Shown here: positions 1 to 64,000 of the stretch, one piece after another
Layout: each line of letters begins with the position of its first letter
How positions within the stretch are numbered: position 1 is the stretch's first letter
NCBI RefSeq assembly: GCF_034387475.1
Contig: NZ_JAXCIL010000001.1
Span: forward strand, 2,108,001-2,172,000
Reading direction: 5' to 3'
DNA: 64,000 nucleotides
Source: Pseudomonas sp. Teo4
GTDB lineage: Bacteria; Pseudomonadota; Gammaproteobacteria; Pseudomonadales; Pseudomonadaceae
Notes under the pieces: model-generated
Seen by the model: only the letters and a program-made list of their open reading frames with translations
The model's database searches: none
Told to the model about the DNA's origin: nothing
Program-made: the position numbers and the translations under genes

Positions 1-1
1 G

Positions 2-679
2 GACAAAGCCACCATCGTGCGCATGCTCGAGACCCTGCATCACGAAGGGTACGTGACCAAGGACACGGAGCGGGCGCAGTACTCGGTGACCGCCCGGACC
101 TTGCTGTTGAGCCAGGGATACGAGAAATCGCGCTGGCTTGCCGGCGTCGCCGAACCGAGCCTGGCGCGCTTTCGCAATACCATCGGCTGGCCTTCGGACA
201 TCGCGGTGTTCGATGTCGATGCCATGGTGGTGCTGCAGACCTCGCGGGAAAGCGGTGGGCCCTTGTCGTTCAATCGCCGCCCAGGGTTTCGCTCACCCAT
301 GCTGGCCACCTCGATCGGCATTGCCTACCTGGCGTTCTGCCCGGCCGATGAACGCCAGCGGATCATCGGGCAACTGGCAGCCGTGGACGAACCCTGGAAC
401 CAGTTGGCCCGCGAACCGCAGCGGCTCGATGCGCTTCTCGAACACACACGTAAGGACGGTTTCGCGGTAATGAGCGATGACTACAGCGAGCAGGTGTTCG
501 CCGGCAATGTCTGGGCCATGGGCGTGCCGGTGATGCACGACGGCGAGCTGTTCGCGGCCTTGAACGTGATGATGCTCAAGAATGCGGTCAGCCTGCCTGA
601 GGCCCGCAAGAAGATCCTCGGGCCGCTGCGGCAGGTGGCGGATGAAATTGCCAGGGAACTGGCCGCAGCGAGGGACTGA
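2..679 (+). CDS. IclR-family transcriptional regulator, 5' end outside window (MhpR-like)
   Basis: The frame is open from base 2 (D-K-A-T-I-V-R-M-L-E-T-L), so the helix-turn-helix begins before the window; the GTG at 17 is only the first in-frame start candidate. What remains is the end of the winged HTH followed by the IclR effector-binding (GAF-like) domain over roughly the last 170 residues. The later part resembles MhpR-type IclR regulators of aromatic-acid catabolism. It is convergent with the CaiB-type CoA-transferase gene, 31 bases away, so it may regulate the neighbouring CoA-thioester genes. Effector and targets are inference. Confidence 0.9.
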   Translation, partial: DKATIVRMLETLHHEGYVTKDTERAQYSVTARTLLLSQGYEKSRWLAGVAEPSLARFRNTIGWPSDIAVFDVDAMVVLQTSRESGGPLSFNRRPGFRSPMLATSIGIAYLAFCPADERQRIIGQLAAVDEPWNQLAREPQRLDALLEHTRKDGFAVMSDDYSEQVFAGNVWAMGVPVMHDGELFAALNVMMLKNAVSLPEARKKILGPLRQVADEIARELAAARD

Positions 680-710
680 ACCCGATCAGGGCCGCGATCT
701 TCAGCGGTGC

Positions 711-1895
711 TCAGACCGTACCATTGGCACGCAGCGCCTCGATCTGGCCCAGCGAGAACCCGAACTCACGCAGCACCTCCTCGGTATGCTCGCCGCTGAG
801 CGGCGCATGCTTGCGAATCGCCAGCGGCGTGCGTGACAGGCTCACCGGAGCGGCAACATAAGGCACCTCTGGCTCGACCCCTGGATGGCGCAAGCGCACG
901 AACGCGCCGCTCTCGGCAATGGCCGGGTCGCTGTTGACCTCGGCAGGGGAATACACAGGCCCTGCCGGGATCTTGGCCTTGGCCAGTTCGTCCAGGGCCT
1001 GCTCCCTGGAGCGCCCCGCGCACCACTCGCCCATCAGCCCCGACAGCACCTCACCATGCTGCCCACGCAGTTCATCGTCGGCAAAGCGCGGGTCATCAAG
1101 CAGCTCCGGCTGCCCCATGATCTTCGCCCAGCGGCGGAACATGGCCGGGCCAATGACCTGGACGATGATCCAGCCATCGCGGGTACGGAAGATATCCGAT
1201 GGCCCGTAGCTCTGGCTGCGGTTGCCCGTGGCCTGGCGCTGCAGGCCCAGCACCTGCTCCTCGATCAGGTAACCGCTCGAGAAGTTCAGGGCTGTCTGCA
1301 ACAACGAGGCGCCCACTTGCTGGCCCTGGCCACTGCGCTCGCGCTCATAGAGGGCAGCCACTGCCCCCAGGGCACAGGCGATGCCGGTGCAGTAATCCAC
1401 CACCGGCAGCATCGACTTGATGGGCTGCTCGGGATAACCGGACAAGTACACCCCGCCACTCATGACCTGCCCCACACCGTCGAAGCCGATCTTCTCGCGC
1501 AGCAATGCGCTGTCGCCGAACGCCGAAGGCGCAACCAGCACGATATCCGGCTTGATCGCCTTGAGCGTTTCGTAGTCGAGCCCCAGGTTGGCCAAGGTCG
1601 GCGCTGGCATGTTGGCGATCACCACATCGGCATCCGCCACCAGGCGCCGGACGATGGCCCGCCCTTCTTCACTGGCGATCTCCAGGGTGAGCGAGCGCTT
1701 GTTGCGGTTCGACTGCAGGAACACCGCACCATCGCCCTGCTCGGTGACTGGCATGACGAAACGGTCCTCACTACCACCGACCCGGTCGATACGGATCACG
1801 TCCGCGCCCATGTCGGCCAGCAGCGCACCGCAGAACGGCCCCGCGATGTATCGCCCGAAGTCGAGCACCCTGATTCCAGCTAGCACTTGCGCCAT
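711..1895 (-). CDS. CaiB/BaiF family (class III) CoA-transferase
   Basis: The 394-residue protein has the normal length for class III CoA-transferases, which move CoA between carboxylic acids through an aspartyl-CoA intermediate. The start shows the family signature L-A-G-I-R-V-L-D-F-G-R-Y-I-A-G-P, and the likely catalytic aspartate is D167 in V-V-D-Y-C-T-G. The C-terminal H-T-E-E-V-L-R-E-F-G motif is also typical. It is the last gene of a leftward run (MaoC hydratase, acyl-CoA synthetase, enoyl-CoA hydratase, two IclR genes), so it probably activates or recycles the CoA ester of the same unknown acid. The substrate cannot be read from the sequence. Confidence 0.93.
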   Translation of the reverse strand: MAQVLAGIRVLDFGRYIAGPFCGALLADMGADVIRIDRVGGSEDRFVMPVTEQGDGAVFLQSNRNKRSLTLEIASEEGRAIVRRLVADADVVIANMPAPTLANLGLDYETLKAIKPDIVLVAPSAFGDSALLREKIGFDGVGQVMSGGVYLSGYPEQPIKSMLPVVDYCTGIACALGAVAALYERERSGQGQQVGASLLQTALNFSSGYLIEEQVLGLQRQATGNRSQSYGPSDIFRTRDGWIIVQVIGPAMFRRWAKIMGQPELLDDPRFADDELRGQHGEVLSGLMGEWCAGRSREQALDELAKAKIPAGPVYSPAEVNSDPAIAESGAFVRLRHPGVEPEVPYVAAPVSLSRTPLAIRKHAPLSGEHTEEVLREFGFSLGQIEALRANGTV

Positions 1896-1933
1896 AGAAG
1901 TCTCTCTTGCTCTTCGTTGAATGGCCGGCCCCG

Positions 1934-2722
1934 TCAGAAGGGGCCTTCCAGATCCTGTAGCAGCTGTTCAAGTTCCGGGGCGGCTTCCAGCAAAGCCTTG
2001 CCCATGGTGCTGCGCACTTTCGCGAAATCCGCCCCGACCACGGCGGCCCCGCAGTTGAGACCCATCACGGTGCCCTGGCGGCCAACCTTTATCGGGCAAC
2101 CAATGCCGTAGGTGTCACGCTGATAACCACCGACCACCAGGCAACAACCGGTATCGGCCAGTTCACCAAAGCTGGCGTCGATGTCCTCGCGCACCTTGGC
2201 GAAACCCGGCCCCATGTATAGCGCCATGCGCTCGATCAAGGCCTCGCGCTGATCCGCCGGCAGCCCCCACAGATAACCGCGGCCGATCGCGGTGGTGGCC
2301 ATGGGCAGCATCGACCCCACGCCCAGGCGCAAGGTGGCGATGTTGCGACCCGAGCAGTAGGTGATGTAGAGCATCTCCAACTGATCGGGCATGGCCAGGG
2401 CCACCGAAACGTTGAGGCGGTCAGCCAGCGCCTGCATGAACGGCTGGGCGCGCTGCACCAAGGCACTGGACTCCAGGAATGCCTGGCCGATACCCAGCGG
2501 CCCGGTGCTCAGTTCGAACTGCCGGCCACCGCTTGCGTGCTGCAGAAAGCCGGAGAACATCAAGGTGGTGGTCAGCCGCGAGACCGTCGACTTGGGCAAC
2601 CCGGTGCGGGCGACGATCTCGGCATTGGACAGCGGTGCACGCTCGCCGCGGAACGCACGCAACACCTGCAGCCCCCGGCTGACGGTTAGCAGTGCATCGG
2701 CACTGTCGTGATCGAAGGTCAT
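1934..2722 (-). CDS. IclR-family transcriptional regulator
   Basis: The 262-residue protein has the N-terminal winged HTH (about residues 10-80, with L-P-K-S-T-V-S-R-L-T-T-T-L as recognition region) and the C-terminal IclR ligand domain (G-I-G-C-P-I near residue 206). Its start overlaps the end of the upstream IclR gene by four bases (ATGA), which indicates translational coupling. Two adjacent coupled IclR genes in one operon is unusual. They could act as a heteromeric pair or respond to two intermediates; that is inference. Confidence 0.93.
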   Translation of the reverse strand: MTFDHDSADALLTVSRGLQVLRAFRGERAPLSNAEIVARTGLPKSTVSRLTTTLMFSGFLQHASGGRQFELSTGPLGIGQAFLESSALVQRAQPFMQALADRLNVSVALAMPDQLEMLYITYCSGRNIATLRLGVGSMLPMATTAIGRGYLWGLPADQREALIERMALYMGPGFAKVREDIDASFGELADTGCCLVVGGYQRDTYGIGCPIKVGRQGTVMGLNCGAAVVGADFAKVRSTMGKALLEAAPELEQLLQDLEGPF

Positions 2723-3579
2723 GGCCGTACTCCGTCGATGGGGCCGCTGGAGTCATCCAGCGAGCGTCTGATCTGGTTGGCCAGGGCCAACAATTGCGGG
2801 CCCAGCTCACGCGCCACCCGCGCCTTGGTCATCTGCCCCAGCGAACCCAGGCAGGTCAGCACGAACAGGCCGCGCCCAGGCAGGCTGAGGGGCACCGAGA
2901 TGATCCCAAGGTCGCGCTCCCACTTGCTCAGCGAGTAGCAAAAGCCCATGGCGCGCAGTTGCCGGATCGCCTCGCTGAGGCTCGGCTCCGGTTCTTTCCA
3001 GCCATCGGGCATGCGCCGCGCGATGTTTTCCAGCAGGTAGGCACGCTCCAAGGGCGGCAGCGAAGCCAGCAAGGTGACGCCCATCTGGGTCGAGGAAATG
3101 GCAATGCGCGTGCCGACATTCAGGCCGTTGCGCCGGAAGCTGCCATTACCGGTACAACTTTCCAGGGCAATCAGGTCCAGGCGGTCGCGCATGGCCAGCA
3201 GCACCGTGACATTGTTGGCACAGGCGAAGCGCACCAGGTCTTCGCGCACCAGGCGTTGCACGTCGGAGTGCGAGGTGGCGGCATACCCGAGCGACAGCAC
3301 CGCTGCCGCCAGGCGATACTGGCGCAGGCTGGCGTTGTAGTTGAGAAAGCCCAGTGACACCAGCGTACGCAGGAAACGGCTGACCGTTGAAGCCGGCAAA
3401 CCAGTACGCTCGGCGATGTCCTTGTTGCCCAGCCAGCCGTCATGGGCGCTGAAGGCCGACAGCACCTCCAGCGCCCGCACCACTGGCATGACCATGCCCG
3501 ACCTCGGCAGCTGGGGTTCACGCAGGCTCAGCAAGGCTTCATGGTGCAGCTCGCCGCTCAAGGGTTCGGCCTTGGTCAT
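2719..3579 (-). CDS. IclR-family transcriptional regulator
   Basis: A 286-residue IclR protein with a roughly 25-residue N-terminal extension before the winged HTH (V-V-R-A-L-E-V-L-S-A-F then L-P-A-S-T-V-S-R-F-L-R-T-L). The effector domain follows. The ATG at 3579 has an AGGAG eight bases upstream, which supports this start. The gene lies 11 bases after the enoyl-CoA hydratase and overlaps the next IclR gene, so it is part of the CoA-thioester operon. It is clearly diverged from its neighbour at 1934-2722, so it is not a recent duplicate. Confidence 0.92.
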   Translation of the reverse strand: MTKAEPLSGELHHEALLSLREPQLPRSGMVMPVVRALEVLSAFSAHDGWLGNKDIAERTGLPASTVSRFLRTLVSLGFLNYNASLRQYRLAAAVLSLGYAATSHSDVQRLVREDLVRFACANNVTVLLAMRDRLDLIALESCTGNGSFRRNGLNVGTRIAISSTQMGVTLLASLPPLERAYLLENIARRMPDGWKEPEPSLSEAIRQLRAMGFCYSLSKWERDLGIISVPLSLPGRGLFVLTCLGSLGQMTKARVARELGPQLLALANQIRRSLDDSSGPIDGVRP

Positions 3580-3590
3580 GACGGTATCTC

Positions 3591-4406
3591 CTACACGTCG
3601 GTGTTGTCCGGGAACTTCGGCGCGCGCTTCTCCCGATAGGCGCGCACGCCCTCCTTCACTTCCTCGCCACCGAAGCCGAGCATCTCCAGGGCCAATGAGG
3701 CGTCGAAGATCGGCCCGGCCTGGCGCAGCCAGTTATTGAGCGAGTATTTGGTCCAGCGAATCGCCGACTGGGCACCCTCGGCCAGGCGTGTGGCCACTTC
3801 AAGGGCGCGGGTCTGCAGTTGCTCGGAATCGACGCACAGCGACACCAGGCCAATGCGCTCGGCCTCCTCGCCATTGAGCGATTCGCACAGCATCAGGTGA
3901 TACTTGGCCTTGGCCATGCCGCACAGCAGCGGCCAGACGATGGCGGCATGGTCGCCAGCGGCGACGCCCAGGCGGGTGTGGCCATCGACGATCTTGGCGT
4001 CCTTCGCGGCGATGGAAATATCCGCCAGCAAGGCCGCCACCAGGCCGGCGCCGACTGCCGGACCATGGATCGCCGAAACGATCGGCTTGTTGCAGTTGAT
4101 GATGTTGTAGACCAGGTCCTTGGACTCGCGCCACACGCGGCAGCGGTACTCGAACGACTCGATCATGCCCTCGACGATCTGGAAATCGCCGCCAGCGGAA
4201 AACGCTTTGCCAGCGCCGCAGATGATCACTGCGTTGACGCTGTCGTCAGCTTCGATGTCGCGCCATACACGGGTCAGCTCGGCGTGTCCGGCTTCGTCCA
4301 GCGCATTGAGGCGCTCGGGCCGGTTCAGCGTGATGCGCAGCACCCGCGGGGCTGGGCGGTCGAACGCCAGTCGCTGGTAGTCGGCGTAATCAATCGGTTT
4401 GTGCAT
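3591..4406 (-). CDS. Enoyl-CoA hydratase/isomerase (crotonase) family protein
   Basis: A 271-residue crotonase-fold protein. The two oxyanion-hole segments are visible: A-F-S-A-G-G-D-F near residue 70 and G-P-A-V-G-A-G near residue 115. The segment that carries the two catalytic glutamates in canonical enoyl-CoA hydratase reads [15 protein letters not shown], with aspartate or histidine instead, so the chemistry may be something other than simple hydration (isomerase, hydrolase or lyase). It lies between the acyl-CoA synthetase and the IclR genes and probably handles the CoA ester made by the synthetase. Confidence 0.9.
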
Positions 4407-4438
4407 GTTGGTATTCCTTCAAATCAGCGGGTAGGCCA

Positions 4439-6373
4439 CTAGGCCTGGATGGCCTGGCGGATCACGTCCAGGGCTGCCGGGTTGTCCAGTGACGAGGTGT
4501 CCCCCAGCGGCATGTCGTTGCAAAGGTTGCGAATGACCCGGCGCATCACCTTGGAGCTGCGGGTCTTGGGCAGCAGGCTGACGAAATAGGTGGCCGCCGG
4601 CACGAAGGGCCTGCCCATGCGCGCCTGTACGTGGGTGGTGACGCGTTGACGCAGCGCCGCCTGGTCGCCCGAAGCGCCAGGCGCAATCAGGAACACCACC
4701 AGTTTCTGGCCTTTGCTGTCGTCCTTGACGCCGACGGCGGCGGCTTCGCTGACCTCATCGAGTTCCAGCAGCACCTCTTCGATTTCCGCCGGCCCGACAC
4801 GCTTGCCGGCCAGCTTGATGGTGTCGTCGGAGCGCCCCAGCATGTAGAAGCTGCCGTCCTTGAGCATGGCCAGGTCGCCATGCACCCAAAGGCCGGCAAT
4901 GGTGCGCCAGTACGCGTCCAGGTAACGTTCATCGTCCTGCCAGAACGACTGGGTCATCCCCACGAACGGGCGGCGCACCACCAGTTCGCCCGGCTCGCCG
5001 ACCACTGTCTGCCCTGCACTGTCCGCCACGCTGACATCCACGCCCGGAGACGCCGTATTGAAGCCCGAAGGGCTGATCGGCCGGATCACCACGCTCGACA
5101 GCAGCGCACCGGACACCTCGGTACCCCCGGTGTAGTTGATGACCGGGCTGCGTCCCGTGCCGAAGTGCGCCTGGAACCAGCTGAAATGCTCGGGGTCGAT
5201 GCCCTCGCCCGCGGTGATCAACAACCGTACCGAGGAGGTATCCGCCGCACAGGCCACGGCCTGGTTGGCGGCCAGGCCACGGATCAGGGTTGGCGCAGAG
5301 CCGAAGTGGGTCACGCCGTGGTTCTGGATCAGCCGGCCCATGCGTGACCAGTCGGGGAAGTCCGGCGCGCCGTCATAGCAGACCAGGGTCGCGCCGCGCA
5401 TCAGGGCGCTGCACAGCACCAGGGAGCCGGCGATCCAGCCCATGTCGGCCGGCCAGCAGAATACATCGCCGGGTTTGACGTTGAAGTGGATCGCCGAGTC
5501 GTGGGCGATCTTCAGGGCAAAGCCGCCGTGCACATGCACCGTGCCTTTCGGCTTGCCGGTGGTCCCGGAGGTGTAGACGATCATGAACGGGTCGTTGGGC
5601 GACATGCTTGCGGCTGCCTTCTCCTGCCCGCGCCCCTGCGCCAGAACCTGCATCCAGCCCTGGCTGCCGTCGACCTGGGACGCTACGCCATCGGCGTCAT
5701 GGACCACCAGGGTTTCCACGGCAGGCAGCTCCTGGAGAGCAGCCTTTACCAGCGCCAAGGTGTCCACGCGCTTGCCGCGCCGGTCGAAGCCGGCACTGGC
5801 GATCAACGCTTTGGCCGAGCAGGCGGAGAGTCGCGACTTGATGGCATCGACACCAAAGCCGCTGAACAACGGCACCGCGATGGCACCCAGGTAGGCGATT
5901 GCCAGCAAGGTGACCGTGGCTTCCAGGCCGTTGGACATCAACAGGCCGATGCGATCGCCACGCTTGAGGCCAATGGCCTCCAGGCCTGCTGCGAAGGCAC
6001 GAACCTGGTCTGCGAGCTCTGCGTAGCTGGCGCGGGTCACCTCGCCGTTCTCACGCTCGGCGATCACCGCCGTCACGGTGCCTTGGCGCTCCGCCTTCGC
6101 AAGGATGGATTGCACCCAGTTCAGCCGCCCACCCGGGAACCAGCTCGGAAACTCGATGCCCCGGCTGTCGTCCAGGTAGTCCTCGAAGGGCTTTTCCCAG
6201 GCAATGTCACAGTAGTTCGAGACCATCCGCCAGTACTCAAGCGGGCTGCTCAACGCGCGCGCCTGGAACTGGTCGTAGTCCGGAGTGCCGAGCCGGCGCA
6301 TCATTTCGGTCACGTTGGCGCTGGCGATGTCTTCAGCGCTGGGTTGCCATACCGAGGGCGAGCTGTCGTTCAT
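4439..6373 (-). CDS. AMP-forming acyl-CoA synthetase (acetyl/acetoacetyl-CoA synthetase-like)
   Basis: The 644-residue adenylate-forming enzyme activates a carboxylic acid to its CoA ester via an acyl-AMP. An ACAS-type N-terminal segment (about residues 35-85) is followed by the P-loop Y-T-S-G-T-T-G-K-P-K-G, then N-Y-T-G-G-T-E, the W-V-H-G-D hinge, G-R-S-D-D-T-I-K-L-A-G-K-R-V-G, and a C-terminal T-R-S-S-K-V-M-R-R whose lysine is the usual catalytic and acetylatable one. The ATG at 6373 is preferred because GGGA lies six bases upstream, whereas the ATG at 6385 sits one base from its GGAG. It heads the catabolic gene set with the MaoC gene 153 bases upstream. Substrate unknown. Confidence 0.92.
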   Translation of the reverse strand: MNDSSPSVWQPSAEDIASANVTEMMRRLGTPDYDQFQARALSSPLEYWRMVSNYCDIAWEKPFEDYLDDSRGIEFPSWFPGGRLNWVQSILAKAERQGTVTAVIAERENGEVTRASYAELADQVRAFAAGLEAIGLKRGDRIGLLMSNGLEATVTLLAIAYLGAIAVPLFSGFGVDAIKSRLSACSAKALIASAGFDRRGKRVDTLALVKAALQELPAVETLVVHDADGVASQVDGSQGWMQVLAQGRGQEKAAASMSPNDPFMIVYTSGTTGKPKGTVHVHGGFALKIAHDSAIHFNVKPGDVFCWPADMGWIAGSLVLCSALMRGATLVCYDGAPDFPDWSRMGRLIQNHGVTHFGSAPTLIRGLAANQAVACAADTSSVRLLITAGEGIDPEHFSWFQAHFGTGRSPVINYTGGTEVSGALLSSVVIRPISPSGFNTASPGVDVSVADSAGQTVVGEPGELVVRRPFVGMTQSFWQDDERYLDAYWRTIAGLWVHGDLAMLKDGSFYMLGRSDDTIKLAGKRVGPAEIEEVLLELDEVSEAAAVGVKDDSKGQKLVVFLIAPGASGDQAALRQRVTTHVQARMGRPFVPAATYFVSLLPKTRSSKVMRRVIRNLCNDMPLGDTSSLDNPAALDVIRQAIQA

Positions 6374-6526
6374 GTTGCGTCCCATCTCCAGTCGATTTCG
6401 GTGGTCTGGCGAGCCTGCGGCTACGACCTGCCACTCACATGTTGTTTTCAGATCTGGTCATTCATTAACCGCCCGGGCAGCGGTAGCGTCAAAGCCATCG
6501 GCCAAACGGTTCCGTACTTCGGAACA

Positions 6527-7384
6527 TCAGGCCCGGTCCCATGCCGCCCGCCCATGGCTGATCACCAGTACGTCACGTTCCAGCACTCGGGCGCGGAAAG
6601 CGCCGTCGTGCCAGATCTCGCAACGCAGGGTTTCGCCGGGGTACACGGGCGCTGCGAAGCGCAGGGACATCTCGCGCAAGCGGGCCCCCTGGTAATCGCA
6701 CAGGCTGCGTACCAGTGCGTGGCAGACCATGCCGAAGGTGCACAGCCCATGCAGGATCGGGCGGGGGAAACCAGCCTTGGCAGCCACCTGCGGGTCGGCG
6801 TGCAGCGGGTTGTCGTCACCATTCATGCGGTAGTAGAGGGCTTGCTCGGGCCGGGTCGGCAGGTCGACGACAAACGCCGGCTCACCCTCGGGCAGCGGCT
6901 GGCTGGGCGCACGCGGCGCACTGGAGCCGCCAAAGCCCCCGCCACCGCGAATGAATGTCGTGTTGAGGGTGGAGGCGATCAATTCGCCAGTGGCGGCGTT
7001 CTTGAGGGTCTTGCGGGTATAAAGCAACGCGCCCTGCCCTTGGCCCTTGTCCACCAGGCCATCGATGACCGTTTCACTGATCAGGTCGGTGTCCACCGGT
7101 AAAGGCCGGTGCAAGGTGAGCGCCTGCTCGCCATGCACCACCTGGGTGGCGTCGACGCCAGAGCGCGGATCACCGAGCCAGAAACCGGGATGCGCCAGCA
7201 CCAGCGCCATGGACGGCAATACCGAGATCGCCTGCGAATAGTCGACATAGTGCAACTGGCGGGCGTCCTCGGGGTCTTGCCCCACCCCTACCGAGAGCGC
7301 GTAGAACGCCGCGTCCCGAGGGGACAGGCGCTGACCCACGCTGGGGATCGGATAGCTGAGCAACTGATCGGCATCAATGGGCAT
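6527..7384 (-). CDS. MaoC-family (R)-enoyl-CoA hydratase, double hot-dog
   Basis: The 285-residue protein resembles the hydratase-2 domain of multifunctional beta-oxidation enzymes. The N-terminal half forms one hot-dog fold; the C-terminal half carries the hydratase-2 signature Y-R-M-N-G-D-D-N-P-L-H-A-D-P followed by G-F-P-R-P-I-L-H-G-L-C, which holds the Asp/His catalytic pair. It hydrates 2-enoyl-CoA to (R)-3-hydroxyacyl-CoA. It is the first gene of the leftward set and diverges from the ETF-QO gene, with two GTTTC-N7-GAAAY motifs between them. Confidence 0.92.
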   Translation of the reverse strand: MPIDADQLLSYPIPSVGQRLSPRDAAFYALSVGVGQDPEDARQLHYVDYSQAISVLPSMALVLAHPGFWLGDPRSGVDATQVVHGEQALTLHRPLPVDTDLISETVIDGLVDKGQGQGALLYTRKTLKNAATGELIASTLNTTFIRGGGGFGGSSAPRAPSQPLPEGEPAFVVDLPTRPEQALYYRMNGDDNPLHADPQVAAKAGFPRPILHGLCTFGMVCHALVRSLCDYQGARLREMSLRFAAPVYPGETLRCEIWHDGAFRARVLERDVLVISHGRAAWDRA

Positions 7385-7420
7385 CGCGCGCTCCTGACTT
7401 GTTCTTGTGATGCGTGCCTG

Positions 7421-7437
7421 GTTTCAACATGCGAAAC
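7421..7437. promoter_or_regulatory. Candidate operator 1, GTTTC-N7-GAAAC
   Basis: A five-base inverted repeat, GTTTC at 7421-7425 and GAAAC at 7433-7437 with seven bases between, lies 37 bases upstream of the MaoC start in the 294-bp divergent region facing ETF-QO. An additional GTTTCAA follows at 7441. IclR regulators of neighbouring operons commonly bind such sites; assignment to an IclR protein here is inference. Confidence 0.4.
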
Positions 7438-7561
7438 CTCGTTTCAAATCATGGTCAGCGCATTCCCCACCGCCACACAACCGCCAAGCGGCATGCGTTC
7501 CGAAGAATGGAATGGCGTGTCGAACCGAACGGCCCGCCGTTGCACCAGGCGGAACAAGCTT

Positions 7562-7578
7562 GTTTCGCGGGTTGAAAT
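7562..7578. promoter_or_regulatory. Candidate operator 2, GTTTC-N7-GAAAT
   Basis: The same inverted-repeat architecture as at 7421 (GTTTC, seven bases, GAAAT), 141 bases further right and about 100 bases before the ETF-QO start. The matched spacing and symmetry make a shared regulator plausible. The rest of 7385-7678 has no gene. Confidence 0.38.
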
Positions 7579-7678
7579 ATCGTTTCGCATTTCCAATGAT
7601 CTGGGCACACGCAAGTCCGTGGCGGCCGGCCTTGCCGTCCAACAATTCGCCGCACAGTCCTGTCAGGAGAAATCGAAA

Positions 7679-9343
7679 GTGGAACGCGAATACATGGAAT
7701 TCGACGTGGTCATCGTCGGCGCCGGCCCGGCGGGCCTGTCCGCCGCCTGCCGCCTGAAGCAGAAGGCCGCCGAAGCCGGTAGCGAGATCAGCGTCTGCGT
7801 GGTCGAGAAAGGCTCCGAAGTCGGCGCCCACATCCTCTCCGGCGCGGTGTTCGAACCCCGCGCCCTGAACGAGCTGTTCCCCGACTGGAAAGAACTCGGC
7901 GCGCCACTGAACACCGAAGTGAAGCGCGACGACATCTACGTGCTCAAGGATGCTGGCAGCTCGACCAAGGTCCCCGACCTGTTCGTGCCCAAGACCATGC
8001 ACAACCAGGGCAACTACATCATCTCGCTGGGCAACCTGTGCCGCTGGCTGGCCCAGCAGGCCGAGAACCTGGGCGTGGAAGTCTACCCGGGCTTCGCCGC
8101 CCAGGAAGCGCTGTTCGACGAAAACGGCGTAGTGCGCGGCATTGTCACTGGTGACATGGGTGTCGACCGTGAAGGCAACCCGAAAGACGGCATGTATACC
8201 CCCGGCATGGAACTGCGTGGCAAGTACACCCTGTTCGCCGAAGGTTGCCGTGGCCATATCGGCAAACAGCTGATCAAGCGCTTCAACCTCGACAGCGAAT
8301 CCGACGTGCAGCACTACGGCATCGGTCTCAAGGAAATCTGGGAAATCGACCCGGCCAAGCACGAACAGGGCCTGGTGGTGCACACCGCCGGCTGGCCGCT
8401 GGACGTGATGAGCGCCGACAACACCGGTGGCTCGTTCCTCTATCACCTGGAGAACAACCAGGTGGTGGTCGGCCTGATCGTCGACCTGTCCTACGCCAAC
8501 CCGTACCTCTCGCCGTTCGATGAGTTCCAGCGCCTGAAGCACCACCCGGTGATGGCCCAGTACCTCGAAGGCGGCAAGCGCATCAGCTACGGCGCCCGCG
8601 CTATCTGCAAGGGCGGCCTGAACTCGCTGCCGAAGATGGTGTTCAACGGCGGCGCACTGATCGGTTGTGACCTCGGCACCCTGAACTTCTCCAAGATCAA
8701 GGGCAGCCACACCGCGATGAAGTCCGGCATGCTCGCCGCCGACGCCGTGGCCGACGCGCTGATCGCCGGCAGCGAGGGTGGCGACGCACTCAACACCTAT
8801 GTCGACGCCTTCAAGGCCAGCTGGCTGCATGAAGAGCTGTTCGCCAGCCGCAACTTCGGCCCGGCACTGCACAAGTTCGGCCCGCTGTTCGGCGGTGCGT
8901 TCAACTACATCGACCAGAACTGGTTCGGCGGCAAGCTGCCGTTCACCCTGCACGACACCAAGCCGGACTATGCCTGCCTCAAGCTGGCCGCCGACTCGCA
9001 GAAGATCGACTACCCGAAACCGGACGGCAAGCTCAGCTTCGACAAGCTCAGCTCGGTATTCCTCTCCAGCACCAACCACGAAGAGGAACAACCCTGCCAC
9101 CTGAAGCTGACCGACCCGAACGTGCCGATCGCCAGCAACCTGCCGCTGTACGACGAACCGGCGCAGCGCTACTGCCCGGCCGGCGTGTACGAAGTGGTCA
9201 CCCAGGAAGACGGCAACAAGCGCTTCCAGGTCAACGCGCAGAACTGCGTGCACTGCAAGACCTGCGACATCAAGGACCCGGCCCAGAACATCACCTGGGC
9301 CACTCCTGAAGGTGCAGGTGGGCCGAACTACCCGAATATGTAA
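7679..9343 (+). CDS. Electron transfer flavoprotein-ubiquinone oxidoreductase
   Basis: A 554-residue ETF-QO, the inner-membrane enzyme that passes electrons from ETF to ubiquinone during fatty- and amino-acid oxidation. The FAD fold G-A-G-P-A-G lies near residue 14. The C-terminal ferredoxin-like segment has the 4Fe-4S cysteines, one in Y-C-P-A-G-V-Y and three in N-C-V-H-C-K-T-C-D. The GTG at 7679 is chosen because AGGAGA ends eight bases before it and translation gives the family start M-E-R-E-Y-M-E-F-D-V-V; the ATG at 7694 is an internal alternative. The frame stays open well upstream, but that stretch looks non-coding. No etfAB gene is adjacent. Confidence 0.95.
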   Translation: MEREYMEFDVVIVGAGPAGLSAACRLKQKAAEAGSEISVCVVEKGSEVGAHILSGAVFEPRALNELFPDWKELGAPLNTEVKRDDIYVLKDAGSSTKVPDLFVPKTMHNQGNYIISLGNLCRWLAQQAENLGVEVYPGFAAQEALFDENGVVRGIVTGDMGVDREGNPKDGMYTPGMELRGKYTLFAEGCRGHIGKQLIKRFNLDSESDVQHYGIGLKEIWEIDPAKHEQGLVVHTAGWPLDVMSADNTGGSFLYHLENNQVVVGLIVDLSYANPYLSPFDEFQRLKHHPVMAQYLEGGKRISYGARAICKGGLNSLPKMVFNGGALIGCDLGTLNFSKIKGSHTAMKSGMLAADAVADALIAGSEGGDALNTYVDAFKASWLHEELFASRNFGPALHKFGPLFGGAFNYIDQNWFGGKLPFTLHDTKPDYACLKLAADSQKIDYPKPDGKLSFDKLSSVFLSSTNHEEEQPCHLKLTDPNVPIASNLPLYDEPAQRYCPAGVYEVVTQEDGNKRFQVNAQNCVHCKTCDIKDPAQNITWATPEGAGGPNYPNM

Positions 9344-9424
9344 TGCGCGCATAGCCGGCCACTCGTTCCGTGCTCTGGAATGTCAGTATCCAGGGCGCGG
9401 AGGCGTTAGCTTTGCCTGTTCCAA

Positions 9425-9445
9425 GCGAAACCTTGCCTGTTTCGC
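9425..9445. repeat. Perfect 7-bp inverted repeat GCGAAAC-N7-GTTTCGC
   Basis: Arms 9425-9431 and 9439-9445 with a seven-base spacer, between ETF-QO and the truncated hydrolase fragment. It resembles the GTTTC-N7-GAAAY motifs near 7.4-7.6 kb with half-sites in the opposite order. It could be an old operator of the truncated gene or a weak stem-loop. The rest of 9344-9547 shows nothing else. Confidence 0.3.
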
Positions 9446-9547
9446 CATTGGTTAGCCTGGCTTACCAGTGCTGTCGCGGTCAGCGGGATTATCTGCAGAA
9501 ACAGCGCTTGTATGCTGTCGCGCTGCAGCCGAAGACCAAAGGAGCGC

Positions 9548-9895
9548 ATGCCGATGAGCAGGACCCAGCAATCCACCGTGGTCACCCTGACCCCAGCCGG
9601 CCGGGTGTTGGAAGCGCTGCTGCGCCTGCCGCTAGGTTTCGACCCGAACGAATGCTACCCGGCAATCATTTATACCCTTGCGCCCGCTCATGCCGCCGAG
9701 CCATCGCAACGCAAGCGCTATGACGAATTGCTGGGCAATGCCGCCTTCGTCAGCCTGACACTTAAGTACCCGGAGTGTCATGCCAGCGACGATTGCCAGG
9801 AAACACACCAGCAAGACATTCGCAGCGCACGCGATCACCTGCGTGGCTACCCGTTCATCGATTCACAACGCATCGGCGTGCTTGGCCTGGCGCCG
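9548..9895 (+). pseudogene. 5' fragment of a dienelactone-hydrolase-like alpha/beta hydrolase
   Basis: An ATG at 9548 with GGAG four bases upstream opens a frame related to the two hydrolases at 21.4 and 23.1 kb: L-P-L-G-F-D-P-N-E-C-Y-P-A-I-I matches their L-Y-L-P-P-G/A-F-x-x-S-K-Q-Y-P-A, and Q-R-I-G-V-L-G-L-A matches Q-R-I-G-V-L-G-I-C-A. Homology stops exactly where the nucleophile cysteine motif should be. The frame continues to 9991 only as antisense of the AraC gene. The catalytic triad is absent, so this is a truncated remnant, joined to the end of the AraC gene by a deletion or rearrangement near 9885-9895. Confidence 0.6.
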
Positions 9896-10786
9896 GTAGC
9901 GACCTGGCGGGCAGCCCATCACCCGGGTGAATGCCGTGATGAAGGCATATTCCGAGCTGTAGCCGACCCTTTCGGCGACCCTGGCGATTGACAGGTTGCC
10001 GCTGCGCAGCAACGAGGCGGCCCGCAGCATGCGCCAGCGCCCCAGGTACTCGATCGGCGCCAGCCCCATGGCCGCCTTGAAGCGACGCGCGAACACCGCC
10101 CGGGACATGCCCGCCAATGCGGCTAGCTGGGCGACGGTCCAGGCGTGCGTGGGGCGCTCGTGCATCGCCTGGATCGTCAGGCCCAACGGCGCATCGGACA
10201 GTGCTTGCAACCAGCCCTGGGGCAACTCGGGCGGTCGACGTTGCAGAAACAGCCGCAGCGTGTCCACCAGCAGCAGGCGGACCAGGTGTTCGATCACTAG
10301 CGCACCGCCCGCCTTGGGTTGTACCAGCTCGTCGGTCAGCCGGGTCAGCGAACTACGCAAGGCCGCGCCCTGTTCGCTGCCACCTTCGACCCGCACCATC
10401 GCCGGCAATGGATCGAGCAGCCGCTCGACCAGGTCGTCGTCAAGCAGCAACTGGCAGCTGACGATCAACTCGTCGCCACCGCCATTGAGGGTCTTCACGC
10501 CCTGGTGCCCTGGCGTGATCAGCGAGTAGGCATCGACTGGCGTCAGTGTCGGGTCGTTGCTGACCACGAATGCCCAACCCTTGCTGAGCACGAAGCAGTC
10601 ACCGGACTCCAGCCGCTGGTAGGGCCCATCCGCCATGGCAATCCAGCAGACACCTCGCTCCACCGAGCAGAACTTGATGCCTTGGGCAGGCGGAAAACGC
10701 AACGACCACGGCCCGGCCGCATCCAGAGCGGCCGAGCGAGTGATACCGGGGTGCATCAGGTTCAGTACTTCGCACAGTGGGTCCAT
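9863..10786 (-). CDS. AraC-family regulator with cupin_6-type N-terminal domain
   Basis: A 307-residue AraC/XylS-family regulator. The N-terminal cupin-type sensor domain (about residues 1-190) is followed by two HTH motifs (A-A-L-A-G-M-S-R-A-V-F-A-R-R-F and A-E-R-V-G-Y-S-S-E-Y-A-F) and the usual end P-P-G-R-Y-R-R-Q. The last seven residues, A-K-H-A-D-A-L, are encoded by the antisense of the hydrolase fragment, so its original stop was probably lost at the rearrangement junction. It diverges from the GMC oxidoreductase gene 151 bases away and probably regulates it. Confidence 0.9.
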   Translation of the reverse strand: MDPLCEVLNLMHPGITRSAALDAAGPWSLRFPPAQGIKFCSVERGVCWIAMADGPYQRLESGDCFVLSKGWAFVVSNDPTLTPVDAYSLITPGHQGVKTLNGGGDELIVSCQLLLDDDLVERLLDPLPAMVRVEGGSEQGAALRSSLTRLTDELVQPKAGGALVIEHLVRLLLVDTLRLFLQRRPPELPQGWLQALSDAPLGLTIQAMHERPTHAWTVAQLAALAGMSRAVFARRFKAAMGLAPIEYLGRWRMLRAASLLRSGNLSIARVAERVGYSSEYAFITAFTRVMGCPPGRYRRQAKHADAL

Positions 10787-10937
10787 GGCAGCGAGACGAT
10801 AGCGAATGGAATCGAGACTTCACCACATTGTCCGTCCCGGGGCGACTGCCCAGACTTGCTTGGCCCGGCCTGCGGAATGTGGCGCCACCAGTAGCTGGCC
10901 GCACGCTGAAAAACCATAAGAACAAGGAAACTGATCG

Positions 10938-12563
10938 ATGGCTGAATTCGACTACATCATCGTCGGTGCCGGTAGTTCCGGCGCCGTCCTGGCGCTGCGC
11001 CTTGCCGAGGCCGGACACAGTGTCTGCCTGCTGGAGGCCGGCCCGGCGGACCGTGACCCGATGATTCACCTGCCAGCCGGCTTCATCAAGGCGGTGTCCA
11101 ACCCCAGGTTGACCTGGGGCTTCGTCAGCGCCCCGGTGCCCGGAGCCAACGGCCGCTCGCTGCCGCTGGTGCAGGGCAAGGTGCTGGGTGGCTCCAGCTC
11201 GATCAACGGCATGGTCTACAACCGTTGCCAGCCGGCCGACTACGACACCTGGGCAAGCCTGGGCAACAGCAGCTGGAGTTATCAGGATGTGCTGCCGTAT
11301 TTTCGCAAGGCCGAGCGCCGCATCGGCCCAGGCGAACCCGGCTACCGAGGTGAAGACGGCCCTATCACGGTGACCGACCCCGACTACCCCAGCCCGCTGT
11401 ACCGCTGTTTCATCGACGCGGCCATCGCCCAGGGCATCGCGTACAACGATGACTACAACGGTGCGACCCAGGATGGCGTGGGCAATTTCCAGTTCACCAT
11501 CGACACCCGCCGGGGCCTGGCGCGCCGCGCCAGCACGGCGGTGACGTACCTCAACGCGGCCAGGCAGACGCGCCGGGTAACCATCAAGACCGAATGCCTG
11601 GTGGAGCAGGTGCTGTTTCGTGACCGGCGGGCCATCGGCGTGCGCTACCTGCACGGCAAGGGCCAGCGTCTGCAGGCCAGTGTCATGGCCAGACGCGAAG
11701 TGATCCTCAGCGCTGGCGCGATCAACACCCCCAGATTGTTGCAGGTTTCAGGTGTGGGTGACCCCGAACACCTGCGCAGCATCGGCCAGCAACTGCTGAT
11801 TGCCTCACCCGGCGTGGGCGCCAACCTCTCGGACCACTACCAGGTGCGCCTGAGCGCACAACTGCAAGGCGTCGTCACCCTGAACCAACGCGCCCGCGGG
11901 CTGGCGCTGGTCGGCGAGGCCTTCAACTGGCTGCGGGGCAAACCGAGCATCCTCGGCATGGGTCCGGTACCGATGCGGCTGTTCCACCGTACCGACCCGA
12001 CCATGCCCGACCCCGACCTGCAGATGTCCTTCACCCCAGGCAGCTTCAAGGCCGGAGAAACCGGACGGCTGGACACCTACCCCGGCATGACCATCGGCGG
12101 CTACCAGCAGCGCCCGCAAAGCCGTGGCCATGTGCGCGCCAAATCGACCTGCATCGACGTGGCACCGGAGATCCAGCCCAACTACCTCGACAGCACCATC
12201 GACCGTGAGGCAATCATCGAGGTGGTGCGCATGGCCAGGCGACTGATGCGCGCGTCCTCGTTCGCGCCCTATTTCGTCCAGGAGGGGTTCCCGGGCGCGC
12301 AGGTGGGCGACAGCGACGATGAGATTCTCGATTTCGTTCGCCAATCCGGCGGCACCGCCTTCCACCACATGGGCACCGCCCGGATGGGGCCTGCCAGCGA
12401 CCCGCTGGCGGTGGTCGATGCGCAGCTGCGCCTGCGAGGCGCCACGGGGCTGCGCGTTGCCGACTGCTCGATCATGCCAACGCCGTTGTCTGGCAACACC
12501 AACGCCCCGGCGATCATGATCGGCGAAAAAGCCGCCGATCTGATACTCGCCAACCCGCAGTAG
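10938..12563 (+). CDS. GMC-family FAD-dependent oxidoreductase (choline/alcohol dehydrogenase type)
   Basis: The 541-residue protein starts with the FAD-binding Y-I-I-V-G-A-G-S-S-G, has the GMC signature G-K-V-L-G-G-S-S-S-I-N-G-M-V-Y-N-R near residue 85, and ends with the active-site region F-H-H-M-G-T-A-R-M-G and N-T-N-A-P-A-I-M-I-G-E-K-A-A. GMC enzymes oxidise alcohols (choline, polyethylene glycol, alkan-1-ols). The specific alcohol is not evident. The ATG at 10938 is preceded by an A-rich AACAAGGAAAC stretch that holds AAGGA. It diverges from the AraC gene and is probably its target. Confidence 0.92.
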   Translation: MAEFDYIIVGAGSSGAVLALRLAEAGHSVCLLEAGPADRDPMIHLPAGFIKAVSNPRLTWGFVSAPVPGANGRSLPLVQGKVLGGSSSINGMVYNRCQPADYDTWASLGNSSWSYQDVLPYFRKAERRIGPGEPGYRGEDGPITVTDPDYPSPLYRCFIDAAIAQGIAYNDDYNGATQDGVGNFQFTIDTRRGLARRASTAVTYLNAARQTRRVTIKTECLVEQVLFRDRRAIGVRYLHGKGQRLQASVMARREVILSAGAINTPRLLQVSGVGDPEHLRSIGQQLLIASPGVGANLSDHYQVRLSAQLQGVVTLNQRARGLALVGEAFNWLRGKPSILGMGPVPMRLFHRTDPTMPDPDLQMSFTPGSFKAGETGRLDTYPGMTIGGYQQRPQSRGHVRAKSTCIDVAPEIQPNYLDSTIDREAIIEVVRMARRLMRASSFAPYFVQEGFPGAQVGDSDDEILDFVRQSGGTAFHHMGTARMGPASDPLAVVDAQLRLRGATGLRVADCSIMPTPLSGNTNAPAIMIGEKAADLILANPQ

Positions 12564-12581
12564 ATAACGGACCGGAGCGCC

Positions 12582-12600
12582 AGGGCTGCATGGCAGCCCT
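12582..12600. terminator. Hairpin between convergent genes
   Basis: AGGGCTGC (12582-12589), loop ATG, GCAGCCCT (12593-12600), between the convergent GMC oxidoreductase and outer-membrane factor genes. There is no good T-run on either side, so termination is only suggested by position. Confidence 0.35.
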
Positions 12601-14014
12601 ATAGGCTCGCCGACCGCTGCACTTGCCAGCCACCGCCCATGGCCTTGAACAGGTCGACCTCGGAGGTCAACTGCCCAAGCCGGTCCTGGATCAGTTGCTG
12701 GCGGGCACTGAACAGCTCGCGCTGGGCATCGAGCACGCTCAGATAACTGTCCACGCCTTCGTCATAGCGCTGGCGGGCCAGGTCGTAGTAGGCCTGGTTG
12801 TCATCCACCCTGCCCTGCTGGCTGTGCAATTGCTTGCCATAGGTGCCACGGGCCGCCAGCCCGTCGGCGACCTCCTGAAACGCGGTCTGGATCGCGCCTT
12901 CGTACTCGCTGACGTTGATGTCGCGGCGAATCCTGGCGTAATCCAGCTCGGCCTGCAGGCGCCCGGCGTTGAAGATCGGCAGGTTGATCTGCGGCATGAA
13001 CTGCCACATCCCCGAGCCGCCCTTGAACAGGCCGTCGAGTTCGGCACTGGATGTCCCGGCCGCACCGGTCAAGGTGATGCTCGGGAAGAATGCCGCCCGC
13101 GCCGCGCCGATATTGGCGTTGGCCGCCAGCAGGCGGTGCTCGGCCGCACGGATATCGGGGCGGCGCAGCAGGACATCGGAGCTCAGCCCCGCGGGAAACT
13201 GCGCCAGCATTGGCTCGGACAATGGCCGGCCCTGGGGCAGGTCTGCCGGCAACCGGCCACCGATCAATCGCTCCAGGGCGTTGAGGTCCTGAGCTACCTG
13301 GCGGGTGTACAGGCTCTCCTGCACCTGGGCCTGGGATACCAAGGTTCGGGCCTGCCTGACATCGATCTGCGAGGCGGTGCCGTTGTTCAAGCGATCCTCC
13401 ACCAGCCCAAGGCTGTCGCTCTGGCTTTTCAGGGTCGAGCGGGCCAGTGTCAGCTGGTCCTGATCGGCGCGCCAGGTCAGGTAGGCGGTGGCCACATCGG
13501 CCACCAGCGAAACCTGCACGCTGTAGCGCGCCGCGTCCGAGGCCAGGTATTGCTCGGCGGCGGCCTGGCTGAGGCTGCGCAAGCGGCCGAACAGGTCCAG
13601 TTCATAGGACACACCCAACGCCGCCTGATACTGACTCTGGATGCCTGCCTCGTCGGTCGGCGACAGATCGGCCGGTACCCGCTGGCGGCTGCCACCGACG
13701 CCCAGATCGACGCTCGGGAACTGCTCCGCCCGCTGGATACGGTGCAACGCCCGGTAGGCCTCGACATTCAACACGGCCTGGCGCAGATCGGTGTTGTTGG
13801 CCAAGGCCTGGCCGACCAGGCGTTGCAGCGCAGGGTCCTGGAACACTGACTGCCAGTCCATCAACGCCGCATCGTCGGCTTTGGTGGACGCGGCATAGGC
13901 CGCGCCCTGTGGCCAGACAGCGGGAATATCCGCCTGTGGGCGCTGGTAGTCGGGAATCAGGCTGCAACCGCTCAGCGCGAGGGCCACCGCCAGGCTCAGG
14001 GTCTTGAGCTTCAT
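12599..14014 (-). CDS. RND efflux outer-membrane factor, NodT/OprM-type lipoprotein
   Basis: A 471-residue TolC-type channel. The signal peptide ends in the lipobox L-S-G-C, with the acylated cysteine near residue 17, followed by S-L-I-P-D-Y-Q-R-P, the usual start of OprM-like lipoproteins. Two OEP repeats follow, each with coiled-coil helices (for example [12 protein letters not shown]). It overlaps the RND pump gene by four bases and completes an adaptor-pump-channel operon, so it is the outer-membrane exit duct of this tripartite system. Confidence 0.95.
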
Positions 14015-17000
14015 GCCTTCTCTCCTTCCGGGGCGGCTTGACGCTTGGTGCCCCGCTCGAACAATGCCACCACTGCCACGTAGAACAGCGGCACGAAGAA
14101 CACCGCGAGCACAGTGGCGGTGATCATCCCGCCCACTACACCGGTGGCCAGGGAATGCTGGCTGCCGGAGCCTGCCCCGGCAGCGCGGGCCATGGGCAGC
14201 ACACCGAAGGTGAACGCCATGGAAGTCATCAGGATCGGCCGCAGTCGCAGGCGAGCCGCTTCCACGGCTGCCCTGACCAGCGGCACGCCTTCGCGCTCGT
14301 ACAACTCCTTGGCGAACTCGATGATCAGGATCGCGTTCTTCGCGGTCAGGCCGATGGTGGTCATCAAGCCGATCTGGAAGTACACGTCGGCGCTCAGGTC
14401 ACGCCACAGGGTCGCCAGCACCGCGCCGAGAATGCCCACCGGCACGATAGCAATTACCGCTGCCGGCACCGACCAGCTCTCGTACAGCGCCGCCAGGCAC
14501 AGGAACACGATCAGCACGGTCAGGGCATAGAGCATCGGTGCCTGGCTGCCGGTCTTGATCTCCTCGTAGGACAGGCCGTTGTAGCTCAGGCCAACGCCAT
14601 TGGGCATCTGCTGCATGATCTCGGCGATGGCGACCATCGCGTCACCCGTGCTGTAGCCCGGCGCAGGCTGGCCGAGGATCTGCACCGCCGAGATCCCCCC
14701 GAAGCGCTCGAGCTTCGGCGAGCCGGAAACCCAGCGGCCGGTGGCGAAGGCCGAGAACGGCACCATCTGCCCACGGTTGTTGCGTACGTACCACTTGTCG
14801 AAGTCTTCCGGGCCGATGCGCGAGGTGTCCTCACCCTGCAGGTAGACCCGCTTGATTCGCCCGCGGTCGATGAAGTCGTTGACGTACATCGAGCCCCAGG
14901 CCGCCGACATGGTGTCGTTGATCGCCTGGATACTCACCTGCAAGGTGCGAGCCTTTTCTTCGTCGATCTCGATCTTGTATTGCGGCTCGTCACCCTTGCC
15001 GTTCGGGCGCACAGCCATCAGCACCGGGCTCTTGGCGGCCAGGGCGAGGAACTGGTCGCGCGCGGCCATCAGCCCGTCGTGGCCCAGGCCCGCGTTGTCC
15101 TGCAGGTAGAAGTCAAAGCCCATGGCATTACCCATCTCGAGGATCGCCGGCGGCACGAAGGCCATGACGGTGGCGTCCTTGACTCCGGCGAAGCTGGCGT
15201 TGGCGCGCTCGGCCAAACTGAACACGTCCTTGCCTGCGGCATGCCGCTTGCCCCAGTCCTTGAGCAACACGAACGCCACGCCGGAGTTCTGCCCGCGACC
15301 GGCGAAGTTGAAGCCGTTGACCGTCAGCACGGAGTCGACGATGTCGCTCTCGTTCTTGAGCAGGTAATCGGTGACCTGGCTCAGCACCGCCTCGGTACGC
15401 TCGGCCGAACCGTTGACCGGCATGCGCGCCTCGATGATCAGTACGCCCTGGTCTTCGTTGGGCAGGAACGCATTGGGAATGCGGGTGAACAGGTAGCCTG
15501 TGCCCACCGTGATGATCAGGAAGATCAGCAAGTAGCGGCCACGACGCCCGAGCATATGCTGCACGCCGCGCTCGAAGCGCTGGGTGCCTCGGTCGAAGGT
15601 ACGGTTGAACCAGCCGAAGAAGCCTTTCTTCTCGGTATGGCCGTGGCCTTGCGGGGCCTTGAGGATGGTCGCGCACAATGCGGGGGTGAAGATCAATGCC
15701 ACCAGCACCGAGATGCCCATGCACACCACCACGGTGACGGCGAACTGTTTGTAGATGATGCCCGCCGAGCCGCCGAAGAACGCCATCGGCACGAACACGG
15801 CCGACAGCACCGTACCGATACCGATCAAGGCACCGGATATCTGCTGCATGGACTTGCGCGTGGCCTCCAGTGGCGACAGCCCTTCGTCATGCATCAGGCG
15901 CTCGACGTTCTCCACCACGACGATGGCATCGTCCACCAGCAAACCGATGGCCAGCACCATGGCATACATGGCCAGGGCATTGATGGTGATGCCGAAGAGC
16001 GGCAACACCGCAAAGGTCGCCAGCAGCACCACCGGAATCGCCAAGGTCGGAATCAGCGTGGCCCGGAAACTCTGTAGGAACAGGAACATCACCAGGAACA
16101 CCAGCACCACCGCTTCGAAGATGGTGTGGATCACTGAGTCGATCGACGCGGTAACCACCGGTGTGGTGTCGTAGGGGAAGATCACTTCGACCCCTTCCGG
16201 CAGGTTTTTCGCCTGCTTCTCCACCACGGCGCGCACCGCCTTCGAGGTCTCCAGCAGGTTGCCTCCCGGCGCCAGACGCAGGGCCAGGCCAGAAGACTCG
16301 TGGCCGTTGTGGCGGATGCTGATGGAGAAGTTGTCCGCACCCAGGGCGACCTTGGCCACGTCCTTGACCCGCACCTGCGAACCGTCGGCATTGACCTTGA
16401 CCAGTACCTCCTCGAACTCATGCACGTTGGTCATGCGGGTCTTGCCGATGATGGTGGCGTTCAACTGCACGCCGCCACGGGTCGGCAGGCCGCCAAGCTG
16501 GCCGGAGGACACTTGCACGTTCTGCTCACGGATCGCCGCCGCCACATCGCTCGGGGTCAGCTGGAAGCTGTTGAGCTTGCTGGGGTCGAGCCAGATGCGC
16601 ATGGCGTAAGGGGCGCCGAACAGCATCACGTCACCCACACCGTTAACCCGGGAAATCGGGTCCTGCAGGTCCGAGGCAATGATGTTGCTCAGGTCGAAGT
16701 TGTCCAGCTTGCCGGACTTGTCCACCAGGCCCACCACCAGGAAGAAGTTCTGCTGGTACTTGACCACCCGCAGGCCCTGGCGCTGCACCTCCTCGGGCAG
16801 GCGTGGCGTTGCCAGTTGCAGTTTGTTCTGCACCTGCACCTGGGCGATGTCCGGGTTAACCCCCTGCTCGAAGGTGACGATGATGGTCATGCTGCCGTCG
16901 GCGTTGCTTTCGGCGGACATGTAGCGGAACCCATCCAGGCCGCTCATCTGCTGTTCGATGACCTGGACCACGGTGTCCTGAACGGTCTGCGCCGAAGCGC

Positions 17001-17151
17001 CCGGGTAGGACACCTGGATGGAGACCGCCGGCGCCGCGATGTTCGGGTACTGGCTGACTGGCATGTTCAGCAGCGAGAGCATGCCGGCCAGCATCGCGAC
17101 CATCGCCAGGACCCAGGCGAAGATCGGACGATCGATGAAAAAGCGTGACAT
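14011..17151 (-). CDS. RND multidrug efflux pump, HAE-1 (AcrB/MexB-like) family
   Basis: A 1046-residue proton-driven inner-membrane pump of standard AcrB length. It starts [14 protein letters not shown] and has twelve transmembrane segments around two large periplasmic loops. The proton-relay aspartate pair is visible in [16 protein letters not shown] near residue 405, and a relay lysine in [10 protein letters not shown] near residue 937. Substrates are probably drugs, solvents or other amphiphiles. It is not close enough to TtgB or MexF, as I recall them, to give a symbol. No dedicated repressor gene is adjacent. Confidence 0.95.
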
Positions 17152-17165
17152 GAGGTGGGTGCTCC

Positions 17166-18308
17166 TCAGTTGGCCGCTTGGGCGGGGCCGGTGAAGTCGG
17201 TGACCAGGTTGACGTTACCGGCTTCGACCGGCTCGACCTGGATACCCTTGCTCAGGCGCTGCAGGCCTTCGGTGACGACGCGATCGCCAGAGGTCAGGCC
17301 CTTGCCGATCAACCAGGCGTTGCCGACGGTGCGCAGCACCTCGACCTCACGTTGCTGCACCTGGTTGTCGGTGCCGACCAGCCACACCAGCGGCTGGCCA
17401 CGGGTGTCGCGCACGACCGCCTGTTGCGGCACCAGCAGTGCCGTCTCGCTCACCCCCTCGATGAGCCGGGCACGCACGAACATGCCTGGCAGCAGGGTGC
17501 GCTGCGGATTGGGAAACTCGGCGCGCAGGGTCACGGACCCGGTGGTGGGGTCAACCCGCACTTCCGAGAACTTCAGCGTGCCCTTTAGTGGGTACGGGCT
17601 GCCATCATCCAGGGCCAGGCTGACCTCGGCCTGCTTGGCGCCGTTCTGCAGATGCCCAGACTCCAGGGCACGTTGCAGGCCAAGCAGCTTGGTGATCGGT
17701 TGGGTCACGTCGACATAGATCGGGTCGAGCTGGGTCACGGTGGCCAGCTCCTGCGCCTGACCGTTGGTGACCAGCGCGCCCTCCGTCACCCTCGAACGGT
17801 CGATGCGACCCGAGATCGGCGACAGCACTTGGGTGTACTGCACATTGATCCGCGCCATCTGCGCATCGGCCTGAGCCTGCAGCCAGGTGGCCTGGGCGTC
17901 ATCGTACTGCTGCTGGCTGACCGCCTGGGTTTGCAACAGGCGCTGATAACGCTGGGCCAGGTTGCCGGCACTGCGCAGGTTGGCCTCGGCGCGAGCCAGT
18001 TGGGCGTTGTAGGTGCGCGGGTCGATCTGGTACAGCGCCTGGCCTTGCTTGACCTCGCTGCCTTCTTCGAAGGCGCGCTTCTGAATGATGCCCGACACTT
18101 GCGGGCGTACTTCAGCCACGCGATAGGCCGAGGTTCGGCCAGGCAGGTCGCTGGTCAACACCAGCGTTTGGGCCTTGACCTGATAGACGCCCACCTGGGG
18201 CGCGGCGGCGGGCGCGGCCGCTTCCTGCTTGCCGCAACCGGCCAGCAGCGCGGCGAGCGCCAAGGGGAGCAATGCCGGGGCGGCACGCACGGAACGAGAG
18301 AGAGTCAC
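17166..18308 (-). CDS. RND efflux periplasmic adaptor (membrane fusion lipoprotein)
   Basis: A 380-residue HlyD/AcrA-type adaptor. The signal peptide ends in L-L-A-G-C-G-K (cysteine near residue 25), so it is a lipoprotein. Then come the barrel-sandwich (lipoyl) halves around a helical hairpin ([16 protein letters not shown]), a beta-barrel and a membrane-proximal domain. It is the first gene of the adaptor-pump-channel operon, 14 bases before the pump gene, and links the pump to the outer-membrane factor. Confidence 0.95.
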
Positions 18309-18371
18309 CGGTAGGTTCTCCTTGAAAGGGTGGAAAAATTCGCTCGGGCGCGTAATGGCACGCCCCTTCGG

Positions 18372-19538
18372 TCAGTCGACCAAAGCCTCGGCGTCGCGCA
18401 GGGCGAACCAGCCGGGAGTGGCACTGATGGCACGCCACAGGCCCTCGGGCACGGCGTTGTCCGGGATGGCGCGCACATCGAGTTGCTGTTCGATCTGTTC
18501 AGCCTTGCCTTCACGGGCCAAGGCGACCCAGTCGGGATTGATGACCAACCCCCGGCCCAGGGCAACCATCGACAGGCCCAAGGCCAAGGCGGCCTCTGCC
18601 TGCTCCGGCGTAGTGATCTGGCCGGCCGCGATCACGGGCAACCGGTCGGCAACTTGTGCTAGTGCACGCTCGATGGTCAGCACTGGGGCCACGCTCTGCG
18701 ATTCGCCGTTGATGGGCTTGGCGTTGAGCAGGTCGTAAAGAGACACATGCAGGTAATCGACCCCCGCCTGCGCCAGGCGCTCGACCATTGCCAGGGAATC
18801 GTCGAGACGCAGGCCGCCCTCCTGGGCTTCCTCGAGTGATATCCGGTAACCGATCAGGAACGGGCGCTGCGCATGTTCGCGGACCACCTGCTGCAGGGCC
18901 TGCACCAGTGCCAAGGGGAAGCGCATGCGGTTTTCCCGCGAGCCTCCCCACTGATCGTCGCGCTGGTTGGCGGCCGGCGACAGGAAGTTCTGAATCAAAA
19001 AACCATGCGCACCATGCAGCTCGACGCCATCGAACCCGGCCTCGATGGCGCGCCGGGTGGCCTGGGCGAAGGCCTCGATCAGCGCGAGAATCTGCGCTTC
19101 GGTCAACGCCCTGGGCGTGGGAATGCCGCTGTTGAACGGGCCTGCCGGGGCCTTGACCGCACTGGCGCTGACCACTTCACCCTCGGGTGTCTGCGCGGCG
19201 ATGGCTTTGCTGCCTGCGTGGAAAATCTGCAGCACCGCCGGCGCCCCGCCGCTTTTCGCGGCCTGCGCCAGACGCCGCAAGCTGGGCAGGAAGCGGTCGT
19301 CCCAGGCAGCGAACTCGGCATCGAAGCCAATACCTTCTGGGCTGACGTGGGTGCAACCGGTGATCACCAGCCCTACCCCGTTCACGCGGCGACGGTAGTA
19401 GTCCAGCTCCTGCTCGGAAATGCTCGCGTCAGGGTTGGCGGACCAGGTGGTCATCGGCGCCATGGCCAGGCGATTGCTGACGCTCAGGCCGTTGGCGAAG
19501 TGCAAGGGACGGAAGATGTCGGGATAGATCGGTTTCAT
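18372..19538 (-). CDS. Old yellow enzyme-family NADH:flavin oxidoreductase
   Basis: A 388-residue FMN-binding TIM barrel of the OYE/2,4-dienoyl-CoA reductase group. It has the FMN-site segment N-R-L-A-M-A-P-M-T-T-W and the class motif G-F-D-G-V-E-L-H-G-A-H-G-F-L followed by L-S-P-A-A-N-Q-R-D-D-Q-W-G-G. These enzymes reduce activated C=C bonds of electrophiles with NAD(P)H. There is no C-terminal iron-sulphur extension. It lies 57 bases after an AraC gene that follows a flavodoxin-like gene, so the three may be one operon for electrophile or redox stress. Confidence 0.93.
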   Translation of the reverse strand: MKPIYPDIFRPLHFANGLSVSNRLAMAPMTTWSANPDASISEQELDYYRRRVNGVGLVITGCTHVSPEGIGFDAEFAAWDDRFLPSLRRLAQAAKSGGAPAVLQIFHAGSKAIAAQTPEGEVVSASAVKAPAGPFNSGIPTPRALTEAQILALIEAFAQATRRAIEAGFDGVELHGAHGFLIQNFLSPAANQRDDQWGGSRENRMRFPLALVQALQQVVREHAQRPFLIGYRISLEEAQEGGLRLDDSLAMVERLAQAGVDYLHVSLYDLLNAKPINGESQSVAPVLTIERALAQVADRLPVIAAGQITTPEQAEAALALGLSMVALGRGLVINPDWVALAREGKAEQIEQQLDVRAIPDNAVPEGLWRAISATPGWFALRDAEALVD

Positions 19539-19595
19539 GGTGCTTTCCAGATGCGGCCAGCACTGCGGGTGCCGACCAGAATGACAAGGGGCGAT

Positions 19596-20510
19596 TCAAT
19601 TCATGCGCAAGCGGCGTATGTCGCGCTGGGGCGGCTCGCCAAACAGCCGGGCGTATTCACGGCTGAACTGCGAAGCACTTTCGTAACCAACCCGCGCCGC
19701 GGTCACGCTCGCATCCAGGTTTTGCGTGAGCATCAGCTGGCGGGCTTCCTGCAGGCGCAACTGCTTCTGGTATTGCAGCGGGCTCAAGCCGGTGATCGTG
19801 CGAAAGTGCTGGCGGAAGGTCGAAGGGCTCATGTGGCAGCTGGCGGCCAACAGCTCGAGCTTCAGTGGCTCGGCGAAGTGGCGCTTGAGCCAGTTGATGG
19901 CGCTGGCGATCTGCTGGCTGGGTGCCCCCTGGTTGATCAGGTGGCGCAGTTGCGCGCCATGGGGCCCTGTCAGCAGGCGGTAGGCGATCTCGCGTTGGAT
20001 CAACGGTGCCAGATAAGGGAGCAGAACCGGGTCCGACAGCAATTGCACAAGGCGCAGCGCCGCATCCAGCAGGCCGTCGGACAAAGGCTCCACGGCCATC
20101 GAGCAAAAGCCGCAATCACGGGTGGGCGACGGCAGGCGCAATTCGGTGGCCAGTTGCAGGATGTCCTGGGGCGCCAGGTGCAGCATCATGCCGAGAAACG
20201 GTTCGGCATGGCTGCCCTTGACCACCTTGGACACCACCGGTAAATCGACGGCGGTCAGCAACGACTGCCCCGGCCCGAAATGCAGGACCTCTTCGCCCAG
20301 CACGACCTGTTTCTCGCCCTGGGCGGTAATCCCCAGCCCCAGGCCGTAGATGCAGTGCATCGGTTGGGTGACAACCCGGCGGCGGTGCAAGGTCAAGCCT
20401 GGAATGGCAGTCTCGTAGTCACCGTCGGAGGGCGCGATGCGGGCAATGGCCATGGCCAGGGCGCGACTGTCGGCATGCGCCGGCCGCGACGGTTCGAAAG
20501 GCGCGTTCAT
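19596..20510 (-). CDS. AraC-family regulator with AraC_N-type sensor (paralogue of 24297-25214)
   Basis: A 304-residue regulator with an N-terminal AraC_N cupin-like domain (C-I-Y-G-L-G-L-G-I-T-A-Q-G) and a C-terminal double HTH (A-A-S-C-H-M-S-P-S-T-F-R-Q-H-F and A-A-R-V-G-Y-E-S-A-S-Q-F-S-R-E-Y). It is closely related along its length to the AraC protein at 24297-25214. It starts 27 bases after the flavodoxin-like gene. A pair of TTGCCTATT sites lies upstream of that gene and could be its operators. Confidence 0.92.
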   Translation of the reverse strand: MNAPFEPSRPAHADSRALAMAIARIAPSDGDYETAIPGLTLHRRRVVTQPMHCIYGLGLGITAQGEKQVVLGEEVLHFGPGQSLLTAVDLPVVSKVVKGSHAEPFLGMMLHLAPQDILQLATELRLPSPTRDCGFCSMAVEPLSDGLLDAALRLVQLLSDPVLLPYLAPLIQREIAYRLLTGPHGAQLRHLINQGAPSQQIASAINWLKRHFAEPLKLELLAASCHMSPSTFRQHFRTITGLSPLQYQKQLRLQEARQLMLTQNLDASVTAARVGYESASQFSREYARLFGEPPQRDIRRLRMN

Positions 20511-20537
20511 GGGCTACCTCGGTAAACGTTTGGCAGA

Positions 20538-21185
20538 TCAATGGATCGGGGTTGACGGCGTGCTCGCGGGCAACCAGTCCTGATCGATGTGTTGCAGCAT
20601 CTGCTCGCGGGTCAGCTGCCGGGTCATGCGCCCGCGCAGCACCGCACGATGCTCGAAACTGCTGGCGCCCTGAGCCATGACCCGCTCACGGAACGCCGCG
20701 ATGTATTCGGGCGCGAAGTGACTGTTGTAGGTGTTGAACAGCACCACGCGCTTGCCATCCAGGCGCTGCCCCGCGACAAAAGCCCAGATCGGCGGTGCCG
20801 GGCTGTACAGCCAGACCGGCGACCCGAGGTAAACGGTGTCGTAGGCACTCAGATCGACGCTGACGGGCGCGATGCGTGCCGATTCACTGCGAGCATCCTG
20901 AAGTGCTCGCGCCAGCCCACGCACGCCCAGGGCATACTCGGGTGCCTCGAGGGCAATCAGTTTTGCACCCAGGCGGCAGGCGACATGGCGAGCGGCAACT
21001 GCGGTATTGCCCGAGCGCGAGTAGTAGATCACCGCGGTACGCGATGCCGGGGCGCAGCTGTCCAATGCCTCGACCTGATTGCGGCGCGCCTGGCGTTGTT
21101 CGATCCAGCTCACCGAAACCAGTACCAGCAGCGGCACCAGCACTACCGCAACCAAGGCAATCAGGGCCCATCTCGCCATCGACAT
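20538..21185 (-). CDS. Membrane-anchored flavodoxin-like protein
   Basis: A 215-residue protein with an N-terminal transmembrane helix (A-L-I-A-L-V-A-V-V-L-V-P-L-L-V-L-V), then a flavodoxin fold with the FMN-phosphate loop Y-Y-S-R-S-G-N-T near residue 55 and Y-L-G-S-P-V-W-L-Y as the second flavin loop. The start at 21185 is chosen because AGGAGAACG lies just upstream; longer in-frame starts to 21305 would run through the likely promoter. It is probably a quinone or electrophile reductase or redox partner of the old yellow enzyme downstream. Function beyond flavin binding is inference. Confidence 0.82.
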   Translation of the reverse strand: MSMARWALIALVAVVLVPLLVLVSVSWIEQRQARRNQVEALDSCAPASRTAVIYYSRSGNTAVAARHVACRLGAKLIALEAPEYALGVRGLARALQDARSESARIAPVSVDLSAYDTVYLGSPVWLYSPAPPIWAFVAGQRLDGKRVVLFNTYNSHFAPEYIAAFRERVMAQGASSFEHRAVLRGRMTRQLTREQMLQHIDQDWLPASTPSTPIH

Positions 21186-21236
21186 GATCGTTCTCCTCAC
21201 ATTGAATTCAGTATAAGGACGAAGGCCAGAGCTTCT

Positions 21237-21245
21237 TTGCCTATT
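21237..21245 (+). promoter_or_regulatory. TTGCCTATT site 1
   Basis: A nonamer TTGCCTATT, 52 bases upstream of the flavodoxin-like gene. With the copy at 21354 it forms a pair in this 233-bp gap. A second pair precedes the hydrolase at 23.1-24.0 kb. Probable half-sites of the AraC paralogues; inference from position and recurrence. Confidence 0.45.
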
Positions 21246-21353
21246 CCAACTGTAGAGTTGCTTGATCCGTTGAGATTTAAGGCAAGCCTCCCCCACACAG
21301 CCCATTAGTCATGGGCTACCCTGATGTCACTGGTGATGGGGAAATAAGACTAT

Positions 21354-21362
21354 TTGCCTATT
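21354..21362 (+). promoter_or_regulatory. TTGCCTATT site 2
   Basis: An identical nonamer 117 bases to the right of site 1, in the same orientation and the same intergenic region. Distant direct sites are common for AraC proteins that loop DNA. Confidence 0.45.
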
Positions 21363-21418
21363 TCAGCAAATTCTCGCAACGCGGCCTGCATGCATCGCAC
21401 GCAGGCCGGCTGCTGGCA

Positions 21419-22357
21419 TTACTGCAGATGCTTGCGCAGGAAGGGCACCGCCTGGGCCATGGTCAGCGCGACGGGCTCGGCCTTGTCGTACAGGTCGTAG
21501 TGCGACCAACCTTCAGCCACGAAAATCTGCTTGTCGGTCGAAGCCGCCCGACCGTAGATTTCCCAGCCATCGCGATACGCACCGAAGCCGCCCGGCTTGT
21601 CACCGATGACCACCAGCAACGGCTGGGTCAACAGCACTTCGGCATGCAGGAAGGCATCCCAACCGAACGCCGCACTATTGAACGAGAACAGGCCGCTGGT
21701 GGCACCGTTGGCTTGCTGGCCACGCGGCGTCTTGTAGTAGTCGGTCGCTTCGAGCACGTCGATGTCAGTGATGCCAGCCTTGCGCCCTTCCTCGACGGAC
21801 GCTGGCAGGTAGTTGATCACGTGCCGGCTGCCACCCTGAGCTTCGGCGGTGCGCTGGGCGGCCATGGCCTGCAAGGCAGAGACCGGGTCGAAGTTGCTGA
21901 AGCCTTCGCGGATCAGGCGACCGAAGTTGACCCCGGTGACCGAGACCAATGCCTTGATCCGGTGGTCGGTGATGGCGGCATGCACCGTGTACGCACCACC
22001 GCCGCAGATGCCGATGGCGCCTATGCGAGCGGGGTCGACATAGGGCAGCGTCACCAGGTAGTCGATGGCAAAGCGGATGTCGGACACGCGGATCGACGGG
22101 TCTTCGACGAAGCGCGGCTCACCGCCGCTCGCGCCCTGGAAGCTGGCGTCGAAGGCGATCACCACAAAGCCCTCCTTTGCCAGGCCCGCACCGTATACGT
22201 TGCCCGAGGTCTGCTCCTTGCAGCTGCCGATCGGGTGGGTGCTGACGACGGCCGGGTATTGTTTGGAAGGGTCGAAGCCCGGCGGCAGGTAAAGGTCTGC
22301 GGCGGTTTCCCAACCCAGGTTCTGGTAGCGGACGTGTTTGATGCTGATATCGCTCAT
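21419..22357 (-). CDS. Alpha/beta hydrolase, dienelactone-hydrolase-like with Cys nucleophile motif
   Basis: A 312-residue alpha/beta hydrolase. The nucleophile elbow reads G-A-I-G-I-C-G-G-G with cysteine at residue 118, as in dienelactone hydrolases, rather than serine. An acid candidate lies in V-I-G-D-K-P-G-G and the histidine in G-W-S-H-Y-D-L-Y. The ATG at 22357 with GGAGAATC just upstream is the start; the frame stays open to 22456 but that part overlaps the next gene. It is 40 bases after the NAD-binding protein gene and paralogous to the hydrolase at 23091-23990. Confidence 0.88.
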   Translation of the reverse strand: MSDISIKHVRYQNLGWETAADLYLPPGFDPSKQYPAVVSTHPIGSCKEQTSGNVYGAGLAKEGFVVIAFDASFQGASGGEPRFVEDPSIRVSDIRFAIDYLVTLPYVDPARIGAIGICGGGAYTVHAAITDHRIKALVSVTGVNFGRLIREGFSNFDPVSALQAMAAQRTAEAQGGSRHVINYLPASVEEGRKAGITDIDVLEATDYYKTPRGQQANGATSGLFSFNSAAFGWDAFLHAEVLLTQPLLVVIGDKPGGFGAYRDGWEIYGRAASTDKQIFVAEGWSHYDLYDKAEPVALTMAQAVPFLRKHLQ

Positions 22358-22397
22358 GTGATTCTCCAGAGTGACCGTATCCACGTAGGGATGCGGT

Positions 22398-23033
22398 TTA
22401 CAAAAAGGCCGGTTTGTCGCCGTCGCTGCCCGGTTTGTTGACGCCGACGTTGTCACGCGACAGCCAGGTGGGCGTGTCGATGATTCGGGTGATCAGCGCC
22501 GCGACGCTCTTGCGCGACACCTCGGTTCCGCTGAAGGGTTCATGACGGCCAGTGGTTTCATAATTCACTTCGTCGCTGTCGCTAAGCCACGCCGCACGCA
22601 GAATGGTGTAGTCCAGATCACTGGCTTCGATCAGGTCCGCCGATCGCCGGTAAGGGCCGAGGTACTGCCCGATTTCACGACGGTTCCACTCACCGAACGC
22701 ACCGGGCACTTCGTCGTAGATGCCCAGGGAGTTGACGAAAATGAGTCGGCTGGGGCCGGCGGCGTGCATGGCCGCGATGATGCGGTCCGTCTGTGCGTCG
22801 ATTTCGCCCGCTAGGTTGGCGTAGACGATGTCCTGGCCAACCATTGCGCGAACCAGGCTGCGCGAATCGAGCGCATCGCCCTCGATGACCGAGGCATTGG
22901 ATGGAACGGGATCTTGCAGTTTGCCGGCATCACGCAGGTAGAGCGTCAGCTTCACGTCTTCGCGCCCGGCCAGCATGCGGATGACCCATTGGGCGATCTG
23001 CCCGGAGGCACCGATGACAAGTACATGTTTCAT
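22398..23033 (-). CDS. NAD(P)-binding Rossmann protein (atypical SDR/NmrA-like)
   Basis: A 211-residue protein with the dinucleotide-binding loop G-A-S-G-Q-I-A near residue 8, then the NmrA/atypical-SDR pattern (V-I-E-G-D-A-L-D, a partial Y-R-R-S-A-D-L-I-E region). No full catalytic Y-x-x-x-K is clear, so it may be a redox sensor or a quinone-oxidoreductase-like protein rather than a classical dehydrogenase. It sits between the two paralogous hydrolases and is probably co-transcribed with them. Confidence 0.87.
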
Positions 23034-23090
23034 ACGTTGTTCCTGAAATCTGTAAGGTTGGCGACGCAGGATTTGCGCCGCCTGATGGCT

Positions 23091-23990
23091 TCAGAGGCTG
23101 GCCTGGAAGAACGGCGCCAGGTGCTGCAGGGCCTTGTGGACGCCGGCACCGTCGTACAGGTCCATGTGCGCCAGGCCGTCGAGCACCACCAGTTCCTTCT
23201 GCCCCAGCGCCTTGGCATGCAGCTCCTGGCTGTGCCACAGCGAACCTGCTTCGCTGCCGGCGATGACCAGGGTCGGCTGGGTCAACAACTGATCGACCAG
23301 GTCAAAGGCGTCGAACGCCACCCAGGCGCCGAGACCGTTCATCAACATCTTGTTCTGCGCATTGGGATGCTGGGCGCGAGGCGTCAGGTAATAATCCGCT
23401 GCCTCCTGCAGGTCACGGGGCGCACTGGTGTCCCCCAGTTGCGGTACGTAGGGCGCATAGACAGGGGCGGCACCGGCCGCTTCGGCGGTGCGCTGACCAG
23501 CCAGCGCATCGAGCACCGGCAGCAGGTCGTTGATGGAGCCCTTGCCTTCCCAGCCCTTGCGAGTGGCAGCACCGACGTTGACCGCACTGGCAGTTGCCAG
23601 CGCCTTGATGCGACGGTCGACCGAGGCGGCCTTGGCCGCGAAACCGCCACCGGCGCAGATACCCAGCACGCCAATGCGCTGAGCATCGACAAAGCCAAGG
23701 GTTGTCAGATAGTCGACCGCGCTGTAGACATCGGCCACGCGGTTCATCGGTTCATCCAGGAAGTGTGGCTCACCACCGCTGGCGCCTTGGTAGGAGGCGT
23801 CGAAGGCCAGGGTCACGAACCCCTGCTCTGCCAGCAACCGTGCGTAGGTGCCGGCAGTCTGCTCCTTGACCCCACCACCGGGATGAACCGTGATGATCGC
23901 GGGGTACTGTTTGCTCTCGACAAAGGCAGGCGGCAGGTAAAGGTTGCCGGCCATCACGATGTTGCGGTTGTTGAACTGGACGTTCTGCAT
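23091..23990 (-). CDS. Alpha/beta hydrolase, dienelactone-hydrolase-like (paralogue of 21419-22357)
   Basis: A 299-residue paralogue of the hydrolase at 21.4 kb. It shows L-Y-L-P-P-A-F-V-E-S-K-Q-Y-P-A-I-I, the cysteine elbow G-V-L-G-I-C-A-G-G (Cys112) and the late histidine in L-A-H-M-D-L-Y-D. The start at 23990 (M-Q-N-V-Q-F) matches the paralogue's start; the frame extends to 24182 without homology. It leads a leftward trio (hydrolase, NAD-binding protein, hydrolase), downstream of two TTGCCTAWT sites and an AraC gene. Confidence 0.88.
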   Translation of the reverse strand: MQNVQFNNRNIVMAGNLYLPPAFVESKQYPAIITVHPGGGVKEQTAGTYARLLAEQGFVTLAFDASYQGASGGEPHFLDEPMNRVADVYSAVDYLTTLGFVDAQRIGVLGICAGGGFAAKAASVDRRIKALATASAVNVGAATRKGWEGKGSINDLLPVLDALAGQRTAEAAGAAPVYAPYVPQLGDTSAPRDLQEAADYYLTPRAQHPNAQNKMLMNGLGAWVAFDAFDLVDQLLTQPTLVIAGSEAGSLWHSQELHAKALGQKELVVLDGLAHMDLYDGAGVHKALQHLAPFFQASL

Positions 23991-24135
23991 GGTGTTGCCT
24001 CCGGGTACGCAGCGCGCCGAAGCAAGTGGCGCGAATGCTGGGTTGCGGAGGGCGAGGTGCTTGCGCCTCGTTTGGCGCGTGCTGCTTGCCTGCCCTTCGA
24101 TGGAGACAAGTATAGGAAGGGGGGTATTGCAGTTT

Positions 24136-24144
24136 TTGCCTAAT
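24136..24144 (+). promoter_or_regulatory. TTGCCTAAT site 3
   Basis: A one-base variant of TTGCCTATT, 146 bases upstream of the hydrolase start at 23990. The 306-bp gap 23991-24296 holds no gene; this site and site 4 are its only recognisable elements. Confidence 0.42.
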
Positions 24145-24278
24145 CTGACTCCTTGCTTGCACGTTTCAAGGAGAATGCACAATCAGTTCAACTTTGCGGA
24201 TTCAGGCAGAACCTTTGCTTTTACTGGCCTTGCGGTTATGCAAATTGCTGTTAAGCCAATAGAGCGGACTCTACCAAA

Positions 24279-24287
24279 TTGCCTATT
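24279..24287 (+). promoter_or_regulatory. TTGCCTATT site 4
   Basis: An exact nonamer 143 bases right of site 3, immediately past the end of the AraC gene at 24297. With site 3 it mirrors the pair at 21237/21354. Confidence 0.45.
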
Positions 24288-24296
24288 ACGCAGAGG

Positions 24297-25214
24297 TCAC
24301 GCTTGCTGACGCATACGCCGAACATCCCGCTGAGGCGGTGCACCGAAGGCTCGACTGTACTCGCGGCTGAATTGTGAAGCGCTTTCGTAGCCCACCATTC
24401 CAGCCGCCTGGCCCGCGTCCAGATGCTGGTTGAGCATCAATTGCCGCGCCTCCTGCAACCGCAACTGCTTGTGAAACTGCAAAGGGCTCACACCGGTCAG
24501 CGTGCGGAAATGTTGGCGGAAGGTCGAAGGGCTCATGTGCACCCGCTCGGCCAGATCGTCGATCCGCATCTGCTCTGCCAGGTTCTGCTTCAACCAGGCC
24601 ACCACCTTGGCGATCTGTTGCATCGGAGAACCCGCGGCAACCAGGTGCCGCAACGCCACCCCGTGCTGGCCGACCAGTAGCCTGACGATGATTTCCTGCA
24701 GGACCAACGGGGCGAGATGATCGAACAGCGCTGGCTCATCGAGCAGGCTGAGCAAGCGCTCGAGCGCCCGAGCCACGCCACTGTCGAGTTCGGCGATGAC
24801 GATGGCCTGGTGAGTGCCGGCCTTGGGCGGCGGTGGCAAATCCAGGTCCGAGACCGTTCGCATGACTTGGCTGGGGTCGAGTGTCAGCATCAACCCCAGA
24901 AATGGCTTGGCAACTGAAGCCGACGAGACATGGGAAACCACGGGTTGGTCGATGCTGGTCAACATGCCCTGCCCTGCCTGGTAATGCAGCACGGCCTCCT
25001 GCTGCATCACCTGCTTGCTGCCCTGCGCCACCACGCCCAGCCCCAGGCCATAGATGCACGGCATGGGGTCAGTGGGGGCAGCACGGCGATGCAGGCTCAG
25101 CGACGGTAGACGGGTGGCGAAGTCCCCTGAACTTGGGGCGTGCCGAGCAATCAGAGCGCTCAAACCTGACAAGGCGGATTCGGCGTGGTCGCGGGGTGTC
25201 TCGAGGCGGGTCAT
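24297..25214 (-). CDS. AraC-family regulator with AraC_N-type sensor (paralogue of 19596-20510)
   Basis: A 305-residue regulator with the same architecture as the protein at 19.6 kb: C-I-Y-G-L-G-L-G-V-V-A-Q-G in the sensor domain, then V-H-M-S-P-S-T-F-R-Q-H-F and V-G-Y-E-S-A-S-Q-F-S-R-E-Y in the HTH domain. The ATG at 25214 is preferred over upstream in-frame starts because GGAG lies nine bases before it. It is followed by the hydrolase trio and the second TTGCCTAWT pair, which it may control. Confidence 0.9.
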   Translation of the reverse strand: MTRLETPRDHAESALSGLSALIARHAPSSGDFATRLPSLSLHRRAAPTDPMPCIYGLGLGVVAQGSKQVMQQEAVLHYQAGQGMLTSIDQPVVSHVSSASVAKPFLGLMLTLDPSQVMRTVSDLDLPPPPKAGTHQAIVIAELDSGVARALERLLSLLDEPALFDHLAPLVLQEIIVRLLVGQHGVALRHLVAAGSPMQQIAKVVAWLKQNLAEQMRIDDLAERVHMSPSTFRQHFRTLTGVSPLQFHKQLRLQEARQLMLNQHLDAGQAAGMVGYESASQFSREYSRAFGAPPQRDVRRMRQQA

Positions 25215-25489
25215 GAACTTCTCCATCAGCACTACCGTCATGCTCTGCGCCATGATGAAGCGTTTTGTGCAAATCAACCACTGCTATTGCCAGTAGCTGG
25301 GTGGTACCGCGCAAGGCCAGCTTCCGACGGCTCGACAGACTGTGTAGCATTGGCAAAGGCTGATGCTGCCTGCCGCTCGCACCGATAAGGAATGGTGAAA
25401 GCATATCTGCTCCAAACCCTCTCGCATCGCTCTTGATAGTCGAGGTTTGGCAACGCGAGCACCAGAATGCTTCGACTCCAGGAGGAATG

Positions 25490-26020
25490 ATGTCGACAAT
25501 CGAAAATGCCAAGCGGATGGCCAAGCGCTTGCGCAGCTCACTTGAGGCGCGCAATCACGAGATATCCCATTCGGCTGCTCTTGAAATGGTGGCTCAGCAG
25601 TTGGGTTACACGGATTGGAACACGGCTTCTGCAGTGCTCCCACACGAGCCGACCAGCCCTGCCATCACGCTGAAGAAAGCCATACCGATACTGCGAATGT
25701 TCGATGAAGCGAAGGCAAGAGAGTTCTATCTCGATTTTCTTGGCTTCAGCGTTGAGTTCGAACACCGTTTCGAAGCAGACCTTCCTCTGTATCTGGGGCT
25801 CAGCCGAGACGGTCTGCAAATCCACCTCTCCGAGCACCATGGCGACGCCAGCCCAGGCACGACCATTTTTGTTCCCATGCAGAACATTGAGCTGTTTCGG
25901 GATGAGCTGATCGGCAAGCGCTACGGCTTTGGCCGGCCAGAGATTGTGGAACAGGACTGGGGGAAGCTTCTGGAGGTTTATGACCCGTTTGGTAACCGGA
26001 TCCGGTTTTGCCAAAGTTGA
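25490..26020 (+). CDS. Glyoxalase-superfamily (bleomycin-resistance-like) protein
   Basis: A 176-residue protein in two parts. Residues 1-55 form a small helical N-terminal segment (S-I-E/T-I-E-N-A-K-R-M-A-K-R-L-R and the A-L-E-M-V-A-Q-Q-L-G-Y-T-D-W-N-T-A-S region). Residues 60-176 are a vicinal-oxygen-chelate fold ending in V-Y-D-P-F-G-N-R-I-R-F. Such proteins bind bleomycin-like drugs or act as metal-dependent isomerases; one metal-ligand histidine is visible in L-Q-I-H-L-S-E-H-H. The ATG at 25490 lies four bases after GGAGG; the ATG at 25487 is too close to it. Confidence 0.85.
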   Translation: MSTIENAKRMAKRLRSSLEARNHEISHSAALEMVAQQLGYTDWNTASAVLPHEPTSPAITLKKAIPILRMFDEAKAREFYLDFLGFSVEFEHRFEADLPLYLGLSRDGLQIHLSEHHGDASPGTTIFVPMQNIELFRDELIGKRYGFGRPEIVEQDWGKLLEVYDPFGNRIRFCQS

Positions 26021-26076
26021 TTTGCTCCTGAGCTAGCCCCAAGTGCTCCGCTGATTCGGGTGGTCAACCTCGTCCT

Positions 26077-26712
26077 TTAAATGGGTGGCCGCTGCAGCGT
26101 GACCCACTCCTGCACTGACGGGCGCTGCCATTGACGCTGCGCGTAATCCTCCAGTTGGGCTGGAACGACATCGCCATTCAATATCAGTCGATTCAGCATT
26201 AGCGCGAGATCAACATCGACAATGGACCACTGGCCAAACAGATAGTCCGGATTGTCGGCCAGCAATAATTGCGCGGCATCAACCAGCTTTTGTGCGGCTA
26301 ACTCGGCTGACACTGACAACGGCCCGGACTTGACGCCGTAGAACACCACCAAGGTGGAACGCTCCTGGCGGATGGGGAGCAGATCACTTCGCAGCCACGC
26401 CTGGATTTGCCTTGCCTTGGCGCGCTGTTGTGGGTGATGCGGGTATACCGGTACCTGCGGGAAGACGTCTTCCAGATATTCGGTGATCGCCGATGACTCT
26501 GATAGAGCGAAGTCGCCGTGGACCAAGGTGGGTACTCTTTGGGTTAGAGAAAGGCGAGCGTAGTCCTTTGCCTGGTTTTCCAAGGTGTCCAGGTTCAGGG
26601 GGGAGAGTTCGAAATCGATGCCCTTTTCGCGAAGTGCGACGAAGCAGGACATGGCGTAGGGGCTGGTGAATTGGGCGTCGACGTATAGGCGTGGTTTGGA
26701 GTTATTGTTCAA
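26077..26712 (-). CDS. yfcF: Glutathione S-transferase, YfcF-like
   Basis: A 211-residue GST. The thioredoxin-like N-domain begins P-R-L-Y-V-D-A-Q-F-T-S-P-Y-A-M-S with the catalytic Ser/Tyr region, V-P-T-L-V-H-G as the cis-proline motif and S-E-S-S-A-I-T-E-Y-L as the glutathione gamma-glutamyl site. The helical C-domain follows (W-S-I-V-D-V-D-L-A-L-M). The whole chain resembles E. coli YfcF, a GST with peroxidase activity. It is a single gene, convergent with the glyoxalase-fold gene. Confidence 0.88.
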   Translation of the reverse strand: MNNNSKPRLYVDAQFTSPYAMSCFVALREKGIDFELSPLNLDTLENQAKDYARLSLTQRVPTLVHGDFALSESSAITEYLEDVFPQVPVYPHHPQQRAKARQIQAWLRSDLLPIRQERSTLVVFYGVKSGPLSVSAELAAQKLVDAAQLLLADNPDYLFGQWSIVDVDLALMLNRLILNGDVVPAQLEDYAQRQWQRPSVQEWVTLQRPPI

Positions 26713-27278
26713 GGCGTCAGCTCCGTAGGTAGGAAGCTACACGTTGAAGGGTCTAGTACTATAAGTAAAATTCATGAATTTTATGGGTGTATTCCTCGTA
26801 GGAATGCGGTGGTTGTGGCTTCTCACTCGATAGAGGCTCTATCGCCTCTATTCATCCCTAAAGATATTGATGATGAATCTGCTGCGACCCAATGCTGCCG
26901 ACCTATAGCAGCCGTTGCGAAAGCAATGGTCTTGCTCATTTTCAAAGGCTGTAGCGAACTCTGTGGGAGCGGGTTTATCGAGGCGTCGAACCGCCGCGAA
27001 GCAGGCAACGCGGAGGATGGCACGGGCTACCCCCGTGTTCGCGGGTGAACTCGCTCCCAGAAAGATCACCTCTGAACCCACTGGCAGCTTCACGCCCTGA
27101 GGAAGTCAGTCAACCCAAATCGAGGGTCTTGAGAAGCGGTGAGCCTCTTTCCTTTGGCCTTCTGCCGACCACTTTCACCGCTCTTTGAAGTTACTCCAGT
27201 CCACCAACTGACATTTAGCCGGCCACCGGAATAGCCCATCCCAAACCAAATTGCCGCTAGACAGCGGTGACGCAAAGG
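26713..27278. other. 566-bp intergenic region
   Basis: No credible gene is seen. The region carries a dispersed-repeat copy at about 26964-27060 and no tRNA or att-like sequence that I can recognise. It may contain the left end of the accessory region, but no boundary repeat was found. Confidence 0.5.
26964..27060 (+). repeat. Dispersed intergenic repeat, copy 1
   Basis: The core CGCGAAGCAGGCAACGCGG followed by GATGGCAC, a short hairpin, and GGTGAACTCGCTCCCA recurs at 37482-37552 with about 85% identity by eye. The end resembles the REP element tail (GGTAAACCCGCTCCCACA) of P. putida-group genomes. Confidence 0.6.
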
Positions 27279-27488
27279 TCACTCCTTTTGGGAGTGGAGC
27301 GGCGCGAAGGTCATACCGAAAAACCAGCCTCCGATCATTGCCAGCCAAATCGATTTGTACCCGTCGACGTTGTAGGCAAGCCAGTGGTTGATAGCCGTAA
27401 TCACAACGAATGCTGCGAAAAATTGCTTGCGGGAGTACCTGCTCAAATAGCGAGCAACGGTGGATTCAAATTCTTTAAGCTTCTTCAC
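27279..27488 (-). CDS. Small hypothetical membrane protein
   Basis: A 69-residue protein from a GTG at 27488, with an AAGGAT about ten bases upstream. It has a basic N-terminus and two probable hydrophobic segments (Q-F-F-A-A-F-V-V-I-T-A-I and I-W-L-A-M-I-G-G-W-F-F-G-M-T-F). No family was recognised. It follows the Imm26-like gene by 91 bases on the same strand and could be its partner. Its small size makes this call tentative. Confidence 0.5.
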   Translation of the reverse strand: MKKLKEFESTVARYLSRYSRKQFFAAFVVITAINHWLAYNVDGYKSIWLAMIGGWFFGMTFAPLHSQKE

Positions 27489-27579
27489 TGCGTTTCATCC
27501 TTGAACACCTTCCGTAATCGTACGCCATCCCCTAACTCAGAAGCCATGCTGCAGACCGTCGAATCGGCAACCGAAGAAG

Positions 27580-28050
27580 TTAGCTAATGGTGAGCCCTTC
27601 ACGCAGCGATTCCAGCCAGACATTGCGGGAACCGTGAAAATGGTCTCTGAGGCGGTCTTCAACGTGTTCTGCTGACCATACAGCCGCACACTCCAGCTCG
27701 TTCGCTTCAGCCATTGTGCCAGGTCTGATCGCGCCTGTATCGCTTCGATAAATGTGCACATGGCCGGAAATCTGGTCGACGATAAAGTAGTCACGTGGCT
27801 GAAGGAGAGTTTCCCCAACGACGCCTTTTGAGACTTTAAGCCAGCGCCCGCTAGTGATGGCCTTGTTCATTACACCGATTACAAACAATAGTTTGAGCGG
27901 TTTCTCAGCCAGGCGCTTAGCATTCAATCTGCTGCCGATCGGCTCGAAGAAAGCGACCTCTGCCCGGCTTACAATTTGGCCGTAAGCGTATAGACTCTCC
28001 TCAAGTTGAATCTCCACGATTGAGCCAATGGTGACGGTCTGTCTGGCCAA
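27580..28050 (-). CDS. Imm26-like immunity protein
   Basis: A 156-residue protein that starts I-G-S-I-V-E-I-Q-L and Y-A-Y-G-Q-I-V, the opening pattern of the Imm26 immunity family, which protects against polymorphic toxins. The start is TTG at 28050 with AAGGAG seven bases upstream, an unusual but well-supported choice. No toxin gene (long repeat protein or secretion domain) lies next to it, so it would be an orphan immunity gene. It sits just outside the first integrase remnant. Confidence 0.65.
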   Translation of the reverse strand: MARQTVTIGSIVEIQLEESLYAYGQIVSRAEVAFFEPIGSRLNAKRLAEKPLKLLFVIGVMNKAITSGRWLKVSKGVVGETLLQPRDYFIVDQISGHVHIYRSDTGAIRPGTMAEANELECAAVWSAEHVEDRLRDHFHGSRNVWLESLREGLTIS

Positions 28051-28287
28051 CTATCTACTCCTTGATAGAACATTATTCTGGCGCACCTGCCCCTCCGGCG
28101 CTGCCCGCCAGCGCCTTGATTTGCGCCTGGATCAAACTCAGAAGCATGGCTGCGTGGAAGTATCAGCCATGCTTAGTTTTTGTCCAAGTCAAACTACCAC
28201 TGCCCTCAAAATCAGTTGTCTCAACGACCAAGTAGTGGGCGATCATCTTAGCGATCAACCAGGCAAAGCGGATGTCCCCCCCGGCGA

Positions 28288-28639
28288 ATGGCGTCCAAGT
28301 CAACGCATCCGGTCAGGCCATTTGTGTACCAACCGAGCAAAGGTGGGCTGTGGATCAACGAACCAAGTGTTACGATCCGCCCCTTCAAAGCAGCGCTCAA
28401 AGCGCTGGACATCCGTGAACGTCGGCAGTACGACACCCGCCACACCTACGCAACCACGTGCCCAATGACTAGGATGAACCGAAGCGTTCATCGCGAACCA
28501 GCTTGGTCATAGCGTTGAGATGTTGCTCTCTACCTACGCGAAATGGATCAGCTCCTCCTCGGACTGGAGAGAGCTGGAGAAGCTGCCGCCCCGAGTCGAA
28601 TTGGCCCAAAATTGGCCCAAAACTGACGATAGGGCCTAA
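28288..28639 (+). pseudogene. Tyrosine recombinase/integrase, 3' remnant (copy 1)
   Basis: Only the C-terminal catalytic part survives. One frame gives P-F-K-A-A-L-K-A-L-D-I-R-E-R-R-Q-Y-D-T-R-H-T-Y-A-T (box II Arg-His); after a frameshift near 28478-28485 another gives N-Q-L-G-H-S-V-E-M-L-L-S-T-Y-A-K-W, with the active-site His and nucleophile Tyr. It ends at a TAA at 28637. The N-terminal half and the first catalytic Arg are missing upstream. The end lies 31 bases before the 29-bp repeat at 28671, the usual place for an integrase next to its att site. It is clearly related to copy 2 at 39.2 kb. Confidence 0.8.
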
Positions 28640-28670
28640 ATACACCTCTGGAACCCCCGCAGGACAAGCA

Positions 28671-28699
28671 CTTGATTTCTACCGCCAACATCACCATGC
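28671..28699 (+). repeat. Putative att site (left copy), matches the 5' end of ybiT
   Basis: The 29 bases match 39853-39881 at 27 positions, with the last 19 (ACCGCCAACATCACCATGC) identical. Read from TTG at 28672 it encodes the same first nine residues as ybiT; both mismatches are at synonymous third positions (ATT/ATC, TCT/TCC). It therefore looks like a copy of a ybiT 5' end left by site-specific integration, not chance. Confidence 0.75.
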
Positions 28700-29039
28700 G
28701 CTACTGCATGGGGTTTAGCGGGTGGGGATGTGTTGATTTTGCTGGGCGAGACACCTCTTACTCCCCCACCAAAACGCATGGGTTGGTTCGCAAATTGGTC
28801 CGGGGCCATTCATTCGGCTCTAATGCCGAACCGGCATAGCTTTGAGATGACGCTTGGGTTTAGGGGGGCGTCGAGGGCCGCTGTCGACCCAAAGCTGCCC
28901 TTCACGAACGGCAGGAATCGGCCAATAGCGGCCATTCCCACGCGACGGCAGGCAATGCATAACTCTCACAGAATGGAGATTGGTCAACCTTTCCTCATCG
29001 CCTAAGGAGACGTTGATCATCCAAGGCCAAGGCCAACGC
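28700..29039. other. Gene-poor stretch after the left att copy
   Basis: I see no credible gene here. It contains a dispersed-repeat copy at about 28873-28945 (CCGCTGTCGACCCAAAGCTG and the following AATCGGCCAATAGCGG), related to copies at 30905 and 35950. Confidence 0.5.
28873..28945 (+). repeat. GGCCGCTRTCGACCC dispersed repeat, copy A
   Basis: The motif GCCGCTGTCGACCCAAAGCT followed by CCCTTC, a GGCA block and CGGCCAATAGCGG recurs at 30905-30968 and, inverted, at about 35950-35985. The copies lie only in gaps of the accessory region. Confidence 0.55.
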
Positions 29040-29501
29040 TTAGTAAGGGGGCGGCGGCGTTTTACTTGCCGGATCCATACCGTAATCAAGAAGAGGGGTG
29101 AGAACTTTGAGAATTTCCGGAGCTGGCATACCTCCATATCGGGCTGAATCGCCTATGCGAGCGGACTCAACCGCGCTTTCCAGATGAACAGAGGATTCCA
29201 ATGCTCCAGCATTCACTGCATTGTAGTCTTCTTGAGCATCAATAATTTTTCTGACCCCTCCTTCTTTTCCTATGATGCTTCTGGCTGCCTTGACCTTGGC
29301 GCAGTACTCGGGGTCTTTCTGCTTATCACTTTTGTCGCAATTGTATTGCAAATATACCTGCGAGAGCTTGGTTGAGATATCAGAAGCGGACGCCACTGCT
29401 TCTGGATTTGCCGTAACCCAGCCAAACGAGCTTTGACTAAATTCAGCGGCATGAGATGAGGTAATTAATACCGCCATCCAAGCAGCAATAGTGGAGCGCA
29501 T
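29040..29501 (-). CDS. Hypothetical exported protein
   Basis: A 153-residue protein with a signal peptide (M-R-S-T-I-A-A-W-M-A-V-L-I-T-S-S-H-A-A). The ATG at 29501 has AGGAG seven bases upstream. The mature part contains two cysteines in an N-C-D-K-S-D-K-Q-K-D-P-E-Y-C spacing, typical of a periplasmic disulphide, and a Pro-rich end. No family was recognised. It is last in a leftward three-gene set with the proteins at 29578 and 29907, which are also membrane or exported, so an envelope role is inferred. Confidence 0.68.
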   Translation of the reverse strand: MRSTIAAWMAVLITSSHAAEFSQSSFGWVTANPEAVASASDISTKLSQVYLQYNCDKSDKQKDPEYCAKVKAARSIIGKEGGVRKIIDAQEDYNAVNAGALESSVHLESAVESARIGDSARYGGMPAPEILKVLTPLLDYGMDPASKTPPPPY

Positions 29502-29577
29502 ATACAATCTCCTATATCAACCTTTACTGGGCTTGACAGATTTCGGGGTGCACAATCGCATCAGCACGACATTTGAG

Positions 29578-29910
29578 CTAGAGGAATATGGGTGGCAGCA
29601 CGATTGGTGCGCCAATTATTAATGTCTGCCTATATATAATAGTTTGATTCCAGTACATTTCTATATAGTAAGGCTCTGGACTGATAGGTATAGCTCTCCA
29701 GCCAAAAACACCATATTCATTTGTGAACGAGGGGGCACTTCTACCGAACAATGGGTGTACCAGAAATACGGTGACACCTGGCACAGGGCCTCTCACTTGA
29801 GATACAAGCTGTCCTTGTACCGGGACCATTGCTTCCGCAGAAGCTATCGCTCCATATGTAAAAATTGTCATTACCCAGAAAAGAAACAAAGCGAGCTTTA
29901 ATTGTCTCAT
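29578..29910 (-). CDS. Exported protein with a carboxypeptidase-regulatory/transthyretin-like domain
   Basis: A 110-residue protein with a signal peptide (L-F-L-F-W-V-M-T-I-F-T-Y-G-A-I-A-S-A-E-A). Then comes a short beta-rich segment V-Q-G-Q-L-V-S-Q-V-R-G-P-V-P-G-V-T-V-F-L and S-F-T-N-E-Y-G-V-F-G-W, the pattern of carboxypeptidase-regulatory (CarboxypepD_reg/TTR) folds. It overlaps the upstream gene by four bases (ATGA), so translation is coupled. The fold assignment is by pattern only. Confidence 0.62.
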   Translation of the reverse strand: MRQLKLALFLFWVMTIFTYGAIASAEAMVPVQGQLVSQVRGPVPGVTVFLVHPLFGRSAPSFTNEYGVFGWRAIPISPEPYYIEMYWNQTIIYRQTLIIGAPIVLPPIFL

Positions 29911-30506
29911 AATGGGGCACCGAATTTACCGACTTTGACATCTGTAATTGGGGGGGGCGTGAAAGGAAGTGGTGAAATTTGCTTCTTCAAATCGGACTCT
30001 GTTACATTGCTGGGCGTCAACTCTATTGCTCCGATTTTTGCTATCAGCCGACCTTCATCTATAATTCTCACAGGAGTAGTTAAAGTTTCATAGCCGGCTG
30101 CTGTTATTTGCACCACCAAGACAGACAGGTCTGGATATACGCGCCCAGCTATCACACCATTGTCACTATCCGCAAGCCCCCAACTTACTGGGCGCACCAC
30201 GACAGAAACCCGACCTTTAAGGTTCTTAATTTCGCCTTCGAACTCTATAGGCTCTAATTCGTTGGGCTTAAGAAAAGCCAGCGATAGCGCAATAAATAGA
30301 AGTCCCACTAAAAAAAACGCGACCCCTGGAACTTGAGTATTAATTCTAAACTGACGCTTCCATTCAATGGTGATCGCATCAGCTGCTGGCGTGGCGGCCA
30401 TTGTTATTGCACCTTTGGCGACCAGCCAGATGCCTCCCAGCACCATAGAAAGACCCGCGATCGCTCCGAGTAGTCCTACAATATCGAAAGTAGTCATACC
30501 AATCAT
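29907..30506 (-). CDS. Two-pass membrane protein with C-terminal soluble domain
   Basis: A 199-residue protein. Two transmembrane segments (G-L-L-G-A-I-A-G-L-S-M-V-L-G-G-I-W-L and V-A-F-F-L-V-G-L-L-F-I-A-L-S-L-A-F) are followed by about 110 residues of beta-rich sequence (G-R-V-Y-P-D-L-S-V-L-V-V-Q-I, A-A-G-Y-E-T-L-T-T-P-V) that suggests an Ig-like or PEGA-like fold. It leads the three-gene set ending at 29040. Base composition is AT-richer than the flanking core genes, consistent with transfer. Function unknown. Confidence 0.65.
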   Translation of the reverse strand: MIGMTTFDIVGLLGAIAGLSMVLGGIWLVAKGAITMAATPAADAITIEWKRQFRINTQVPGVAFFLVGLLFIALSLAFLKPNELEPIEFEGEIKNLKGRVSVVVRPVSWGLADSDNGVIAGRVYPDLSVLVVQITAAGYETLTTPVRIIDEGRLIAKIGAIELTPSNVTESDLKKQISPLPFTPPPITDVKVGKFGAPL

Positions 30507-31014
30507 CCCGTCTAGGAAATTCTATTAAAAATAGAAACTAGCCCAAGCGGAACAGCATAATCACGCTACAGATGGCGCCTAAGACCTCCTTTTTTAGGAG
30601 CGTAGACCATAGCTCGAGAAGCGTGCATGCAAATGTACTGTAGTGGTGGGATCAGCACTCAGTTCGTCGATTTACCAGATGAGGTGGCCCTTTGAGGTAT
30701 TGGGGTCGTTTGTTACGAGTATCTGGGTTCACCGCAGGTTTGGCTTCCTTCTGCCCGATTGAGCTTTGGGCGGCCCGGACCTTCAAAAAATCAGAAAAAA
30801 CTGTCTCGCTGAATGGCCGCACCGAAGCAGACGTTCAGACTGAGGGAGCCTGGCCGAAGGCTGCCCGTGAAGACCGACCGCAGCGGGTCGATAGCGGCCC
30901 TCCACGACCGGCCGCTATCGACCCATAGCTGCCCTTGGCGTAAGGCAGCAAACGGCCATAAGCGGTCCTTCTGGAAGGGCAGCTTTTGCCTTGAATTCAA
31001 GCTACGGGTCTCGA
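30507..31014. other. 508-bp intergenic region with repeats
   Basis: No credible gene. The right half holds the dispersed repeat and a perfect inverted repeat (30885-30924). Nothing is recognised in 30507-30880. Confidence 0.5.
30885..30968 (+). repeat. 15-bp perfect inverted repeat joined to dispersed repeat copy B
   Basis: GGGTCGATAGCGGCC at 30885-30899 and its complement GGCCGCTATCGACCC at 30910-30924, with a ten-base loop. The right arm continues into ATAGCTGCCCTT and a GGCCATAAGCGG block, the same order as copy A at 28873. The hairpin follows the end of the Shedu gene (which ends at 31015, leftward) and may help terminate it. Confidence 0.6.
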
Positions 31015-32678
31015 TTATCCCGCAAGCCAGAGCGGCAAAAGGTCAACCACTTCTGGAGCCGCAGCATCCTCAAAAGACTTAAAGTCAAAGTTTTGGCACA
31101 TTAAACTGAGCTCGTTCAAGCTAAACCTCTGCCGAATTTTCAGCATTACCTCGTTCATATTCACACCATTTTCGTCCTGAGTGCGCAAATTCCAACGGGC
31201 CAGTTCCGTGCTTTCTTCGTGTTCGGCAGACTCTACGAGGCGGTGATCTTTTATCAAGGATAGCGAGTATCGTGCGGGAGAGAGCCTTCCAGAAAGAAAC
31301 CTTCCTGCCAGCATGTAAGGATTCACACTGCAAAAATCTTCTGATATATCAGCCATGTAGATTAATGGCAGATAGATTCCTCGCATAAAGTCTGACAAAC
31401 TAGCAATCACCATTAACCAATTCGTTATAAATTTATACGTTGCAACATCCCTTAACTTGGCAGTATCTCCCAATGCCTGCAAATTCCCGGGAAGGCAATG
31501 TTGCACAACGAAGCGCAAAACTGCTCGCCTTGCCAGCGCATCTACTTCGAAATTCTTACTATTATACTCCGTCTCCTGTACAGGATACGGCATCATTATA
31601 GAGGACCTGCCTTCTACCAAAGAAACCTGGCTGTAGTGCACATCGCAATACAGTCTCATCTCAAATTCCTTTCGGCTATTGCCCTCCTCCCAAAACTCTG
31701 TTTCCTTCACATCATAGCGATGGAGTAAAAATCCTCCATTAAATGATTGGAAGCTTTGTAATATTCGATTCTGGCAATTTTGCCATTCGCAGCAGTTCAT
31801 GGATCGACGAAAAACCTCCATCAACTTGTTTGCTCTGTACATGCTAAAATAGAATCCGTGACGCCCCATGAGTTGTACCCGCCACGGGTCGCCCTTGCAT
31901 TTAGCTCCGTTCTGCCAATGCAACAACTGCTCCTTGGCCTCAGGGGAAAGCTTAAGATTTTTATAAGAGTCAGCATCAATACGAAGGATGCTTGGCGTAC
32001 AGTTCTCCAGTAGCTGAGCGTGGCTCACAGAAAGACTATTCACTACAAATCCATCACCGGCTTTTGATAGAATATTTTTAGTACCGCTGCTATAGGGAAG
32101 AGCGGCGATAACATCTTCGTAGGTCCAGATTTTTATATTCCGATGGTGAGCGAAGTTATTTAGCTCTGCTTTATACAACGGACCGGCAGGCAAAGCACCC
32201 GAGATGATGAGCATGTAATCAATTTGCGGAACGGTTTCAGGCAAGTCTTCGGGAAGCAGGTTTTTCAGAAACTCTAAAAATCTGACCTTAGCCCCGCCAT
32301 CGCGCAAGTATATTTGCCACCTTTCGACTTGATGCACGGCTGAAATAAAGTCGCTATGGAATTTATCAGGCTTGTTTTTTTGGAAGATCTTCCGAACTGA
32401 ATTTTCAAGTTCGATCAGGGTTATTTTAATCGCCCCGAGGAAACCGACACGTACACAAAATCGGTAATTGCTCGATGATTGATAGGAAGTTTCGAGATCA
32501 CAACATTGCAGAATACTCCGCCCGAAAGCACGTCTGGCGTGGGTATCAGGCTTGAATTTTGCGCCATGAACTTTTGAATTGCATGTTCATTTGCCTTCGC
32601 GCCTGAATCATTGTGTGCATTCCCCTCGTACAATATCTCGCGAAATTTTTTGATTAGCTCATTATTGGCTTTGTGCAT
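31015..32678 (-). pseudogene. Shedu-family (DUF4263) defence nuclease, split by a one-base frameshift
   Basis: Two frames belong together. Bases 32678-32421 encode N-E-H-A-I-Q-K-F-M-A-Q-N-S-S-L-I-P and I-T-D-F-V-Y-V-S; bases up to 32337 and on to 31015 encode the rest. If one base is restored in the C-run at 32433-32436 (a G-run on the coding strand), the reading becomes S-S-G-A-I-K-I-T-L-I-E-L-E-N then H-Q-V-E-R-W, about 554 residues in all. This is the DUF4263 pattern: D73, then E90-x-E92 of a PD-(D/E)xK nuclease, with Glu where many nucleases have Lys, followed by the Q-V-x-x-W helix. Shedu proteins are single-gene anti-phage nucleases. The long C-terminal part (about 350 residues) was not recognised. 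The frameshift may be a sequencing error. Confidence 0.68.
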
Positions 32679-32696
32679 ATGTGGAGGCTCGAATGA

Positions 32697-32885
32697 TTAG
32701 GAAACACTGGATAAAGCGTGCACACCCGTTACTCCCTCGTGAAGCCGCAAGGTATACAGGAGCTTTTGCCAAGATTTCGAACACTCAGCATTTTGTGTGG
32801 CGAAGTAGTTAACCTTCATGAACGTAGAAAAGACTTTGCATGCATTCTCTCTGGGAGATAGTGACCGATCGCCATAAATACCCAA
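32697..32885 (-). CDS. Doubtful small reading frame between STAND and Shedu genes
   Basis: A 62-residue frame from TTG at 32885, in the same frame as the Shedu N-terminus and separated from it by a TAA at 32697. No ribosome-binding site is clear and no family is recognised. It could be a decayed small gene or leader. An overlapping 28-codon frame starts at the ATG just right of it. Kept at low confidence because it fills the 225-base gap between two defence-type genes. Confidence 0.22.
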   Translation of the reverse strand: MGIYGDRSLSPRENACKVFSTFMKVNYFATQNAECSKSWQKLLYTLRLHEGVTGVHALSSVS

Positions 32886-32903
32886 TCAAATCCATATACC
32901 GGA

Positions 32904-35540
32904 TTAAGTGTCCTTGAATTTATGTATGAAGTGGCGTTCAATTTGATCAGCCTCTTGCCACCCCTGAGTTTTCATCGAATTAATTGCTTCGCGGATCGGT
33001 TTAATCGTTTCAATATCGCCTACGATAATGGCGGCGGTAACTGTCTTCATCAGCTTTCGTGGGCTATCCGCGCTTTCAAAAGTTGAAACAATCATCTTAC
33101 CTAACTCCGCTCTGGTGACTGCATCGTGCTCAGGGGCAATAAGCTCAGAGACCCTTCGCACTAAATCCTTTTGGTTTGAATCCCAGGCATCTGCTCTCCG
33201 AAGGACGTTTATGACTGTGCGGATTATTTTGAGCGATAGCTGGGATAACTTCATACGCCGAGCAGCTGATATGACGACATTGAGAATTGTTATCGAAGGG
33301 TGTTCTAAATCGATATATGCCTCAATCATGGGTTCTAAACGTAATGTGGCCGCCCTCTCCGTAGCGCTGACTCCAAGCTGCAATACCGCGAGAGTTTCGT
33401 CAGCCGGGAAGTTGTGCTTCATCACCCAAGATGCAGTTTGTTCAATAACTACAAGCTGTTGCGCTGGCGAACCCATGTCTTGTACTCGATACACAAATCT
33501 TCGCCGACCAGGAGCATTCGGCTCGCGTTCGAAGAATTCGAGCATGCGTGGGTAGAGCTCCTCATAATCTTCACGTCGCCTGAAGCTCAATGCCAAACCA
33601 ACGTCAACACTATCAATGACACGGTCCGCTTTTGCCGCAGCAAGAAACTTTTGCTCAAGCGCAGGTTGCCCGAGTGACAGGAGCATTTTTGCCAAGCGAT
33701 GAGCGTCTGAGAATGACGCATGGTCAAACAGTTTCTGGATGCCATCCGCCAGATTTTTTCGTTTTGAGTTCACCTCTTCGATTAGGCCGTCGTCAGCTAG
33801 AACATCTCTCAGTAAACGCACCACAAACCGTCGCTCTGCTACCATCTCCGGATCGCAGATGTCACAAAATTTGATGGCGCGATCAACAATACTCAAATGC
33901 TCATTTTCGAGGATTGCCTGCGCGACTAGGGAATGGCCAACCTTCAGGCGAGAGACCCCGTTTTTAGTTTTTTGCAATGACACCAAACCAAAAAAACTTT
34001 CGTCTTTCCAGAACGCTATCCCATTAGGTCGAATGCGTTCGAACAGCGACAGCGGAGCCGATTGGTCATAGCTACCCGGAACGCACAGATCTAAGAAATC
34101 ATGGAATGCCGCTTTGGTACGTAAAGGCCTAAGAACATTGGCGGCAAACTCGTTCAACGATCCTCCCTGTAGCGTCAGCGATAACGCTAGAAGTTGCCCA
34201 TGCTCCATGAAGCGCGCGATTTGACCGGTTCCCACCTGCGCCGCAGGCTCTCGATCAGTACTGATAAGGTCACGCAGCTCTTCAACAAGCTCAGTTGACA
34301 GCGGCCCGAGGCGCACCGGGTGGATTGCAAGCATGGTCATTTCCGATTTCTGGGACACAGCCACAGGTCGGCTCGTTCCAAGAACACACAGGCCGGGTCT
34401 GATATGTCGCTCAAGAGCCTCAACAAAATCGGAATGTCGCCATACGTCATCGACTATCAGGAGCAGCGGTTTGCTGGAGAGCATCAGCAAACTCAAAACC
34501 GCCTTCCAGCTCGCATCATCAACTTCTCCGGGTACAACCACCTCTAACACAAGGTGACTACCTGCTTGATGAGCATCCCATGCAATACGGCGGACCATAG
34601 CGCTTTTGCCGGTGCCAGAGTTGCCCTCCACGACAACCATCCCGCCCGAGGCGCGGATATCGGCTAAGGCTCGGACTACTTCCGGAACCTCTGACCTCGA
34701 CACGTCTAGACCGTTTGCTACTGCAGCCCATAAGCTCTGAACTGCACCGTGAAGAAATGCAGTTCGCATCGACCTCGTCATGACGAGAGACCGTTTGGTT
34801 GGAAGTAGTCGGCAAGCAGCCCCATCCTTTCCAGGATGTCCCTCGGGCAGGCCTACGAGGTTCTCGACGACGTCCGAAACTTGAAAGCTTGCTCTCGGCA
34901 CGAATGCTGCCTGTAACCTTGTGATACTCGACCGTACATGCTCTGGCGGCACACCAAATCTCACGAGGTTCCAAGACGCTTGGGCAGTAAGGTCTGCGAT
35001 CGCCTCCTCATGGAGAAGAATCTCGAAAGTCGCATTTCCCAAGACATTTCGGAGGCATTCCAGCACCTGATCCTCGTCCAGGCCTTCTCGATACTTTTCT
35101 GAAATCAGTGGTGCGATTGCCTCCGCATGGTTCTGGATGAAGACTCTTCGCAAAATCTGAAAAGCACTCTCCTCGTAAGGCGCACTCGTGCAAACAAGAC
35201 GAAAACAAGGGAAATTAGCGCCAAGACCCTCTCGTGCCGTAACGGTGATCATGTCCCGTGCAAAACCAGCAATGACATCTTTGAGCTTTGAGTAGCTGAA
35301 ACTGCCTTGCTGGTGATCTTTTGCTTGGATTAAGAGCTCACGATTCCCGGCAAATTTGAGATCGACGTCCTGAGCACCTTCATACCGCAGCTCCACAAGC
35401 TCCCTTTCTCCCGTTAGTAGCCAAGTAAGCCTAACCAGCGCGTAGGCCTTCTGGAATGAAAACCCTTTCTCGGCAATAGCGCCCCCCGTCCGAGGTTGGG
35501 TATTAAGATCGTTGCCATCCACAGACCACGCTGAACCCAT
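32904..35540 (-). CDS. STAND NTPase with N-terminal Cap4/DUF4297-like nuclease domain (Avs-like)
   Basis: An 878-residue three-part protein. Residues 19-110 match the dsDNA-nuclease domain of Cap4/DUF4297: G19-G, F-S-F-Q30, E54, D58-V-D60-L and Q72-A-K74, a complete PD-(D/E)xK-type set. Residues 300-400 hold a P-loop NTPase: Walker A G306-N-S-G-T-G-K-S313, Walker B L-L-L-I-V-D-D-V-W (364-367) and L-G-T-S-R, the NB-ARC/STAND signature. Residues 480-878 are all-helical and look like a repeat sensor. This architecture is that of Avs-type antiviral NTPases but shorter than the well-known Avs proteins. The start has AGGA seven bases upstream. It is leftward, followed by the Shedu gene. Confidence 0.8.
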   Translation of the reverse strand: MGSAWSVDGNDLNTQPRTGGAIAEKGFSFQKAYALVRLTWLLTGERELVELRYEGAQDVDLKFAGNRELLIQAKDHQQGSFSYSKLKDVIAGFARDMITVTAREGLGANFPCFRLVCTSAPYEESAFQILRRVFIQNHAEAIAPLISEKYREGLDEDQVLECLRNVLGNATFEILLHEEAIADLTAQASWNLVRFGVPPEHVRSSITRLQAAFVPRASFQVSDVVENLVGLPEGHPGKDGAACRLLPTKRSLVMTRSMRTAFLHGAVQSLWAAVANGLDVSRSEVPEVVRALADIRASGGMVVVEGNSGTGKSAMVRRIAWDAHQAGSHLVLEVVVPGEVDDASWKAVLSLLMLSSKPLLLIVDDVWRHSDFVEALERHIRPGLCVLGTSRPVAVSQKSEMTMLAIHPVRLGPLSTELVEELRDLISTDREPAAQVGTGQIARFMEHGQLLALSLTLQGGSLNEFAANVLRPLRTKAAFHDFLDLCVPGSYDQSAPLSLFERIRPNGIAFWKDESFFGLVSLQKTKNGVSRLKVGHSLVAQAILENEHLSIVDRAIKFCDICDPEMVAERRFVVRLLRDVLADDGLIEEVNSKRKNLADGIQKLFDHASFSDAHRLAKMLLSLGQPALEQKFLAAAKADRVIDSVDVGLALSFRRREDYEELYPRMLEFFEREPNAPGRRRFVYRVQDMGSPAQQLVVIEQTASWVMKHNFPADETLAVLQLGVSATERAATLRLEPMIEAYIDLEHPSITILNVVISAARRMKLSQLSLKIIRTVINVLRRADAWDSNQKDLVRRVSELIAPEHDAVTRAELGKMIVSTFESADSPRKLMKTVTAAIIVGDIETIKPIREAINSMKTQGWQEADQIERHFIHKFKDT

Positions 35541-35753
35541 GCTTTGTTCCTAAGGATTTCTACAAATTTAAAGTTGTCACCGGCCAAGCCGGTGACTCGC
35601 CTGAGTGCGGATAGTCATACAGAAATTGGGCACCGGTGCCACATTTACTGGCTCAGGCTAAGCGTATCATTTCCGTAGTACACCAGCACAAATCAGCTAC
35701 GAAATTACAACGCCACCTGAGGCCAGGTCACCACTACATAGGGAAGGTTGAAT

Positions 35754-35885
35754 ATGAACACCAGCGTAGAAATGCCAATAGAGACCGTTTTGTCAGAAAG
35801 CGACTCGGATCGGATCGAAATGTTACCCACTTCCTACCTCGACCAAATACTTGATCGAGCTCAGGCTCACGCTACACGGCATTGA
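35754..35885 (+). CDS. Possible 43-residue acidic protein
   Basis: ATG at 35754 preceded by GGGAAGG, stop TGA at 35883. The product starts M-N-T-S-V-E-M-P-I-E-T-V-L-S-E and is acidic, ending in a short helix (Y-L-D-Q-I-L-D-R-A-Q-A-H). A good ribosome-binding site is its only support; no family was recognised. It is divergent from the STAND-nuclease gene. Confidence 0.35.
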   Translation: MNTSVEMPIETVLSESDSDRIEMLPTSYLDQILDRAQAHATRH

Positions 35886-35949
35886 GCTTGGCCCTGAGAG
35901 AACGACTCGATGCGTCAGCTAGCTGACCAATAGCTGACCTCAGCGAATG

Positions 35950-35985
35950 ACAGCTATGGGTCGAAAGTGGCCGTTCGCCAGTGAC
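35950..35985 (-). repeat. Dispersed repeat, inverted copy C
   Basis: On the minus strand it reads CGGCCACTTTCGACCCATAG and continues into CTGTCATTCGC, matching copies A and B. It lies just beyond the end of the 430-residue gene. Confidence 0.5.
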
Positions 35986-35997
35986 CACTACCGATAT

Positions 35998-37290
35998 TCA
36001 GCGAACTGGAACGACGAGCGCTCGTGTATCAGGATCGGCATCGAATGCTGCCTCTACGAGTAACCAACTTGGCGCAAGCTTCGTGTCGATCATGGCTTTT
36101 ACGGCCCGTTTACGACAAGTCGAACAGGGTGAGCATTCATAAACATACAGAAGACAATCAAGCGACTCGTTGACAGGGTTCGCATCACAGAACCGCAGAA
36201 GTTGCCTAACGACACGATGCAGTTCTTCATTATCCTCAAGCCGTGGCAGGTATTGCACGAAGGTTGCGAAGTCGCCCTCAGCGGAATTATTCACCAACAA
36301 CGCAACTCCGTTGGCGAAATCGCCATCTGCTATCAGTCGCTCCGCTGTTACCCGCAATTGTGGATGGCTGATCGCGGCGAAGGCTGTAACGGCTGCCAGT
36401 CTCAGCGGCTTGTCAGGTTGGTCAATCCATCTGAGCAGTCGTCGTTCAAATCGCGGAACGCCTGTTTTCGCAAAGCACTTGAATAGCTTCTTGGCATGCT
36501 CAGGCTGCTCCACGCTCATCAACGCCATGAAGATTGCCTCGCGTTGATCGCTGCTGGCTTGCGCGCCCCATCCGCGAAACCAGTGACATGGATCTCGTGG
36601 TTTGTTGCGAAGGTGCGTCAGGATATCGTCGGCGGTAAAGGCTGATAGTGAAAAGTCGGTGTTGCGTCCGGCGAGACCATCACGTGAAGTGCAAACCTCT
36701 GCAAGATAGCGCGAGACATCAGCATCGGAGGTGGCGGCACGTTCTAGCAGGGCAAGCCCTTGTTCAGCGCCTGGGGAAGCAAAGCATCGTGAATATAATG
36801 TGTCATCGACCCAGAAATCGGTATCGGCTCGCAACCATCGACCCAGTTGCCTGGCGACATGAATCAAACCGTTCACGCCATCAAGGGCAACAATATCGTC
36901 AGCAGCGATGACATCGGCTGTGTCCGCCGCACGCGCAAGAGACGCGTACAACAGTTTCCTGGCATCATCCATGCCCGCAGTAGCAAGCAGTTTCAGTATG
37001 CCACTACGCTGATTGAGGTCGAATAGGTCCTCGTGTGATGGCGCCAGCCCTTCAGCCTTGATTGCCTCAAAAATCTCAGAATGCATCTGCGCAGTCTCAA
37101 TGATCGAGAAGAGCCACGGCGTGCGCTTGGCTTCGGCCTGCGGATCATGAACCTGACAGAACAGGCATGCTCCAATAATCAGGTCTTCAAGCCCGGCGGC
37201 ACCATGGAGCAGTATCTGTTGCAGTGCCCGGCCATGGCCTGCTCGGAGTGCGGCAGCGAAAGCGGTGCGGGTGATAGGCTCTCTGAGCAT
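35998..37290 (-). CDS. 430-residue helical-repeat (HEAT-like) protein
   Basis: An all-helical protein without signal peptide or membrane segments. Repeated two-helix units such as P-L-R-L-A-A-V-T-A-F-A-A-I-S-H-P-Q-L-R-V-T-A-E-R and N-E-E-L-H-R-V-V-R-Q-L-L resemble HEAT repeats. A cysteine cluster, Y-E-C-S-P-C-S-T-C, lies near residue 390. No enzyme motif was found. The gene is leftward, upstream of the STAND nuclease and Shedu genes. A partner or sensor role in a defence locus is possible, but it is separated from them by 457 bases and the family is not recognised. Confidence 0.68.
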   Translation of the reverse strand: MLREPITRTAFAAALRAGHGRALQQILLHGAAGLEDLIIGACLFCQVHDPQAEAKRTPWLFSIIETAQMHSEIFEAIKAEGLAPSHEDLFDLNQRSGILKLLATAGMDDARKLLYASLARAADTADVIAADDIVALDGVNGLIHVARQLGRWLRADTDFWVDDTLYSRCFASPGAEQGLALLERAATSDADVSRYLAEVCTSRDGLAGRNTDFSLSAFTADDILTHLRNKPRDPCHWFRGWGAQASSDQREAIFMALMSVEQPEHAKKLFKCFAKTGVPRFERRLLRWIDQPDKPLRLAAVTAFAAISHPQLRVTAERLIADGDFANGVALLVNNSAEGDFATFVQYLPRLEDNEELHRVVRQLLRFCDANPVNESLDCLLYVYECSPCSTCRKRAVKAMIDTKLAPSWLLVEAAFDADPDTRALVVPVR

Positions 37291-37814
37291 GAGATATCTC
37301 GTGATAAGGCTCGAATAGTTTAGTGCGTTGAGGTCTCGGCGGACAGGACCCAGTCAGGAATCAGCGGGCCAACTCAACCCCAACCTTCATGCACGCCTAG
37401 AACTGCTGCTGTGAACACGCTCAAAAGGCCAGAATCAGCCTTCATCCTTCTGCCGGCCATGGCCAAATGCAGAGCCGTCGACGCGAAGCAGGCAACGCGG
37501 TGGATGGCACCGGCTGTGCCGGTGTTCGGGGGTAAACCCGCTCCCACAAAGATTGCTTTTGGGCTCAATGACAGCTTCGAGTTGAAAGCTGCCACTCGTG
37601 ACCGGCTGATATCGACCCAGAGCGGACGTTCAACTGCATTATGTTTGTGTAATGCCTGAAATGCTCACCATGACATCGCCTGCGCCTGTCAGAGCGAGCG
37701 CCGCCCGCGCGGCGCATCGCGGATAAATCCGCTCCATTTGTTGCAACGTGCCGAACCTGTCAGGCCATAGTTGCCTGCCTTGGCGCATGGCGTGAGTCAT
37801 GCGGGGCGTCGGCA
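37291..37814. other. 524-bp intergenic region with a repeat
   Basis: No credible gene. The region holds dispersed-repeat copy 2 (about 37482-37552) and a short partial match to the other repeat family at about 37604-37635 (GATATCGACCCAGAGCGGAC). Confidence 0.5.
37482..37552 (+). repeat. Dispersed intergenic repeat, copy 2
   Basis: CGCGAAGCAGGCAACGCGG, then TGGATGGCACCGGC, a GCCGGTG hairpin arm and GGTAAACCCGCTCCCACA. Same order as the copy at 26964. Confidence 0.62.
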
Positions 37815-38228
37815 GTGCCCATCGTGAAATTGAGCCATGCACACCAGGCTGACAACCATGGCCTATCAGGCATCTCGCAGTTGGCCGATATCCGCAAGAT
37901 GGCCAGGACCATGACCTGCCAAGAGGTGCAGGAAGCCACCGGCTACCCCAGGCAGGCGCCGTTCCGAGCCGGTCGCGAGGGCAATTTCGTGTTCCGCCTC
38001 CCCGAGAGTAAGAACACTGGGGTGGATAAGCGAGAAGTTCAGCGCCAGATCCAGCGGAACGAAAAGCGCATCAAGGAGCTGAAGCTTGTCGAGCGCATCT
38101 GAGCCCTGCGGGATGAGGGCCAGCATCGCGCCTAGGTGGCCAAGCAGCTTGAGGTCAATTACGGAACACTGGTGAAGATCATCGAACGCAACAACATTGA
38201 TTTCCCGAAGGTCCGCGCCCGCAAATGA
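37815..38228 (+). pseudogene. Decayed phage-type HTH regulator
   Basis: One frame runs from 37815 to TGA at 38226 with two in-frame stops (TGA 38100, TAG 38133). It encodes M-T-C-Q-E-V-Q-E-A-T-G-Y near the start, a lysine-rich coiled region (Q-R-Q-I-Q-R-N-E-K-R-I-K-E-L) and a HTH-like end (V-A-K-Q-L-E-V-N-Y-G-T-L-V-K-I-I). This looks like a prophage DNA-binding protein inactivated by stops. A further short frame, M-K-R-I-T-A-R-V, overlaps its stop at 38225-38314. Confidence 0.5.
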
Positions 38229-38330
38229 AGCGTATCACCGCCCGCGTTCGGCACGGCCGGCGCCAGCAATGCATCAATTTACCACCCAGCAGCTTGGGAG
38301 GTATCGGCCATGGCTGAGCAGAAGACCTGA

Positions 38331-38896
38331 GCCGCGAAGCACTCCACGGACTATCGGCTGCAGGCGGTCCAAGCGCTTGGATATCAGGCTGCGCCGCACA
38401 TCGTGGACTGCGCAGACCTGGGCGTGCCGCAGCACCGGGTGCGCCTGTTCATGGTGCTGACACGCAGCAAAGCACCGCTGATGCTGCAGCTACCCCAAGA
38501 GCGTCATGTCCCAGCCGCCAGCTTCCTCGACTTCGACGCCGGTCGCTGGTCGCAGATCGAGAAGCCAGGCCGGACCCAGTCCACGCTTGACCGGGTGCGC
38601 AACGGCCGCCAGCGCTTCGGCGATCGGTTCATCATGCCCTACGACGGCAAGGGTTCCGGCACCACCGGCCGTGACATCAGCCGACCTATCGGCACCATCA
38701 CCACCCTGGACCGCTGGGCACTGGTCGACGGTGACCGCATGCGAATGCTCAGCGCCAACGAGGCCCTGGCCGCCATGTATTACCCGCCGACACCCTGCGC
38801 CCGGACAACCACCGGCTGAGCATGCAAATGGCTGGCAACGCAGTAACGCCGCTGGCCGGCCAGAGGGTGATTGAAGCGCTGCTGAAGGCGGCTTAA
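38331..38896 (+). pseudogene. C5 cytosine DNA methyltransferase, C-terminal remnant
   Basis: The frame encodes the late motifs of Dcm-type enzymes: motif VIII D-L-G-V-P-Q-H-R-V-R-L-F, motif IX R-P-I-G-T-I-T-T-L-D-R-W and, after a one-base shift near 38776-38785, motif X M-A-G-N-A-V-T-P and G-Q-R-V-I-E-A-L-L. The shift can be explained by loss of one T from TTT in ATGTATTTACCC. Motifs I-VI, including the catalytic Pro-Cys, are absent, so it cannot be active. Orphan methyltransferases of this type are common in prophages, which fits its neighbours. Confidence 0.75.
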
Positions 38897-38906
38897 TCAC
38901 CCACAC

Positions 38907-39122
38907 CTATTGCGCCGAAGCATCGGCATCGTGTGAATTTGGTTTGATTTCCGTATACCAGTGGGGCGGCTCACCTACCCCCCAGATCACGATATTGATC
39001 TTCTGGCAGTGCTCACACTGGAACTCAAACTCAGGCCTTGGGTCATCGGGGTCGAAGTCCATTGCCTCCCCACAGCCCGCACAGCCCGACATTAGTGTCT
39101 CTTTATTGTCACGCTCGCTCAT
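38907..39122 (-). CDS. Small zinc-ribbon-like protein
   Basis: A 71-residue protein with two CxxC pairs (G-C-A-G-C-G and F-Q-C-E-H-C-Q-K) that would bind zinc. The ATG at 39122 is chosen for the GAGGTG upstream and because sequence before it (to 39254) looks non-coding. It lies between the methyltransferase remnant and the integrase remnant, on the opposite strand. Function unknown; probably phage or island cargo. Confidence 0.6.
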   Translation of the reverse strand: MSERDNKETLMSGCAGCGEAMDFDPDDPRPEFEFQCEHCQKINIVIWGVGEPPHWYTEIKPNSHDADASAQ

Positions 39123-39226
39123 AACGCGCACCTCTCTGCAATACGTTAAGCGTAGCCAACTCCAACGCCACAGAATCACGCCAGCCCGACGAGGTATCCC
39201 CATGCCCACAGAAAAAAATCGATTAG

Positions 39227-39833
39227 CCTGCATTTCACAAACGAAGCGATACAAGCCAGACCTACGCTGCCTTTTTCGAGTTCATGTTCTTCACTGGCCT
39301 TCGGCTATCCGAAGGCCTTGCGCTGCGCTGGGATGCGGTCGATACGACCCAAAAGACCGCTCATGTGCGGCAGACGATTGCATTGGGGGTGGTTGAGGAG
39401 AGGACGAAGACCGGGAGGGCTCGATTTGTGCTGCTCAACGACAGGGCGCTGTATGCCCTGGAGTTCGCCAAGCAGTGCGCGGAACGCCGCAGGCAGGGCA
39501 AAGGACAATTCACTGAATCGCCGTTCGTCTTCCCGCCCGGGAAGAATGGGGAGCACGTGAAACAGACGTCGGACCTGCACCACCAGTGGCGCCCGATCCT
39601 CAAGGGCCTGGGGATCCGATACCGCCCCCCCGTATAACTGCCGTCACACCTATGCGACAATATGCTCAATGTCTGGTCTCAACCCCGCATTTATCGCCCA
39701 ACAGCTCGGGCATAGCGTGCAGATGCTCTTATCGACTTATGCGCGCTGGATTAACTCGTCCAACGACTGGCAGGAGCTGGAAAAGCTCCAAATTGGTCCG
39801 AAATTGGTCCGTAGCTGCGACGAAGCCACGTAA
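39227..39833 (+). pseudogene. Tyrosine recombinase/integrase, 3' remnant (copy 2)
   Basis: The catalytic domain is nearly whole: Y-A-A-F-F-E-F-M-F-F-T-G-L-R-L-S-E with box I Arg, C-R-H-T-Y-A-T (box II Arg), Q-L-G-H-S-V-Q-M-L-L-S-T-Y-A-R-W with the nucleophile Tyr, stop TAA at 39831. A seven-C run at 39625-39631 shifts the frame; six Cs would restore it. The N-terminal core-binding half is missing, with a stop at 39224, so it is inactive even if the C-run is an error. It ends 20 bases before the right att copy in ybiT. Confidence 0.82.
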
Positions 39834-39852
39834 GTTATTGATAGGTAAGCCT

Positions 39853-39881
39853 CTTGATCTCCACCGCCAACATCACCATGC
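39853..39881 (+). repeat. Putative att site (right copy) overlapping the ybiT start
   Basis: The 29 bases that match 28671-28699 at 27 positions. The repeat contains the TTG start and first nine codons of ybiT, so integration here rebuilds the coding sequence but replaces everything upstream, including promoter and leader. Confidence 0.75.
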
Positions 39882-41440
39882 AATTCGGCTCCAAGCCGCT
39901 GTTCGAAAACGTCTCGGTCAAATTCAACAACGGCAACCGCTACGGCCTGATCGGCGCCAATGGCTGCGGCAAGTCCACCTTCATGAAAATCCTCGGCAGC
40001 GACCTGGAGCCTTCCGGTGGCCAGGTGATGCTCGAGCCGAACACCCGCCTGGGTAAACTGCGCCAGGACCAGTTCGCCTACGAAGAATTCACCGTCATCG
40101 ACACGGTGATCATGGGCCACGGCCAGCTGTGGAAGGTCAAAGCCGAGCGCGATCGTATCTACTCGCTGCCGGAAATGACCGAGGAAGACGGCATGGCCGT
40201 CGCCGAGCTGGAAACCGAATTCGCCGAAATGGACGGCTACACCGCCGAATCCCGCGCCGGTGAACTGCTGCTGGGCCTGGGTATTCCGCTGGAACAGCAC
40301 TTCGGGCCGATGAGCGAAGTGGCGCCGGGCTGGAAACTGCGTGTGCTGCTGGCACAGGCGCTGTTCTCGGACCCGGACGTGCTGCTGCTCGACGAACCAA
40401 CCAACCACCTGGACATCAACACCATCCGCTGGCTGGAAACCATTCTCACCGCGCGTAACAGCACCATGGTGATCATTTCCCACGACCGGCACTTCCTGAA
40501 CAGTGTCTGCACCCACATGGCCGACCTGGACTACGGTGAGCTGCGCGTCTTCCCAGGCAACTACGACGAGTACATGACCGCCGCCACCCAGGCGCGTGAG
40601 CAGCTGCTGTCGGACAACGCCAAGAAGAAAGCCCAGATCGCCGAGCTGCAGACCTTCGTCAGCCGCTTCTCGGCCAACGCCTCCAAGGCCAAGCAGGCCA
40701 CCTCGCGCGCCAAGCAGATCGACAAGATCCAGCTGGCCGAGGTCAAGCCGTCGAGCCGTGTCAGCCCGTTCATCCGCTTCGAGCAGACCAAGAAGCTGCA
40801 CCGCCAGGCCGTGACCGTCGAGAAAATGGCCAAGGCTTTCGACGACAAGGTGCTGTTCAAGGACTTCAGCTTCACCATCGAAGCTGGCGAGCGTGTGGCG
40901 ATCATCGGCCCCAACGGTATCGGCAAGACCACCTTGCTGCGCACCCTGGTCGGTGAAATGACCCCGGACAAGGGTGATGTGAAGTGGACCGACAGCGCTG
41001 AAGTGGGCTACTACGCCCAGGACCACGCCCACGACTTCGAAGACGACGTGAGCCTGTTCGACTGGATGGGCCAATGGACCACCGGCGAGCAGGTGATCCG
41101 CGGCACCTTGGGCCGCATGCTGTTCTCCAACGACGAGATCCTCAAGTCGGTGAAGGTGATTTCCGGTGGTGAACAGGGCCGTATGCTGTTCGGCAAGCTG
41201 ATTCTGCAGAAGCCGAACGTGCTGGTGATGGACGAACCGACCAACCACCTGGACATGGAGTCGATCGAGGCGTTGAACCTGGCGCTGGAGAACTACCCGG
41301 GCACGCTGCTGTTCGTCAGCCACGACCGTGAGTTCGTATCGTCCCTGGCCACCCGCATCATCGAGCTGACGCCCGAGGGTGTGGTGGACTTCAGCGGCAC
41401 CTACGACGATTACCTGCGTAGCCAGGGCGTCGTGGTCTGA
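39854..41440 (+). CDS. ybiT: ABC-F family ATPase, YbiT-type
   Basis: A 528-residue soluble protein with two ABC domains and no transmembrane part. It has Walker [10 protein letters not shown] near residue 36 and G-P-N-G-I-G-K-T-T near residue 353. Both domains carry the Walker B segment L-D-E-P-T-N-H-L-D / M-D-E-P-T-N-H-L-D, and a charged ABC-F linker lies between them. The whole chain follows E. coli YbiT closely. ABC-F proteins act on ribosomes. The start is TTG at 39854, giving [13 protein letters not shown] lies eight bases upstream. The TTG lies within the putative att site, so the present upstream region comes from the integrated element. Confidence 0.94.
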
Positions 41441-41454
41441 GTCAATCGTACGGG

Positions 41455-41473
41455 GGGCCGCTTTGCGGCCCTT
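41455..41473 (+). terminator. Terminator after ybiT
   Basis: GGGCCGC (41455-41461), loop TTT, GCGGCCC (41465-41471) followed by TTTCG, 15 bases after the ybiT stop. Confidence 0.65.
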
Positions 41474-41591
41474 TCGCGACGCGTCCCACCGGGCAAGGCT
41501 CGACGATGAAATAATCATTAGCCTGCTTTCATTTCCTTCGCGCAACGGCCATGATGAAGCCACGCCCCACCGCCCGCCCGCGAACGAGCCC

Positions 41592-42782
41592 ATGACCGCG
41601 CAACAACCCTCCCCCAGCACCACCCCCAACATTACGCTGCAGATCCTGTCGATCGTCCTCTACACCTTTATCGCGTTCCTCTGCATCGGCTTGCCGATTG
41701 CGGTGCTGCCCAGCTATGTGCATGACCAACTGGGCTTTGGCGCGGTGATCGCCGGGGTGACCATCGGCCTGCAGTACCTGGCCACCCTCCTCAGCCGGCC
41801 ATTCGCCGGGCGTGTGGCAGATACCCTGGGCGGCAAGCGGGCCATCCACTACGGGTTGTTCGGCATTGCCGGTTGCGGGGTGTTGACCCTGTTGTCGGCC
41901 TGGACCCTGACGCTGCCAGTGTTGAGCCTGCTGCTGTTGCTGGTCGGGCGCGTGATGCTGGGCGTGGCCCAGGGGCTGATTGGCGTGGCGACCTTGAGCT
42001 GGGGCATCGGCCAGGTGGGCGCGGAGCACACGGCCAAGGTGATTTCCTGGAACGGTATCGCCTCTTACGGGGCCATCGCCATCGGTGCGCCGGTGGGTGT
42101 GCTGGCCGTGGACGGGCTGGGCTTCAGCGTGCTGGGCCCTGCGCTGCTGGTGCTTGCTCTGGTGGGATTACTGGCACTTCGTACACGCCCGGATGTGGTT
42201 GTGGTGCGTGGCGAGCGCTTGCCGTTCTGGTCGGCGTTCGGGCGCGTCGCGCCTTGCGGCCTGGGGCTGACGCTAGCCTCCATCGGCTATGGCACCCTGA
42301 CCACGTTCGTCACCCTTTATTATCTGGAGCGTGGCTGGGCGGGTGCGGCTTGGTGCCTGAGCGCGTTCGGCGTGTGCTTCATCATCTCGCGGCTGCTGTT
42401 CGTCAATGCGGTCAACCGCTTTGGAGGTTACAACGTGGCCATCGCCTGCATGGCCACCGAGGTCGTCGGCTTGAGCCTGCTGTGGCTCGCCCCTTCCCCG
42501 CCCTGGGCGTTGCTGGGGGCCGGGATGACCGGCTTCGGGCTGTCGCTGGTGTATCCGGCACTGGGGGTCGAGGCGATCAAGCAAGTGCCCAGCAGTAGTC
42601 GAGGTGCCGGGCTGGGTGCATACGCGGTGTTCTTCGACCTGGCCTTGGCTATCGCCGGCCCGGTGATGGGCGCGGTCGCCGTGCACCTGGGCTACGCCTC
42701 GATCTTCTGCGTTGCGGCCCTGCTTGCCCTGTCAGGGGTTGGACTGACGCTGCTGCTGGCTCGGCGTAGCCACCGCAGTTGA
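41592..42782 (+). CDS. yhhS: MFS transporter, YhhS-type
   Basis: A 396-residue major facilitator protein with about twelve hydrophobic segments. It resembles E. coli YhhS along its length: I-G-L-P-I-A-V-L-P-S-Y-V-H-D, L-L-S-R-P-F-A-G-R-V-A-D-T-L-G-G-K (loop 2-3 motif), V-I-S-W-N-G-I-A-S-Y-G-A and F-S-L-V-Y-P-A-L-G-V. The ATG at 41592 (M-T-A-Q-Q-P) is chosen for the match in start; longer starts overlap ybiT. It is probably a drug or metabolite efflux protein. Its end overlaps the convergent hydrolase gene by 51 bases. Confidence 0.88.
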   Translation: MTAQQPSPSTTPNITLQILSIVLYTFIAFLCIGLPIAVLPSYVHDQLGFGAVIAGVTIGLQYLATLLSRPFAGRVADTLGGKRAIHYGLFGIAGCGVLTLLSAWTLTLPVLSLLLLLVGRVMLGVAQGLIGVATLSWGIGQVGAEHTAKVISWNGIASYGAIAIGAPVGVLAVDGLGFSVLGPALLVLALVGLLALRTRPDVVVVRGERLPFWSAFGRVAPCGLGLTLASIGYGTLTTFVTLYYLERGWAGAAWCLSAFGVCFIISRLLFVNAVNRFGGYNVAIACMATEVVGLSLLWLAPSPPWALLGAGMTGFGLSLVYPALGVEAIKQVPSSSRGAGLGAYAVFFDLALAIAGPVMGAVAVHLGYASIFCVAALLALSGVGLTLLLARRSHRS

Positions 42783-43790
42783 GCGCTCGGCCGGTTGCGG
42801 CGCGCCCAGCGCCTGGCTGAAGAACGCCGCAGTGTCCCGCTGCAAGGAGTGGTGAATATGCTGGCGGTCGACGCCATCGGCATCCTTGCACAGCACCGGC
42901 ATGCGGGCACGCTGTTCCTCATCGCAACGGGCCATGAACACGAAATGCCCGGCACCGGCCAGCAGGCGGTAATCCGGGGTGAGCGGAAGCTTGCGGGCCA
43001 GGGCTTCGGCATTGCGGTCCACCGCCACCAGCTGGTCGCTGTCGCCACTGTAGATCAACGCCGGTACTTTCACGCCAGCCAGGGCGTGACGGCCGAACAT
43101 CAGGCTCAGCGGCGCCATCAGCATCACCGCCCCCACTCGTGCGTCGGCCTGGGGGGCCAGCTCGCTGCGGTCGGCAATCAGCACGCCGTGGGTCTTGCAG
43201 GCGTCGGCATCGCCTGGGCGCTCCAGGCAATAGCGGCGCAGGCGGTCCAGGTCGGGCTGCGCGCCGGACAGAATCAAGGCCGTCTCACCGCCGGCTGAAT
43301 AGCCAATCACCCCCACTTTGCCATCGTTCAGATATGGCCCCAGCAACTGGTCACCACGGGCGGCGGTGATGGCGGCACTGATCTGCAGTGGGCGGCCGTA
43401 AAGGTTGCTCAACGTGCCCAGGCGGCTGTGGTCACGGGCGTTGTCGCCGGGGTGAACCACGGCCACCACGACAAAGCCCTGGCGGGCCAGTGCCGTTGCC
43501 AGGTAGTGCAACGCCAGCGGACTGCCGGTGTTGCCATGGGACAGTACCAGCAAGGGGAATTGGCCCAAGGCGACCGGGGCCTCATCGGCCACGCGGACCG
43601 GGTAGCCGTCGATACGGCTGGTCCGGGGCTCGCCGGTGGATGGATAGAACGCCAAGGCCTGCATGGGGCGGGCGTCGACCGGGTCGGCCAGGGTCATGCG
43701 GTGCAGACCGACCTCCCAAGGCTGCGCCTCGGCACGGGCCAGCAGGCCACCGAACAGGACCAGCGCCAACAAGATTCGGGAGGTGCTCAT
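42732..43790 (-). CDS. Secreted alpha/beta hydrolase (COG4188-type dienelactone hydrolase)
   Basis: A 352-residue protein with a signal peptide (L-L-A-L-V-L-F-G-G-L-L-A-R-A-E-A-Q). The oxyanion and early strand are L-V-L-S-H-G-N-T-G-S, the nucleophile elbow is G-Y-S-A-G-G (serine), and the histidine is in G-A-G-H-F-V-F. This fits the predicted periplasmic dienelactone hydrolase group. The ATG at 43790 (M-S-T-S-R-I) directly precedes the signal peptide. The last 17 codons overlap the end of the MFS gene on the other strand. Confidence 0.85.
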   Translation of the reverse strand: MSTSRILLALVLFGGLLARAEAQPWEVGLHRMTLADPVDARPMQALAFYPSTGEPRTSRIDGYPVRVADEAPVALGQFPLLVLSHGNTGSPLALHYLATALARQGFVVVAVVHPGDNARDHSRLGTLSNLYGRPLQISAAITAARGDQLLGPYLNDGKVGVIGYSAGGETALILSGAQPDLDRLRRYCLERPGDADACKTHGVLIADRSELAPQADARVGAVMLMAPLSLMFGRHALAGVKVPALIYSGDSDQLVAVDRNAEALARKLPLTPDYRLLAGAGHFVFMARCDEEQRARMPVLCKDADGVDRQHIHHSLQRDTAAFFSQALGAPQPAERSTAVATPSQQQRQSNP

Positions 43791-43868
43791 CGGCTGGCGA
43801 CCCCTGCGGAGCAAAAGGATGGAGCCAGCATAGAACCAGCAACGCCTGGGGCGGATGAAAACTAAATG

Positions 43869-43908
43869 AAAAAAACGGCTGACACCTAAGGTGACAGCCG
43901 TTTCTTTT
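43869..43908. terminator. Bidirectional terminator between azoR and the secreted hydrolase gene
   Basis: AAACGGCTG (43873-43881), A, CACC, loop TAA, GGTG, A, CAGCCGTTT (43895-43903): 13 paired bases with one A-A mismatch. T-runs lie on both sides (TTTCTTTTT on plus, TTTTTTC on minus). It mainly serves azoR, which ends at 43921. Confidence 0.8.
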
Positions 43909-43920
43909 TACGCTTGAGGA

Positions 43921-44532
43921 TCAGGCGGCAGCGAACAGCTCGTTGGCAATTTGCGCCTGAGCGTCATCAATCGCTTTGCTGCGCTGTTCCGGGCCGTAGG
44001 CCAGGCCGTGGGCACGGACGATTTCCAGGTCGGTGACACCGATGAAGCCGAGGAACACTTTCAGGAAGTCTTCGTGGCCGACACCGGTCGGTTGGCCAGC
44101 GTGCAGGCCGCCTGCGGTGGACACCAGCACCACCTTCTTGTCGCCGCACAGGCCTTCAGGGCCGGCTTCGGTGTAGCGGAAGGTCTTGCCGGCGACGGCA
44201 ACGCGGTCGATCCAAGCCTTGAGTTGGGTCGGCACGCTGAAGTTGTACATCGGCGCACCGATCACCACGGCGTCGGCGGCCAGGAACTCTTCCAAGGTTT
44301 CGGCGCTGAGCTTGGCTTCGAACGCCTGGGCGGCATCGCGCATGTCTTCAGGGGTGCCGGCGGCAACCAAGGTGGCGGCAGAGAAGTGGGCGATGGCGTC
44401 GGCGGCCAGGTCGCGGTAAACCACTTCGATGCTTGGGTCCGCGGCTTGCCAGGCTTCGACCACTTCGCGGCTCAGCTGGCGGGAGGCGGAATTGTCGCCC
44501 AGGATGCTCGAATCGATATGCAACAGTTTCAT
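43921..44532 (-). CDS. azoR: FMN-dependent NADH-azoreductase
   Basis: A 203-residue AzoR protein, which reduces quinones and azo dyes with NADH on a flavodoxin-like dimer. The start [18 protein letters not shown] holds the FMN phosphate loop, [12 protein letters not shown] the isoalloxazine contact, and S-T-A-G-G the second flavin loop. It diverges from a LysR gene that probably regulates it. The start at 44532 has GGAGAGTCCC upstream. Confidence 0.95.
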
Positions 44533-44634
44533 GGGACTCTCCTGTGAATGAAGACCGCGGCGGTGGGCGATCACGATGGGGAGAATCCTACCGGGGCAGC
44601 CAATGGCTGATAAGACAGCAAAAATGCGTTAGTT

Positions 44635-44652
44635 TGTCCCACAGATAGGACA
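44635..44652. promoter_or_regulatory. Candidate LysR operator TGTCC-N8-GGACA
   Basis: An inverted repeat in the divergent azoR/LysR region, ending seven bases before the LysR start, where autorepression is plausible. LysR proteins often bind T-N11-A palindromes in such regions. Confidence 0.4.
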
Positions 44653-44659
44653 GTGAGAC

Positions 44660-45568
44660 ATGACCATGCAAGACCTCAATGACCTCTTTTACTTCGCTCA
44701 GGTCGTCGAAGCCGGGGGTTTCGCGGCAGCCGGGCGTCAGTTGGGCATCCCCAAGTCACGCCTGTCGCGACGCATCGCCGAACTGGAAGAGCGCCTGGAT
44801 ACACGCCTGCTGCAACGCACCACCCGCCAGCTCAAGCTCACCGCCGTGGGCGAGCGCTACCTGCATCATTGCCAGGCCATGCTGCTGGAAGCAGAAGCGG
44901 CCGACGAGGTGGTGGCCAGCATGAGCAGCGAGCCGCGTGGTCGGCTCCGGGTGTCCTGCCCGGTCGCCTTGGCCCATGCGTTCATGCCAGATGTGGTCAG
45001 CCGTTTTCTGGAGCAGTACCCCCAGGTGCAACTGGACATGGTGCTGCTCAACCGCCGGGTCGACCTGATTTCCGAGGGTATCGACGTGGCCCTGCGGGTC
45101 CGCGACCTGGGCGATGAAGACCCGGCGCTGGTCACCCGCCGCCTGCGCCAGGCACAGATGCAACTGGTGGCGGCCCCGGGCTTTGCCGACCATATTCGCG
45201 ACCCCGCCAAACTGGCCACTCTGCCAGTGCTGGGCGCGGCGGAGGCCGACAGGCTGGTGCACTTCCGCCTGCATGGCCCGAACGGCCAACAGCAGGAGGT
45301 CGCGCTGGAGCCGCGCCTGGCCATCGATGACTTCGTGGTGCGCAGCGCGGCCGTGCGCGCCGGGCTCGGTTTCACGGCCCTGCCAAGCATGTTCTGCGAA
45401 GAGCAGTTGGAACGGGGCGAGCTGGTGCGGCTGCTGCCGGACTGGTCACTGCCCGGCGGCTATCTGCAGGCGGTCTACCCCCATCGACGGGGCCTGCTGC
45501 CGGCAGTGCGGGCCTGGATCGATCACCTGGCGACCTCGTTCGAGGCCTGCGGAGAACGCTATGTCTAA
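44660..45568 (+). CDS. LysR-family transcriptional regulator
   Basis: A 302-residue LTTR. The N-terminal HTH (F-A-A-A-G-R-Q-L-G-I-P-K-S-R-L-S-R-R-I-A-E-L-E) is followed by a two-lobed effector domain (G-R-L-R-V-S-C-P-V-A-L-A near residue 95). The first ATG is at 44660, a second (M-Q-D-L-N-D) at 44666. It diverges from azoR and probably controls it in response to quinones or azo compounds, as is usual for such pairs. Confidence 0.93.
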   Translation: MTMQDLNDLFYFAQVVEAGGFAAAGRQLGIPKSRLSRRIAELEERLDTRLLQRTTRQLKLTAVGERYLHHCQAMLLEAEAADEVVASMSSEPRGRLRVSCPVALAHAFMPDVVSRFLEQYPQVQLDMVLLNRRVDLISEGIDVALRVRDLGDEDPALVTRRLRQAQMQLVAAPGFADHIRDPAKLATLPVLGAAEADRLVHFRLHGPNGQQQEVALEPRLAIDDFVVRSAAVRAGLGFTALPSMFCEEQLERGELVRLLPDWSLPGGYLQAVYPHRRGLLPAVRAWIDHLATSFEACGERYV

Positions 45569-45920
45569 GCAGAAAATGACCGAAGAACAGGTGGCGGCAT
45601 TCTGCCTTGGCCTGCCGGGGGCGCGGGAAGACTACAAATGGGGTGGTATTCGGGTGTTCTCGGTGGCCGGCAACAAGATGTTCGCAGTCATGGACCTGGC
45701 GGGCGCGGGGCTGTCGTTCAAGGTCGCCGATGAGCTGTTTCTGGGCTATTGCGACCGCCCTGGGGTACGCCCGGCGCCTTACCTGGCGCGGGCACGGTGG
45801 ATCAGCATGACGCCGCCCTACCCCATGGGCCGCGATGAGCTGTGCGACCTGCTGCAGCGCTCGCACCAACTGGTGGTGCGGCGCTTGCCAAAGCGATTGC
45901 AGGTGGGGCTGGTGTTGTGA
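45561..45920 (+). CDS. MmcQ/YjbR family protein
   Basis: A 119-residue protein with the YjbR pattern: C-L-G-L-P-G-A-R-E-D-Y-K-W-G near residue 16, F-S-V-A-G-N-K-M-F-A, and a W-I-S-M segment near residue 75. These are small cytosolic proteins with a CyaY-like DNA-binding fold. The start overlaps the end of the LysR gene by eight bases, so it is probably co-translated with it. Role unknown. Confidence 0.85.
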   Translation: MSKQKMTEEQVAAFCLGLPGAREDYKWGGIRVFSVAGNKMFAVMDLAGAGLSFKVADELFLGYCDRPGVRPAPYLARARWISMTPPYPMGRDELCDLLQRSHQLVVRRLPKRLQVGLVL

Positions 45921-45939
45921 AGGGTGTTTTACACCTGGC

Positions 45940-46368
45940 TCAGAACAGCCTGAATAGCTGATGATTCAGGAACAGGTAGTCGACCCAGAACACCTGATGC
46001 AGCATCACGATGGCCCAGAACACCAACTGGTACGAGACCTTGCGGGTCTTGTGTCGAAACAGCTGCTGGGCCAGCAAAGCTCCGGGCCAGCCACCCAGCA
46101 GCTCGCTGGCGTGCAACACCTTCTCTGGTGTGCGCCAGGCCTGGCTGCGGGCTTGGTGCTTGTCCTGCCAGTACAGCAGCAGGCAAATGAGGCTCGCCGC
46201 CGGGTAAACCGCCAGCGGCCACCAGGCTTGCCCGCTCCAGGCCAGTTGTGCCACGCCGACACCTGGTAGCAGGCACAACGCGCCCAACAGCAGCAGCTTC
46301 AGGCGGGCATGTCGTACGCCCTCCTGCCGAGCGGCGCCCTGCTGCACCTTGTCTTGCGTGCGCGCCAT
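45940..46368 (-). CDS. DUF1294 membrane protein
   Basis: A 142-residue protein with about three transmembrane segments. The DUF1294 core is Y-W-Q-D-K-H-Q-A-R, R-T-P-E-K-V-L-H and G-G-W-P-G-A-L-L-A-Q-Q-L-F-R-H-K-T-R-K. Many homologues carry an N-terminal cold-shock domain; this one lacks it. It follows uppP by one base in the same direction, so the two are probably co-transcribed. Confidence 0.88.
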   Translation of the reverse strand: MARTQDKVQQGAARQEGVRHARLKLLLLGALCLLPGVGVAQLAWSGQAWWPLAVYPAASLICLLLYWQDKHQARSQAWRTPEKVLHASELLGGWPGALLAQQLFRHKTRKVSYQLVFWAIVMLHQVFWVDYLFLNHQLFRLF

Positions 46369-46369
46369 A

Positions 46370-47200
46370 TCAGCCGTGCGCCGTCGACCAGTCGACCCAG
46401 CCGAACTGCCAGGTGGCCAGAATCAGCAGACCGAAGGCAATGCGGTACCAGGCGAACACTGCGTAGCTGTGGTTGGCGATGAACTTCAGCAGACCACGCA
46501 CGGCGATCATGGCGAAGATGAACGAGGTCACGAAGCCAATGGCGAATACCGGCAGGTCGCTGGGCTGGAACAGGTCACGGTACTTGTAGCCCGAGTACAC
46601 CGCCGCGCCCACCATGGTGGGCATGGCCAGGAAGAACGAAAACTCGGTGGCCGCCTTGCGCGACAGGCCGAACAACAGGCCGCCAATGATGGTGGAGCCG
46701 GAACGCGACGTGCCCGGAATCATGGCCAGACACTGAACGAAGCCGATTTTCAAGGCGTGACTCCAGCGCATGTCGTCGACATGGTCGACCTCGACGCGAT
46801 GGTCGCGCCGCTCGGCCCACAGCATGATCACCCCGCCCACCACCAGCGCCGCCGCCACGGTGATCGGGTTGAACAGGTATTCGTGGATCAAGTCGGCGAA
46901 CAGCACGCCGAGCACCACGGCGGGCATGAAGGCCAGCAGCAGGTTGCCGGTGAAACGCCGGGCGGTGGGCTGGCTGGTCAGGCCAAAGACCACATCGAAG
47001 ATCTTGCGCCGGAATTCCCACACCACCGCCAGGATGGCCGCCAGCTGAATGATGATGTTGAACGCCATGGCCCGCTCGCCACCAAAGCCGATCAGGTCGG
47101 CGACGATAATCTGGTGGCCGGTACTGGAAATCGGCAGAAACTCCGTCAGTCCCTCGACCACACCTAAGATGATTGCCTGGAAGGCAGTCCAAAAATCCAT
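46370..47200 (-). CDS. uppP: Undecaprenyl-diphosphatase
   Basis: A 276-residue BacA/UppP enzyme that dephosphorylates undecaprenyl pyrophosphate to recycle the peptidoglycan carrier lipid. The two active-site motifs are present: [17 protein letters not shown] near residue 13 and P-G-T-S-R-S-G-S-T near residue 162. About eight membrane segments surround them. It also gives bacitracin tolerance when overproduced. Confidence 0.95.
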
Positions 47201-47500
47201 CGTTCCCCCGATGGGGCACTGCTCACTGCAGGCCCCTAGTTCTTGATTTGCTTATGTTTCGCCGCACGCGGCGCGGCTGTTTTACAGCGACTGTTGGTGG
47301 TAACGCCAGCCGAAAAGTTCACGCTGCCTAAAGGTTTCATCTTGAGCGGCCGAAATCCTAACAGAGCCGCTCTGCAATGGCTTGCATCAACAGCGGCAGA
47401 GTAGCCCGGATCTAGCACTTAGCCATTAGTCGAGTGGGGGGCGACGGCAAAGCGTGTTTGGATGCACCTGAATAACAAGAACAATGCGGGAGTAACCTTC
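47201..47500. other. Divergent intergenic region uppP/chemoreceptor
   Basis: About 300 bases without a credible gene. CCGCACGCGGCG near 47262 is a short hairpin. No riboswitch or tRNA was recognised. Confidence 0.4.
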
Positions 47501-49135
47501 ATGAAGACCTTGAGGTCGATGTCGATCAGCCGCCGTTTGTGGCTGATTCTGCTGGTGGCAGTGGCGATGCTGGTGGTGCTGGGCCTGTTGATGCTGCGCC
47601 AGATCCACGGCGACTTGTACCAGGCCAAGGCGGAGAAGACCCGCCACGTGGTCCAGACTGCCGCAGGTGTGCTGGCTTACTACCAAGGCCTTGAAGCCGC
47701 TGGCAGCCTTAGCCGCGAAGCTGCGCAGCAGCAGGCTCTGCAGGTGGTGCGCGGGCTGCGTTATGACCAGAACGACTATTTCTGGATCAACGACCTGGGG
47801 CCGAAGATGATCATGCACCCGGCCAACCCCAAGCTCGACGGCCAGGACCTGTCGGCCATCCGCGACCCGGACGGTTTCGCGGTGTTCAATGAAATGGTCG
47901 CCCTCGCCCGCAGCCAGGGCGCAGGCCCGGTCGACTACCGCTGGCCCAAGCCGGGCGCCACCGACCCGGTGGCCAAGACTTCCTACATTCAATTGTTCAA
48001 GCCCTGGGGCTGGGTCATCGGCTCAGGGGTGTACATCGACGATGTGCAAGCCGAGTTCGCCCGCCAGTTGCGTGACGCAAGCCTGGTCGGCCTGGGCATC
48101 GCGCTGCTGATGGCCCTGATGGTGATGCTCATCGCCCGCAGCATCGCCCGCCCCTTGCAGGAGGCCGTGCAGGCCATGGGCAACATTGCCAGTGGCGAAA
48201 GCGACCTGACCCGACGCCTGGACACCCACGGCCGCGACGAGATCACCCACCTGGGCGAGCACTTCAACCGCTTCAACGGCAAGTTGCAGGGTGTGGTCGG
48301 CCAGTTGCAGGGCGCCGCCCATGCCCTGGCCCAGTCCGCGAGCCATGTCGGCGACAACGCCGGCGCCGCCCAGCAGCACAGCGCCCAGCAGTCGCTGCAG
48401 ATGGACCAGGTGGCGACTGCGGTCAATGAAGTGACCTACGCCGTGCAGGACGTGGCCAAGACTGCCGAGCAGGCGGCTGGTGAGATGCGTGCCGCACAGC
48501 AGCAGGTCGAGCACGGTCAGCAGGCGATTCACGGCAGCCTGCAGCAGATCGACCGCCTGTCGCAGACCATCGAACAAGCCGTCCAGGTGATTCGCGAACT
48601 GGCCGGGCACAGCAGCAAGATCGGCGGCGTGCTCGACGTGATCCGCTCCATCGCCGAGCAGACCAATCTGTTGGCTCTCAACGCTGCCATCGAAGCGGCC
48701 CGTGCAGGTGAACAAGGCCGTGGGTTTGCCGTGGTGGCCGACGAAGTGCGCCTGTTGGCCCAGCGCACGGCGCAGTCGACCGCAGAAATTCACACCATGA
48801 TCGAGCATTTGCAGGGGCAGTCGGACGCTGCGGTCAAAGCCATCGACACCAGCAGCGAAGCTTCGCGGCAAACCGTCGAGCAGGCCCGCGAAGCCGGCTC
48901 CAGCCTGGATGCCATCAGCCAGGCACTGCACAACCTCACTGCGCTCAATGCGTCGATTGCCAGCGCCACCTTGCAACAGTCTCATGTGGTCGAGGAGATC
49001 AACCGCAATGTGCTGGACACCGCCGGGTTGTCGCAACAGACCGCAGACGCTGCGCGCCAGTCGAGCGATGCCGGGGAGTCGCTGGCGCGTTTGAGCGAGG
49101 ACCTGGAGCAACTGTTGCGTCAGTTCAGGGTTTGA
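47501..49135 (+). CDS. Methyl-accepting chemotaxis protein, sCache-type sensor
   Basis: A 544-residue chemoreceptor. Transmembrane 1 is near residues 12-32. The periplasmic single-Cache domain (Y-F-W-I-N-D, then [14 protein letters not shown]) spans about 33-190, followed by transmembrane 2 near 192-212, HAMP, and the MCP signalling hairpin with the tip [20 protein letters not shown]. No C-terminal CheR-docking pentapeptide is present. The ATG at 47501 is preceded by GGGAGT. sCache receptors often sense small carboxylates, but the ligand here is unknown. Confidence 0.94.
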
Positions 49136-49151
49136 CAGGGTTGCCTGTTAC

Positions 49152-49245
49152 GGCCTCATCGCCGGCAAGCCGGCTCCCACAGGTGTTGCGCCGGTCTCAG
49201 GTGCGACGCTGTACCTGTGGGAGCCGGCTTGCCGGCGATGAGGCC
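49152..49245. repeat. REP pair, perfect 33-bp inverted repeat
   Basis: Arms 49152-49184 and 49213-49245 are exact complements (core CATCGCCGGCAAGCCGGCTC), separated by 28 bases. This is a P. putida-type REP doublet just after the chemoreceptor, able to form a strong hairpin and probably stopping its transcription. Confidence 0.9.
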
Positions 49246-49339
49246 TGAACAGGCACCGTAGGAGCCAGCTCACAAACCCTTGTCACCCGACAGCTCGCAC
49301 AGGCTACAATCGCGCCCCCTCCCATTCCAAGGATCGCCG

Positions 49340-49906
49340 ATGTCCGGCCTTGAGCTCATCGCCGCCGTGCTCGGCGTCACCGCCGTCTGGCTCACCGTCA
49401 AACAGAACGCCTGGTGCTGGCCAATCGGCCTGGTGATGGTGCTGATCTACGGCTGGCTGTTCTACGAGGTCAAGCTGTACTCGGGCATGCTGCTGCAATT
49501 GGCCTACGCTGCGCTGCAATTGTACGGCTGGTGGCAGTGGCGCCGGCCCGATCGGGCCGAGGATGCACGGAAGGTGACACGCCTGAACCGGCCCGCCGTG
49601 CTTTTCAGCCTGCTTGCCGGCCTGCTGCTGAGCCTTGCGCTGGGCGCAGCCATGGCCTTCTGGACCGATGCCGCCCTGCCCTGGCTGGACGCCACGCTCA
49701 CCGGCTTCAGCCTGGTGGCGCAGGTGTGGATGGCGCAAAAGCGCCTGCAGTGCTGGCCGTTGTGGGTGGTGGTCGATGTGATCTACGTCGGGCAGTACCT
49801 GCATCAGCAGTTGTACTTCACCGCCGGTTTCTTCGCCGTACTGACCGTGATCGCCATGCGTGGCTGGCTTGAATGGCGCCGCGACCCGGCATTGGTGGCC
49901 CAATGA
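49340..49906 (+). CDS. pnuC: PnuC-family nicotinamide riboside transporter
   Basis: A 188-residue membrane protein with about seven hydrophobic segments and the PnuC pattern W-L-T-V-K-Q-N-A-W-C-W-P-I-G, Y-E-V-K-L-Y and W-W-Q-W, then W-V-V-V-D-V-I-Y-V-G-Q-Y in the last third. The start has AAGGA upstream. It overlaps the next gene by four bases (ATGA); that gene is a NadR-like kinase, so the pair probably imports and phosphorylates nicotinamide riboside for NAD salvage. Confidence 0.9.
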   Translation: MSGLELIAAVLGVTAVWLTVKQNAWCWPIGLVMVLIYGWLFYEVKLYSGMLLQLAYAALQLYGWWQWRRPDRAEDARKVTRLNRPAVLFSLLAGLLLSLALGAAMAFWTDAALPWLDATLTGFSLVAQVWMAQKRLQCWPLWVVVDVIYVGQYLHQQLYFTAGFFAVLTVIAMRGWLEWRRDPALVAQ

Positions 49907-50439
49907 AAGTCGTAGTGCTGTGCGGCCCCGAATCCAGTGGCAAAAGCTGGCTCAGCGGTGTGCTGCAGGCGCAATTTGGCGGCCTGGTGGTTTCCGAGTA
50001 CGTGCGCCACTTCATCGACCGGGAACAACGCGACACCTGCTACGCCGATATCCCCAGCATCGCTTGCGGCCAACTGGCCTGGGAAGACGCTGCTCGCGCC
50101 CGCCAGCCTGAACTGCTGATTCTCGATACCCACTTGCTCAGCAACCTGTTGTGGAGCCGGGCGCTGTTTGGCGATTGCCCGGACTGGATCGAGCACGCCC
50201 TGCTCGAGCGTAACTACGACCTGCATCTATTACTGGACCCACAGGGCGTCGCCTGGGTAGGCGATGGTCAGCGCTGCCAACCGGAGCTGAGTGCGCGTCA
50301 GGCTTTTTTTGCCGACAGCCTGGGCTGGCTGCAACGCCATGAACAACCCCTGCAGGTAATCGGTGGCGACTGGCCGACCCGCAGCGCAGCGGCCCTGGAC
50401 GCCGTTCGGCAACTGCTCGCAACCCCCGTGGTGTGTTAA
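49903..50439 (+). CDS. NadR-like P-loop kinase (probable ribosylnicotinamide kinase)
   Basis: A 178-residue AAA_28-type P-loop protein with Walker A G8-P-E-S-S-G-K-S15, S-E-Y-V-R-H-F near residue 34 and L-L-I-L-D-T-H as the Walker B strand. It matches the C-terminal kinase domain of NadR without the adenylyltransferase part. Coupled to pnuC by an ATGA overlap. It probably phosphorylates nicotinamide riboside to NMN and so traps it. Confidence 0.85.
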   Translation: MKVVVLCGPESSGKSWLSGVLQAQFGGLVVSEYVRHFIDREQRDTCYADIPSIACGQLAWEDAARARQPELLILDTHLLSNLLWSRALFGDCPDWIEHALLERNYDLHLLLDPQGVAWVGDGQRCQPELSARQAFFADSLGWLQRHEQPLQVIGGDWPTRSAAALDAVRQLLATPVVC

Positions 50440-50738
50440 GCCCCTGACACACCAAACTGGGCCATAGCCCCCGTATTTGCGCACTTTCCCCAAATTGCGG
50501 GGCGAGTGTTGCGCCCACGATACAGTCGTGCCAAAGCCGCTTCGGGCAAGGCTACCACCGGAAAAAGCGGTTCTTGGCCTGCCCAGTGTCTCGACGCTGA
50601 TACAGCTAAATGACAACGCGTCCAGCTATCAAAGCCAAGTCTTTGAATACCCTATAAAAACCAAAAGCGGCACAGCTCCTGCTCTCCTCCTCGCAACGCT
50701 GATAACGGGCCAGCGAACGGAAAGAAGGAATTGCCACC
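50440..50738 (+). promoter_or_regulatory. fap operon upstream region
   Basis: About 300 bases without a gene. A CCTATAAA stretch at 50651-50658 could be a -10 element of sigma-S type, since no TTGACA-like -35 is evident. The ribosome-binding site AAGAAGGA at 50722-50729 precedes the GTG of fapA. Known fap regulators such as FleQ or AmrZ cannot be placed by eye. Confidence 0.35.
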
Positions 50739-51176
50739 GTGGAGAAACTCGATAAAGGCCTTTTTCGCCGCCTGCTGGTCGGGTGCGTACTGGGTTCATG
50801 CCTCAGTCTGCCGGCCCAGGCCGACAACGGAATCATCGTGATCACCCGCGATGTCCAACCCCGCATGGCCATCCGAGCCCCTCTGGAACCCGACCCCAAC
50901 CCCACCACCGCCAACGCCAACCCTTCTGCATACGTGCTCAAGCAAACCAGCGAGCTCAGTGATGGCGACTTCGCCAACATCACCAGCGGTACCGGCATTT
51001 CCTCGCTGGTCACACAGCAGACCAACAACATCGGCGGCACCATCGGCAACCAAACGCAGCTTCCCAACATGGCCGCCGGCCGTGGCACAGGGGGAGGCAA
51101 CGGCATTTCCAACATGGTCAATTCGAGTGTCCAACGCGGCCTGGCACCGCTGCAGATCCTCACCGGAGGCAAATGA
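50739..51176 (+). CDS. fapA: Functional amyloid protein FapA
   Basis: A 145-residue exported protein, first of the fap operon. The signal peptide (L-V-G-C-V-L-G-S-C-L-S-L-P-A-Q-A) is followed by an Asn/Thr/Gly-rich chain without cysteines. FapA is a periplasmic chaperone-like component that influences the composition of Fap fibrils. Identification rests on position in a complete fapABCDEF order, size and composition. GTG start with AAGAAGGA nine bases upstream. Confidence 0.85.
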   Translation: MEKLDKGLFRRLLVGCVLGSCLSLPAQADNGIIVITRDVQPRMAIRAPLEPDPNPTTANANPSAYVLKQTSELSDGDFANITSGTGISSLVTQQTNNIGGTIGNQTQLPNMAAGRGTGGGNGISNMVNSSVQRGLAPLQILTGGK

Positions 51177-51177
51177 G

Positions 51178-51750
51178 ATGAGGCAGACGCTGTTAATCCT
51201 TGCCGCGTTTTGCAGTGCATCGGCCTTGGCCCAATCCCCCGTGATCAACGACGCCACCATCGACAGTTCCGGCGCGCAATACCAAGGCAACCTAGGCGTC
51301 AACCAGGCGGCGGGCGACCTGCAGCAACAGGCCAACGCACGGGCCATCGCCAATGGCCATGGGGCCAACGCCACCACCCAGATCCGCCAACGCCTGCAAT
51401 CGGTGATAGACCCCAACATGGATGCCCGCGCCAGCATCCAGGGCGATGCCTTCAGCCATGGCAGCGGCGCACTGGGCGTTAACCAGAGCGCTGGCGCCAG
51501 CACCCAGCAAGCCAACGCACTGCGTATCAGCATTAGTTCACAACCGCAAAGCATCGACGACAGCGTCCTTCTGCAACAGAACGTGGCGCTGATCAACAGC
51601 TCCGATCCAACTGATGCCTCTCCCGGCTATCGCCAGGTCACCACCGGTGACCAGGCATTCACCGGTAGCCGTGGAGTCATCCAGTTGAATCAGAGCGCCG
51701 GGGTGGGCAACCAGACGGCAAACACCCTGAGCGTACGGGTCGCGAACTGA
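51178..51750 (+). CDS. fapB: Fap amyloid minor subunit / nucleator FapB
   Basis: A 190-residue exported protein. The signal peptide ends A-L-A-Q near residue 19. Three imperfect amyloid repeats follow, each with L-G-V-N-Q-x-A-G or L-N-Q-S-A-G and Q-Q-A-N-A or Q-T-A-N: N-L-G-V-N-Q-A-A-G-D, A-L-G-V-N-Q-S-A-G-A and I-Q-L-N-Q-S-A-G-V. This is FapC-like but short, as expected of FapB, the minor subunit thought to nucleate fibrils. It begins one base after fapA ends. No cysteine occurs in the mature chain. Confidence 0.92.
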   Translation: MRQTLLILAAFCSASALAQSPVINDATIDSSGAQYQGNLGVNQAAGDLQQQANARAIANGHGANATTQIRQRLQSVIDPNMDARASIQGDAFSHGSGALGVNQSAGASTQQANALRISISSQPQSIDDSVLLQQNVALINSSDPTDASPGYRQVTTGDQAFTGSRGVIQLNQSAGVGNQTANTLSVRVAN

Positions 51751-51812
51751 CCCGAAAATGGGCAAAAAAGGTAAGAACAACACTTAACCGAAAAAAAAGA
51801 CGGAGAAACACC

Positions 51813-53345
51813 ATGAAACCCTCGATGGCACTTAAGCCTCTGGTTTTCGCAATTGCTGCGGTCATGGCTGTTGCTGCACAAGCGGATCAGAACGATCGGC
51901 GTGGAGGCCACCATGGCCACCACAATCCTCCTCCAAAACCCATCTACACCAAAGCTACTGCCGAAGCGAAAGACACTCAACGAAGCAACGACAACTTCGT
52001 GTTCAACGAAGGCACCATCAACTCGGCCGAGATGAGCGACTCCGCCACCGGCGCCAGCGGCAACGTCGGCATCAACGTGGCTGCCGGTAACGGCAACCAA
52101 CAAGACAACGCTGCGGCCATCGCCAACAGCGCCTCCGACAACTCCGCCATCGACAACAGCTTCGTCTTCGGCGATGCCGAAGCCACCGCCAGTGTCGTTC
52201 AGCGAAGCAACAACAACACCGTCAAGAACTGGTCTACCCAGAGCTCTGCCGTCATGGCCGGCTCGGCTGACGGCAGCAGCGGCAACATGGGTATCAACAT
52301 TGCTGGCGGCGACCTGAACCAGCAGAAAAACACCATGGCCATTGCCAACAACAGTGCGCCAATTGGTGATGCCACTGCCAAAGCCACCGCCAACCAGAGC
52401 GGCCCCGGCCTGACCGTGATCAACCGTGCCGACCGCACCTATCGGGTGGATACGATCACCATCACCACCTCGAAAAGCGGTTCGTCCTCGGCCAGCGGCT
52501 CGTTCGATGCCAACATCGACAAGAGCTCCAGCTCGAGCTTCAGCGTGGCTGGCTCGCAAAGCAGCAGCGCCAGCGGTTCGAAGAGCAGCAGCGCCAGTGG
52601 TTCGAGCAGCAGCAACTCCAGCGGCTCGAGCAGCATGAACTCCAGTGGCTCTAGCAGCAGCAGCGCCAGCGGTTCGAACAACATGGCAGCCAACGGCTCG
52701 AACAGCTGGGATGCCAGCGGTTCGCACAACTCGAGCTCCAGCTCCACCTCGAGTGCTTCGCTCAACGCTTCGCTGGACGCTTCGGTCAGCGCCGACGCAA
52801 CCAGGACCTCGACCTTCGGCCCGTTCACCCGGACCCGCAGCGAGAGCTTCGACGGCTCGGTTAACGCCGACCTCGACGTAAGCGTCGACACCTCCCGCGA
52901 CCGCACTCACGAGTCGTCCTTCGACAAGTCCTACGACTCGTCGTTCGACAAGTCGTACACCTCTTCGTACGACCGGACCCGTGACTCTTCGTACGACAAG
53001 TCTCGCGACTCCTCTTACGAGAAGTCTCGCGATTCTTCGTGGGAAAAAGCGAAGGCTTCGGAATGGGAGAAAGCCAACGCTTCGGCCTTCGAGAAATCCG
53101 GCGAGAAATCTTCGGAGTCTTCGGACAGCATCTCGAAGAGCTACAGCGAGGCTAGCGAGTACGCAATGAGCAACAGCGTCTCGTTCCAAGTGCTGACCCC
53201 GACCGGCTGGGCCAACCCTGTGACCAACACCGCAACCCTCAGTGGTTCGGTGAACGGTGGCAGCGGCAACCTGGGCGTCAACGTGGCAGCCGGTGTGGGC
53301 AACCAGCAAAGCAACTCGCTGGCCATCTCCAACACCTCGATGTAA
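51813..53345 (+). CDS. fapC: Major Fap amyloid subunit FapC, with very long second linker
   Basis: A 510-residue secreted amyloid. Signal peptide 1-24 (A-A-Q-A). A His/Pro-rich start (R-R-G-G-H-H-G-H-H) precedes repeat R1 (57-105, N-V-G-I-N-V-A-A-G-N-G-N-Q-Q). Linker L1 is short. R2 spans 131-179 (N-M-G-I-N-I-A-G-G-D-L-N-Q-Q) and R3 about 450-507 (N-L-G-V-N-V-A-A-G-V-G-N-Q-Q). L2 has about 270 residues: a Ser/Gly/Ala block, then tandem S-S-Y-D-K-S-R-D-type units rich in Ser, Asp, Lys and Tyr. No cysteine occurs anywhere, so the C-terminal CxxC of some FapC proteins is absent. Confidence 0.94.
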   Translation: MKPSMALKPLVFAIAAVMAVAAQADQNDRRGGHHGHHNPPPKPIYTKATAEAKDTQRSNDNFVFNEGTINSAEMSDSATGASGNVGINVAAGNGNQQDNAAAIANSASDNSAIDNSFVFGDAEATASVVQRSNNNTVKNWSTQSSAVMAGSADGSSGNMGINIAGGDLNQQKNTMAIANNSAPIGDATAKATANQSGPGLTVINRADRTYRVDTITITTSKSGSSSASGSFDANIDKSSSSSFSVAGSQSSSASGSKSSSASGSSSSNSSGSSSMNSSGSSSSSASGSNNMAANGSNSWDASGSHNSSSSSTSSASLNASLDASVSADATRTSTFGPFTRTRSESFDGSVNADLDVSVDTSRDRTHESSFDKSYDSSFDKSYTSSYDRTRDSSYDKSRDSSYEKSRDSSWEKAKASEWEKANASAFEKSGEKSSESSDSISKSYSEASEYAMSNSVSFQVLTPTGWANPVTNTATLSGSVNGGSGNLGVNVAAGVGNQQSNSLAISNTSM

Positions 53346-53358
53346 CAACTGCGGCCTG

Positions 53359-53385
53359 GAGGCCCCCTTCGGGGGGCCTCTTTCT
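53359..53385 (+). terminator. Terminator-like hairpin between fapC and fapD
   Basis: GAGGCCCC (53359-53366), loop CTTCGG, GGGGCCTC (53373-53380), then TTTCT. It has the form of an intrinsic terminator, yet the same-strand fapD begins 28 bases later with its own GGGGGG-containing ribosome-binding region. Partial read-through would keep FapC much more abundant than FapDEF. Confidence 0.75.
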
Positions 53386-53412
53386 AACAAGAAATACAGG
53401 GGGGCGTCGAAC

Positions 53413-54093
53413 ATGCGCATGATCGCCTTGGCGTTTTTGCTGTGCATGGCCAGTGTGAGCGAAGCAGCCCAGATGCCGTTGTCCGTCCTGCCTGGTGGCG
53501 CGGTGATCTACAAACCCATCCAGAGCATCCGCGAACGCAAGTTCGCCGACCTGGTGCAGCAGAAAACCGACTTCAGTTGTGGCGCCGCAGCGCTGGCGAC
53601 CATCCTGCGTCAAGCCTACTGGCTGGACGTCGACGAACATCAAATCATCGAAGGCATGCTGGCCCACGCCGACCCGGACCAGGTTCGTGTCCAGGGCTTT
53701 TCCATGCTCGACATGAAGCGCTACGTGGAAAGCCTCGGCATGCGTGCCCGTGGCTACAAGGTAGCCCCCGACACCCTGCAGAGCATCCGCATTCCGGTGG
53801 TCGTGCTGATGGACATCCGCGGCTACAAGCACTTCGTGGTCATGCAGAAGGTCGACAGAGGCTGGGTCTACATCGGTGACCCGGTGCTGGGCCACAAACG
53901 CTTCAAGGTCGAGGACTTCGTCAAAGGCTGGAACGGCATCATCTTCGCCGTCATCGGCCAGGGATACGACAAGAACAACATACTGCTCGACCCGCCGCTA
54001 CCGCTGAGCGCCAAGAACCGCATCAGCAACTTCACCCCGGTGCAGGACGCCGAGTTGATGGACTTTGGCTTCATCCAAAGCGACTTCTTCTAA
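53413..54093 (+). CDS. fapD: FapD, C39-family peptidase of the Fap system
   Basis: A 226-residue protein with signal peptide (A-L-A-F-L-L-C-M-A-S-V-S-E-A-A) and a C39 papain-like peptidase domain: Cys56 in Q-K-T-D-F-S-C-G-A-A-A-L, His140 in R-G-Y-K-H-F-V-V-M and Asp156 in I-G-D-P-V-L-G. It probably processes Fap subunits or the pore in the periplasm. The ATG at 53413 directly precedes the signal peptide; the frame open to its left is the end of fapC in another frame. Confidence 0.93.
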   Translation: MRMIALAFLLCMASVSEAAQMPLSVLPGGAVIYKPIQSIRERKFADLVQQKTDFSCGAAALATILRQAYWLDVDEHQIIEGMLAHADPDQVRVQGFSMLDMKRYVESLGMRARGYKVAPDTLQSIRIPVVVLMDIRGYKHFVVMQKVDRGWVYIGDPVLGHKRFKVEDFVKGWNGIIFAVIGQGYDKNNILLDPPLPLSAKNRISNFTPVQDAELMDFGFIQSDFF

Positions 54094-54126
54094 ATCACTG
54101 TGGGCAAGAGGCTCCGGGAGCACCCC

Positions 54127-54873
54127 ATGAAGACTTCAACCTGGCTGGCAGTCATGTGCCTGGCCGCTACCCTGCCGACCCAGGCAGAGACGTTCAAACC
54201 GATCGAACTCAAGGACCAGGAACTGGCCAGCCTTCGCGGCCGTTATGTGATGCCGGGGCGCATCGTCAGTTTCGGCATCGTCATGACCAGCACCTGGCAG
54301 AACGCCAATGGTGAGGTGATTGGTGCAACGTCCTCGATGCAAATCCAGCAATCGACCATCAAGCCGCAGTTCTACGTGTCGATGATCGACGAAAAAGGCA
54401 CGGGCAACTCCCAGCCCAAGAGCAACGGCACCGGGACGGTTACCGGTGGCAGCGGCCTGAACACCACCGAAGGCGTGACCCAAGTGGTACGTGCCGCGGG
54501 TGACTACAACACGGCCCATAACAATGTCGACATCAACGTGACCAAGGGTAACCAGGCCCCGACCACGAAACCTCAGGGCCAGGCCTTGGCCGACGGCTCC
54601 ACGCTGAGCGGAAGCAATGGCGCGGGTTCGCTCAAGGTGTCCTCTTCCGGCACCGGGATACAGATGAACATCGTCGCCAACAACAACCAGGGCAACACCT
54701 TGCAGCGCATTGGCCAGGGTGGACTGATGCAGAACACCACCTTGCTCGGGGCCAGCAACCGGGTCAGCAACCTCACCTCGCTGAATGTGGTACTGCGTGA
54801 CAACGCGCCTACGGCGGGCTCGATGAGCGTCAACCTGGACCAGCTCAAAGGCATTCGTAATCTCGGATACTGA
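54127..54873 (+). CDS. fapE: FapE, minor fibril-associated protein
   Basis: A 248-residue exported protein with signal peptide [20 protein letters not shown]. The mature start [18 protein letters not shown] is typical of FapE and of some secreted amyloid-associated proteins. A Gly/Asn/Thr-rich C-terminal half follows. FapE is found in small amounts in Fap fibrils and is exported with them. GGGAG lies six bases before the ATG. Confidence 0.9.
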
Positions 54874-54919
54874 TCTACGCTCAGTCTCATCGAAAGCAGT
54901 CAGAAGGGACGGCTACCCC

Positions 54920-56200
54920 ATGCACCGTTTGTTGACGCTAAGAGCTATCGTTTGTTTGAGTACCCTGGCCCCGGCCACCCTGCTGCAGGCAGCTGTGGAC
55001 CCTGAGGTCGAAGCACTGAAACAGGAACTCATCGCGCTGAAACAGCGCTACGAAGCACAACAGAACGCATTGATGGTGCTGGAACAAAGGCTGCGCCAGG
55101 TCGAAGAGGCGCCGCAGGCCCCTGCGCCCAAGCGCCTGACCAAGTCGCCGGCAGAGGGCGTCAAGGGCAGCCAGACCGTGGCCTCCGGCGCGCCCGGCAC
55201 CACTGGCAGCTCGTACGGGCAATCGTTGCAGGACAATTCCGAGCCTGCGCAGAGCGTGTCCAACTTGTATGACGAGGCCAGCGGCTTTTTCGGCGGCGGC
55301 AAGTTCAGCGTCGAAACCGGCCTGACCTACACCCACTACGACACCCGGGCCCTGACCCTCAACGGGTTCCTGGCGCTGGACTCGATTTTCCTCGGCAACA
55401 TCAACATCGACCGCATCAAGGCCGACAACTGGACTCTGGACCTGACGGCCCGCTACAACCTGGATCAGCGCTGGCAGTTCGATATCAACGTACCTATCGT
55501 CTACCGCGATTCCTCCTACTCCTCGGGTGGCGCAGGCGGTGCCGCCGGGGTCACTTCCGAAGACTCGGTGAAACGCGACCCAACCCTCGGCGACGTCAAC
55601 TTCGGCATTGCCTACAAGTTCCTCGATGAAGACGAAACCTGGCCCGATGCCGTGGCCACCCTGCGGGTCAAGGCCCCGACCGGCAAGGACCCGTACGGCA
55701 TCAAGCTGATCCAGAGCCCTGGCAACGACAACCTGGCTGTTCCGGAAGACCTGCCGACCGGCAACGGTATCTGGTCGATCTCGCCCGGTATCTCGCTGGT
55801 CAAGACCTTCGACCCGGCAGTACTGTTCGCCAGCCTGCAATACACCTACAACATGCAGGACTCGTTCAGCGACATCAGCCCACAGGTCAATAGCAAAGTG
55901 GGCGGGGACGTGAAACTCGGCGACTCCTGGCAGATCGGCGGCGGCATTGCCTTCGCCCTCAACGAGAAGATGAGCATGTCGTTCTCGGTCACCGACCAGT
56001 TCTCGAGCAAAAGCAAGATCAAGCCCGACGGCGGCGACTGGCAGTCGATCAGCAACAGCGACTACAACGCTGCGAACTTCAACATCGGCATGACCTTCGC
56101 CGCCACGAACAACCTGACGATCGTACCGAACTTGTCCATAGGGCTGACCGACGATGCGCCGGACTTCTCCTTCAGCCTGAAATTCCCTTACTACTTCTGA
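54920..56200 (+). CDS. fapF: FapF, outer-membrane amyloid secretion channel
   Basis: A 426-residue protein. After the signal peptide ([11 protein letters not shown]) comes a coiled coil of about 40 residues ([19 protein letters not shown]), a Pro/Gly linker, and a beta-barrel from about residue 120 to the C-terminal F-P-Y-Y-F, the outer-membrane signature with terminal phenylalanine. FapF is a trimeric pore that exports FapB, FapC and FapE; the coiled coil gates it. Confidence 0.95.
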
Positions 56201-56205
56201 GCTGA

Positions 56206-56227
56206 CCGGGCCTGCCGCCAGGCCCGG
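56206..56227 (+). terminator. Terminator after fapF
   Basis: CCGGGCCTG (56206-56214), loop CCGC, CAGGCCCGG (56219-56227) then CATTTGG. The stem is strong, the T-run weak. It lies six bases after the fapF stop. Confidence 0.6.
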
Positions 56228-56327
56228 CATTTGGTAACCAACCTTGTAACCGACCGCTTTCCTGAACTTGGCCTGTTATCATCGAGCACAGAAACATGAC
56301 GTTTTAATGGCAATAAGGAAAGCTTTC

Positions 56328-58529
56328 GTGAAGAACCTGCTAGGCCACCCTCGCACTCGTCTTGCCGTCCTGGCAACCCTGGTGCTGGTGATCCCACTAG
56401 GTGCACGTGCCCTCTTGGGGTGGTCCAATCCACTCGGTTACCTGTCGGACCTCGCGCTCGGCAGCCTGCTGGTGCTGGCGCTGGACCGCCGGCCCTGGTG
56501 GCTGGCCCTACCGGTACTGCTGGCTTGGGCTGGGCTCTGGATAGCCTCGGCAGAATTGGTGAGCGCCGTCGGTCGGCTACCCAATGCCGGTGACCTGGGC
56601 TACCTGACCGACTCGCAATTCATGGAAAACTCCACCGGTGGCGGCCTGGCCCATGCCTGGATGCCCTGGGTTCTGGTCATTGGCCTGCTGGCGTGGCTGG
56701 TCAGCGCCTGGCATGGCCGCAACCAGCGCAGCACACCCCTGCCCCGCAAGGCCTGGGCCATCCCGGTGCTGCTGTTTGGCGTGCACTGGGGCAACCAGCA
56801 CCTGGCACCGTCCGATGCCGACCAATGGCGCCAATACAACCTGCCGCACCAACTGCTGGCGGCAAGCGTCGGCAGCGTGCAGCAACAAGCCCTGCACCTG
56901 CTCGGCGAACAACAGCCGATAACACCACTGCCCAGCGCCGGCCTTACCCAGTCCGACCTGCATGGCCAGAGGCTGCTGGGCGTGCCTGGCCAGGCCCGCA
57001 ACCTGCTGGTCATCACCCTCGAAGGCATCCCCGGCGCTTATATCAGGCCCAACCGCCAGGCCCTGAACAGCCGCTTCGACGAAGAGCTCATGCCCAAGCT
57101 CAGCCGCTGGGCCGAACGCGGCATGAACACACCCGACTACGTGCTGCATACCCATCAGACCATTCGTGGCCTGTATGCCATGCTCTGCGGTGACTACGAC
57201 AAACTGGCCAACGGCACACCCAAGGGGATGGAGCTGCTGACCCAGCAACAGCGCAACCAGGCCTGCCTGCCGGCGCAATTGCGCCAGGCGGGGTTCACCA
57301 CCCATTACCTGCAGGGCGCGGGCCTGCGCTTCATGGCCAAGGACCGGATCATGCCGCACATCGGCTTCGAATCGGTCCATGGCCTGGAATGGTTCCGCAA
57401 CGAGAACTACCTGGAGTTCCCCTGGGGCAAGGATGATCGGGCGTTCTTCGAGGGTGCCCTGGACTATGTCGGCCAGCTGCGCAAACAGGACAAACCGTGG
57501 ATGCTCACCCTGCTGACCGTAGGCACGCACCAGCCCTACTCTGCACCCGAGCAATACCTGCAACGCTACGACACCGCCAAGCAGGCGGCGGTGGCCTACC
57601 TGGACGATGCCATCGGCGCGTTTCTCGATAACCTCGAACAACAGGGCGTACTCAAGGACACCCTGGTGGTCGTCACCTCCGATGAGTCCCACGGCATCGA
57701 CGGCGTCCGCCTGGCATCGTCCTGGGGCTTCAACCTCACCCTCGCCCCCGAGCAGGCCGCATTGCCGCGCCTGAAACACGGCACCTATGGCCACATCGAC
57801 CTGGCCACATCGCTGCTCGACTACTTCGCCCTGCCCATTCCCGCAGCCCTGGGCGGGCGCTCGCTGTTTCGCGACTACGACAGTGGCCGCGAGATGATCG
57901 CCTACACCAACGGCATGCTGCGCTACCACGACGGCAAGGGCGTGTTCACCGAATGCGACTTCCAGCAACGCTGCCGGCGCTACGCCAGCGAGGGTTTCAT
58001 TGCCGACCGGGCCAAGTACCTGGGGCCAGGCGATGCGGTGACCGGGCCGCAGATCAACGCACTGGCCGGCGTACTCGACCAGTCCTTGCTGCAGACGCCG
58101 CTGAACCTGCGCTATCAGTTCGGCGGGCCGTCCGCCATTCCGTTGCAGGCCCGCATCCATGACGACTGGGCCGACAACCTGATCGGCGCGCAGTATCTGG
58201 AGTTGCCTGAAGGCTCGCACACCAAGGTACGGGTCAAGATCCGCTCGCTCGACCCGCAGCACAATGCCTATATCCAGCTTAAGGCCAAGGAGCTGGAGCA
58301 GGATGTACCCTTGGGGTTGCCGGAGGAGATTCTGGTAACGGCGGACCGGCCCCTGGACATGGAATTCGGGTTCGATAACCCGACCGAGCGCAAGGCGTTT
58401 TCCTTCCATTTGCTGGGGTATGGCGGTGGAGAGGTGGAAGTGAGTGATTTCAGTGTGATCACCGCGCTGCCCGGTGAGGAAGAGCCGGTCGAGGACATTT
58501 CCGACGGGCATATTGCGCAGTCGAGCTGA
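56328..58529 (+). CDS. LTA-synthase-like sulfatase/phosphoglycerol transferase
   Basis: A membrane enzyme of 733 residues. Hydrophobic N-terminal segments occupy about residues 10-190, followed by an alkaline-phosphatase-fold domain with the metal ligand in T-L-E-G-I-P-G-A, the probable nucleophile threonine in H-Q-T-I-R-G, and V-V-T-S-D-E-S-H-G near residue 460. A beta-rich extension of about 130 residues closes it. GTG at 56328 is preferred (AAGGAA seven bases upstream); ATG at 56307 is possible but has no ribosome-binding site. Gram-negative members add phosphoglycerol or phosphoethanolamine-type groups to glycans. It follows fapF by 127 bases. Confidence 0.85.
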   Translation: MKNLLGHPRTRLAVLATLVLVIPLGARALLGWSNPLGYLSDLALGSLLVLALDRRPWWLALPVLLAWAGLWIASAELVSAVGRLPNAGDLGYLTDSQFMENSTGGGLAHAWMPWVLVIGLLAWLVSAWHGRNQRSTPLPRKAWAIPVLLFGVHWGNQHLAPSDADQWRQYNLPHQLLAASVGSVQQQALHLLGEQQPITPLPSAGLTQSDLHGQRLLGVPGQARNLLVITLEGIPGAYIRPNRQALNSRFDEELMPKLSRWAERGMNTPDYVLHTHQTIRGLYAMLCGDYDKLANGTPKGMELLTQQQRNQACLPAQLRQAGFTTHYLQGAGLRFMAKDRIMPHIGFESVHGLEWFRNENYLEFPWGKDDRAFFEGALDYVGQLRKQDKPWMLTLLTVGTHQPYSAPEQYLQRYDTAKQAAVAYLDDAIGAFLDNLEQQGVLKDTLVVVTSDESHGIDGVRLASSWGFNLTLAPEQAALPRLKHGTYGHIDLATSLLDYFALPIPAALGGRSLFRDYDSGREMIAYTNGMLRYHDGKGVFTECDFQQRCRRYASEGFIADRAKYLGPGDAVTGPQINALAGVLDQSLLQTPLNLRYQFGGPSAIPLQARIHDDWADNLIGAQYLELPEGSHTKVRVKIRSLDPQHNAYIQLKAKELEQDVPLGLPEEILVTADRPLDMEFGFDNPTERKAFSFHLLGYGGGEVEVSDFSVITALPGEEEPVEDISDGHIAQSS

Positions 58530-58554
58530 TGTGCTGCACGAAACAACCGCAATT

Positions 58555-58660
58555 GGGGCCGCTTTGCGGCCCATCGCCGGCAAGCCTGCTCCCACATCTA
58601 CTGCGCTGACCTTCAGATCACTGCAGTACATGTGGGAGCGGGCTTGCCGGCGATGAGGCC
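58555..58660. repeat. Hairpin plus REP pair after the sulfatase gene
   Basis: GGGGCCGC-TTT-GCGGCCC (58555-58572) resembles the terminator after ybiT. It runs into a REP doublet with arms about 58568-58596 and 58631-58660 (CATCGCCGGCAAGCC and its complement), less perfect than the pair at 49152. Confidence 0.75.
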
Positions 58661-58750
58661 AGTACAGGCACCACAAAACAGTTGCCCCCGCAGTGAGTCC
58701 GGCACTTAGGCCGCGTTCTGCTTCAGGGACCGCGAAGGGGTCCTTGGAGG

Positions 58751-60076
58751 CTATCTGATCTGGTGCTTGTGCAACAGTCGATAGAAAGTTGGCCGCGATA
58801 CCCCAAGCACCCTCGCTGCAATACTCAGGTTATCGCTGTGCCGGTTGAGCACGTCGCACAGCGCCTGGCGTTCCGCGCGGTGCTTGTAGTCCTCCAGCGT
58901 GCCCAACGGCTGGTCCTGCTGCTCCATCACCTGCAAGCCCAGGTCCTGGGCTTCTATCTGCCGCCCCTCAGCCAGCACCAGGCCCCGTCGTACGCGGTTG
59001 GCCAACTCCCGAACATTACCCGGCCAGTCATGCCGCCCCATCGCGGCCAGGGCATGGTCGCTGAATGAGCGTGGCCGGCGTCCCGTCTCCAGGCTGTAGA
59101 AATGCGAGAAGTGGTTGGCGAGCATCGACAGGTCACCGTGGCGGTCGCGTAACGGGGCGGTCACCACCTGCAGGACGTTGAGCCGGTAATAAAGGTCTTC
59201 CCGAAAGCGCCCCTGCTCGATGGCCTTTTCCAGGTCCACATGGGTCGCTGCCAGTACCCTGACGTCAACCGGAATCGGTTGGCTGCCACCCACCCGCTCG
59301 ATGTGCTTCTCCTGAAGAAAACGCAGTAAATTTGCCTGCAACTCCAGCGGCAAGTCGCCGATTTCATCGAGGAATAGCGTGCCGCCATGGGCCGCCTCGA
59401 TTCGCCCGACCTTGCGCTGGTGGGCACCCGTGAACGCACCCTTCTCATGGCCGAAGAGTTCGGACTGAATCAGGTGCTCTGGGATCGCCCCGCAGTTGAT
59501 GGCGATGAACGGTTGATCGAAGCGTTGCGACTGACGGTGCAGCGTACGCGCCACCAACTCCTTGCCCGTGCCGCTTTCGCCCCTTATCAGCACCGGCGAC
59601 TCGGTGGGCGCCAGTTTGCCCAACAGCTTGCGCAATTCACGGATGGGCCGGCTGTCGCCAAGCAGTTCGTGCTCCAGCTCCTCCACCTGCACCGCACCCT
59701 TGCCACGCAGGCGCGCCATGCCAAAGGCCCGGCCCAAGGTAACCTGGACCCTGGAAACGTCGAACGGCAGGGTGTGGAAGTCGAAGAACCATTCGCAAAC
59801 GAAGTCCCCGACGTTCTGCATGCGCAGTTCTTCAGCGCTGAGCACGGCAATCCATTCGGTATTGCTGCGCTTGATCATGTCCTTGACTGCATCGGGGTGT
59901 CGCAGGTGCGAAGCCTGCAGGCGCAACAGGCCAACATCGCAGGGATACTCGAGCGCGGCGCCCAAGGTACAACTGTGAACATCCCAGCCAGTACCGCTGA
60001 GGCCGGGGAGAAGACGGTGGCAGTCGTCGCAAGGATCGACGATGAGCAAGCGGCGTTGGGATGCAGGCTCGTGCAT
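58751..60076 (-). CDS. Sigma-54-dependent activator, VpsR-like
   Basis: A 441-residue enhancer-binding protein. The N-terminal receiver-like/VpsR domain (1-125) lacks a clear phospho-acceptor aspartate motif. The AAA+ domain has Walker A G166-E-S-G-T-G-K-E173, the sigma-54 contact loop G213-A-F-T-G-A218 and a D-E-I-G-D-L Walker B. The C-terminal Fis-type HTH reads [20 protein letters not shown]. VpsR relatives control biofilm matrix genes and may bind cyclic di-GMP; with fap and a glycan-modifying sulfatase next door a biofilm role is plausible but inferred. Confidence 0.92.
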
Positions 60077-60420
60077 GACCTTTCCTTGGCGCCAAATTAT
60101 GGTTTTTTACATGAAAACAGTAAGTTGCGACGCCCGAATTAACAGTAGCAACGAACTTGGCGGTGCCCACTACCGTCTGTCTGCAAACGCTCGTCACCAT
60201 AATGTCACAAGGGAATTTTCACCCTTTGATGACGTCACAGGGTGCACAGAATGGGAGCTACTTTTCCCGTTTTGAAAAAATTTACAATTACCATGTGACT
60301 TGACCACCGACTTGAAGCATCAGTACGAATAACCCCGCGCTGGGTATCGCGAAATGTTTTAGCGAGCACCTGGCAACGCGGACTTCATTTCGATGTTTGG
60401 GACCATAGAGAGACCGAACC
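60077..60420. promoter_or_regulatory. Divergent regulatory region, 344 bp
   Basis: No gene is seen. An inverted repeat CACCCT (60220-60225) and AGGGTG (60239-60244) encloses a TGACGTCA palindrome, a possible operator. The stretch to 60300 is AT-rich and could hold the promoter of the gene at 60421. Confidence 0.35.
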
Positions 60421-60687
60421 ATGAATGCCCCGCTCCGTGTCAACGAAGCACTGCTGATTGCCGACCACGCCTTCGAACCCTTCCAGTGCGTTGCCTGGGA
60501 TGCCCCCAACGGTTCGGGCGAGCTGAGCCTGGCAGTCATCGACCGGACCAGCACCCGTATCGGCAGCAAACAAGTTTCCTCGCGTATCTATTCCGACCCG
60601 GCCCAGTGGGCGAGCCTGATCGAGGAAGTGCGTGCCGAGTTGTCCGAAAAAGGTTACGACCTGCAACCTTGGTCGATGCCTAAGTAA
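60421..60687 (+). CDS. Small conserved hypothetical protein (88 aa)
   Basis: An 88-residue cytosolic protein without signal peptide or motif that I recognise. It has a mixed beta pattern (L-S-L-A-V-I-D-R-T, G-S-K-Q-V-S-S-R-I-Y) and a C-terminal helix (W-A-S-L-I-E-E-V-R-A-E-L). Codon use matches the core genome. It is divergent from the sigma-54 activator. A perfect hairpin follows it. Confidence 0.7.
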   Translation: MNAPLRVNEALLIADHAFEPFQCVAWDAPNGSGELSLAVIDRTSTRIGSKQVSSRIYSDPAQWASLIEEVRAELSEKGYDLQPWSMPK

Positions 60688-60700
60688 TGCCTGCGGACGA

Positions 60701-60730
60701 CACAAGTGCGTGCCAGATCACGCACTTGTG
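60701..60730. terminator. Perfect 12-bp inverted repeat
   Basis: CACAAGTGCGTG (60701-60712), loop CCAGAT, CACGCACTTGTG (60719-60730), 13 bases after the 88-residue gene. No T-run follows directly. It may act as terminator for this gene and for the convergent VWA gene. Confidence 0.55.
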
Positions 60731-60801
60731 AAACTTCGTTATTGCCGCACTGGCAACTTTCTCTATTGCGACATAGTGTCGCAGCCGTCCAGAAAGTGTA
60801 A

Positions 60802-61545
60802 CTACTGCATTACTTTGAAATGTTGCAGGTGCTGATAGTCGGCTTGCAGTTCTTCGGCCAATTGCCTGGCACGCCCCAGGCGTATTGGCGCCATTTCCAT
60901 GTCCACCAGCAGTGTCTCGCACGGCATCGGCTGCACGGCGCTCCAACGCTGCAGGCGGCCATCGGTGAACACCAGGCAGCGCTGCACCTCATCAGGGTAG
61001 GCCTTGCGCCGCGCCTGCAGCCACTGTCGGGCCTGCTCCAGCGCCGCGATCAATGGCGTGCCACCACCAGCGCCCAGTGCCTGCAACCAGGGTTGCAGCG
61101 CCGCCGAGGCCTTGAGGCCATGGCGCTGCCATTGGGGCGCACCACCGCTGGCCGTCAACAGGGCCAGGCGTGCCCGCTGCCGATAAGCCTGGTCGAACAG
61201 TTCCGCCAGCAGGCCTTTAGTGTGCGTCAGCGCCTGGTGACGGCGGGTTGACGCCGAGGCGTCGACGATGACCAGCCATAGTTCGTTGGCCTGCGCCCGG
61301 CGCTGTTGCCAGCACAGGTCCTGACGTAAACGTGGGCGCCCTTTGAGCAGGGTCGGCAACCAGGCTACCCGGCCTGTCGAAGCGGCCTGTGCACGGCCTC
61401 GGCTGCCGCCCTTGAATGTCCCGGCCCGGGGTCTGGCATCCGTCGCCTTGGCCTCGGGCGGGCGGATGCTCAGGGCTTTTTTGCCCAGTTCGGCACCTCG
61501 CGACGCGCCCCCGTGGCCACCTGCTGGGGCGCCATAGCCCCCCAA
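60802..61545 (-). CDS. VWA-domain protein, ChlD/BchD-like (chelatase-associated)
   Basis: A 247-residue protein with a basic Pro/Ala-rich start and a von Willebrand A domain holding the MIDAS motif D95-A-S-A-S99 and later G-G-G-T-P-L and F-T-D-G-R. It corresponds to the C-terminal part of magnesium-chelatase subunit D. It overlaps the ChlI-type gene by 76 bases, so translation is coupled; the exact start is uncertain. With ChlI and CobN it probably forms the ATP-dependent cobalt chelatase of aerobic B12 synthesis. Confidence 0.88.
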   Translation of the reverse strand: MGGYGAPAGGHGGASRGAELGKKALSIRPPEAKATDARPRAGTFKGGSRGRAQAASTGRVAWLPTLLKGRPRLRQDLCWQQRRAQANELWLVIVDASASTRRHQALTHTKGLLAELFDQAYRQRARLALLTASGGAPQWQRHGLKASAALQPWLQALGAGGGTPLIAALEQARQWLQARRKAYPDEVQRCLVFTDGRLQRWSAVQPMPCETLLVDMEMAPIRLGRARQLAEELQADYQHLQHFKVMQ

Positions 61546-62471
61546 TCGCCCTGCCCGCCTTGTTTTTGCGAGTCGCCCTGGCCGCTATCCGCTGCCGTCG
61601 AAGGCGGCGTGGCCTGGGGCGATACACGTCGACGATGGCGCAGAGCAAACTCCGCCACGGCATCGACATCTTCCTCGGCAATGACCTCGGCACCGCGCCA
61701 GGCGCAATGAGCGCGGGCCGCGCGCAGCCAGACCAAGTCGGCACGCAGGCCATCGACGCCAGCGGCGAAACAGCGTTCGGTGATCCAGGCCAAGGCCTGG
61801 TCGTCCAGGGCAATGTGCACCAGTTGCTGACGCGCGGCCTGGCAGCGCTCACGCAACTGCGCCTGAGCGGCGGCCCATTGAGCGCAAAACGCCTGAGGGT
61901 CGCTGTCGAAGGCCAGGCGGCGGCGAATGATGTGCTGGCGCGCCTCCGGTGCCGGTACCCCTTCCAGGGCCACGTTCAGGCCAAAGCGATCGAGCAGTTG
62001 CGGGCGCAACTCTCCTTCTTCCGGGTTCATCGTGCCAATCAGCACGAACCGTGCACTGTGGCGATGGGAGATACCGTCACGTTCTATTCGGTTGGTGCCG
62101 CTGGCGGCCACATCGAGCAACAGGTCCACCAGGGTATCGGGCAGCAGGTTGACCTCATCGACGTACAGCACGCCGCCGTCGGCCTGGGCCAGCACCCCTG
62201 GGGAGAATTGCGCTTTACCCTGCCCCAGCGCGGCATCCAGGTCGAGCGTGCCGACCAGCCGTTCTTCACTGGCGCCCAACGGCAAGGTGACGAACGGCCC
62301 CTCGCCCAACAGGTCTGCCAAGCCACGCGCCAGCGTACTCTTGGCCATGCCGCGCGGTCCTTCGATCAGCACACCGCCAATCTTCGGGTCGATGGCGGTC
62401 AGGCACAACGCCAGCTTCAGGTCATCGGCGCCCACCACGGCCGCCAGGGGAAATTGCACGGGTTCACTCAT
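61470..62471 (-). CDS. ChlI/BchI-type AAA+ ATPase (cobalt/magnesium chelatase subunit)
   Basis: A 333-residue AAA+ protein with Walker A G38-P-R-G-M-A-K-S45, Walker B G-V-L-Y-V-D-E-V-N near residue 100, an arginine-finger segment and a Gln/Gly-rich tail. The ATG at 62471 lies two bases after the cobN stop region, so the genes are coupled. In organisms that use CobN without CobST-type partners, ChlI and a VWA protein supply the ATPase part. The order cobN-chlI-VWA supports that. Confidence 0.92.
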   Translation of the reverse strand: MSEPVQFPLAAVVGADDLKLALCLTAIDPKIGGVLIEGPRGMAKSTLARGLADLLGEGPFVTLPLGASEERLVGTLDLDAALGQGKAQFSPGVLAQADGGVLYVDEVNLLPDTLVDLLLDVAASGTNRIERDGISHRHSARFVLIGTMNPEEGELRPQLLDRFGLNVALEGVPAPEARQHIIRRRLAFDSDPQAFCAQWAAAQAQLRERCQAARQQLVHIALDDQALAWITERCFAAGVDGLRADLVWLRAARAHCAWRGAEVIAEEDVDAVAEFALRHRRRVSPQATPPSTAADSGQGDSQKQGGQGDWGAMAPQQVATGARREVPNWAKKP

Positions 62472-62472
62472 T

Positions 62473-64000
62473 TCAAGCCTGTTCCTCGCCGTCGAGCAAC
62501 TGCTCCTCGAGGGCCTCTCGATAGTCACCGGGGGCCTGCCAGAGGCCCCGCTGCTGAGCCTCCAGCAGGCGCTCGGTCAAGTCGCGCAGGGCCTCTGGGT
62601 TGTGCTCGCGCATGAAGTCGCGGGTCGCCGGGTCGAGCACGTAGGCGTCGGCCAGTGACTGGTAATGATGGTCATCGATCAGGTGCGTGGTGGCGTCGAA
62701 GGCGAACAGGTTGTCCACCGTCGCCGCCATCTCGAAGGCGCCTTTGTAGCCATGGCGCTTCACGCCGTCGATCCACTTGGGGTTGAGCGCACGGGCACGG
62801 ATGACCCGGTTGAGCTCTTCCTTCAGGGTGCGGATGCGGGGCCGATCGACCTGGCTGTGATCGCCGTGATAACTGGCCACCGTCGTGCCGACCAGAGTCT
62901 CGGAGGCGGCCAGCATGCCACCCTGGAACTGGTAGTAATCGTTGGAGTCGAGCAGGTCATGCTCGTGGTTGTCCTGGTTCTGCAGCACCGCCTGCACCTT
63001 GCTCAGGCGCTGGGCGAACTGGGCACGGGCGGGAGTGCCCTGGTCAGCACTGCCGTATGCATAGCCGCCGTGATTGAGGTAAACCTCGGCCAGGTCTTCG
63101 CGGCTGTGCCACAGGCGACCATCGATGGCGTTCTGCACACCGGCACCGTAAGCGCCAGGCTTGGCACCGAACACTCGCCAGCCTGCTTCACGGGCTGCCT
63201 GGTCGGCCGAGACGCCTTGCGCCAGCAGGGCTTCGCGCTCGCTGCGCACCCGCGCCGCCAGGGGGTTGAGGTCGTCGGGCTCATCCAGTGCCGCCACGGC
63301 CTGCACGGCGGCATCGAACAGACGGATCAGGTTACCGAAGGCGTCGCGGAAGAAGCCCGAAACACGCAATGTGACGTCGACCCGAGGGCGGTCCAGCAGG
63401 CTCAGGGGCAGGATTTCGAAATCGTCGACCCGCTGGCTGCCGGTCGCCCACACAGGCCGAACGCCCATCAACGCCATGGCCTGGGCGATGTCATCGCCAC
63501 CGGTGCGCATGGTTGCCGTGCCCCAGACCGACAGGCCCAACTGGCGCAGGTGGTCGCCATGGTCTTGAAGGTGACGCTCCAGAATCAGGTTGGCCGAGGC
63601 GAAGCCCAGGCGCCAGGCCGTGGTCGTGGGCAGGTTGCGCACATCCACGGTGTAGAAATTGCGGCCGGTGGGCAGCACGTCAAGACGGCCACGGCTGGGT
63701 GCACCACTGGGCCCCGCAGGCACGAAGCGCCCCGACAGGGCTGCCAACAGGCCGCTGATTTCCGATGTGCCACAAGCATCCAGATTCGGCGCGACCTCAT
63801 CACGCAGCGCCTGCACCACCTCATGCACACCCTGCCACTGGGTATGTTCAGGCAACTGCAGAGTGCCCGCCAGGGCTTGCTCGATCACCTGCAGGGCCAT
63901 CAGTTCGATGCGTTCGCGGGTGTCCCCGTGAGTGCGCCACGCGCCACTGCTGACGGCCTGAAGCAACTGGGGACGCGGCCCATCCCAAGGAAGCCCAAGC
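62473..64000 (-). CDS. cobN: CobN-type aerobic cobaltochelatase, C-terminal part (5' end outside window)
   Basis: About 508 residues of the large subunit that inserts cobalt into hydrogenobyrinic acid a,c-diamide. The frame runs open to the right edge (L-G-L-P-W-D-G-P-R-P-Q-L-L). Conserved CobN segments are visible: P-T-G-R-N-F-Y-T-V-D, T-M-R-T-G-G-D-D-I-A, R-V-D-V-T-L-R-V-S-G-F-F-R-D, G-A-Y-G-A-G-V-Q and Y-E/H-G-D-H-S. Full-length CobN has about 1250 residues, so more than half lies outside. Confidence 0.95.
   Translation of the reverse strand, partial: LGLPWDGPRPQLLQAVSSGAWRTHGDTRERIELMALQVIEQALAGTLQLPEHTQWQGVHEVVQALRDEVAPNLDACGTSEISGLLAALSGRFVPAGPSGAPSRGRLDVLPTGRNFYTVDVRNLPTTTAWRLGFASANLILERHLQDHGDHLRQLGLSVWGTATMRTGGDDIAQAMALMGVRPVWATGSQRVDDFEILPLSLLDRPRVDVTLRVSGFFRDAFGNLIRLFDAAVQAVAALDEPDDLNPLAARVRSEREALLAQGVSADQAAREAGWRVFGAKPGAYGAGVQNAIDGRLWHSREDLAEVYLNHGGYAYGSADQGTPARAQFAQRLSKVQAVLQNQDNHEHDLLDSNDYYQFQGGMLAASETLVGTTVASYHGDHSQVDRPRIRTLKEELNRVIRARALNPKWIDGVKRHGYKGAFEMAATVDNLFAFDATTHLIDDHHYQSLADAYVLDPATRDFMREHNPEALRDLTERLLEAQQRGLWQAPGDYREALEEQLLDGEEQA

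Follow-up and report, generated by a model that had tools for sequence, protein, structure and literature searches.

The 5' coding end of ybiT, a conserved gene of the ABC-F family, is very probably the attB site of a family of tyrosine-integrase elements that includes many temperate phages, at which an insertion would replace the leader of the gene and successive insertions would stack. At the sequence level, this reading is directly supported by an empty site, by stacked insertions in four genomes, by arms that agree at the element ends, by attP in isolated phages and by the distribution across the genus. It would define a phage and island attachment site within a conserved ABC-F gene and makes exact ends available for island mapping in Pseudomonas.

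The two copies of the ybiT start

In the window, i.e. the whole stretch of 64,000 nucleotides analysed here from Pseudomonas sp. Teo4, the 29-mers at 28671-28699 and 39853-39881 are identical at 27 of 29 positions, the final 19 bases being exact, and both mismatches fall on third codon positions. Allowing up to three mismatches, these are the sole matches in the 64-kb window (0.00 expected from 100 shuffles) as well as in the whole genome, where a reversed control pattern gave none. The live ybiT gene (NCBIfam NF011646, 1017 bits for a cut-off of 762) starts with the right copy, and the left one is a former ybiT start, because in P. taiwanensis (locus L003) the same integrase remnant and the same TTGATTTCTACC adjoin ybiT directly. 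The coordinates, identity, codon positions and exact 19-base end reported in an earlier note on this DNA were all verified, and its interpretation of the left copy as a fossil ybiT 5' coding end and of the right copy as the start of ybiT agrees with these comparisons.

Once joined, the window flanks align with P. taiwanensis over 982 bp at 92.6% with one 1-nt gap, the left integrase remnant directly abutting ybiT. Since the joined flanks reproduce P. taiwanensis, the interval 28700-39852 is, as far as sequence can tell, a decayed integrative element. Its G+C content is 52.1% vs. 63-64% in the flanks, direct repeats stand at both ends with a single copy in the empty site and, as in tyrosine-integrase elements, an integrase lies at one end, present in the window as a broken remnant only. 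Intact relatives carry the Phage_integrase, Arm-DNA-bind_2 and Phage_int_M domains. The features of the locus are as follows.

28282-28630, plus strand: type-A tyrosine integrase, 3' remnant only, forming the outer (older) element's right end (tblastn with residues 287-402 of the intact L017 integrase)
28640-28671, plus strand: relic type-A leader with AGGA, once 5' of ybiT (identical sequence directly before ybiT in L003, L005, L009 and others)
28672-28699, plus strand: ybiT codons 1-9 as a relic, forming the inner element's attL core (equal to the live P. taiwanensis ybiT start)
28700-39852, no strand assigned: inner integrative element, 11,182 bp core to core (joined flanks matching P. taiwanensis; G+C)
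28783-28804, plus strand: left-end arm-like repeats TTGGTTCGCAA and ATTGGTCCGGG (from sequence; putative function)
29040-30506, minus strand: three ORFs without assigned function, 29040-29507, 29578-29910 and 29907-30506 (no Pfam match)
31015-32337, minus strand: ORF weakly similar to SduA (DUF4263) (PADLOC E 7.9e-7; no Pfam match)
32904-35540, minus strand: defence-like ORF with an nSTAND NTPase domain and a possible Cap4/LmuA-like nuclease domain (Pfam, PADLOC)
35998-37290, minus strand: ORF without assigned function (no match in Pfam or PADLOC)
38403-38819, plus strand: DNA methyltransferase fragment (PADLOC DrmMII, E 1.8e-11)
39134-39830, plus strand: type-B tyrosine integrase remnant, lacking its N-terminal part and with the frame broken near 39630 (tblastn with the intact L004, L006 and L082 integrases)
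39790-39811, plus strand: arm-like repeats of the right end, two copies of AAATTGGTCCG, in agreement with those of the left end (from sequence; putative function)
39827-39853, plus strand: type-B leader with AGGT, now 5' of ybiT (leader comparison)
39854-39881, plus strand: attR core, live ybiT codons 1-9 (29-mer match)
39854-41440, plus strand: ybiT, ABC-F family ATPase, TTG start (NCBIfam NF011646)

Regarding the defence-like ORF, nSTAND_NTPase5 scores 47 bits in Pfam (cut-off 34) and the PADLOC matches range from E 1e-7 to 1e-5, the Pfam Cap4_nuclease score of 25.7 being slightly below its cut-off of 26.2. A Pfam scan of eight inner-element ORFs returned no head, tail or packaging genes; the related elements of G004 and G024, from each of which 10 ORFs were selected, do have such genes.

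Stacked insertions and the proposed exchange of leaders

The two tyrosine-integrase remnants previously noticed, both reading rightward, are real, as tblastn with intact integrases retrieves them. The left one shares 92% identity with an intact type-A integrase across the last 53 residues; as it is of type A and the inner one of type B, two lineages only about 55% identical with a common target site, a newer insertion is stacked on an older relic. Of the two tandem elements proposed in the earlier note, the inner one stands as a unit with an empty site and the outer one has a certain right end, but the outer left end, already missing from that note, was again not found. No third core was detected left of 28288 at up to 8 mismatches in 28 bp across the 82 kb back to the acetoacetyl-CoA synthetase gene, apart from an 8-mismatch core-like match at window position -21691, which is at chance level. 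A scan of the window's genome for the conserved left-end motif retrieved the inner element's own left end only, and a 26-bp left-end-like stretch at -18814 in P. sp. SID14000, devoid of a core, was too weak to be retained as an outer boundary. No tRNA that could serve as a target was found in the window.

Stacking at ybiT was observed in four genomes, namely the window's, SID14000, G004 and G024. In SID14000 the same older remnant is present and after it comes a different insertion, whose integrase is intact; G024 carries two tandem insertions, each with a full-length integrase. Intact integrases of the same type beside ybiT, which the earlier note had suggested searching for, are therefore available from these two genomes and the genus sample, and the empty site it had also suggested, where a single 29-mer joins the left flank to ybiT, is that of P. 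taiwanensis. Left-end and right-end arms match in the window, G004, SID14000, G024 and phage JBD44. In three of the four stacked genomes the two cores differ and the differing bases go with the left flank, which locates the crossover on the right side of those bases. The 29-bp copy at 28671 could alternatively come from a local duplication or from homologous recombination between related integrase ends, as the decayed integrases and the tandem integrase ends of related sequence might invite one to think; yet the core-to-core layout recurs independently with an intact integrase in SID14000, G004 and G024, and isolated phages hold a matching attP, which leaves such an origin extremely improbable.

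In the integrative process proposed instead, attP would lie just beyond the 3' end of the element's integrase gene; it would contain a Shine-Dalgarno sequence followed by the element's own version of ybiT codons 1-9, with 11-bp arm-like repeats, which the integrase presumably binds, on either side. With recombination inside ACCGCYAACATCACCATGC, the old leader and start would become a relic at attL, the distal end; at attR the element's leader, Shine-Dalgarno sequence and TTG start would precede ybiT, the first nine amino acids remaining unchanged; with the crossover so placed, it is each element that would provide the ybiT leader, Shine-Dalgarno sequence and TTG start, and possibly a promoter as well. 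A later element would use this site again and displace the earlier end outward, as is seen in the window, with a type-B element upon a type-A relic. The last nucleotides of an element would persist after decay of its integrase and left end because they now constitute the ybiT translation start, and selection would presumably keep the element leader.

Leaders of ybiT across the genus

Among the Pseudomonas genomes sampled, a full-length integrase of the ybiT-site family lies at ybiT in 6 of 99, detectable integrase sequence is found upstream of ybiT in 48 of 97, and a native-type leader is kept in 8 of 97. In most sampled species ybiT now looks to start with DNA resembling an element leftover, and every leader of type A, B, C or D would derive from such an element. 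Repeats of period 11 occur in 40 of the 88 A-D leaders, vs. 0-6 of 88 for any other period between 8 and 15; among 680 control windows they occur in 14. As the AGG motif is part of what defines classes A, B and C, the Shine-Dalgarno spacing is no independent test; the D locus is without AGG at the usual place. No integrase match was obtained at any of the 21 type-C loci (21/97) or at 19 of the 60 type-B loci, so the element origin is argued there from the leader sequence, and from arm-like repeats at 9 of the 21 type-C loci.

These integrase-free type-C loci would also suit the view that the leaders are ancestral host sequence captured into attP, that their variety comes from normal sequence divergence around the ybiT promoter and that insertions leave the leader unreplaced. 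Leader types are indeed common to many species and may be partly inherited, and the first capture of ybiT into attP must derive from a host. However, the leader type correlates with the integrase type and with the synonymous core bases, it switches across stacked insertions, and the phage attP has a leader too. Besides, the native-type leaders (TACAAT, GTG in 6 of 8) differ in appearance and have no integrase match (0/8), TACAAT- or TACACT-type leaders occur in 16 of 80 loci, Marinobacter and Halomonas among them, and the P. taiwanensis/window comparison, for this one species pair, displays a change to the element's leader. Taken against these observations, host-derived leaders are very improbable, and replacement by elements remains the preferred reading.

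Phages, related integrases and comparable sites

The isolated phages JBD44 and YMC/01/01/P52 carry attP. Like the ybiT-site elements, JBD44 combines an integrase, a leader with AGGA, TTGATATCTACAGCTAACATCACCATGC and a left end with matching arms, its integrase being about 57% identical to the type-B integrase. In four of six phage records (MD8, PseuP_224, PS-1 and phi1), no core was found near the integrase, that of phi1 lying at the record end. In IMG/VR, 41 partial integrases were recorded, 21 of which have too little upstream sequence to hold a whole integrase. A published prophage lies between PA1965 and PA1964, the latter encoding a YbiT-like ABC-F protein, to which we take PA14_39110 to correspond. 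Insertion of JBD44 in PA14 was mapped between PA14_39110 and PA14_39130, and the mapping passage gives the flanking locus tags only, with neither an attB within the ABC-F gene nor a rebuilding of the gene (PMC9112912). The prophages published at this place could be accounted for by the ybiT site.

Literature searches, at the level of listed records, returned no description of ybiT as an integration site. The earlier note expected the use of an ABC-F gene's 5' coding end to be unusual; insertion at gene 5' ends has precedents at dusA and prfC, and at ybiT it is common in Pseudomonas. From extracts of PMC4482086 and PMC8409611, dusA islands and prophages likewise integrate into a conserved gene, at a single site of its 5' coding end, and give it a new 5' end, with imperfect direct repeats and an attP adjoining the integrase (PMC4482086; IMEVchUSA3, PMC8409611), and there the new promoter supplied by the element was demonstrated (PMC4482086; PMC8409611). 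As far as these extracts go, dusA insertion alters the N-terminus, whereas ybiT insertion keeps the first nine residues; dusA islands target dusA and the window element ybiT, so the latter is not one of them. BcepIL02 is among the phages named as dusA carriers in the extract of PMC4482086, and its gp04 integrase, the one dusA member compared, does not resemble the ybiT integrase to any meaningful degree (E 0.007 for the best local match). The ICE SXT at prfC, as cited within the extract of PMC8409611, also occupies the 5' end of a translation-factor gene and gives it a new promoter and N-terminus but, unlike the ybiT-site elements, is conjugative.

Relatives of the ybiT-site integrase lie just 5' of folE and of the N-acetylglutaminylglutamine amidotransferase gene, two sites that hint at a single integrase family with a speciality for the starts of genes. 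No tRNA was found in the seven stretches at these sites. Further than that, it is conceivable, though somewhat less than an even prospect, that a lasting takeover has occurred, where most of the genus has a phage-relic translation start on a core ribosome-associated factor, ybiT expression is set by the last element, and the family with its three targets specialises in seizing conserved gene starts, perhaps regulating them during phage residence. Insertion would then swap the leader and decay of the element would make the swap irreversible, because the native leader is separated from the gene. The leader replacements at this core gene also amount to a natural series that makes the effect of phage translation signals on a ribosome-associated ATPase measurable. 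Finally, Pmo_Y-Int_1, truncated and inactive in the assay reported, has a 28-bp attB in P. putida S12, the gene at attB not being named in the relevant passage (PMC12884075), and might be of the same kind as the ybiT-site integrases.

Tandem cores and the empty ybiT site

The two 29-mers described in the earlier note, which differ at two synonymous positions, were confirmed together with two rightward tyrosine-integrase remnants, and the 29-mers are unique in the whole genome at up to three mismatches.

28288-28639, forward: outer integrase remnant (lineage A)
28671-28699, forward: left copy of the ybiT 5' coding sequence (relic core)
39227-39833, forward: inner integrase remnant (lineage B)
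39853-39881, forward: right copy of the core
39854-41440, forward: ybiT; its product passes NCBIfam NF000355, ribosomal protection-like ABC-F (399.9 vs. a cut-off of 380), the best NCBIfam match being NF011646

Among the best 80 of 592 ybiT loci compared, the closest ybiT proteins in named genomes (98%) were those of P. taiwanensis and P. sp. SID14000. The empty site anticipated by the earlier note was found, among these same 80 of 592 loci, in the former (L003), where the window's left remnant directly precedes a ybiT that shares the TTGATTTCTACC start; joining window 28337-28699 to 39882-40500 gives a sequence 92.6% identical to this locus across 982 bp, with a single 1-nt gap. SID14000 carries the same type-A remnant (92-93% alike among the three genomes) and relic core, followed by an insertion that differs from the window's and spans 9,634 bp from core to core. 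This insertion is ended at ybiT by an intact type-B integrase, which supplies the intact neighbour that the note had proposed to search for. The window and SID14000 insertions look independent, because their left-end arms (11-bp arm-like repeats) differ (GGTCC vs. GGTATC).

Crossover position and nature of the inserted units

The same stacking pattern, in both orders, is seen in two further genomes. In G004, identical 28-bp cores lie 54.6 kb apart with a type-B remnant on the left, and in G024 the order is a full-length type-B integrase, a core, a 44.1-kb type-A element with full-length integrase, and ybiT. The identical G004 cores are uninformative on crossover. The cores differ in the window, SID14000 and G024, and in all three the differing bases match the left flank, which places the exchange point to their right, in ACCGCYAACATCACCATGC. 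Beyond ATGC, element and host diverge immediately in the window and G024, and share 3-4 more bases in G004 and SID14000. The element supplies all sequence up to and including the ybiT TTG start.

Regarding cargo, tape-measure, head-morphogenesis, portal and tail genes in G004, and tail, tape-measure, portal and major-head genes in G024 (10 chosen ORFs each), identify both units as prophages from their gene content. A second integrase-like gene (PHROG 1) lies in the G024 type-A prophage (L114:3413-4714, minus strand). Of 7 ORFs in the SID14000 unit, one encodes an AraC regulator and another a TonB receptor, and none has a phage-like Pfam match; the window unit has defence-like ORFs, with no phage match in a Pfam scan of 8 ORFs.

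Distribution in Pseudomonas and in viral sequences

In a sample of 99 genomes spread evenly over the genus, ybiT was found at the threshold used in 98, and 97 upstream stretches were examined (G100 left out; three shorter than 1.5 kb). Integrase sequence lies upstream of ybiT in 48 of the 97, ending within 250 nt of the gene in 47 of the 48; it does so in 29 of the 80 named loci (the best 80 of 592). Leaders preceding the start were classed by motif, the AGG motif being part of the A, B and C definitions.

Leader classes at 97 ybiT loci (loci; integrase match; AGG 8 nt before start)
A: 6/97; 6/6; 6/6
B: 60/97; 41/60; 59/60
C: 21/97; 0/21; 21/21
D: 1/97; 1/1; 0/1
Other: 1/97; 0/1
Native-type (TACAAT-type): 8/97; 0/8; 2/8

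Classes A, B and D make up 67/97 loci, and the addition of C and other, a step resting on leader resemblance, gives 89/97. The start codon is TTG in all 89 non-native loci; native-type loci have GTG in 6 and TTG in 2. In type-B leaders, information content is 1.44 and 1.30 bits for the two 10-nt blocks nearest the start vs. 0.09 in an upstream control, figures inflated by relatedness. Direct arm-like repeats of period 11 (8/10 identity or better) occur 40-110 nt before the start in 40/88 A-D leaders, other periods from 8 to 15 giving 0-6/88 each; they were found in 14/680 control windows (A, B and C loci) and in 0/8 native loci.

In IMG/VR, 157 stretches encode an integrase relative, of which 80 were kept, and the 28-bp core is present in 108 stretches.

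Core-bearing IMG/VR stretches (n=108)
Full-length integrase before ybiT: 27
Full-length integrase before other sequence: 10
Partial integrase before other sequence: 41
Without integrase match, before other sequence: 14
One side too short, or partial with ybiT: 16

Upstream sequence was too short for a whole integrase in 21 of the 41 partial cases; among the 20 with room, arms across the core differ in 15 of 17 typed, as would be expected where a recent insertion adjoins the relic of an earlier one. Arms match in 7 and differ in 3 of the 10 full-length cases followed by non-ybiT sequence, matching being the pattern expected of an attP or a same-type tandem. Eight stretches (L200, L208, L233, L237, L241, L251, L257, L281) carry a type-C leader and core before non-ybiT sequence, so that type-C starts appear still usable as attB. 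Besides, attP is present in the isolated phages JBD44 and YMC/01/01/P52, no core being found near the integrase in four other phage records examined; 11 phage records (some duplicates) cover at least 80% of the JBD44 attP stretch.

The JBD44 insertion has been located between PA14_39110 and PA14_39130 (PMC9112912). A 58.4-kb prophage has been reported between PA1965 and PA1964, the latter encoding a YbiT-like ABC-F; the relevant portions of both accounts give a position without a ybiT 5'-end explanation. Targeting of 5' ends with gene restoration is already known for dusA (PMC4482086, PMC8409611) and prfC (PMC8409611), and the ybiT insertions follow this mode at another gene.

Other putative target genes and the outer left flank

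The 99-genome sample holds 14 full-length family integrases, from 13 genomes: 6 adjoin ybiT and 1 the relic core in the G024 tandem. The other 7 lie immediately upstream of different genes, 4 of them at folE and 3 at an N-acetylglutaminylglutamine amidotransferase gene (NCBIfam names were given to one product of each of these two kinds). The relatives at folE (L389-L392, in G079, G033, G091 and G102) have their ends a few tens of nucleotides upstream of its start, and folE is a second, putative 5'-end target. In a tree of 26 integrases, several forks of which are weakly supported, ybiT users, with folE users falling among them, do not form one group; the type-A lineage and that of JBD44 branch apart, and the target has probably switched more than once. 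Outside the window, which is G000:C1:2108001-2172000, the same genome encodes at G000:C1:37512-38660 (L393) a full-length relative just 5' of an amidotransferase gene of this kind, an arrangement also seen in G046 and G109.

On the left, 8 of the 18 genomes checked have acetoacetyl-CoA synthetase and ybiT on the same contig and no more than 100 kb from each other. The distance ranges from 5.3 to 92.7 kb and is 92.7 kb in the window's genome; at the native-leader locus L024 it is 5.4 kb. Homology to P. taiwanensis on this side reaches up to a point ~42 kb before the window start. Past that point, window 18401-24100 has diverged or short matches only across eight relatives (best 838 bp at 73%); for window 1-5000, matches in six of the eight reach 65 bp at most. 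The outer insertion, whose left boundary was not found, may be large. Window 1-25250, which separates the outer remnant from the conserved left flank, is ~64% G+C and apparently strain-specific. It includes, by the look of the sequence, a putative RND-type pump-like gene pair (14011-18308) and, from translations only, two similar-looking adjoining modules (19596-25277), each pairing an ORF for an AraC-like regulator with a hydrolase-like ORF.
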